Positions 1 to 35,783 of a DNA stretch of 35,783 nt are shown here, in pieces. Source of the DNA: Glaciihabitans sp. (GTDB taxonomy: Bacteria > Actinomycetota > Actinomycetes > Actinomycetales > Microbacteriaceae). The position numbers were made by a program, and so were the translations under genes. The notes below the pieces were generated by a model, which saw only the letters and a list, made by a program, of their open reading frames with translations, was not told the origin of the DNA and searched no databases. Every line of letters starts with the position of its first letter. The stretch's first letter is position 1. Where the stretch lies: positions 1 through 35,783 of the forward strand of contig JAODAO010000013.1 in assembly GCA_025463465.1 (NCBI GenBank). The letters run 5' to 3'.

Positions 1-365
1 CCTTCCGGAAGTTTCTTCAGGGTGCCGATGCCCTGCGCCTGGACACCCTCGTAGTAGTAGAGCACCCCCTTACGCGAACTCACGGCGCCGATCTCGTACC
101 CCTCCGGGGCGCTTGCCACCGAGGTGACCGTGCCATCCCGCGCGACCCGCGTCAGCTGGCCGATGAAATTCTGGCTCAGGTAGGCGGTCTGACCCCGGTC
201 GATTTCCAGGCTCAGCGGGGTGAAGAAACCTTCAGCGCGGGTTACCGGATTCCCAGCGGTGACGTCGGGTGAGTCGTTCTCGGCGGCCCAGGCCGGTGTT
301 GCCACCAGCACGGACGCCGCGAGGATTCCCACGGAAGCCACCGCGGGAAGGACTGCTCGTATCAT
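1..365 (-). CDS. Secreted ScyD/ScyE-like (beta-propeller) protein, N-terminal part, truncated by window edge
   Basis: Minus-strand reading from ATG at 365: MIRAVLPAVASVGILAASVLVATPAWAAENDSPDVTAGNPVTRAEGFFTPLSLEIDRGQTAYLSQNFIGQLTRVARDGTVTSVASAPEGYE..., with a signal peptide; AAGGAG upstream of the ATG; frame open to position 1. Confidence 0.7.
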   Translation of the reverse strand, partial: MIRAVLPAVASVGILAASVLVATPAWAAENDSPDVTAGNPVTRAEGFFTPLSLEIDRGQTAYLSQNFIGQLTRVARDGTVTSVASAPEGYEIGAVSSRKGVLYYYEGVQAQGIGTLKKLPE

Positions 366-680
366 GATCTACTCCTTGGATAAGACGACGATGTCTCGAG
401 GAGGGCATACGGAGGTCGCGCTGGTGGTACCAAGTGTGCTGCTGCAATCAGCAGTGAGTGGAATGTTCAATCAGACCACTGCGACCGGTCATAGACTCCC
501 ACACCGCCAATGCGGGTGCATTGACAGCGGCAGGTTAGTACCGACCAGCAGGCATGTTCAATCCCCCGCGTTGACTCATAAGAAACCTCCGCGTGGGCCG
601 ATACGTTGCCTCACAACGAAACCTCCGCGTAGCGGTGGCGCTGTGGCGCACCGATGGAGCAACGTGCTCGGACGCCGGCC

Positions 681-1184
681 TTAGGCGCCCTGTTCGGCGA
701 GGATGTCGTCGAGCTGCTCGTACCCCTCGGTCACCCCGCCCTCCATACCGCTGCTGATCATCGCATCGCGGGCCTCCAGCGATTGGTAGACCGAGTGCAC
801 AACAACGCGGCTGCGGTCGCCCACCGGTTCGAAGGTGGCGGATTCGAGGCTGACGTGCCCGGGCGCTCCCTCGAACTCGAAGGTCTGCACGATCCGCTTT
901 CCGGGGTCCACGCTGTGGAAGCTGCCGTGGAAACCGTAGAAGGCGTCCTCGCCGGGAACCGTGTGGGCGTAGGACCAGGTGCCGCCGGAGCGCAGGTCCC
1001 ATTCGCGGATGGTGAGCGTGTAGCGCCGCGGACCCAGCCATCTGGCTACGAGGTCCGGGTCGGTATATGCGTGGTACAACGCGTCGACCGGGGCGTCGAA
1101 TTCACGCACGATGGTGATAAACGGCACTCCGGCGGGCGCGTTGATATGTGTCGTGCCGGAGTTGGTGGGATCGGTGGATGTCAT
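681..1184 (-). CDS. SRPBCC family protein (AHSA1/START-like)
   Basis: ORF 167 aa: FITIVREFDAPVDALYHAYTDPDLVARWLGPRRYTLTIREWDLRSGGTWSY..., typical AHSA1 pattern. Confidence 0.9.
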   Translation of the reverse strand: MTSTDPTNSGTTHINAPAGVPFITIVREFDAPVDALYHAYTDPDLVARWLGPRRYTLTIREWDLRSGGTWSYAHTVPGEDAFYGFHGSFHSVDPGKRIVQTFEFEGAPGHVSLESATFEPVGDRSRVVVHSVYQSLEARDAMISSGMEGGVTEGYEQLDDILAEQGA

Positions 1185-1411
1185 TTCCTCTCTCCTTTTT
1201 CGTTTTGTTCGTGGGTGCTCCTGGCTGTGCTGTGGGTGCCGGGGGATGTTGTGAGCACCGCATCGAGCCGCTGAAGCCGGTCGACGGCGAGGCGCGCGAT
1301 CAGCTGGAGCCGCATCGGGTCGGCTAGGGCGAGAAACGCCGTGTCGAACGTCCCCTCTGGGTTCGGGTCCGCATCCGCGTCAGCCGTTGAGGATCTGGCA
1401 TCGGTCAACAT
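1181..1411 (-). pseudogene. Truncated ArsR-family regulator-like ORF (N-terminal helix only)
   Basis: FDTAFLALADPMRLQLIARLA resembles the ArsR N-terminus (ALADPTRRxIL...), but the sequence then loses the winged-helix core. ATGA overlap with the downstream SRPBCC gene, the usual ArsR-AHSA1 arrangement. Confidence 0.5.
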
Positions 1412-1440
1412 AATCAACCATTCGCGTGGTCAGTCGTTCG

Positions 1441-1454
1441 GTTGATTAATCAAC
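1441..1454. promoter_or_regulatory. Perfect 14-bp palindrome GTTGATTAATCAAC, candidate ArsR-type operator
   Basis: Sequence is its own reverse complement; lies between divergent arsR-like/SRPBCC and MFS genes; right half TAATCAAC recurs at 1411-1418. Confidence 0.55.
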
Positions 1455-1656
1455 GTATGACGCGACCCCGGCAGAGTCCAGAATGAATTCTTTCCGCAAG
1501 CGGAATAAAGTTCCCGGGCGCAGCGCTGAACCTGTGAACGCGGTGGGAAACGATGCGCTGTCCCAACCCGGGGCGCCGTCGCCCACCGTCACGATGACGG
1601 CTACCGCTGGTAGCACTCGTCCCCCGAACACAGCTCCATCGATTGGGTTTTTTACG

Positions 1657-3156
1657 ATGTCTGATACTGCTCCCCCCTCCACCCGGCTGCCTGAGACAGC
1701 GGCAGCCACGAAATCCGGCGCCGATCCCGAAGCGCTCACCCCGGCCAACAAACTCGTTATCAACCTGCTGCTCGTCTCCGCCTTCGTGGTCATTCTGAAC
1801 GAGACGATCATGGGTGTGGCGCTGCCGCACCTGATGGTCGACCTGAATATCACCACCAGCGCCGCGCAGTGGCTCACCACGGCGTTCCTGCTGACGATGG
1901 CCGTGGTGATTCCGATCACCGGTTTCCTCCTCCAGCGCTTCAACACTCGCCCCGTGTACATCGCCGCGATGTCGCTGTTCAGCCTCGGTACCCTGATCGC
2001 CGCTGTGGCACCCGGGTTCGAGGTTCTCCTCGTCGGCCGGATCGTCCAGGCCAGTGGTACGGCGATTATGATGCCGCTGCTGATGACCACCGCGATGACT
2101 CTCGTCCCGCCGGCCTCCCGGGGGCGCACGATGGGAAACATCTCCATCGTCATCTCCGTCGCCCCCGCGATCGGCCCCACCATTTCTGGTGTGATCCTCA
2201 GTGTGCTCGAGTGGCGGTGGATGTTTATCCTCGTGCTGCCCATCGCCATTGCGGCTCTCCTCCTCGGCATGGCCAAGGTCAAAAACGTGACGACCCCCGT
2301 CAAGACCCAGGTCGACGTCCTGTCGATCATCCTTGCCGCGCTCGGGTTCGGTGGCCTGATCTTCGGCCTCAGCAACCTCGGCGAGGGTGCCGGCGAGGGC
2401 GGGATGCCCGGCTGGATCCCGTTGGTCGTCGGCGCGCTGGCGCTCGGGGTATTCGTCCTGCGTCAACTCGTGCTGCAGCGCACCAACAGCGCTTTGCTCG
2501 ACCTGCGTACCTTCACCTCTCGCACGTTCACGTTCTCGATCACTATGCTCGCAATCAGCATGGCGGCCCTGTTCGGCACCATCATCCTGCTCCCGATCTA
2601 CATGCAGAACGTCCTCGGCCTCGATGCCCTCGGCACCGGCCTGCTGCTGTTGCCTGGCGGCCTGGTGATGGGCCTGCTCGCCCCGTTCGTTGGCCGTTTC
2701 TACGACAAGCACGGTCCCACCGGACTGCTCGTCACGGGTTCGATCATCGTCAGCGCGGTGTTCTGGTCAATGACGCAGCTCACCCAGGACAGCTCGTTTG
2801 TGATGGTCCTCCTCGCGCACATCGGGCTCAGCATCGGCCTGGCCCTCCTGTTCACACCGCTGTTCACCGCGGGCCTCGGGTCGCTCAAACCGTCCCTGTA
2901 CTCACACGGCAGCGCGATGGTTGGCACCATCCAGCAGCTCGCCGGGGCCGCCGGCGTCGCACTGTTCGTCAGTGTGCTCACGTCTCGCACCGCGGTCGAG
3001 GCCGCAGCGGGCCTCGACGATGTTGCGGCGACCGCCGCCGGAATCCAGTCGGCGTTTATGTATGGAGCGATCATCTCGCTGTTCGCCATCGTGGTGGCGT
3101 TCTTTGTGCGCCGCCCCGCCGAGCAGCCCGGTGCGCCACTGCCGATGGGCCACTGA
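1657..3156 (+). CDS. DHA2/EmrB-QacA-type MFS drug transporter
   Basis: Multiple TM segments; LNETIMGVALPHLMVDLNITTSAAQWLTTAFLLTMAVVIPITGFLLQRF is characteristic. Start uncertain (the ORF can extend to 1483, but that extension looks non-conserved). Confidence 0.9.
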   Translation: MSDTAPPSTRLPETAAATKSGADPEALTPANKLVINLLLVSAFVVILNETIMGVALPHLMVDLNITTSAAQWLTTAFLLTMAVVIPITGFLLQRFNTRPVYIAAMSLFSLGTLIAAVAPGFEVLLVGRIVQASGTAIMMPLLMTTAMTLVPPASRGRTMGNISIVISVAPAIGPTISGVILSVLEWRWMFILVLPIAIAALLLGMAKVKNVTTPVKTQVDVLSIILAALGFGGLIFGLSNLGEGAGEGGMPGWIPLVVGALALGVFVLRQLVLQRTNSALLDLRTFTSRTFTFSITMLAISMAALFGTIILLPIYMQNVLGLDALGTGLLLLPGGLVMGLLAPFVGRFYDKHGPTGLLVTGSIIVSAVFWSMTQLTQDSSFVMVLLAHIGLSIGLALLFTPLFTAGLGSLKPSLYSHGSAMVGTIQQLAGAAGVALFVSVLTSRTAVEAAAGLDDVAATAAGIQSAFMYGAIISLFAIVVAFFVRRPAEQPGAPLPMGH

Positions 3157-3188
3157 CCCGACGCCAGCCAGCCAGTCGAGCCAGGCAT

Positions 3189-3234
3189 ACGATGATGGCC
3201 ACAACCGAGAATCTTCGGTTGTGGCCATCATCGT
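3189..3234. terminator. Bidirectional hairpin between convergent genes
   Basis: Perfect 20-bp inverted repeat ACGATGATGGCCACAACCGA / TCGGTTGTGGCCATCATCGT with 6-nt loop. Confidence 0.85.
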
Positions 3235-3268
3235 TTGCGGCAGGCGCCTGCGCCCGGTCTGCACGTAC

Positions 3269-4609
3269 CTACTCGGGCGTACTGCGCACGAACGCGTCCC
3301 GCGGGCGCGTCATAGAGGTCAGCGGGCTGAGGCTCGGCCGGGACAGGGGGTTGGTAACCCAGCCCGCGACGATGAGCCATTTGCGCGACACGGTGGGCAT
3401 CGCCAGTGCGTGGTAACCGCGGTGCATCAGCCACGCCGGGAAACCGGTGACCTTGATCCCCCTGATGTTGGCGGCGCCACGCCCGACGCCATAGCTGGCC
3501 ACCGTTCCGAGCGACTTGTGCCGGTACACTTCCAGCGGTTTACCGTCGATGGCAGCGACGATGTTCCTCGCCATCATCTTCGCCTGGCGCAGGGCATTCT
3601 GCGCGTTCGGCGGATAGTACGCGGGTTGGCTGTCAGCGGTCAGGTCACGCACCTGTGCGTTGTCTCCCGCTGCCCACGCCGACTCATCGAGGCTGCCGTC
3701 CTCCCGCTGCACCCGGAAGGAGTTGTTCACAACCACGTGCCCTTTGGGGCCTCGGGGGATGTCTGTGTCATCGAGAACCGGGTTGGGCTTCACCCCCGCC
3801 GTCCAGACGATGGTCCCGGCCGGAATCTCGCTGCCGTCGCTGAGGACAACGTTGCCGTCGACACAGGATTTCATGGTCGTTTTGAAGCGGATGTCGATGC
3901 CGCGACGGCGCAACTCCCCTAATGTCCAGCGGGCAAGCTGTGGACCCACCTCCGGAGCGACCCGGTCGAGCATCTCCACCAGCACCCAGCGCAGTTCGTC
4001 CTGGCTGAGGTTGGGGTAGGTCTCGACCGCACGCTTGGAGAGATCGCTGAGCTCGGCGAGGGCTTCAACCCCGGTGTATCCGCCGCCGACGAAGACAAAG
4101 GTGAGCGCTTTGGCGCGCACGGCAGGGTCGCTGGTTTCAGCCGCGAGAGCGATTTGCTCGAGTACGTGGCTGCGAGCGAATACGGCCTCTTCCACCGTTT
4201 TGAAACCGACGCCCTCCTCGCGCAGCCCCGGGGTGGGGAAAGTTCGTGTCACGGCGCCGAGGCCGATCACTACGTGGTCGTAATGCAGCACGTGACGCTC
4301 CCCCGCCACCGTTTCGACGGTCGCCTCGCGGGAGGCACTGTTGATCGACGTGACGCTGCCCTGGATGACGTTGGTGTTTTTCAGTGCCTGCTGCAGGGGC
4401 ACGGTGACGTTGCTCGGGGCGACGTGCCCGCCGGCGACCTCGGGCAACAGGGGCTGGTATGTCATATAGCCGGTTGGCTCCACCAGGGTGATATCCATGG
4501 GGGTGCTGGCTAGGGCCTTCTCGAGGCCCCATGCCGTGTACAACCCGACGTACCCGCCGCCGACTATCAGCACGGCGGGTTTCGAGTCGCTGGTTGCGGA
4601 AACGGTCAT
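3269..4609 (-). CDS. Type II NADH dehydrogenase-like NAD(P)/FAD-dependent oxidoreductase
   Basis: VLIVGGGYVGLYTAWGLEKAL (FAD Rossmann), second motif FVFVGGGYTGVEALAEL, TIVWTAGVKPNP; ATG at 4609 preceded by GGGAGAG. Confidence 0.9.
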   Translation of the reverse strand: MTVSATSDSKPAVLIVGGGYVGLYTAWGLEKALASTPMDITLVEPTGYMTYQPLLPEVAGGHVAPSNVTVPLQQALKNTNVIQGSVTSINSASREATVETVAGERHVLHYDHVVIGLGAVTRTFPTPGLREEGVGFKTVEEAVFARSHVLEQIALAAETSDPAVRAKALTFVFVGGGYTGVEALAELSDLSKRAVETYPNLSQDELRWVLVEMLDRVAPEVGPQLARWTLGELRRRGIDIRFKTTMKSCVDGNVVLSDGSEIPAGTIVWTAGVKPNPVLDDTDIPRGPKGHVVVNNSFRVQREDGSLDESAWAAGDNAQVRDLTADSQPAYYPPNAQNALRQAKMMARNIVAAIDGKPLEVYRHKSLGTVASYGVGRGAANIRGIKVTGFPAWLMHRGYHALAMPTVSRKWLIVAGWVTNPLSRPSLSPLTSMTRPRDAFVRSTPE

Positions 4610-4682
4610 GATCTCTCCCACTGTCGACGGTTAGAAAACAATCAAATCTGCCACACAAAAGCGATTACAGGACTTGACGCCG

Positions 4683-4722
4683 GTCGGCGCCGGAGTCATT
4701 GGCGGGGTCGGCGCCTGAGTCA
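4683..4722. repeat. Two 16-nt direct repeats gtcggcgcc(g/t)gagtca, 24-nt period
   Basis: Copies at 4683-4698 and 4707-4722 with one mismatch, in the intergenic region between the LysM-SARP gene and ndh. Confidence 0.6.
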
Positions 4723-4731
4723 ACGACGAGG

Positions 4732-7700
4732 TCAGTGACGGATGCCGGCACTGCGGTGCTCGCGGATCCGGTTGATCAGGTCCTGCGTCTCGCCCTCGAG
4801 GGTGTCGCCGGGCATGTCGGCGAGCTGGGCGTTCAGCCGTGCGACGACCTGCTCGAATCCTTCGATGTTGTCGGCGAGGTCCTCGGCCCGCAGCCGGTCC
4901 CGGATCGGGATCTCACTCGCGGGGTCGATACGCTCTCCCACCAGCGCCGCGATGCGCGCCCCGGCGACATCCCCCTCGGCGAGAGACCTCTCCGCCAGTT
5001 CGTGGGCGGCGTCGACCACCTCGGCAACAAATCGCTCACGGTGGCCCTCGGCCCAGCCGTAGCGGCGACGGGGTACGTCGGCGAAGGGCTGGCCGGTGAC
5101 GAGTTTGACCGCGGCGAGCAATCGCTCGGTGGGGATGCTGGTGGGGTCGGAGCCGACGAGGGAGGAGAAGACGTCCCAGTCGCTGCGAACCGCGGGATGC
5201 AGGGCGTATCCGCCGGCGCCGTCGGCCAGCAGGAATGTCGCCCGCGGCTCTTCGGTCGCTGTGCCGAGCCACTGGCCCGTCCAGGCCGCGAGGGCATCGA
5301 GCTGGCCCGCCGGCACGGTGGCGCCCGGCCAGAGAGCTTCGTGGGTCTGACCTGCCGTTGCGCCGGGGTTCAAGGCGAGGAAGGCGAGGAGTTCGGTGGC
5401 GAGTGCGATCGAGGTGCGGCCGTCCGCGAGTGCCGCGGCGTTGCGAGCCCCATCCACACGAACCGACCCGAGGATCCGCACCATGGGCCCGGTCACCGTG
5501 AGGGGGTCGGTGTTCTCCGGAACCCGGCCAGCCTCGGCGAGCAGCCGCCGTTCCCAGTCGAGGGGCTCGGCGATGGTGTCCTCGTTGACGACAGTGTGGC
5601 TCGCGCTTGCGGTGGCCTGCGTCGGACGCTGGCGCGTTTCCTCATCAATCTCGGACACGTGGGTAACCGGGTTCACCGGCGACTGCTCGGATTCGCGCAG
5701 GCCCGTGAGGATGTTGGCGAGGTCGCTACCGACGACGGTTTGGGCGTTAAGAACGAGGCCAAGCGGATCCAGCCGTGCCGAGCGGTCGGCGGCGACGGTG
5801 AGCTTCCATCGTTCCGGGGTGCTCGGACCGGTGGAACCGTAGACAACGGATAGGCCCGGTATTGCCGACGCCAGCTGCAGGATGTCGGCGCGCGCGGCCT
5901 CGACGACGCCGTCTCCGAGCAACAGCACCTCGGCGTCCGGTGCGCCCGGAGTGAGTCGACTCGGCCGTTTCTGGGTGACTCCGGGGTCGACGCCGTCCGA
6001 GCTCACCGTCCCCACGCGGGCACGCAGGCGAGCGACCACGGTTTCGGCTTTTTCAGCCGCTATTACCCTGTCGGAATCGAGGACCGCGACCAATTCCGGA
6101 GCGACCCCCACAACGTTCACCCGCACACGCGTCGACCATGGGCTGCTCGCGAGGCCGAGTGCGAGGCCGACGAGCACTTCAGTGCTGGCTTCACTGCCAC
6201 CGGTGATCGCGAGGTCGCCGATGCGGTCGAGGTTGACCAGGAGCTGCCCACCACGCCCGTCGTCCCCGATAACGACCAGGGCAGGGTACGGCGATGCCGG
6301 CAGCTCTTCCACGTCACCGAACGCCGCAATGCGCGCCGACCATGCGGTTGACGGAGCCGTAGACGCGGCGAAGGGAGCGGAAAGTGTGCCCGCGACATCC
6401 AGCTGCACGTCGATGGTGTCAGCGGTGACCCGCGCGGCCAACACGGTGGGAAGCGCAGTGCCGGCGCGGTAGGCGGCGATGGCGATGCTTCGGAGGGCGC
6501 CGTCAACAGCGTGGAGGGCTGCGGCGTCGGCGATGGCGCGCAGTTCCGCCTCGGTGCTGGCGGCCGCACCGGTGGGCATCGTGATGCGCTGTCCGGCCTG
6601 GCGACGGCGACGCTGCTGGGCGCGACGCAACCCGAGCAGACCGAGGAGGCTGGCGGCCAGCAGGGCGCTGATCCCCCCGGCCGTCGCGATGGGAGAGGCG
6701 GCGACATTGCTGGCGAAGGTCACGTCGGCGGCGGGTGCCGCTGCCAGATCGGAGGCCGAGGTGGATGCCGTGACCGCGGTGGTCCCGGCCCCCTCGGGCG
6801 AGGGTGCGGGCGTCGCCGGTTCCGCCGCGGGCGCCGCAACGGGCTCACCAGCACCCGGGACGGTCACGTTCCAGCCGGGAAGAATCAGATTTGGGTCGCT
6901 CAGCTGGGTACCGCCCTGCTGGAGTGTGCTTTTCGACGCCTCGAAGATTTCCGGGTACCGGTCGCCAGAACCGAGCTCGTCCGCGGCGATGTCCCAAAGG
7001 GTGTCGCCCGCGGCGATGGTGACCTGTAGGTCGCTGGCGACAAGCTCTGCGGCCGGCGCTGCTGCCGGTGCTGCTGCCGGTGCGACTTCGGGCGCCGGTG
7101 CGCTGGCGTCGGCGGGCAGGTTCAGTATCCAGCCGCCGGCGAGCCAGTGGCTGTCGGCGCTGAGGGCGCCGCCGTCGGCCTGGTCGACGCCGTAGTTGAG
7201 CTGGGCGATCTCGGTGTACCTCTTGCCATCCCCGAGGCGTTCGCTGGCGATGCTCCACAGGGTGTCGCCGGCGTTGACCGTGTACTGCGGCAGCTGGTCG
7301 ACTCCGGCGGCCTCTGCCGCTTCATCCGCGGCGCTGGTGACCTGCTCGGCGACGTCGTTCGAGGAATCCTGGGACGCAGAGTACGACACCCCGGAGGACG
7401 CCGGGGCGCTGGTTGCGGTCGCGGCGGAGGCCGCACCGCCGAACGCGGTGAACATGATCACCACAGCGCCCAGCAGGGCAAATGCGGTGCGCTGCTGGAG
7501 GTGCAGGCCGGGAATGCGCGGTGGGCGGATGCCGCGCACGGCGGCGGGCAGGGTTATCAGGAGCGAGAACGCGAAGGAGCCCCACGCCAGCCAGGCGATG
7601 ATCGGCAGAAGGTTGCCGAGCAGGAACGTGCCGCCGAAGTCGGGCTGCGTTGCGGCATCTCCCCACTCTTCCCACGTGGGGATGGGGTTTCCGGCCACCG

Positions 7701-7779
7701 TGAGCAGCAGGACCGGAATGCCAACCACAACGGCGGCGAGCACAACGATGGAGGCGATGCCGGTGAGGAATCTCTTCAT
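4732..7779 (-). CDS. Membrane protein with two LysM domains and a C-terminal SARP/BTAD-like winged-helix region
   Basis: N-terminal TM segments; QYTVNAGDTLWSIASERLGDGKRYTEIAQLN and QVTIAAGDTLWDIAADELGSGDRYPEIFEAS (LysM); TM ISALLAASLLGLLGLRR; C-terminal VRILGSVRVDG...TELLAFLALNPGATAGQTHEALWPG...WDVFSSLVG (SARP-like). Confidence 0.85.
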   Translation of the reverse strand: MKRFLTGIASIVVLAAVVVGIPVLLLTVAGNPIPTWEEWGDAATQPDFGGTFLLGNLLPIIAWLAWGSFAFSLLITLPAAVRGIRPPRIPGLHLQQRTAFALLGAVVIMFTAFGGAASAATATSAPASSGVSYSASQDSSNDVAEQVTSAADEAAEAAGVDQLPQYTVNAGDTLWSIASERLGDGKRYTEIAQLNYGVDQADGGALSADSHWLAGGWILNLPADASAPAPEVAPAAAPAAAPAAELVASDLQVTIAAGDTLWDIAADELGSGDRYPEIFEASKSTLQQGGTQLSDPNLILPGWNVTVPGAGEPVAAPAAEPATPAPSPEGAGTTAVTASTSASDLAAAPAADVTFASNVAASPIATAGGISALLAASLLGLLGLRRAQQRRRRQAGQRITMPTGAAASTEAELRAIADAAALHAVDGALRSIAIAAYRAGTALPTVLAARVTADTIDVQLDVAGTLSAPFAASTAPSTAWSARIAAFGDVEELPASPYPALVVIGDDGRGGQLLVNLDRIGDLAITGGSEASTEVLVGLALGLASSPWSTRVRVNVVGVAPELVAVLDSDRVIAAEKAETVVARLRARVGTVSSDGVDPGVTQKRPSRLTPGAPDAEVLLLGDGVVEAARADILQLASAIPGLSVVYGSTGPSTPERWKLTVAADRSARLDPLGLVLNAQTVVGSDLANILTGLRESEQSPVNPVTHVSEIDEETRQRPTQATASASHTVVNEDTIAEPLDWERRLLAEAGRVPENTDPLTVTGPMVRILGSVRVDGARNAAALADGRTSIALATELLAFLALNPGATAGQTHEALWPGATVPAGQLDALAAWTGQWLGTATEEPRATFLLADGAGGYALHPAVRSDWDVFSSLVGSDPTSIPTERLLAAVKLVTGQPFADVPRRRYGWAEGHRERFVAEVVDAAHELAERSLAEGDVAGARIAALVGERIDPASEIPIRDRLRAEDLADNIEGFEQVVARLNAQLADMPGDTLEGETQDLINRIREHRSAGIRH

Positions 7780-7816
7780 GGTGACCTTCGATACTTGATG
7801 ATGAAAAGCGGGTGGC

Positions 7817-8851
7817 TCAGTTGCCCACGTTGACGGACTGCAGTTCGCGCACCTCGAGGGAGGTGGTGCTGGCACGGGTGACGGTCTGGGAGCCGACCAC
7901 ACCGTTGGCGTTCCAACTCACTGTCCACTGGCTGGTCGCGGTGATCGGGAAGCGACCGTCACCCGAACCTGTTGAGGCGGTCGCGTAGCGGTGACCGCAG
8001 GTGGGAGAGTCCGTGAATCCGAGCCCGGCGCTATACACGGTGCCCGTTCCGCTGCAGTTGACGATGCTGCCGTCGCCCATGTCCCATTGCACAGAGCCAA
8101 CCTCGGCTCGCATGGTCAGGAAAACCCCGCCGAGCGTCAGGTTGATGTCATAAGGACCGAAGGTGAGGGGCTGGGGGTTGTCCACCCACATCCACACAGG
8201 GACCCCGACGAAGGCGCGGGCTCCTGATGTCAGCGAATCGGGCGTAATGCCGATCGAGATGCCCTCCAGTTCGAAAGATGCCAGTGCGCGTGCTACAGCC
8301 TGGCCGGGAGTGAGCGTATCTACACCCGGCGGTGCCGTGTTGAGCCAGACGTTTGTCAGCACGCAGGGGCCCACGAACCCGGCGATGGCGTAACAGTAGT
8401 TGGCGCACTGGTAGAGGGCACCGAACTCGGACTTCCCGGGCGGCGTGGTCTCCGGTTGCTGCGCCGACAGCTTGTAGTAGCAACCGTCATAGTTGCTCCA
8501 CCAGCCAAAGTCCGCCGAGGTGCAGGGCACATCATGCTCGATGTTGTCCAAACCGATGGCGATGCATTTGTCTGGCCCGGGGCTGAGCCCAGTGCCAGGG
8601 TTCGCCCCGATCGTGTCACCGGTTTCGCCGGGGACGACGATTTCGCCTCCGCAGGACGGTCTGCAGTCCCCCGGTACGATGATGGTCGACCCTCCGGCCG
8701 CCGGTTGGTCCTGAGTGACCGTCGCGGCTGCGCGCACCGCCGAAGCCGATGTCGCCGGACCAGCAATACATGTCACGCTGAGTACGACAAGCAACCCCAG
8801 TAGCATCAGTGCGCGGGCTGAAATCCGCTCCGTTGCGACCGTGCTCAGCAC
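7817..8851 (-). CDS. Cys-rich secreted protein of Tad locus, unknown function
   Basis: 344 aa, GTG start, signal peptide (LMLLGLLVVLSVTCIAGPATSASA), about 10 Cys in the mature part, PKD-like VQWDMGDGS...GHRYATAS; overlaps the preceding ORF stop by a few nt. Confidence 0.75.
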   Translation of the reverse strand: MLSTVATERISARALMLLGLLVVLSVTCIAGPATSASAVRAAATVTQDQPAAGGSTIIVPGDCRPSCGGEIVVPGETGDTIGANPGTGLSPGPDKCIAIGLDNIEHDVPCTSADFGWWSNYDGCYYKLSAQQPETTPPGKSEFGALYQCANYCYAIAGFVGPCVLTNVWLNTAPPGVDTLTPGQAVARALASFELEGISIGITPDSLTSGARAFVGVPVWMWVDNPQPLTFGPYDINLTLGGVFLTMRAEVGSVQWDMGDGSIVNCSGTGTVYSAGLGFTDSPTCGHRYATASTGSGDGRFPITATSQWTVSWNANGVVGSQTVTRASTTSLEVRELQSVNVGN

Positions 8852-9522
8852 GACGCGAGAACCTCAGGCAGGTCGGAGCGGCTGACCATCCAGCGTCCAG
8901 CGCTCGGCAGGTATGTCGCGCCGAACTCCCACACGTAACGTTTGTCCGTGGAGGTACCGGCTGCAGTTCCGTCAGCGTTCGTGCCAGCTATCTCCGTGGT
9001 GTCGAGGCACCCGGACATCTGCACCGCGCCGAACTCCATGGCTGTTCCATCGACCGTGGCTGCTGAAGCCAGCGCGTTGCCGTCGGGCTCATAACCGAGG
9101 TTACCCGTGACGGTTACACCAGCATCACGGAACTTTTTTGCCTCGTTGATAACGCTCTGTGCACCTTGGTCGTACGCGGTCGCTGTGATCGTCTGCGGGT
9201 CGACTGAGGGGTCATTGCGGATCAACACCCACTGCGTGATGTACTCCTGGACGGCCAGCGCGGATCCCGCTACGGCGTCGTCGGCGGAAGTAGGGGCGGC
9301 CTGCGCCGCCGGTGTGGGTGTCCCGCTCGCTTCCGGCGTAGGCGTCGCCGTTGACGTGGACGATTCCTCCGGGACCGGCGAAGCTGATTCGCCTGCACTG
9401 CCAGTCGGTGCGCAACCAACAAGGGCAAGCGTGGCGACCACGGCAAGGGTTCCGAGGGTGTAACGGGCCGAGCGGGCAGCTGGCCCCCTCTGATGAACGG
9501 CGGTGCGAAGGTGGGTGGTCAC
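8845..9522 (-). CDS. Putative lipoprotein, unknown function
   Basis: 225 aa, GTG start with AGGAG upstream; lipobox-like TLALVGCAPTGSAG; Ser/Thr/Pro-rich linker after the Cys. Confidence 0.75.
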   Translation of the reverse strand: MTTHLRTAVHQRGPAARSARYTLGTLAVVATLALVGCAPTGSAGESASPVPEESSTSTATPTPEASGTPTPAAQAAPTSADDAVAGSALAVQEYITQWVLIRNDPSVDPQTITATAYDQGAQSVINEAKKFRDAGVTVTGNLGYEPDGNALASAATVDGTAMEFGAVQMSGCLDTTEIAGTNADGTAAGTSTDKRYVWEFGATYLPSAGRWMVSRSDLPEVLASC

Positions 9523-9586
9523 GAATTACTCCTGGGTGGGGGGGGGAAAGGGACAGTGGCGCGCACGGTCGGGGTAGGCAGGTCGG

Positions 9587-10012
9587 TTAGCCGTCGATCA
9601 GTCGGGCCGATCCGGTGCCCTCACCGCTCAGGGTCTCAATGCCGATGAGCCCTAAAAACACCGTGTTGTAGGTCACGGATGTGGTGACGGTGACGGTGTT
9701 GTCGGTCGCTGTGACGTTGCCCGTTAAGCCGGCAGCGGCAAGCTGCCCCTGGGCGGCAGCCACTGCAGCCGGCCGGTTCAACTGCACGGTTCCGGTGGCG
9801 ATGGCCTCCCCGGTCAGGGAGTTGGTCGCGAAACGAGCCGCTGACTGCGCCACCTGGCTTGCCCGCTCCGCCGCCTGCACCTTGCCGGAGCCGTCGACGA
9901 CGAGACCCATAAACAGGATCAGCGCGACAACGAGAATGATCAGCGGCAGGGTGATGCTGCCGCGTTCAGGGTCCTCCGCCGTGATCCTTCTTTTCCGCTG
10001 TGCCATGGTCAT
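9587..10012 (-). CDS. TadG/TadE-like pseudopilin
   Basis: ERGSITLPLIILVVALILFMGLVVDGSGKVQAAERASQVAQSAARFA; ATGA overlap with upstream gene. Confidence 0.8.
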   Translation of the reverse strand: MTMAQRKRRITAEDPERGSITLPLIILVVALILFMGLVVDGSGKVQAAERASQVAQSAARFATNSLTGEAIATGTVQLNRPAAVAAAQGQLAAAGLTGNVTATDNTVTVTTSVTYNTVFLGLIGIETLSGEGTGSARLIDG

Positions 10013-10473
10013 GATCGCTGCCGATACGGGTCGACGGGACTGGTAGCGTCCCGGGAGATTTCGGTAGTACCCGGCAGGCCGGGAAGGCCGGCGTCGGACA
10101 GGTTCACGGTGCAGCGCACGGTCGCGGTGACCGAACCGGTGGTGCCGATTGCCTTGTCGAACTCCGAGGTGTTGATGGTCACCGACGAGGGCGAGCAGGT
10201 GACCCCGTTACTGTTCAGCGAGAAGTTGGCGGCTTCGCGACCGAGGGCCTCCGCCTGCCCAACGGTTCTGGCGAGGGTGGCCTCCCGGGCTGCGGCGTAG
10301 GCGGCACCCTGGACAGCATTGCCCGCCACAGCGACCCGGCCACCGACGATGAGTACACCAATGAACAGGACCAGCGGTACAGCCCAGATGGTGAGTTCGA
10401 GGGTGGTTGAGCCGCGCTCGCTGTCGCTTTTGCGATGAGCGCGATTCAACCGGGTGTAGATACAACGCATCAC
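10009..10473 (-). CDS. TadE family pseudopilin
   Basis: SERGSTTLELTIWAVPLVLFIGVLIVGGRVAVAGNAVQGAAYAAAREA; ATGA overlap with upstream gene. Confidence 0.85.
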   Translation of the reverse strand: MMRCIYTRLNRAHRKSDSERGSTTLELTIWAVPLVLFIGVLIVGGRVAVAGNAVQGAAYAAAREATLARTVGQAEALGREAANFSLNSNGVTCSPSSVTINTSEFDKAIGTTGSVTATVRCTVNLSDAGLPGLPGTTEISRDATSPVDPYRQRS

Positions 10474-10892
10474 GGGGCGATATACCTTTCCACCGGGCCG
10501 GAGACCGTTTCGGACAGGGCAGAACCGGGCCAGCCGCGGGCCACCATGGCCGTATTACCGGTAACCGTCACCACGACGGTGGTGGCGGAACGGGTCACAA
10601 GCACGTTCGGGTTGGCGACAACCGTCCCGCTGTTGCCAAGCGACTCGTAGCCCTGGGCGGTGCCGTCGGCGGCGCTGCCGTTATACAGTCGCGCTTCATA
10701 GAATGCGGCGGTCGCTGCGGCGTGCGCAACGTCCCTGGCGTGGAACCACATTGCTGCCTGGAAGAACCCGAAGATGAACAGCAGCACCACGGGCCAGATG
10801 ATGATGTTCTCCAGCGATGCGGAACCACGCTCACGATCCAGGCGGCGCGAGCGCGCGCCGGAGGTGTCGTTGTGCGCGGTCGGCTGGTACAT
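10470..10892 (-). CDS. TadE family pseudopilin
   Basis: DRERGSASLENIIIWPVVLLFIFGFFQAAMWFHARDVAHAAATAAFYEAR. Confidence 0.85.
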   Translation of the reverse strand: MYQPTAHNDTSGARSRRLDRERGSASLENIIIWPVVLLFIFGFFQAAMWFHARDVAHAAATAAFYEARLYNGSAADGTAQGYESLGNSGTVVANPNVLVTRSATTVVVTVTGNTAMVARGWPGSALSETVSGPVERYIAP

Positions 10893-10928
10893 CGAATCTC
10901 TTTCGCTCGTGTGGTGGTGGCGGTGGGA

Positions 10929-11156
10929 CTAGTTGATCTGCAGCTCCGAGGTCTTGTTGGCGATGAACGTGGTGACAACACCGACGCAGATCAGTGCGGC
11001 GGCGGCGATGGCGACGGTCCAGATGATCTGCTCGAGCGACAGCGACCCGCGCTCGGCGGCGACGCGGTTGGCGTAGCTGCGGCGGTCGTTGGCCAGCGAG
11101 AACAGGGTGCGGGCGGAGGAGACAATGTGCACGTACAGGGCGATCAGGGTGTTCAT
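10929..11156 (-). CDS. Flp-like pilin with long leader
   Basis: 75 aa: ...AAERGSLSLEQIIWTVAIAAAALICVGVVTTFIANKTSELQIN; AAGGAAT upstream of ATG. Confidence 0.75.
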   Translation of the reverse strand: MNTLIALYVHIVSSARTLFSLANDRRSYANRVAAERGSLSLEQIIWTVAIAAAALICVGVVTTFIANKTSELQIN

Positions 11157-11218
11157 GGGATTCCTTAGATTTCAGTGGTGAATGGTCGTTTGGGACGGAG
11201 GGGCGGGTTGGTTGGTCG

Positions 11219-12106
11219 CTAGCTCGCAACGAGATTGAGAAGTGGTGGGGTGGCGAGCATGGCCATAAACACGATGCCGAGGAGTGCCTGGGGGTAGGTC
11301 ATCCGCTCGCTGAGCCGGTTGGCGAGGGTGTGCTCCTCGTTTAGGAGTTGCACACGCAGGGCCTTGCCGCGAGCCCGGAGGCTTTCATACACGGCCGCGC
11401 CTTCTTCACCGCTGAGACGCATGATGTCGGCGACATCGGCAAGCTCCTTTACGCCGATTTCCTCGGACAGGTGGCGCAGGGCCTCCCACGGCTGAACGCC
11501 GGAGAACCGGGCCCGCAGCAGTTCCTGCCGGATACGTTCGAACACCCAGGACTCCCCCACGCTGGCCGCTTCCTCCAGCGCGACACCGGCCGGGGCCCCG
11601 CGCTTGCGTTCGGCGGCGACTAGTTCGAGGTAGGCGGCAATGGCGCGGGAGAACTCCTGGCGTGCCTCGAGCGCCTGCTGCTTGACCATGGAGTCGGCCA
11701 CAACGAGCATGACCAGGGCAAGGGGGATGGCGGCGATGCCGGTAATCCCAAAGATGAAGGGAGACAGCCCGAACGCCCAGAACGCCAGCGATAGGATCGC
11801 CGGGGTGACCAGCCCGAGGAGGACGAGGGTGAGTTTTTGGGCGTAGTAGGTCTGCGTTGACCGGTTGAGGATCAGCAGGTCAGCGACGGGGGCGGTGAAG
11901 CCGGGAAAGTCGGAGAGGTTGCGCTGGGCCCAGCTGCCCATCCGTGCTTCGAAGTTGCTGCCCTCGTTCGACTCGAGTACCTCTGTGCTGCCGAGGCGTT
12001 CGAGCGCCGCGGAGAGTTTGGGCTGCTTCGGGGCGAGTTCCGCGATCAGCAGGGTGATACCAACACCGCCGAGGGCGCCGACGACGAGAAGGATTTGCCA
12101 CATCAT
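11219..12106 (-). CDS. tadC: Type II secretion system F family protein, TadC-like
   Basis: Membrane protein with GAPAGVALEEAASVGESWVFERIRQEL...GVQPWEALRHLSEEIGVKELADVADIM. Confidence 0.85.
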   Translation of the reverse strand: MMWQILLVVGALGGVGITLLIAELAPKQPKLSAALERLGSTEVLESNEGSNFEARMGSWAQRNLSDFPGFTAPVADLLILNRSTQTYYAQKLTLVLLGLVTPAILSLAFWAFGLSPFIFGITGIAAIPLALVMLVVADSMVKQQALEARQEFSRAIAAYLELVAAERKRGAPAGVALEEAASVGESWVFERIRQELLRARFSGVQPWEALRHLSEEIGVKELADVADIMRLSGEEGAAVYESLRARGKALRVQLLNEEHTLANRLSERMTYPQALLGIVFMAMLATPPLLNLVAS

Positions 12107-12108
12107 CC

Positions 12109-12978
12109 TCAGCCACGCTCCTTTCGAGTGTTGACCAGGATGCGCGGGGTCGGCGTTCCGACGCTCATCCTGCGCATCCAGATCAGGGCTGCGACGTAAA
12201 GGGTGAGGTAGAGAGCGAGCAGGAGCTGGCCGAGGCCTCCGCGGTAGGCGTCGAGGAAGCTTCCCGATAGCGCGAGGGCTCCGATGGCCACCACGGTGAC
12301 CAGGGTGATCGATCGCGCGGTGGTGCGCGGCTTCTCGCGGTCAGTTTCAATCTCGCGGCGGTGGCGTACCTCGTCGAATACGATCTGGGCGAGGTCGTCG
12401 AGGGCGTTGGCGAGGCCGGCGCCGCGGACCCGTGAGGCCAGGATGAGGTGGGCGGTGACGAGGTCGGCCGTTGGGTCGTTGAGTTCGTCGGCGAAGACCT
12501 GCAGCGCCCTGGTGGTGGACCAGCGTGCGTTGATCCTGGCGACCATGTTGGAGACCTCGGGTTTGATCGGCTCCGGGGTGTTCGACAGCGACACCGTCAG
12601 TGCCTGCTCGAGGCCAACACCGGCGGTGATCAGGCCGGACAGGCTCCTGGTCCACGATTCGATCGCCTCGAGCCGCTCGATTCCGCTCGCGGCCTGGGGC
12701 TTGGCGAGGAGAACGGGCAGGCCGATAACGGCCACCGGCACGGCAACCAGGGCGATGATCCAGCCCGTGAGGTACCAAACGACAACACCCCCAACAACAC
12801 CGGCGGCGATCAGTAACAGGCGCTGCCGCGGCACGGTCGCACGCAGCCGGGTGATGCGGCGCGCGATCAGCCCGGGCGGCTTTGGTCCCTCGTCAATCGG
12901 CGGGAACAGGCCAACGAAGACCAGCAGGATGCCAAACCCGAGCACCATGATGGTCAACGCGATGAATGTGGGGGTCAC
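12109..12978 (-). CDS. tadB: Type II secretion system F family protein, TadB-like
   Basis: ALEAIESWTRSLSGLITAGVGLEQALTVS-type T2SSF region; GTG at 12978 forms a GTGA overlap with the tadA stop. Confidence 0.85.
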   Translation of the reverse strand: MTPTFIALTIMVLGFGILLVFVGLFPPIDEGPKPPGLIARRITRLRATVPRQRLLLIAAGVVGGVVVWYLTGWIIALVAVPVAVIGLPVLLAKPQAASGIERLEAIESWTRSLSGLITAGVGLEQALTVSLSNTPEPIKPEVSNMVARINARWSTTRALQVFADELNDPTADLVTAHLILASRVRGAGLANALDDLAQIVFDEVRHRREIETDREKPRTTARSITLVTVVAIGALALSGSFLDAYRGGLGQLLLALYLTLYVAALIWMRRMSVGTPTPRILVNTRKERG

Positions 12979-14570
12979 GACTCGACGTTCCCGTCGGGCA
13001 GCAGCCACTTGCTGTCGAATCCGGCGCCCTCGAGGTCAACGAGGGTGTCGACCTGGGGGCGACCGACGAGGTTCGCGGTGTCACTTCCCGCCGCTGCCTT
13101 GAAGATTTGCAGCACCACGGGACGTTTGGTCTCCCCCGGCACCAGCTCGCTGATCTCGCTGACAAAACGCTTCAGCGTCCTGCCGCCGTCGAGGTGGTTG
13201 GTCAACTGGACAACAAAGTCGATGTGCTGGCCGATCTGGGCGTAACCGAAGTCGCTCGCCGCTCCGAGCTTTTGACTGAGAAGAACCGCCATACGCTCGA
13301 CGGCGTCCGCCGGCGAGTTGGCATGCAGGGTGCTCATCGACCCGGCACCGGACTGCATGGCCTGCAGCATCGCGGTGATTTCCGGTCCACGAACCTCACC
13401 GACGATGATGCGCTGGGTGTTCATACGCAGGGTCTCGACGAGCATCTCCTCGAGGGTGACTTCTCCGGGCCGGCTCCCGTCCGCGGCGGGTTCCCCCTGT
13501 CCGGGGCGAGCCTCGAGCGGGGTCACCAGGGGGTGCAGCCCGCTGCGGTCGAGGTGCAACTCGCGCTCGGTCTCGATCGTCACGATGTGCTCGAGCGGCT
13601 CAATTCGGTGGGCGAGGGCGCGCAGCAGCGTGGTTTTCCCCGCGCCCTGCTGGCCGGCGACAACGATCGACTTACGTGCGCGAACGGCAGCGGTGAGAAA
13701 TTCGTTGGCTGCCTGGGTCATGGTGCCGCGGGCGACCAGGTCCTCCAGCGTGATCGTCACCATCGGGTGGCGTCGGATGATGACCGTCGGCCGCGGGGCG
13801 ATGGGCGGGTGGGTGGCCTGCAGGCGCTCACCGCTGGGCAACGAGAGGCTGAGCTTCCACGCCGAGGCGCTGAAGGGACGGCCACGTTCGCCATCGCGCG
13901 AGGCGAGGAACTGGATGTCTTCGATCAGCTGCTGGTCGGAATCGGCGATCGGCGGGCGCTGTTCGATCTCTCCCCCGCCGTAATCGACGTAAACCTTGTC
14001 GTATCCGAACACCATCACGTTTTCGACCCGGGGGTCGTCCACGTGCTGCTGGAGACGGCCGAGCCGGAAGAGCGAGTCGTAAATGGCCTTCTGCATCCGG
14101 AGGACCTGGTTCTCGTCCCACGGGTCCTGCCCACGGCGCACGAGGGCGTCGACGTGGTCGCGAGTGACCTGCACGATCTGGGTGCGCCCAACCTCCAGGC
14201 GGGCCTCGCCGTCGAGGGTGTCGTCCGCCGCGATGGCGGTGGAGAGCCGATTGGAGACATCGGCGCGGAAGGCGCTGACCAGTGCCCAGTCCAGCTCACC
14301 GTCTGGGGTGGTCGAGCGGCCGCGCGACGGGAGGCGCACCTGGGTGGTGTCGGTGCTCGCCGGCTCCGGGGCGATGAATTCCGGGACGCCAGACACGGGG
14401 GCGCTCGGTTGCGCGGCGCTGACAGCCGCCATCATGTGGGCCGGAATCTCAGCGGCAAGGTGGGCGCCGGAGGTACCGCCGGTGGGAGCGGTGACAACTT
14501 CGGTGTCGCCGAAGAGCGGGAGGTTGTCGAAGTCGAGGGTGGGGGTGGCGTCTGGTTCTGGCTGGGTCAT
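12975..14570 (-). CDS. tadA: TadA/CpaF-type secretion ATPase
   Basis: Walker A VVAGQQGAGKTTLLRALAHRIEP; RIIVGEVRGPEITAMLQAMQSGAGSMSTLHANSPADAVERM. Confidence 0.95.
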   Translation of the reverse strand: MTQPEPDATPTLDFDNLPLFGDTEVVTAPTGGTSGAHLAAEIPAHMMAAVSAAQPSAPVSGVPEFIAPEPASTDTTQVRLPSRGRSTTPDGELDWALVSAFRADVSNRLSTAIAADDTLDGEARLEVGRTQIVQVTRDHVDALVRRGQDPWDENQVLRMQKAIYDSLFRLGRLQQHVDDPRVENVMVFGYDKVYVDYGGGEIEQRPPIADSDQQLIEDIQFLASRDGERGRPFSASAWKLSLSLPSGERLQATHPPIAPRPTVIIRRHPMVTITLEDLVARGTMTQAANEFLTAAVRARKSIVVAGQQGAGKTTLLRALAHRIEPLEHIVTIETERELHLDRSGLHPLVTPLEARPGQGEPAADGSRPGEVTLEEMLVETLRMNTQRIIVGEVRGPEITAMLQAMQSGAGSMSTLHANSPADAVERMAVLLSQKLGAASDFGYAQIGQHIDFVVQLTNHLDGGRTLKRFVSEISELVPGETKRPVVLQIFKAAAGSDTANLVGRPQVDTLVDLEGAGFDSKWLLPDGNVES

Positions 14571-15394
14571 CGCGATGACTCCTTTTCCGTGCCGAAGTTC
14601 TGGTCGAGGCGGCTGCGCTGCTCGGCGAGTTCGTTACGGACACTGTCAATCGCGGAAACGAGGGAGGCGCCGAATTTTGTTTTGTTGAACTTCTTCACCC
14701 CGGGTTCCCCGAGGGAAAACACCGCGGCGGTTTTGTCGTCCCAGGAGATGCGTACGCTGCGCTGGGTGCCGAGCGCCTTGTGGATTTCGCCGGATGACAG
14801 CTGCGGGCCTGAACCCGTTTCCACGAGGACAAGCGTGACGCTGTTGGCGCGGCCGGCGGCGGCGAGTTCCGTCCGGATTGCGGGCAGTCGCTTGTGGACG
14901 GCAACGATGTCGGGGAGGGTCGGCCGGGCGACGATCAGCACGGCATCGGAGTTGCGCATCAGCGCGGACCGTGTGTCGCCGATCGCCCACCGGCCGGCGT
15001 CGAAGATGACGTCCATTGCCATTCCCTCGAAGCTGGCCGCTGCCGTGCCGAGCTGGCCCCAGATTGGGTCCATCGCCCGGGCCGCCGCCGGATCCTTAAA
15101 CCCGGCGAGCAGCCGTCGCTCGACGGAGTCGCCGGTGTTCTCCACCAGGTCGATCGTCTGCGCCCAGACCTGGTTGATGTCGAGCGATCCGGAGTTGTGG
15201 GTGGTCACCGGCAGTTCACCGATCCCCCGAGTATGGGCGATCTGGCCGCGGAAGAATCCGGGCAGCACACTGCTGTATCGGGACGAGTCCGCCTCGATCA
15301 GCATGACCGCCTGCGGCCAGTGCAGCGCCATCGCGAGCGCCGTTGTGCTGACTCCCGGGGAGCCCGCGACGCTGAGCATGAGGATGTTCGACAC
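14567..15394 (-). CDS. TadZ/CpaE-like MinD-superfamily protein with non-canonical P-loop
   Basis: MSNILMLSVAGSPGVSTTALAMALHWPQAVMLIEADSSRYSSVLPGFF; ATGA overlap with tadA. Confidence 0.8.
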   Translation of the reverse strand: MSNILMLSVAGSPGVSTTALAMALHWPQAVMLIEADSSRYSSVLPGFFRGQIAHTRGIGELPVTTHNSGSLDINQVWAQTIDLVENTGDSVERRLLAGFKDPAAARAMDPIWGQLGTAAASFEGMAMDVIFDAGRWAIGDTRSALMRNSDAVLIVARPTLPDIVAVHKRLPAIRTELAAAGRANSVTLVLVETGSGPQLSSGEIHKALGTQRSVRISWDDKTAAVFSLGEPGVKKFNKTKFGASLVSAIDSVRNELAEQRSRLDQNFGTEKESSR

Positions 15395-15397
15395 GGG

Positions 15398-16162
15398 TTA
15401 GCCGTCCGTCTCGTCGTCCACGGCGGCACCCGCGGCGTCGAGGGGATCGAGGATAAGCGCGACACGTCCGGTGGCGGCGCGGGCGGCCAGCAGCGCTGCG
15501 CGCTCCGACGGGACGGTGACGGCGACGATGGTCGTGCCGGCGACATCGTCGGTGCGGACGGAAACGATTTCGGCAGATTCCGTGACGGGGGCTTTCGTCG
15601 GCGGCTCACCCTGGCTGACGGGGGTGTCGACGAGTCGTACCTTGTCGCCGCTGACAAGCGGGAACGGCGGCAACTGGGCCGAGGTCAGCGACAGGCCCAC
15701 GATCGACATACCGGTGTCGATGCCGGCGCCTTCTGAGACGTTGGCTGGCGAAAGCAGCGTTCCGGCAGGGATGTCCACCTGGGCGGTTTTGCCCTCGACA
15801 TCGTCCGTGTCTGCGCGCTCGAAGGATGGAATTTCATTGGTGTCGGGAATTTCCACAACCTGCAGCGAGCCCAGCTCGATGACGTCTCCGCGGGCGATAT
15901 CGGACGCCGCGGAGTACACCAGCTTGGTGCGGCCCGTCGAGGTGTAGATGTAGGCGGCAGTCAACCCGGACACGATGATCAACGCGATGCCGAGCAGGAT
16001 GATGGGAAGGCGCGGCTTGTTGCGCACACGCGACTGCACCGGAGCCGACTTCGGGGTGGAGGGCTTAGGGGTCTTGGCGACCTTAGCCGGCTTGGCGGAG
16101 CCGTCGGCGCTTTTTCCACTGCCGCGCCGGGGGCGCTCTTTTTCTACATCGGCGGTGGTCAT
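15398..16162 (-). CDS. SAF-domain/CpaB-like pilus assembly protein
   Basis: Single TM LPIILLGIALIIVSGLTAAYIY followed by ARGDVIELGSLQVVEIP...GKTAQVDIPAGTLLSPANVSEG (SAF). Confidence 0.85.
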   Translation of the reverse strand: MTTADVEKERPRRGSGKSADGSAKPAKVAKTPKPSTPKSAPVQSRVRNKPRLPIILLGIALIIVSGLTAAYIYTSTGRTKLVYSAASDIARGDVIELGSLQVVEIPDTNEIPSFERADTDDVEGKTAQVDIPAGTLLSPANVSEGAGIDTGMSIVGLSLTSAQLPPFPLVSGDKVRLVDTPVSQGEPPTKAPVTESAEIVSVRTDDVAGTTIVAVTVPSERAALLAARAATGRVALILDPLDAAGAAVDDETDG

Positions 16163-16558
16163 CGCTGCTCCTTTGGGTGACTGACGGCGTGCTGCGGCAT
16201 CATAAGGATCCTGGCCGCTGGCGGCCCGGTCAGTGTCCGCGCGCGACGCGACGGTGTAGACGGCTGTGCTCGGTCGGGACGGGGCACCGACGGCGTAGGT
16301 ATTTTGGGCGTGCTGGAGGCAGCGTTATCGGCAAAAATTGCTCGATTTAGAACGAGTTTCCCCAACACCATTGCGTGCCCCCCGCGCCAAGGCTACCCAA
16401 TCGGAAGAGATCTCCCGGCATTTAAATGGATATATTTCACGTTTGAGAGGCACGTGTAAGAGTGCTGAACAACGGCTGGGAATAAAGAAAGCCCCGGTCG
16501 GCCGGTAACTGGACAGTTCAGCCGGTGGATGGCTGCCCTCTCCCCCACACGAGAGTGG

Positions 16559-17392
16559 TTACGGAATGTGGTTGAACTCGTCCGGATTCGGCCCGGTACG
16601 TTCGTTCCGGTTCAGCGCGGTGATCGCGGCGATGTCGTCGCCGGTCAGTTCGAAATCGAATAGTGCCAGATTTTCCTCTACCCGGCTCCGGGTCACCGAC
16701 TTCGGGAACACCACGTCACCGCGCTGGATGTGCCAGCGCAGGGTGACCTGGGCCGGTGATTTACCCAGCCGGTCGGCAATCTCCACGATTACCGGGTCGC
16801 CGAGAACTTTCCCCTGGGCGATGGGTGACCAGGCCTCGGTGACGATGCCGTGTTCGGTGTTGAACGCGCGCACGTCGTCCTGGGTCAGGTACGGGTGCAC
16901 CTCGATCTGGTTCACTGCCGGGATGGTTTCCGTTTCATCGAACAACCGCTGCAGGTGATGAGGCTGGAAGTTGGACACGCCGATGGCCTTGACCCGACCG
17001 GACCTGCGCAGGTGCTCGAGGGCTTTCCAGGTGTCGACAAAGTTGCCAACGCCGGGAAGCGGCCAATGAATGAGGAACAGGTCGAGGTAGTCAAAGCCAA
17101 GGGCATTTAGGCTTGCATCGAAGGCGGCGAGCGCGTCATCCCGCTCGTGGTAGCCGTTGTTCAGCTTGCTGGTGACAAACACGTCGGCGCGGGCCAGGCC
17201 CGATTCGCGAACGGCGTCGCCGACCTCTTTCTCATTTCCATACATCTCGGCAGTGTCGATGTGGCGGTAGCCGGCCTCCAGCGCGGCGAGGGTCGCGGCG
17301 GTGGTGTCCGCCGGAGGGATCTGGAAGACACCGAAACCCAACTGGGGGATGCTGGTGCCGCTGTTCATGGTGATTCTGGGTACTTCGGTCAT
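16559..17392 (-). CDS. Aldo/keto reductase (2,5-diketo-gluconate reductase-like)
   Basis: MNSGTSIPQLGFGVFQIP, YRHIDTAEMYGNEKEVG, DLFLIHWPLPG, IGVSNFQPHHLQRL, LRWHIQRGDVVFPKSVTRSR. Confidence 0.95.
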   Translation of the reverse strand: MTEVPRITMNSGTSIPQLGFGVFQIPPADTTAATLAALEAGYRHIDTAEMYGNEKEVGDAVRESGLARADVFVTSKLNNGYHERDDALAAFDASLNALGFDYLDLFLIHWPLPGVGNFVDTWKALEHLRRSGRVKAIGVSNFQPHHLQRLFDETETIPAVNQIEVHPYLTQDDVRAFNTEHGIVTEAWSPIAQGKVLGDPVIVEIADRLGKSPAQVTLRWHIQRGDVVFPKSVTRSRVEENLALFDFELTGDDIAAITALNRNERTGPNPDEFNHIP

Positions 17393-17468
17393 GTCGACGA
17401 TCTCCTCCGTGGGGTGTGGCCGGTTCTGGTTGCTCTGCTGTTGCTGGCTAATAATGGTTGGCGAAATT

Positions 17469-17669
17469 TCAGTGGCGGCCGCGCCGCGCGAGGATCACCC
17501 AGGCGACCAGCGCCCCGAGCCCGATGATCACGAGTATGACGGCCCGGAAATTTGCCGGAAGGCCACCGACCGGGGTGGGTGGGACAAGAAAGAGGACAAC
17601 ACCAACGACCAGCACGGCAGCCCCAAGAATGGGAAGGCCGAAGCGGCGGATGATGGTGGCGAGCAACAT
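17469..17669 (-). CDS. Small membrane protein (66 aa), paralogous N-terminus with ORF at 34394-34723
   Basis: MLLATIIRRFGLPILGAAVLVVGVVLFLVPPTPVGGLPANFRAVILVIIGLGALVAWVILARRGRH; starts just after the upstream CDS stop. Confidence 0.7.
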   Translation of the reverse strand: MLLATIIRRFGLPILGAAVLVVGVVLFLVPPTPVGGLPANFRAVILVIIGLGALVAWVILARRGRH

Positions 17670-17673
17670 CTTT

Positions 17674-18876
17674 TCACCGTAGTTCGCCGCCGTCGTCCTC
17701 GCCCCCCTTCGAATGGAATCGTGCGTAGTTTTTGTGGCTTCCGCGCAAGGCCGCAGAGAACCCAGGCTCCGATGGCCGAAATGTATCGACCGCAAAGGGG
17801 TTGCCGTCTGCGGTCGTTGCGGTGAGAGCAGCGGCACGGCGCCAGGTAGCGACGACCCTGCCGTTCACTACAACGATGGGCAGGAAGATTCCGTTTTTAC
17901 CCGGCACCACTCGCTCGAAGTCCTCCGCCGGCAAGGCAAGACTCCGGTCCTGGTAACCGAGCAGGTACTCGTCGAAACCGGGCAACAAGAACGCGCCGGC
18001 GGCCGGATCCACTGCTGGGTCGACACCCGGTCCCGTCCCCTCCTCCGGGTCGGCCGTGCTCCAATACGCCCGGCCGTCCAGTTCCCTTTCGATCAGCCGC
18101 TCCGGGGCGCCGGCAAGAGCCGTCTTCGCGTCGGCGACGGTAATTTTGGCCCACCATGCCAGGTCTTTCAGGGTGGCGGGACCGTGCCCGGTGAAGTAGC
18201 GGAGGGCGAGGGCCGCGAGAGCTCCATCCCGGTCCACGGCGGGATCGGGCACGCTGTTGTCGTCGGCGGGAATCCATTCGTCTACCAATACCAGTGCCTG
18301 CTGGTTGCCGAGCGGCGGCCCCCAGCAGACCAGCCGCTGGTGGCTGAGGAAGTAGATGATGTGGTACCCCCGTTGCCCCTCGACGGGGACCCCCGCAACG
18401 TTGAGCGCGGCGAGGAAAGCATCGCGGCTGAGGCCACCCGTCCCGGCGAGCACAGCCCTGGCGACATCCCCCGCCCGCGCGAACGTGTGTGGATCGAGGC
18501 CGAGTTCGTGAAAGCGACCGGCGGCCGCTGCGAGCCCACGCGGTGCGGTCAGGCCGAGCACCCAGCGCAGGTCTCGGGCCGGCATCAGGTGCAGCGTTCC
18601 TCGCAGAGGAGCCGTGCGCACGATACTGCCGTCGGCGAGAGCGGCGAGCACATTGTCGCGATGGCCAACAGCGGCTCGCAGCCCCAGCCCCCAGACGGCC
18701 TGGGGAAAGTCCTGGGCCTGGAGGGCGAGCAACCGGCTGGCCGCATCCAGCACATCCGTGCCGTTGGCCTGCCGCACTCCTGCCCGGCCACGCTCGACGA
18801 CCGGGAGGTGATGTGAGATGAGCTGGCTGCGCAGCCGCGCGCGCAGGATCTGATCGGCGGAAACGGCTGTGCCCAT
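17674..18876 (-). CDS. Winged helix DNA-binding domain (HTH_42/YcaQ-like) protein
   Basis: ASRLLALQAQDFPQAVWGLGLRA...VRTAPLRGTLHLMPARDLRWVLGL...ATLKDLAWWAKITVADAKTAL...FLLPGFDEYLLGYQDRS. Confidence 0.9.
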   Translation of the reverse strand: MGTAVSADQILRARLRSQLISHHLPVVERGRAGVRQANGTDVLDAASRLLALQAQDFPQAVWGLGLRAAVGHRDNVLAALADGSIVRTAPLRGTLHLMPARDLRWVLGLTAPRGLAAAAGRFHELGLDPHTFARAGDVARAVLAGTGGLSRDAFLAALNVAGVPVEGQRGYHIIYFLSHQRLVCWGPPLGNQQALVLVDEWIPADDNSVPDPAVDRDGALAALALRYFTGHGPATLKDLAWWAKITVADAKTALAGAPERLIERELDGRAYWSTADPEEGTGPGVDPAVDPAAGAFLLPGFDEYLLGYQDRSLALPAEDFERVVPGKNGIFLPIVVVNGRVVATWRRAAALTATTADGNPFAVDTFRPSEPGFSAALRGSHKNYARFHSKGGEDDGGELR

Positions 18877-19024
18877 GCAACAAGTATGCCCACGTGCCGT
18901 GCCCCGGGACGGGCGCGGGGTGGCCGGTGAAGGCAAAGCGGTGCAGCATGGAGGGGTGGGCTGCCAGCGACGGCGGGGCTCCCGCTGCAGCTTCATCGGC
19001 CGCCGCGACCGAGACGAGGGGCCC

Positions 19025-19399
19025 ATGCACTATTCCCTGCTGCTGACCAATCCCGAACCTGCGCAAGGCGACGTCAGCCCCGAGATGATGGCGTCGTTCC
19101 AGAGCGCGTTCGACCGCTACGCCAAAGCACTCGTGGATGCCGGCGTGCTTGTATCCATCCACATCCTGCAACCGTCGTCGTCGGCAACCACGGTCACCCT
19201 GCGCGGCGGTGACGACCAGGTGAGGCACGGCCCGGCAGTAGATGCCCCGGAACAGCTGTCAGGCATTTTTGTGATCGACGTCGTGGATGACGACGCGGCG
19301 CTGACGTGGGCAAAGGAATGCCCGGGTGCGCAATACGGGTCGGTAGAAATACGGCCGGCTGCCCTCGTTTTCGCCAACGGCGAATGGGTGTCCGGATAA
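19025..19399 (+). CDS. YciI family protein
   Basis: MHYSLLLTNPEPAQGDVSPEMMASFQSAFDRYAKALVDAGVLVSIHILQPSSSATTVTLRGG..., typical YCII-related pattern. Confidence 0.9.
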   Translation: MHYSLLLTNPEPAQGDVSPEMMASFQSAFDRYAKALVDAGVLVSIHILQPSSSATTVTLRGGDDQVRHGPAVDAPEQLSGIFVIDVVDDDAALTWAKECPGAQYGSVEIRPAALVFANGEWVSG

Positions 19400-19409
19400 C
19401 GGCTCAGCG

Positions 19410-19440
19410 CGGGTGCCCCACCGCGATGATGGGGCACCCG
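19410..19440. terminator. Hairpin between convergent yciI-like and citM-like genes
   Basis: CGGGTGCCCCA / TGGGGCACCCG perfect 11-bp stem, 9-nt loop. Confidence 0.85.
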
Positions 19441-19481
19441 TGGCCGGCCGCGCGAGGTTAGCGCAGGAGTTGTTGGGATGA

Positions 19482-20924
19482 TCAGTTGAACGGGATCGCC
19501 GCTGTGATTATCCCCACCGTGAGCATCACCAGTGACACAATCACGGCACGCCAGAGGACCTTTTTGTGGTGGTCGCCGAGGTTGACGCTGGCGAGGGAGA
19601 CCAGCAGCAGGATGGCGGGAACGAGCGGGCTCTGCAGGTGAACGGGCTGCCCGGTGATGGAGGCACGCGCCATCTCGACCGGGGTGATGCCGTAGGTGGC
19701 TGCACTTTCGGCGAGGACGGGCAGCATTCCGAAGTAAAACGCGTCGTTGCTCATAAAGAAGGTCATCGGAATGGACAGGACACCGGTGATCACGGCGAGG
19801 TATGGACCAAGGGCGTCGGGAATGATGGTGACCAGCCAGGTGGACATCGCATCAACCATTCCGGTGCCGTTGAGCACCCCGATCAGTACGCCGGCGGCGA
19901 GCACCATTGAGACAACGGCGATGACGTTCGGGGCGTGCGCAGCGATGCGCTCGCCCTGGTCTTTCAGCTTCGGAAAGTTGATGATGAGGGCAAGGGCGGC
20001 GCCGACCATAAAGACATAAGCCAGGGGAAGCAGATCGGCTACCAGCATCACCATCACGACAATGGTGAGCCCGAGGTTGACCCAGATCAGCCGCGGGCGG
20101 AGGGTGTCGCGCAGCGGGTCGAGCATGGCCTGGGTGACGAGGGACATCTCCGCCGTCTCGGCACGGACCAGCTCGGGGACAAGCACCCCACCCCGACGCC
20201 AGCGGCTCCCACCGTTTCCGCCGTTTTTACCCGTGCCACCGGTGCTACCGGAGCCTGATTCACCGATGCCAGAGCCAAATCCGGCGTTGTCCGCGAGGGT
20301 GCTGCCAGACGCGGCGATGCGGTTGCGTTCGCGGATGCCCAGCATCCACGCGAATACCAGCACCACTGCGAGGCCGACAAGCAGGGACGGGATCATGGGA
20401 ACAAAGATGTCGGTGGCGGATACGTTCAGCGCCGCGGCTGCACGGACCGTTGGACCACCCCACGGGACGATGTTGAGAGTGCCGTTGGCAAGACCGGCAA
20501 CACAGGTGAGCACAACGGGGCTTATCCCCAACTTCAGGTAGATCGGCAGCATGGCCGCCGTTGTCACGATGAAGGTGGTTGACCCGTCACCGTCAAGCGA
20601 CACCGCCGCGGCCAGGATGGCCGTGCCGATCACTACCTTCGCGGGGTCTCCCCCGGCGGCCCTGAGGATAAAACGCACCAGTGGGTCGAACAGTCCGACG
20701 TCGATCATGATGCCGAAGTAGAGGATGGCGAACATCAGCAGCGCCGCCGTGCCGGCGAGGGAGCCGAGTGCCTCGATCACCATGTCGCCGAGGCCAAGGC
20801 CGGCGCCGGCGAACAGGCCGAAGATTGTGGGGACCAGGATCAGCGCCACCATGGGGGTGAGCCGTTTGGTCATAATGAGCGCCATAAAGGTGAGCACCAT
20901 GGCGAAACCGAGAATTACCAGCAC
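19482..20924 (-). CDS. CitMHS family citrate transporter
   Basis: GTG start with AAAGGAG; MLVILGFAMVLTFMALIMTKRLTPMVALILVPTIFGLFAG..., LDGDGSTTFIVTTAAMLPIYLKLGISPVVLTCVAGLANGTLNIVPWGGPT. Confidence 0.9.
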   Translation of the reverse strand: MLVILGFAMVLTFMALIMTKRLTPMVALILVPTIFGLFAGAGLGLGDMVIEALGSLAGTAALLMFAILYFGIMIDVGLFDPLVRFILRAAGGDPAKVVIGTAILAAAVSLDGDGSTTFIVTTAAMLPIYLKLGISPVVLTCVAGLANGTLNIVPWGGPTVRAAAALNVSATDIFVPMIPSLLVGLAVVLVFAWMLGIRERNRIAASGSTLADNAGFGSGIGESGSGSTGGTGKNGGNGGSRWRRGGVLVPELVRAETAEMSLVTQAMLDPLRDTLRPRLIWVNLGLTIVVMVMLVADLLPLAYVFMVGAALALIINFPKLKDQGERIAAHAPNVIAVVSMVLAAGVLIGVLNGTGMVDAMSTWLVTIIPDALGPYLAVITGVLSIPMTFFMSNDAFYFGMLPVLAESAATYGITPVEMARASITGQPVHLQSPLVPAILLLVSLASVNLGDHHKKVLWRAVIVSLVMLTVGIITAAIPFN

Positions 20925-20944
20925 CGTTGACTCCTTTGTCGTGT

Positions 20945-20968
20945 GGTTCACACCGGTGAACCGGTGTG
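20945..20968. promoter_or_regulatory. Overlapping inverted repeats upstream of citrate transporter
   Basis: GGTTCAC-ACCG-GTGAACC (20945-20962) overlaps CACACCGGT-GA-ACCGGTGTG (20949-20968); about 25 bp upstream of the transporter start. Confidence 0.55.
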
Positions 20969-21018
20969 CCCGCTGAATGGGAAAACGATAGGTGCGCGAA
21001 TGCTGCGCCTCGGGGGTT

Positions 21019-21035
21019 TGTCTCGTTGAGAGACA
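21019..21035. promoter_or_regulatory. Inverted repeat TGTCTC-gttga-GAGACA in cit intergenic region
   Basis: Perfect 6-bp arms, 5-nt spacer, in the region between the divergent transporter and sensor kinase. Confidence 0.4.
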
Positions 21036-21115
21036 GAAGAAGTCAAAAAACACCTTTTGCGCATTAAGCTCGTTGATGTGTCAAACCTGTTCCAGCATCC
21101 CGGACCGTGCGCACG

Positions 21116-22879
21116 ATGACGGCCAAAAAGCTCACCTTCGCCGGCCAGATGCTCGCCCTGCAGGTCGTTGTGGTGCTGGCGGTGGTGGCGATCGCCACGA
21201 TCACCCACGGGGTCCTCGCGACCCAGGAGAAACGGGATGACGCCAGGACCACCGCGCTGACCATCGCGCGCACCGTGTCGCTGGTGCCAGACATCCGCAC
21301 CGACGTTTCGGACATCGACGCCGCCGGGGATGCGACCAACCGCCAGGACCTCGCTTCCGGCCGCATCCAGCAGCTCGCGGCGGACGTCGGTGAGCGCACC
21401 GGCGCCCTGTTCGTTGTGGTGACCGACAGCCGTGGCATCCGCCTCGCCCATCCCAACGCCCGGCAGCTCGGTGAGCGGGTGTCCACCGACCCGAGTGAGG
21501 CGCTCGCGGGAAGGGAAACCACGGGCTGGCAGCGGGGAACTCTCGGCGAATCCGCCCGGGCGAAGGTGCCCGTGCTCTCCCCCGACGGCAGCCACGTTGT
21601 CGGCGAGGTCAGCGTGGGGTTCGCCGCCGCTGGGGTGCTCGACAACATTCGACGCGAAATCGTCAGCGCGGTGCTCGTCGCGCTGGCGGCCCTCGCTATC
21701 GGCATCGCCGCCAGCGTTGTTCTTGCGCGCCGGTTGCGCCGCCTCACCCTCGGGCTGCAACCGTCTGAGCTGTCGGTACTTGTGCAGGACCAGACCGCCG
21801 TTCTCGGTGGAATCCGTGAGGGAGTGATGGGGGTTTCCCCGGGTGGCCGCGTTACGGTCTGCAACGACCGTGCCGCAACCCTGCTCAAACTGGTCGACCC
21901 CGTCGGGCAAACCCTCAGCACCCTGGACCTGCCGGAAGAATTGCTCTCCGCCATCAACGATTCATTGCCAGCGGCCAACGGCTCGACGCCAGCACCGTCG
22001 CAGCAATTGCGGCTGGTGTTCGGCGAGCGCCTGCTGTTCATCGATGTGGGCAGGGCGGGCCGCGACGGCACAGACCTCGGCACGGTGGTGGTGCTACGGG
22101 ACGAAACCGACCTGGAATCGATGTCGCGCCGCCTCACCGCGGTCTCGGCGATGTCAACCGCGTTGCGGGTGCAGCGGCACGAGTTCGCGAACCGACTGCA
22201 TGTCATCTCGGGGCTGATGGCCACCAGCCAGATCGATGAGGCCAGGCGCTACCTCCACGGCCTGGTTGGCCACGGACCGGTCAGCTATCCCCTCGACAAC
22301 CGGGACCTGCTGCGTGAGCCATACCTGCAGGCGTTCCTCGGCGCCAAAGCCGTCGAAGCGCATGAGCGCGGGGTACTACTGCGCCTCGGCGACGGCACAT
22401 ACGTGCGCGGCTCGCTGCGGGCGCCGGAGGAGGCCACCACGGTGCTTGGCAACCTGGTCGACAACGCGATCGCCGCGGCTGTGAGCGGTCCGATGCCACG
22501 CTGGGTCGAGGTGGAGGTTCTCGACGATGGCAGTGACCTGCATCTCAGCGTCGCCGACTCCGGCGGAGGAATTCCCCGCAACCCCGGTGCCACCGCGCAG
22601 GCGGACAGCGACCGCCTGTGGGCGGCATCCTCCCGGCGCGAAAGCGACCGGGCCTCCGACCCCGCCACCGTGCGCGGGCTTGGGTTCGGGCTTCCGCTGT
22701 CGCGTGACCTGGCCAGAAGGCATGGCGGCGACGTCTGGGTCGCTGATCCCGGCGGCGATGGCAGCGGGGCGGTGTTCTGCGCCCGGCTTCCCGGCGTCAT
22801 TGAGGCGCCCGGCAGCTCACTCCCCGCCAAATCGAATTCCGACGCATCACATCCCGGCGCAATGACGAAGGAAATATGA
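21116..22879 (+). CDS. CitA/DpiB-type sensor histidine kinase
   Basis: N-terminal TM, extracellular sensor region, HEFANRLHVISGLMATSQIDEARRYLHGLVG, NLVDNAIAAAVSG, VADSGGGIP, GLGFGLPLSRDLARRHGGDVWV. Confidence 0.93.
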   Translation: MTAKKLTFAGQMLALQVVVVLAVVAIATITHGVLATQEKRDDARTTALTIARTVSLVPDIRTDVSDIDAAGDATNRQDLASGRIQQLAADVGERTGALFVVVTDSRGIRLAHPNARQLGERVSTDPSEALAGRETTGWQRGTLGESARAKVPVLSPDGSHVVGEVSVGFAAAGVLDNIRREIVSAVLVALAALAIGIAASVVLARRLRRLTLGLQPSELSVLVQDQTAVLGGIREGVMGVSPGGRVTVCNDRAATLLKLVDPVGQTLSTLDLPEELLSAINDSLPAANGSTPAPSQQLRLVFGERLLFIDVGRAGRDGTDLGTVVVLRDETDLESMSRRLTAVSAMSTALRVQRHEFANRLHVISGLMATSQIDEARRYLHGLVGHGPVSYPLDNRDLLREPYLQAFLGAKAVEAHERGVLLRLGDGTYVRGSLRAPEEATTVLGNLVDNAIAAAVSGPMPRWVEVEVLDDGSDLHLSVADSGGGIPRNPGATAQADSDRLWAASSRRESDRASDPATVRGLGFGLPLSRDLARRHGGDVWVADPGGDGSGAVFCARLPGVIEAPGSSLPAKSNSDASHPGAMTKEI

Positions 22880-23553
22880 TGACAACCCCGTTCGCTGTCC
22901 TCAGCGTTGATGACGACTTCCGGATCGCCGGCCTGCACGCCGGCATCGTCGACGCCACACCCCGCTTCCGCTCCGTCGGCACGGTGGGCACCGTCGCCGG
23001 CGCGCTCTCGCTGATCGCCAGCGAGAAACCGGACCTGGTGCTGCTGGACGCGTACCTGCCCGACCAATCCGGCCTCGAGTTGGTTCGGCGCATCGACGCC
23101 GACGTGATTATGATCACCGCCGCCAACGATTCCGCCGTAGTGCGGCGGGCACTGCGGCACGGAGCTTTCTCGTACCTGATCAAACCGTTCGACCCCACCC
23201 TGCTGCGGCAGAAGCTGGGACTGTATGCCGCGTACCGGGATGCCTTCGCCGTGCCCCGCGCGCTCGAACAGTCGTCCCTCGACCGGGCCATCGCTGCCGC
23301 CCACACCATCACCAACACGGCGGCCCGCGCCAGGCCCGCCACCGAACAGGCGGTGCTGGATGTCCTGTTCGAAAAGGAACTGCCGTGGAGCGCCCCGGAG
23401 ATCGCCGAGCGGATAGGGGTGTCCCGCGCGACAGCACAGCGTCACCTCGGGATGCTCGCCGCTGACCGCGTTGTCGACGTGCAGCTGCGTTACGGGGCAA
23501 CGGGGCGCCCCGAGCACCGCTACTCCGCCGTGCGGGATCGCCCGACGGGCTGA
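22876..23553 (+). CDS. CitB/DpiA-type response regulator
   Basis: VLSVDDDFRIAGLHAGIV...KPDLVLLDAYLPDQSGLELVRRI...VIMITAANDSAVVRRALRHGAFSYLIKPF; ATGA overlap with kinase gene. Confidence 0.93.
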   Translation: MMTTPFAVLSVDDDFRIAGLHAGIVDATPRFRSVGTVGTVAGALSLIASEKPDLVLLDAYLPDQSGLELVRRIDADVIMITAANDSAVVRRALRHGAFSYLIKPFDPTLLRQKLGLYAAYRDAFAVPRALEQSSLDRAIAAAHTITNTAARARPATEQAVLDVLFEKELPWSAPEIAERIGVSRATAQRHLGMLAADRVVDVQLRYGATGRPEHRYSAVRDRPTG

Positions 23554-23704
23554 GACAGAACGTTCAAAGAACGCCCCGATGAGGCGATCAGTCCCGGGGT
23601 GTGGGATGAGTCGATCGTGGTGCACTGGCGATCCATCGGCACGCTGATTACCTGCTGGGATCGGTGACACCCATAATACGGAAGCAATACGCGCAGGGTT
23701 CTCT

Positions 23705-23718
23705 GTAAGACTTCTTAC
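23705..23718. promoter_or_regulatory. Inverted repeat GTAAGA-CT-TCTTAC
   Basis: Perfect 6-bp arms with 2-nt spacer, about 50 bp upstream of the 153-aa ORF. Confidence 0.4.
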
Positions 23719-23767
23719 ACCGCGGGCACCGCTTTGCCCGCTTCGGTTTCAAGGAGTGCTGTTAATT

Positions 23768-24217
23768 TTGGATAACCCGGGCGTTTACGTTTCCCACGTC
23801 GAATCCAGCGCGTGGCCGCTCGTTTATTTTTTCGCGACCTTCGCCCTCGGAGCCGCCCTGGTGATCGCCGTGATGCTGTTCACCGCGAATCGCCTGCGTT
23901 GGTTCCGCCCCGTCTCCGTGGTGATGGCCATCGCGATCGCCGCCGGCCTCGTCGGCACTTTCCAGGGAATGTCGAGCGCCTCCTCGGACTACGCCTCCCG
24001 TGAGGCTGCCGCCTACAACGACTACGTTGCCGACGTGCAGCAGTGGTTGAATGACGAGTACCTGATTCGCGCGGACGCCGACACCGTCAAGTCCCTGCTG
24101 ACCCGCCAGGGTGAGAACGTCGTCGCGGACAACCGCGTTGTCCCGGTGCGGATGATCATCAACTACACGGCAGACTCCCTCGACGTCGAGGTACTGAACC
24201 TGCCTGCCATCGGCTAA
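23768..24217 (+). CDS. Hypothetical membrane protein
   Basis: Two TM segments (PLVYFFATFALGAALVIAVMLF; VSVVMAIAIAAGLVGTF); likely TTG start with AAGGAG at 23751-23756; GTG at 23756 is an alternative. Confidence 0.7.
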   Translation: MDNPGVYVSHVESSAWPLVYFFATFALGAALVIAVMLFTANRLRWFRPVSVVMAIAIAAGLVGTFQGMSSASSDYASREAAAYNDYVADVQQWLNDEYLIRADADTVKSLLTRQGENVVADNRVVPVRMIINYTADSLDVEVLNLPAIG

Positions 24218-24337
24218 TCGACCGGACCACCGAACCACCGACGAATCGGTGCTGCCGCGCCGGGTCCGGCCCGGCCTCGCGACATCCACCCGCCCGTCGG
24301 TTCTGAGCCTGGCATCACTCATGGTCCAATAGTGGTG

Positions 24338-25123
24338 ATGATTACCCCGCCAGCCCCACCCGCACGCAACGTCCTGTCCCCGGACGGTATCAACATCGCC
24401 ACTTACGAGTTCGGTGATCCCGACGCTCCCACCGTTTTCGCGGTGCACGGCTTCGCCTCGGGTGCGCTGCTGAATTGGCACGGCACGGGTTGGGTGCGCG
24501 ACCTCGTTCGCTCAGGTTTTCACGTCATCGCGATCGACCAGCGCGGCCACGGCTCCAGCGACAAACCGCAGTCCCCCGCCGCGTACACGATGGACCTGCT
24601 GGTGGCCGACGTGCTGCAGGTGCTCGACACTTTTATGCTCGACGAGGTCGACTACGTCGGCTACTCCCTCGGTGCCAGGGTCGGCTGGCAGGCCGTTCGT
24701 GAGATGCCCAGCCGGATCACCCGCGCCGTGCTCGGCGGTATCCCGGACGGTGACCCGCTGACGCGTTTTAAGGTGCCGGAGGCCCGCGCGTTCCTGGGCG
24801 ACGGTACTCCGGTGGAGGACCGACTCACCGGCGCTTACCTGCAGATGGCCGGCGGGATCGCCGGCAACGACCTTGGCGCCCTCGTCTCCCTGGTCGAGGG
24901 GATGCGCGGCGGCCCGCAGCCGCACGCCGGCAATGCCCCCGAGCAGGAAGTTCTGTTCGCTACCGGCAGCGAGGACCGCATCCTCGACGCCTCCCGAGCG
25001 CTGGCGGATGCCACTCCGAACGGGTCGTTCTTTGAGATACCCGGTCGGCACCACTTCAACGCACCTACCTCACGCGCCTTCCGGGACGCCGCCATCGAAT
25101 TCCTTGGTACCGCAGGACGCTGA
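24338..25123 (+). CDS. Alpha/beta hydrolase
   Basis: PTVFAVHGFASGALLNWHGTGWVRDLVRSGFHVIAIDQRGHGSSDKP, nucleophile elbow GYSLG, terminal GRHHFNAP. Confidence 0.92.
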   Translation: MITPPAPPARNVLSPDGINIATYEFGDPDAPTVFAVHGFASGALLNWHGTGWVRDLVRSGFHVIAIDQRGHGSSDKPQSPAAYTMDLLVADVLQVLDTFMLDEVDYVGYSLGARVGWQAVREMPSRITRAVLGGIPDGDPLTRFKVPEARAFLGDGTPVEDRLTGAYLQMAGGIAGNDLGALVSLVEGMRGGPQPHAGNAPEQEVLFATGSEDRILDASRALADATPNGSFFEIPGRHHFNAPTSRAFRDAAIEFLGTAGR

Positions 25124-25207
25124 TCCTGCTTCCCCTGTCGTCTCGGGGCCAGCTGGCGCGCACACGGCAGCACTGCCGGCGGTGCTGAACCGCTCCGCTG
25201 CAAAAAA

Positions 25208-25220
25208 CCAGCAGTGCTGG
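25208..25220 (-). terminator. Short intrinsic-terminator-like hairpin oriented on minus strand
   Basis: CCAGCA-g-TGCTGG preceded on + strand by AAAAAA (i.e. followed by TTTTTT on minus). Confidence 0.35.
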
Positions 25221-25333
25221 AATGGTCAATACACCATGGGATTTCTCCACGATTTCCGGGGGCGGCCGGTTGCCCGCTGCCATAATGATGCCCACATCGA
25301 CACGCGGACGATCCCGTCCACGATTGGGGGGTC

Positions 25334-27418
25334 ATGGCAGCCGGTACGTCCGCCGAACAGGAATCACAGCGCTATCTCGCCAGGGCGGATGCACATCATC
25401 TCGCCGCAATCGCTGACCATGAGGCTGCGGAACGGTACCGGATCGCGGCCGTCACGGAGAAGAGCGTTGCAAGAACACTCTCGCCGCTCGCAGCAGCGGG
25501 CTACCATCTGCTTGCTGACCGACGCTGGCCGGGAAGCCGAACGGCCCAGGTCGACCTCATCGTTGTGGGGCCAACCGGTGTTTTCATCGTCGACACCAAA
25601 GCATGGCGCGAAGTGTCTATCGAGGGCGACCGCATTTTTCGTGGCCAGGACGACGTCAGCGATGAACTCGCCAACCTCGCCGATCTCGGTTATGGCACTG
25701 CTGCCGCAATGGCCGAAATTGGTCTTGCTCCCGGCGAGATCCACTCCGTGGTGGCACTCGCCGGCCGTTCCGGCATTAACGCACACGTGGGCACGGTCGA
25801 GGTAGTCGGGGAAAGGGACGTTCTCCGGCACATCACCAAGCTTTCCCCTCGCCTGACACCGAGCCAGGTAGACCTGGTGGTGCGCAGCGCCATGGACCAT
25901 TTCCCGCTGCTCGGCGCCCCGGTGCCCGTTTCGGTCACCATCGCTGAACCAGTCCTGGCAGCCCTCGCCATCGGATTCGACGACAGCGATCTTCCTACGG
26001 ATGAGGAAGTAAGCAGCGCGTTGTTGGCCGGTATTCTCGCTGAACCGATCGAAGAGTGGATGTCGTTCCTCCATCCGGAGCAGGCAAAGTTGGTGCGTCG
26101 AAGTTTCAACGGTCCCTCCCGGATCCGGGGCGCAGCCGGAACGGGAAAGACTGTCGTCGCACTTCACCGCGCTGCTTACCTCGCACGGTCAAAACCCGGC
26201 AGTGTTTTGGTCACAACGTATGTCAGGACGCTGCCAGCAGTGTTGTCGTCCCTGCTGAATCGAATGGCACCCGACGTTAGTGGGCGAGTGATATTCACGG
26301 GTGTTCATGCGTTCGCGAGCGCACTCCTAGCCGAACGCGGCGTCAACGTTCGCGTCGATCGCCGTGCCTCTGATCTCGCCTTCGCCTCCGCGTGGAAGTC
26401 CATAGGTGAGCACGGCTTACTGGGACGTATCGACCACAACCCTCGCTATTGGAAAGAGGAGGTCGACAGCGTGATCAAGGGCCGTGGGATCACCACTCTT
26501 GAGCAATACAACGAGCTCGCACGCACAGGCCGACGACGACGGCTCTCTCTGGACCAGCGGCGGGAAGTTTGGGCGCTTTACCGCGAGTACACCGCGTTCA
26601 TGTCCAAGAGCGGCGCGCACGACTTCGCAGACCTGATTTCGCTCGCGGCTTCATCCTTGGCGGAAACTCCACTCGAGGGATACTGTGCGGTCATTGTCGA
26701 TGAGGCTCAGGATCTCTCCTCGATGATGATCAAGATGCTGCACTCCATCGTCGGCAACGCGCCGGACGGCATGACCTTGGTGGGCGACGGCCAGCAGACC
26801 ATCTACCCGGGTGGCTACACCCTGTCGGAAGTGGGAGTATCGCTGGCGGGTCGCGGTGTGGTGATGACGACGAATTATCGCAACACCAAAGAGATCATCG
26901 AGTTCGCCGCGGGAATAGTCGCTGGCGATGAGTACACGGATATCGAAGGCGCGGCCGCAACAGGAGACGACATCCAGCGGGTTGAGCGATCCGGGGAAAC
27001 CCCCTCATCGACCGTTTTTTCTTCGAAGCGAGCTCACGACGCTGCGCTCGTCGATCGGATAAATAGTGCGCTGCGCGAGGTCGGAACCAATTACGGAGAT
27101 ATAGGGGTGCTATCCCTGTTTGGGTATTCCGTTTCTGACACGCTGGCCGTGCTCCATCGCGAAGGCATCCCGACCATAGAGATGGACAAATACACGGGCG
27201 CCCCGATCAACGCGGTCAAGGTCGGCACGATCAAAAGGTCGAAGGGCCTCGAGTTCAAGCAAGTGCTTGTTTCCCGGGTACCGCGAACACTTGTGGACGC
27301 CACCCCACGCCCACCGGGTAGCGACGATGCCTGGCAGGAAACGTGGGAGTTGCAACGCCGGGAGCTTTACGTTGCAATGACCCGCGCACGCGACGGCCTG
27401 TGGATTGGAGCGGTCTAA
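25334..27418 (+). CDS. NERD nuclease-related domain fused to UvrD/SF1-like helicase
   Basis: NERD-like AQVDLIVVGPTGVFIVDTKAW; helicase motifs RIRGAAGTGKTVVALHRAAYLA, VIVDEAQDLS, LVGDGQQTIYPGGY, TTNYRNTKEI, KRSKGLEFKQVLV, RRELYVAMTRARDGLWIG. Confidence 0.92.
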   Translation: MAAGTSAEQESQRYLARADAHHLAAIADHEAAERYRIAAVTEKSVARTLSPLAAAGYHLLADRRWPGSRTAQVDLIVVGPTGVFIVDTKAWREVSIEGDRIFRGQDDVSDELANLADLGYGTAAAMAEIGLAPGEIHSVVALAGRSGINAHVGTVEVVGERDVLRHITKLSPRLTPSQVDLVVRSAMDHFPLLGAPVPVSVTIAEPVLAALAIGFDDSDLPTDEEVSSALLAGILAEPIEEWMSFLHPEQAKLVRRSFNGPSRIRGAAGTGKTVVALHRAAYLARSKPGSVLVTTYVRTLPAVLSSLLNRMAPDVSGRVIFTGVHAFASALLAERGVNVRVDRRASDLAFASAWKSIGEHGLLGRIDHNPRYWKEEVDSVIKGRGITTLEQYNELARTGRRRRLSLDQRREVWALYREYTAFMSKSGAHDFADLISLAASSLAETPLEGYCAVIVDEAQDLSSMMIKMLHSIVGNAPDGMTLVGDGQQTIYPGGYTLSEVGVSLAGRGVVMTTNYRNTKEIIEFAAGIVAGDEYTDIEGAAATGDDIQRVERSGETPSSTVFSSKRAHDAALVDRINSALREVGTNYGDIGVLSLFGYSVSDTLAVLHREGIPTIEMDKYTGAPINAVKVGTIKRSKGLEFKQVLVSRVPRTLVDATPRPPGSDDAWQETWELQRRELYVAMTRARDGLWIGAV

Positions 27419-27491
27419 GACCACTAGCGCATTTGCTGACATGGCGCGCAATGACCAGACCGATCTTCGAAGGTGACATAGCGTTGATCCG

Positions 27492-29183
27492 ATGACGACG
27501 CGCAAACGACTCCTTGCTGTTTCAGCCGTGGCCCTTGTCACCTTAACCGGCCTCAGTGCCTGCACCCCGCCTCGTGAGGACTCCGCTCCGCCGGACGCCA
27601 AAGAGATCAGGCTCTCCGCTCCGGCGACACCGTTGACCGCGATAACGGATGCGGACGAGAGAACCGCGTCATTGACGACCAGCAGGGAGCTGTTCGACGC
27701 ATCGCCGGCGGTGGTCATCGCGCCCGCCGGTGAACCAAAGACCCAGTATCTCGCCGCGTTGGCGGCTGTCGGGCTCGGCGTCCCCCTCCTGATCTCGAAT
27801 GACACCGCCGAGGAATCCACCGAACCAGCCAGCAGCCCGTCAGCGGAGCAAAGTTCCGCCCCCGCGGACGCGCTCGCGGACGAGATCGCTCGCTTGGGCG
27901 CGACCTCGGTCCTCGCGGTCGGCGATGTCAGTACGGCTTACAACTTTGCCGGAGCCGACGGCGACGATGCCAAGGTTGTCCGAATCGAAGCCGACGCGTC
28001 CGCCATCACAGACGCCACCGGCGTCCCGATGGATGCACTCGCCACCGACGACCCCGCCAGGTACCCGACAGCTATCGCCGGGCTCACCGCCGGGACCCCG
28101 GACCATGAGCCCTCCGACAACGTGCCGGACTTCGCACCCGCTGCACCGCTGACCGATACGGTTGTGCTCGCCGTTGACGCCGCACCTCAGCTTGCTTCGC
28201 TGGCCACGGCCAGGTCCGCTGGGGTCGCGCTGGCGCTGGTGCCCGCCGACAACGCCAATCCCCAGGCGTCGGCCACCGCGATTAGTGCTTTACACGGTGC
28301 CGCCGCGGCGAACACGATGGCCATCGGTGCGGAGTTTGCCACCCAGGAGGACCTGGACTGGAAACTACGCTCTGCAGCCTCAGGTTTCGCCCTGCCCGGT
28401 GGAGGACAGCTGCTGTTCCCCGAGCATCAGTTTGTTGCTCTCTACGGCACCCCGGGCACGGGATCCCTCGGAGTCCTCGGCGAGCAGGATGCCGCCGGCG
28501 CCGTACAGCGCACCACGGACATGGCGGCGACCTACCAGCCGCTGACCGACAAATCCGTTGTGCCGATGTTCGAGATCATTGCCACTGTCGCCGCCGGGGA
28601 CGCCGGTCCCGACGGGAATTATTCGAATGAGCTGGATCCGGCGAAACTACGCCCCTGGATCGACGCCGCCAGTGAGGCAGGCATTTATGTGGTGCTCGAC
28701 CTGCAGCCTGGACGAACCGATTTCCTCACCCAGGCCAAACAGTATGAATCACTGCTGGCGCTGCCCAACGTTGGTCTCGCCATCGACCCGGAATGGCGGC
28801 TCGCCGCCGATCAGGTTCCCCTGCGCCAGATCGGCTCAGTCGGCGCGGCCGAGGTCAATTCGGTCACCGAATGGCTCGCCGACCTCACAAACAAGAACGG
28901 GCTCCCGCAGAAGATGTTCGTGCTGCACCAGTTCCAGCTGCGGATGCTGCAGGACCGCACCGCCATCAACACCGGCCACCCCGAACTCGCCATGGCGATT
29001 CACGCCGACGGGCAGGGAAGCCAACCCGACAAACAGGCGACCTGGCGAGCTCTCCACCAGGATGCTCCGGCCAACATCGCGTGGGGATGGAAGAACTTCT
29101 ACGACGAGGACACCCCCATGCTCACCCCCGAGCAAACCATGGGGGATGTCAGCCCGCTACCCGACCTGATCACCTACCAATAG
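27492..29183 (+). CDS. Secreted lipoprotein-like protein with degenerate cell wall-binding repeat-2-like region and C-terminal barrel-like domain
   Basis: Lipobox-like LTGLSACTPP; YLAALAAVGLGVPLLISN...DEIARLGATSVLAVGDVS resembles CW_binding_2; C-terminal VVPMFEIIATVAAGDAG...YVVLDLQPGRTDFLTQAKQYESLLALPNVGLAIDPEWRL. Confidence 0.75.
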   Translation: MTTRKRLLAVSAVALVTLTGLSACTPPREDSAPPDAKEIRLSAPATPLTAITDADERTASLTTSRELFDASPAVVIAPAGEPKTQYLAALAAVGLGVPLLISNDTAEESTEPASSPSAEQSSAPADALADEIARLGATSVLAVGDVSTAYNFAGADGDDAKVVRIEADASAITDATGVPMDALATDDPARYPTAIAGLTAGTPDHEPSDNVPDFAPAAPLTDTVVLAVDAAPQLASLATARSAGVALALVPADNANPQASATAISALHGAAAANTMAIGAEFATQEDLDWKLRSAASGFALPGGGQLLFPEHQFVALYGTPGTGSLGVLGEQDAAGAVQRTTDMAATYQPLTDKSVVPMFEIIATVAAGDAGPDGNYSNELDPAKLRPWIDAASEAGIYVVLDLQPGRTDFLTQAKQYESLLALPNVGLAIDPEWRLAADQVPLRQIGSVGAAEVNSVTEWLADLTNKNGLPQKMFVLHQFQLRMLQDRTAINTGHPELAMAIHADGQGSQPDKQATWRALHQDAPANIAWGWKNFYDEDTPMLTPEQTMGDVSPLPDLITYQ

Positions 29184-29362
29184 GGCTCAGTGCTGTACAG
29201 CGCCGTCCGCTTCCCCCGCGATGGCACCGTCACCCGCACGCGTCACGAATAGTTCAAACGGGTGCGATACTGAAGGTGATTGTTGCCGCCGATTCGGCGC
29301 ACCGATCTGTGCGATTGCACACTGGCTCTGAAACTCGGGCTAGCTACGTCCAAGCGTGTTAC

Positions 29363-29390
29363 TCGAGCGGGACAGCTACTGTCCTCTCGA
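29363..29390. promoter_or_regulatory. Extended inverted repeat upstream of glycosyltransferase
   Basis: TCGAG-cg-GGACAG-cta-CTGTCC-t-CTCGA, 11 paired bases; ends about 26 nt before the GTG at 29417. Confidence 0.45.
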
Positions 29391-29416
29391 AAATTCTCAC
29401 CTGAAATGGACCTATT

Positions 29417-30085
29417 GTGCTCACCGTTGTTATTCCCTGGCGCGCCCAGCCCTCCCGCCAGTCAGCCTTCGACGCGGTTGTCGCCTGGTACGAGGCGAAC
29501 CTTCCCGGTGTGCAAATCCTGACGATCGACTCGCCCGAGCCGGTTTTCAACCTGGCCCGCTGCCGCAACCTCGGTATGCGCAGCGTCATCGACCAGGGCG
29601 AGGTTGTGGTGATCAATGACGCCGACACCATCCCCCAGCTCGCACCCCTTCGTGAGGCGATCCGCGCCGCCGCCACCTCCGGCCTCGTCCATCTCCCCTA
29701 TACCGAGTACCGCTGGCTCGGCGCTGAGGGCACCGCCCAGTACGCCGACGACCGCGAGCTCATTGGCTGCGATTTCACGCTGGTTCGCGGTGCTTGCTCA
29801 GGTGTTTACGTGACCACGCCGGCCACCTGGTGGAGCCACAATGGCCAGGACGAGCGCTTCCGCGGCTGGGGGTTCGAGGATGCAGCGTGGAACGTCGCCC
29901 ATGAGACCCTGCTCGGCGCTGCCCCGCAGCGCCACGGGGGCCACGTCTACGCACTGCACCACGAACCGCAGCTTCGTGAGGGACCGCAGTACGACGCGAA
30001 CGCCGAGCTGATGGCCCAGTACCGCAGTGCGGTCGCGGATCCTGCCGCCATGCGCCAATTCGTTTTCCCCGCCGCAATCGAATAA
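29417..30085 (+). CDS. Glycosyltransferase (galactosyltransferase-related, GT2-like)
   Basis: VVIPWRAQPSRQSAFDAVVAWYEANLPGVQIL...FNLARCRNLGMRSV...VVVINDADTIP...FRGWGFEDAAWNVA. Confidence 0.85.
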   Translation: MLTVVIPWRAQPSRQSAFDAVVAWYEANLPGVQILTIDSPEPVFNLARCRNLGMRSVIDQGEVVVINDADTIPQLAPLREAIRAAATSGLVHLPYTEYRWLGAEGTAQYADDRELIGCDFTLVRGACSGVYVTTPATWWSHNGQDERFRGWGFEDAAWNVAHETLLGAAPQRHGGHVYALHHEPQLREGPQYDANAELMAQYRSAVADPAAMRQFVFPAAIE

Positions 30086-30129
30086 GACCGGCCACCACCC
30101 CTCCTACCCTTTCCCGCCCACACCATGAG

Positions 30130-30144
30130 TGGGCTCTTAGCCCA
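30130..30144. promoter_or_regulatory. Inverted repeat TGGGCT-ctt-AGCCCA upstream of pyruvyl transferase
   Basis: Perfect 6-bp arms, 3-nt loop, immediately upstream of the GGAG ribosome-binding site. Confidence 0.4.
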
Positions 30145-30158
30145 GCCCGGAGTTTGTT

Positions 30159-31475
30159 TTGCGCATTGTCTGCATCGGCGATATCGGCGTCACCAACAGA
30201 ATCATCCACATCGGCGACGAGGCGATGTTTGACGAGATGGTCACCCAGTTGCGCCGCCGCGGAGTCAACGAGATCGTTGGCCTGTCCTCCGACCCGGAGG
30301 AATCCGCGGCCCGCTACAGCATCAGGGCGATCCGCCGCATCGGTTTCTGCAACACCGCCGACACAACGCGTGCCACCGCCGAGGCCCGAATGGACAAGGT
30401 CCTCCGCTCCGCCCAGGGTGTCACCAACCTGCTGGCCAGCAATGACCCGGCCTGGGCCGTCATCGACGCCGTCCGCTCCAGTGATGGTGTCGCCATCGCC
30501 GGTGGTGGCAACCTCGCCTCAACCTGGCCGACCCACATCTTCGAACGAGTCACCTTTGGCGCTCTCGCCCGCCTATTCAGCAAGCCGCTGGTTGTGAGCG
30601 GCCAGACACTGGGGCCGTACCTTTCTCCGGAAGACGAGACCCTCGTCGCCCAGCTACTGAACAGCGCAAGTATGGTCGGCCTGCGCGAGCGCCCCTCCTA
30701 CGACTACGCCCTGCGCCTCGGAATCCCTGAAGCCAAGATCAGCCACACCGTCGACGATGCCAGCTTCCTCGGAATCGACGTTTTCGATGGCACCTCCACG
30801 GTTCACGCTGCCAACAACGCGGCAGAACAGGGGGATGTCGTCGAGCCCCTTCTACCCGAGGACCCCTACTGCGTGGTGTCTCTCGCCGGCCACATCAACG
30901 GGGAAGACCCGGATCTGTTCGCCACCCGGATGGCTGAACTGCTCGACCACGTCGCCACCAGCACAGGCCTCGACATCGTCTTCTTCGCCCATTGGGGATC
31001 CACCGATGCCGCCGTCTCCGCCGGGGATACCCCCGTGCACGAGCGTGTCCAAGCCAGAATGACGGCGCCGTTCAGCACGGTCGTCCCGACCATGTCGGTG
31101 GGTGCCGCCACCCTGGCTCGCAACGCCGCGCTGTCCATCAGCCTGCGCTACCACCCGGCCGTTTTCGCCGTTTCAGCCAGCGTCCCCACCATCGGCATCG
31201 CCGTCGACGACTACACCACCACCAAGCTCACCGGCGCCCTCGGCAACTTCGGCCAGTCGTCCGTGCTGCCGTTGGCATCGCTGCTCGCGGGCGAAGGCGC
31301 CGGCCTAGTCGACTTCGTGTGGGCGTCCCGCGCGGCGATCGCGGAAGCGGGTGCCGCCCTCGCACCCGAGAAACGCCAAGGCTCAGCCCAGTGGTGGGAG
31401 AGCGTCGCCGCAACCTTCACCGGACCGACCGGTGACGGCCCGACCCCACCGCTGGTGCGCCGCCAGCTGATCTGA
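30159..31475 (+). CDS. Polysaccharide pyruvyl transferase family protein
   Basis: TTG start with GGAG upstream; MRIVCIGDIGVTNRIIHIGDEAMFDEMV..., VAIAGGGNLASTWPTHIFER, VVSGQTLGPYLSPEDETLVAQLLNSASMVGLRERPSYDYA. Confidence 0.88.
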   Translation: MRIVCIGDIGVTNRIIHIGDEAMFDEMVTQLRRRGVNEIVGLSSDPEESAARYSIRAIRRIGFCNTADTTRATAEARMDKVLRSAQGVTNLLASNDPAWAVIDAVRSSDGVAIAGGGNLASTWPTHIFERVTFGALARLFSKPLVVSGQTLGPYLSPEDETLVAQLLNSASMVGLRERPSYDYALRLGIPEAKISHTVDDASFLGIDVFDGTSTVHAANNAAEQGDVVEPLLPEDPYCVVSLAGHINGEDPDLFATRMAELLDHVATSTGLDIVFFAHWGSTDAAVSAGDTPVHERVQARMTAPFSTVVPTMSVGAATLARNAALSISLRYHPAVFAVSASVPTIGIAVDDYTTTKLTGALGNFGQSSVLPLASLLAGEGAGLVDFVWASRAAIAEAGAALAPEKRQGSAQWWESVAATFTGPTGDGPTPPLVRRQLI

Positions 31476-31510
31476 TCCGGTAGCCGCTGTCCGCCTACGC
31501 GGATTGGGAA

Positions 31511-31885
31511 CTAAAGGACGTATCCGGCGATCAGTTTTCCCAGGTAAGTGATGTCGAAATTGCCCTTGAACTCGAAGCGCACCTTGCCGAGTCCGCTGAA
31601 CCAGAGTTCGAGCTCGGCGTCCAGGTCGAAGGTCCCGGCCGTCTCCACCGAGAAAGCCTGGATCTTGTTGTAGGGCAGCGACGTGAAGTCCTTTTTCCGC
31701 CCTGTGATGCCCTGCACGTTGACGGACATAATTCGCTTGTTGGTGAACACCACGTAGTCACGGATCGTTTTAGCCGCGAGAAGGATCGTTTCCCCGTCGA
31801 CAAACAGCGGAGCGACTTCGTTTGCCACCTCGCTCGGGTTGATCACAGACAGCTTGAACAGTGTTCCGTTGGTGAAGTCGATCAT
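31511..31885 (-). CDS. PH (bacterial pleckstrin-like) domain protein
   Basis: LFVDGETILLAAKTIRDYVVFTNKRIMSVNVQGITGRKKDFTSLPYNKIQAFSVETAGTFDLDAELELWF. Confidence 0.9.
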   Translation of the reverse strand: MIDFTNGTLFKLSVINPSEVANEVAPLFVDGETILLAAKTIRDYVVFTNKRIMSVNVQGITGRKKDFTSLPYNKIQAFSVETAGTFDLDAELELWFSGLGKVRFEFKGNFDITYLGKLIAGYVL

Positions 31886-31984
31886 GTTTCCCACCTTAGC
31901 GACGCCCCTGTGGCTTCTCGCGTCCCCCTTTGCGGGTCAGAAAGCTATGCATCTCCGCCGCGCGAAGGGAACCGCGACCGGCCC

Positions 31985-33499
31985 CTAGGGCTGTGGAACG
32001 TAGTGCTGCACAACAAGGGGGGCCGCCGAACTATTCGCCACCGCGATATCGATGCGCTGCACCGTACTCGGTTTCGTTTCGCTCATCTCCAGGCGGCATT
32101 CGAGGCTGCCGGTGGCACCCGGAATGGACCAGACAACATGGGATGACGCGATCGCCCAGCTGAGCCGCTCCGCGAGCGGCGGAACCGAGGTGGATTCGGC
32201 CAGTCCGCCAATCTTCGCGATCAGGGCAGCCAGTCGTTCGTCGCGAACGGCGGCCGGCACGTCGCTGTTCACGTTGGGGCTGAAAGGTGTCGCTGCATCC
32301 AGGACGTGGGCCGAGTTGAGAATGGCGGTCTCGATCGCCTGGGCCGCCGAGACGGTCTCCGGCCACAGCGGAACAATTTTCGCGGGGATGTCGAGGTCCT
32401 CAAGCACAAGGCGCAGCATCGCGGCGGTCCAGTCGGCGACCGTGTTGCCGTTCGTGTTGGTGAACAGCACAACGCCGAGGCCGGAGGAGGTCTGCCAACG
32501 CATGTTGGAGCCCCAGCCGGGCAACCCGCCCGAATGGTGGGCGATGTTGCCGAAGCGCACGTCCTGCTCGATCATCAGGCCAAAGCCATAAGCGGCATTT
32601 TCGAGGTGCTCGCGGCGTGATGCTTTGCCGGTGGAGTGAATGGAAGTGAATCCGCGCTGCATCAGCCGGCGTGAGGCGCGGCTGAGAATGCTGTCATCCG
32701 AATTGTCTGGCGCGAATGCACTGGAGAGCCAGGCACTCCATTTCTGGATGTCGATGAGGGTACTGAACATGCTCATGGTTGAGCCGAACGCGCCGGTCGG
32801 GGTGACGGGCCGGTCGACCCAGCTCGCGCCCTTGTCGAAGGAGGTGTAGCCGTGGGCGATGCCCTCGCCACCCTCTCCGCGATCGGGAAATTCGTTGATG
32901 CTGTAGTGGGTGTTCACCAGCCCAAGTGGCTCGAGCAGCGTGTGGGTGGCGAAACGTGTGAAACCCTCCCCCGTGATGTTCTCCACGATGAACCCGAGCA
33001 GCGCGAAGCCCATGTTGGAGTACTGGTACCCGGCGTCCGGATAGTCGGCGAAACGGAACCCCGCTGCGACGTGAGCGAGCAGGTCATCGCGACTGATGGC
33101 CAGGTGGTGGTCGGCCCAGGCGTTGTCCTCTGGCAGCCCGGACGAGTTACTCATCAGCATCCGGATGGTGATTGGGATTTCCACCCCGAACGGGTCGATG
33201 TAGTTTCGGAACTCGGGAACGTACTGCGCGACCTCATCGTCGAGGGCGAGCAGGCCACGTTCGTGCAGCACCAGGACGCTGGCGATGCAGAAGCTTTTGG
33301 ACATCGACGCGATGCGATAGATCGTGTTCACCTCCGGCGCGCGACCGTCGCGCTGAAACTCGCCAATCGAGTGGTGGAAGAGGATGCCGTCCCGGTCGAA
33401 AACGGCGAAATTGATGGATGGGGTGATGATGCCTTTGTCGTCGAACCAGGAGGCCAGGGCGGTGATGGCGGTGTCGGAGAGCTGATGGTTGGTGCTCAC
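31985..33499 (-). CDS. Serine hydrolase, class C beta-lactamase fold
   Basis: SxxK in YRIASMSKSFCIASVL, YSN in GYQYSNMGFALLGFIVENITG, later HHSGGLPGW. Confidence 0.93.
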   Translation of the reverse strand: MSTNHQLSDTAITALASWFDDKGIITPSINFAVFDRDGILFHHSIGEFQRDGRAPEVNTIYRIASMSKSFCIASVLVLHERGLLALDDEVAQYVPEFRNYIDPFGVEIPITIRMLMSNSSGLPEDNAWADHHLAISRDDLLAHVAAGFRFADYPDAGYQYSNMGFALLGFIVENITGEGFTRFATHTLLEPLGLVNTHYSINEFPDRGEGGEGIAHGYTSFDKGASWVDRPVTPTGAFGSTMSMFSTLIDIQKWSAWLSSAFAPDNSDDSILSRASRRLMQRGFTSIHSTGKASRREHLENAAYGFGLMIEQDVRFGNIAHHSGGLPGWGSNMRWQTSSGLGVVLFTNTNGNTVADWTAAMLRLVLEDLDIPAKIVPLWPETVSAAQAIETAILNSAHVLDAATPFSPNVNSDVPAAVRDERLAALIAKIGGLAESTSVPPLAERLSWAIASSHVVWSIPGATGSLECRLEMSETKPSTVQRIDIAVANSSAAPLVVQHYVPQP

Positions 33500-33558
33500 G
33501 GTGAGGGGTGCTCCTAGGTCAATCGATTGAACGGGTGGAACCGGTGCTGGCTAACGTG

Positions 33559-33596
33559 CAACGCGGCGTCCCGAGGGTGTCTCGGGCGCCGCGTTG
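33559..33596 (-). terminator. Strong hairpin downstream of NAD(P)-binding gene
   Basis: CAACGCGGCG-t-CCCGAG-ggtgt-CTCGGG-CGCCGCGTTG: 16 paired bp with one bulge; no T-tract. Confidence 0.75.
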
Positions 33597-33632
33597 TCGT
33601 CAACCGCGAGGGGCATCACAGGGCGTTGGGGG

Positions 33633-34274
33633 TCAGTAACCGACGGTGAAGCGACGCTGGTGGTGGTTCGGTGTCTCCAACTCGTCAACGAACGCGACGG
33701 CGAAGTCGGCGCCGGAGATGCGGGACTCGCCACCGGCGTCAACCACCAGCGCCTCACCACCGAGGCGGTAGCTACCGGTGCGCTCGCCCGGGGCGTGGGC
33801 GCCGAAGGCGGCGGCGGGACTGACATAGAACCAGTCGACGGTGGTGGTCGTCTCACGCAGGGCTTCAAGCACGTTGACCTGGCCCATCACCTCGGCTTTG
33901 AAGGCCTCGGGGAAGTCGGGGGTGTCGACGAGGCGGGGGCCGCCTTCGACAACGTGCAGGCTGCCGGCGCCTCCCACAATGCCGAGGCGCACCTCGTGGG
34001 TGCCACACGCCTCGAGCAGCGCCGGGATGGCGTCGAGCAGGCGGACGCCGTCCAGCGGCCGGCCGGGAATCGCCACGATGATGGCGTTGGCGGTCGAGGC
34101 GACCTCGTTGAGGAAGTCGGCGTCGTGCAGGGAACCGGTCACGTGGCTGACTCCGTCGAGGACGGGCTTGTCGGTGCTGCGGGTCACCCCGATCACTTCA
34201 TGGCCCCGGCTGAGCAGCTCGGCGGAGATGGCGGTCCCGGCGTATCCGTTGGCTCCGAAAAGTACGACCTTCAT
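33633..34274 (-). CDS. NAD(P)H-binding (atypical SDR/YwnB-like) protein
   Basis: MKVVLFGANGYAGTAISAELLSRGHEVIGVTRS..., ALLEACGTHEVRLGIVGGAGSLHV... Confidence 0.92.
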   Translation of the reverse strand: MKVVLFGANGYAGTAISAELLSRGHEVIGVTRSTDKPVLDGVSHVTGSLHDADFLNEVASTANAIIVAIPGRPLDGVRLLDAIPALLEACGTHEVRLGIVGGAGSLHVVEGGPRLVDTPDFPEAFKAEVMGQVNVLEALRETTTTVDWFYVSPAAAFGAHAPGERTGSYRLGGEALVVDAGGESRISGADFAVAFVDELETPNHHQRRFTVGY

Positions 34275-34393
34275 AAGAATCCTGTCTTGCGTGCGGTGGT
34301 GCGTTGAATGGTGACCGCTGGGCAGCGAATGCTGGTGGTGAATCCAGTTGTAGCAGTGCTGATTCGAAGCGGCGCGTTATTGCAGTGGGATGC

Positions 34394-34723
34394 TCAGCTT
34401 CCGGCGGGATTCTCAGCTTCACCAGCGCGGCGGCCGCGTCTGCGCAATGCCAGCAGGATGGCAAGGGCGACCACCGCGATGCAGGCGACGGTGTGCCAGA
34501 TCCCGGCGTTGTGCAGCAGGAAGGGGTCGATCCCAGATCCATTCACACCGTCGTCGGGAAGATAGGTCGCGTAGCGGCCCGGCTCACCCGCTGCGGGATC
34601 GTTCATGATGAGACCACTGGTTCCATAAAACGGATCCGGCGCCGCCAGAACGATGCCCACAATGAGCAGTGCGGCACCCAGGACGAACAGTCCAAAGCGC
34701 CGCACTACCTCAGCGATCAGCAT
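34394..34723 (-). CDS. Small membrane protein (109 aa), paralogous N-terminus with ORF at 17469-17669
   Basis: MLIAEVVRRFGLFVLGAALLIVGIVLAAPDPFYGTSG...IWHTVACIAVVALAILLALRRRGRR. Confidence 0.75.
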   Translation of the reverse strand: MLIAEVVRRFGLFVLGAALLIVGIVLAAPDPFYGTSGLIMNDPAAGEPGRYATYLPDDGVNGSGIDPFLLHNAGIWHTVACIAVVALAILLALRRRGRRAGEAENPAGS

Positions 34724-34737
34724 TTTCGGTACGGAAC

Positions 34738-35783
34738 CTACTCGGCGGGCAGGGCGGTAGCCCGCTCGAGCACAAGTTCGCGCACCCGCGCGGCGTCGGC
34801 CGAGCCCTTCATGGCCTTCATCACGGCGCCGATGACGGCTCCGGCGGCCTGCACCTTGCCGTCACGGATCTTTGCGAGCACATCCGGCTGCGCTTTCAGG
34901 GCGTCGTCGATGGCGGCGATCAGCGCGCCATCGTCCGAGACGACCTTGAGGCCACGCGACTCGACGACCTCGTGCGGGGCACCCTCGCCGGCGACAACCC
35001 CCTCGAGTACCTGGCGGGCCAGGCGATCGGTGAGATCCCCCCCCACCACCAGGGCGATGAGTTCTGACACGTGGATCGCGGAGACCAGCGTTGCAGCATC
35101 CACCCCCGCAACGTTGGCGAGGCGAGCGATCTCGCCGGTCCACCACTTGCGGGCGGACTGGGCGGAGGCGCCGGCGGCGACGGTCTCTTCCAGCTCAACG
35201 AGCAGGCCGGAGTTGAGCACGTCCTGGAACTCGAGGTCGGTGAACGACCACGATTCCTTGAGACGCTTGCGGCGGATCGATGGGGCCTCGGGCAGCGCGC
35301 GGCGCAGTTCCTCGATCAGCTCGGCGCCGGGGACAACGGGCAGCAGATCGGGCTCGGGGAAGTAGCGGTAGTCGTCCGCGTCGCTCTTCGGGCGCCCGGC
35401 GGAGGTCACCCCGGTGTCCTCGTGCCAGTGGCGGGTCTCCTGCAGAATCGTTCCACCCTGGGCGAGGATCGCGGCCTGGCGCTGGATTTCGTAGCGGATG
35501 GCGCGTTCGACGCTGCGGAGGCTGTTGACGTTCTTGGTCTCCGTGCGGGTGCCGAGCTTGCCGCTTCCGCGGGGGCTGAGCGAAATGTTGGCGTCGCAAC
35601 GGATGTTGCCGCGTTCCATCTTCGCGTCGCTGATTCCGAGCGACACCACAATGTCGCGCACCGCCGATACGTAGGCCTTCGCCAGTTCCGGCGCATCCTT
35701 CTCGGCACCAAAAATCATGTTGGTGACGATCTCGACCAGCGGAACGCCTGCACGGTTGTAGTCGACCAGCGAGTAGTCGGCAC
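34738..35783 (-). CDS. gatB: Aspartyl/glutamyl-tRNA amidotransferase subunit B, C-terminal part (truncated at window edge)
   Basis: Minus strand from edge: DYSLVDYNRAGVPLVEIVTNMIFGAEKDAPELAKAYVSAVRDIVVSLGISDAKMERGNIRCDANISLSPRGSGKLGTRTETKNVNSLRSVERAIRYEIQRQ... Confidence 0.97.
   Translation of the reverse strand, partial: ADYSLVDYNRAGVPLVEIVTNMIFGAEKDAPELAKAYVSAVRDIVVSLGISDAKMERGNIRCDANISLSPRGSGKLGTRTETKNVNSLRSVERAIRYEIQRQAAILAQGGTILQETRHWHEDTGVTSAGRPKSDADDYRYFPEPDLLPVVPGAELIEELRRALPEAPSIRRKRLKESWSFTDLEFQDVLNSGLLVELEETVAAGASAQSARKWWTGEIARLANVAGVDAATLVSAIHVSELIALVVGGDLTDRLARQVLEGVVAGEGAPHEVVESRGLKVVSDDGALIAAIDDALKAQPDVLAKIRDGKVQAAGAVIGAVMKAMKGSADAARVRELVLERATALPAE

Follow-up and report, generated by a model that had tools for sequence, protein, structure and literature searches.

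What might a protein that joins LysM domains, membrane-spanning segments and a SARP/BTAD region in a single chain do at the end of a Tad pilus operon? The question is raised by a gene in a 35,783-nucleotide stretch of a Glaciihabitans sp. genome, hereafter called the window, whose product we term the LysM-SARP protein (Table 1). A first-pass annotation of this DNA had interpreted the protein as a one-component sensor of the envelope with a link to pilus assembly. We know of no described mechanism by which monoderm Tad machines are anchored to the cell wall.

Domain organization and predicted topology

The LysM-SARP reading frame begins with an ATG at position 7779 and is uninterrupted, and the frame is open further upstream to a GTG at 7902. 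Pfam, NCBIfam, hydropathy and AlphaFold/Foldseek analyses confirm the domains that the first-pass annotation had assigned to the protein, namely N-terminal TM helices, two LysM domains, a further TM helix and a SARP/BTAD C terminus. That description was accurate; a large domain occupying residues 398-706 had been overlooked. A TAPR1-like match and other sub-threshold Pfam matches were set aside as chance.

All 15 family members compared (the window protein and 14 relatives) have the same pattern of four TM helices with positive-inside charges. On this pattern, the N terminus is predicted to lie inside, the LysM domains outside and the C terminus inside, so that the LysM and SARP regions would reside on opposite sides of the membrane, as the first-pass annotation had proposed. 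Directly after TM4 is a strongly basic stretch that carries the motif RRxxQxRRRxxGxRIxMP, which is conserved in the family alignment. The LysM domains would presumably bind peptidoglycan.

Table 1. Positions of the LysM-SARP gene, its domains and the other Tad operon genes in the window
Feature	Coordinates	Strand	Description or basis
LysM-SARP gene	4732..7779	-	TM3 - LysM2 - TM - pseudo-FtsK - SARP (wHTH+BTAD), 1015 aa
Three N-terminal TM helices (residues ~8-26, 52-78, 99-117)	7429..7758	-	Hydropathy and positive-inside
LysM1 (residues ~164-226), predicted extracytoplasmic	7102..7290	-	Pfam PF01476, E 5.6e-8 (match spans residues 166-199)
LysM2 (residues 252-308), predicted extracytoplasmic	6856..7026	-	NCBIfam PRK11198 / SafA-type LysM matches
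TM4 (residues 364-382)	6634..6690	-	Hydropathy and positive-inside
Predicted pseudo-FtsK/EccC-like domain (residues 398-706), no Walker A	5662..6588	-	AF2 and Foldseek
SARP module: winged helix (~residues 757-876) and BTAD/TPR-like bundle (~877-1015)	4735..5511	-	AF2 and Foldseek
Recognition-helix equivalent, residues 826-838 (QLDALAAWTGQWL)	5266..5304	-	Alignment to AfsR
CpaB/RcpC-like SAF protein, first operon gene	15398..16162	-	Pfam SAF 5.5e-8
TadZ/CpaE-like	14567..15394	-	NCBIfam TIGR03815 4.3e-4
TadA ATPase	12975..14570	-	Pfam T2SSE 6.4e-29; NCBIfam TIGR03819 2.2e-52
TadB (T2SSF)	12109..13008	-	T2SSF match
TadC (T2SSF)	11219..12106	-	T2SSF match
Flp pilin, 75 aa, type IV prepilin-like site ERG/SLSLEQ	10929..11156	-	tblastn match to Flp of relatives
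TadE-like pseudopilin	10470..10892	-	Pfam PF07811 1e-8
TadE-like pseudopilin	10009..10473	-	Pfam PF07811 8.9e-7
TadG-like (Tad domain)	9587..10012	-	Pfam PF13400 7.3e-8
Lipoprotein-like protein, 225 aa	8845..9522	-	NCBIfam, loci of relatives
Conserved secreted/exported hypothetical protein, 344 aa	7817..8851	-	Homologues at equivalent place in relatives

A probably inactive FtsK-like domain

Residues 398-706 have no detectable Pfam match and no significant match to any family, and PDB sequence searches with the middle and C-terminal domains returned no convincing match; structure prediction alone resolved both. An AlphaFold2 model of the middle domain, built from 19 sequences (pLDDT 79.4, pTM 0.80), was compared with known structures by using Foldseek. 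The top matches, at modest TM-scores of about 0.3-0.5 and with high rmsd, are nearly all to the FtsK/EccC/TcpA superfamily and include FtsK motor domains (E 4.7e-8, probability 1.00), EccC (1.1e-6) and the conjugation coupling protein TcpA. The domain is therefore predicted to adopt a RecA-like motor fold of the FtsK/EccC type. Its likeness to these motors lies in the predicted fold; it differs from them in being a single domain that lacks a Walker A motif and is not detected by Pfam. Because the motif is absent from all 38 family members, the domain is most likely non-catalytic, that is, a pseudo-ATPase, and we reject the idea of an active ATPase.

Genomic contexts of the family

The LysM-SARP gene is indeed located at the end of a Tad pilus operon. 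The operon is intact, runs from 16162 to 4732 entirely on the minus strand, and has the order CpaB/SAF, TadZ, TadA, TadB, TadC, Flp, TadE, TadE, TadG, lipoprotein, hypothetical protein and, as the last gene, LysM-SARP.

The family is widespread in Actinobacteria. A search for related loci with the LysM-SARP protein as a single query found nothing, and the alignment was built from 5 sequences, a set of 15 being too divergent. With tblastn, the protein was detected on 209 PLSDB plasmids, for which the genera listed are all actinobacterial; many of the plasmids inspected are linear. The same tad gene order is present on 13 inspected plasmids, with an A24 prepilin peptidase gene next on many of them, and in the tad contexts examined the LysM-SARP gene is at or near the end of the structural operon. 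Among 36 plasmid and genome-contig loci, 33 contain at least three tad genes and 29 contain a prepilin peptidase gene, so the linkage to tad genes is conserved. At two Arthrobacter loci the LysM-SARP gene adjoins a prepilin peptidase gene, and tad genes were not detected within 10 kb.

One relative was tabulated in 2013. PAGK_2369, encoded in the tad locus of the Cutibacterium acnes plasmid pIMPLE, combines LysM and BTAD in one protein and follows the TadE/G genes, as in the window; in the available text of that report it is a table line labelled TadB (PMC3666418). The homologue on C. acnes p11-79 aligns with the window protein over its full length. The pseudo-FtsK domain, the topology and the link to type VII secretion go undescribed in that text, and literature searches yielded no description of the LysM/pseudo-FtsK/SARP family as characterized in this work.

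Association with type VII secretion genes

A profile search detected the pseudo-FtsK domain in 43 of 148 class genomes. In 60 loci fetched from across the class, the domain is fused to SARP in 57; at least three tad genes are nearby in 41, an EccC gene in 19, and both in 7. The 12 loci with EccC and fewer than three tad genes nearby include one at a contig edge with TadE. Where EccC assignments were checked, they correspond to NCBIfam EssC matches of 1e-135 to 1e-189.

Several arrangements recur. At five loci (L091-L094 and L097), the order is tad, LysM-pseudo-FtsK-SARP, EccC, with co-directional genes and gaps of about 0.6-0.7 kb. At nine loci from one actinobacterial family (L099-L102, L104, L107, L111, L112 and L115), EccC precedes the LysM/pseudo-FtsK/SARP gene and the fetched flanks hold no tad genes. 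Two chromosomal loci (L062 and L063) have tad genes followed by a SARP-less LysM-pseudo-FtsK protein, a WXG100 gene (Pfam 6.6e-18) and EccC; SARP-less copies also occur at two other loci (L013 and L064). The genome that contains the window has, on another contig (C14, 7770-13186), a gene for a 308-amino-acid TM and pseudo-FtsK protein directly upstream of a 1498-amino-acid EccC-type ATPase, the start of which it overlaps, with a WXG100 gene nearby (4202-4495). This paralogue has independent support (E 1.7e-12 and 3e-4); its scores against an alignment that contains the paralogue itself are circular and were excluded as evidence.

The family is thus not restricted to tad loci, and a Tad-specific sensor is rejected because EccC loci exist whose fetched flanks are devoid of tad genes. 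We argue from co-directional, close placement alone that the EccC adjacency may exceed chance. Because relatives adjoin either Tad genes or type VII secretion genes, the LysM/pseudo-FtsK protein may be an adaptor common to both machines. In Bacillota, T7SSg and T7SSh loci have been described beside Tad loci, and there, in the available text, the authors are unsure whether the adjacency is coincidental and leave the functional link as an open question (PMC11217815). The actinobacterial loci share this adjacency and differ in having the LysM/pseudo-FtsK protein between or beside the two gene sets, a protein that is absent from the Bacillota components reported in that text.

The SARP module and its DNA-contact residues

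An AlphaFold2 model of residues 757-1015 (pLDDT 90, pTM 0.86) matches AfsR (8k60/8hvr; E 3.6e-6) over both the winged helix and BTAD, and also EmbR (E 1.6e-4), each over about 270 columns. BTAD falls below the Pfam cut-off in the window protein (E 0.039) and reaches significance in relatives, with 5 matches among 15 (best 5e-10). The model therefore confirms, at the level of predicted structure, the winged helix that had been proposed for the C terminus and the complete SARP fold of winged helix plus BTAD. The fold in common with AfsR and EmbR extends over the C-terminal 259 residues (TM about 0.6, 20-22% identity) and concerns the SARP module only; in the window protein this module is predicted to be membrane-tethered behind LysM and pseudo-FtsK domains, and it lacks Arg94-type contacts. 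A SARP domain on a membrane protein would call for a different reading of the annotation "BTAD transcriptional regulator" on actinobacterial plasmids. In the same genome, contig C182 carries an open frame of ~463 amino acids that matches BTAD strongly (1.9e-23) and includes an AfsR-like region. The apparently split SARP genes of two other loci (L065 and L066), each of which resembles a single gene with a disrupted frame, were left out of the analysis.

The DNA contacts of AfsR include W74, R87, T88, S91, R92, R94 and K95 (PMC10936776). With residue numbering fixed by the AfsR sequence itself, the window copy has A/W/G/Q at the positions of S91/R92/R94/K95 and retains the Trp equivalent to W74. 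Arg occupies the position equivalent to Arg94 in 68 of 77 distinct relatives, Arg or Lys that of Arg92 in 50, and Trp that of Trp74 in 63. Because Arg94 is kept so widely and is replaced by Gly in the window, DNA binding by the SARP module is a plausible property of the family but a doubtful one of the window copy.

These residues bear on whether the protein is a membrane-tethered one-component regulator, in which the LysM domains would sense the state of the wall and relay it by way of TM4 and the pseudo-ATPase. The SARP module would receive this signal and switch on tad or plasmid genes, much as tethered winged helices of the CadC/ToxR type do. The predicted topology, the complete SARP fold, the AfsR match over both of its parts and the linkage to tad genes all agree with such a sensor, and for the family at large the idea stays viable because the Arg94 equivalent is so widely retained. 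However, the recognition helix of the window copy has lost the AfsR contact residues, which makes a transcription sensor, possible for the family, a weaker proposal here. In addition, SARP-less members are present in tad loci, others lie in type VII loci whose fetched flanks have no tad genes, SARP-box-like direct repeats were not in excess upstream of the 27 operons scanned, and on two annotated plasmids a separate small winged-helix gene directly precedes the operon. On balance, we regard the regulator as somewhat unlikely; of the first-pass sensor proposal, the topology, fold and linkage hold, and the sensor role is a conjecture.

A proposed wall-anchored adaptor

We favor a role for the LysM-SARP protein as an envelope-spanning, wall-anchored adaptor or scaffold of the Tad machine, with SARP as an accessory module, and consider this proposal about evenly poised between right and wrong. 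Outside the membrane, the two LysM domains would hold the protein to peptidoglycan. Inside, the dead FtsK/EccC-like domain and the SARP-fold module would bind cytoplasmic partners, probably the ATPases of the machine or a partnered FtsK/EccC-type ATPase, and the BTAD half of the SARP module would act as a TPR-like docking bundle.

SARP-less members keep the LysM-TM-pseudo-FtsK arrangement in chromosomal Tad loci, which suggests that the core function is independent of SARP. Because the SARP module is dispensable in some tad loci, and because the window copy keeps the fold while having lost the DNA contacts, docking fits better than operator recognition. The loci with EccC next to a member and fetched flanks free of Tad genes likewise fit an adaptor used by two machines. 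What counts against a role as an adaptor only is the wide conservation of the SARP fold and its contact residues, a pattern not readily accounted for if DNA binding were irrelevant throughout; the SARP modules of many relatives may bind DNA as well.

By analogy, the protein might work like FimV/HubP without belonging to that group. FimV and HubP are LysM-TM-TPR polar organizers that bind peptidoglycan (PMC12918733). By prediction, the window protein would resemble them in its extracytoplasmic LysM, a TM segment, a cytoplasmic part that ends in a TPR-like bundle, and a tie to surface machines. The window protein differs in having four TMs, two LysMs, a pseudo-ATPase and a winged helix; no sequence relation was found, and the NCBIfam scan gave no FimV-domain match.

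A bolder extension of the adaptor proposal is that Tad pili and type VII-type secretion ATPases are linked machines in Actinobacteria. In this view the family, anchored in the wall, would dock to the pilus base an ATPase of the EccC/FtsK type or, in the case of plasmids, perhaps a coupling ATPase of conjugation, and SARP would report the state of assembly to transcription where DNA contacts are kept. We put this forward tentatively and think it rather improbable in its entirety. In Micrococcus luteus, transformation requires an FtsK/SpoIIIE-type ATPase that directly adjoins the chromosomal tad-1 cluster (PMC8467076), a hint at cooperation between FtsK-type ATPases and Tad machines.

A possible role in plasmid conjugation

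Many family members are carried by plasmids, and the Tad operon and LysM-SARP protein might instead serve mating contact or DNA transfer, with the pseudo-FtsK domain pairing with the coupling ATPase of the plasmid. Of the 20 plasmids that match best, at least 14 also carry a TcpC-type T4SS gene, and LysM-SARP and TcpC-type genes have nearly identical counts per genus. This co-occurrence is a correlation, and plasmids that are related do not count as independent cases. T4SS genes adjoin the operon on Microbacterium, Curtobacterium, Clavibacter, Xylanimonas and C. acnes plasmids, and the match of the pseudo-FtsK fold to TcpA is in keeping with such a pairing. A later study of C. acnes found a tad-encoded pilin at the surface and appendages by EM, and its authors raised, and left open, the question of whether plasmid Tad pili are tied to conjugation (PMC5696575). 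However, many members reside on chromosomes without a detected T4SS gene in the vicinity, and no relaxase or T4SS gene was recognized in the window. We consider a dedicated role in conjugation unlikely. The occurrence of one conserved protein in Tad, Tad-plus-T7SS and T7SS loci makes this question testable, together with that of the link between Tad and type VII loci.

Integrity of the window operon

The contig is placed in its MAG (86.6% complete, 6.2% contaminated) by similar GC (0.652, compared with 0.632-0.666 on four other stretches) and by a flanking AlkZ-like protein with 51-56% identity to same-genus genomes. That the operon is a decaying, non-working chromosomal remnant of a horizontally acquired plasmid Tad island is improbable: the contig has no detected prepilin peptidase or ParA gene, the MAG no Peptidase_A24 match, the SARP contacts are lost and 24 same-family genomes yielded no homologue, but all tad ORFs are intact, the Flp prepilin site is plausible, Cryobacterium chromosomal loci likewise have no prepilin peptidase next door, and the MAG is incomplete.

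Elsewhere in the window, a 694-amino-acid NERD-domain UvrD-like helicase is encoded at 25334-27418 on the plus strand. Two unnamed ORFs (27492-29183 and 29417-30085) precede a polysaccharide pyruvyl transferase gene (30159-31475), with which they look like a glycan gene group. A 504-amino-acid serine beta-lactamase-family protein (Pfam 4.9e-43) is encoded at 31985-33499 on the minus strand.
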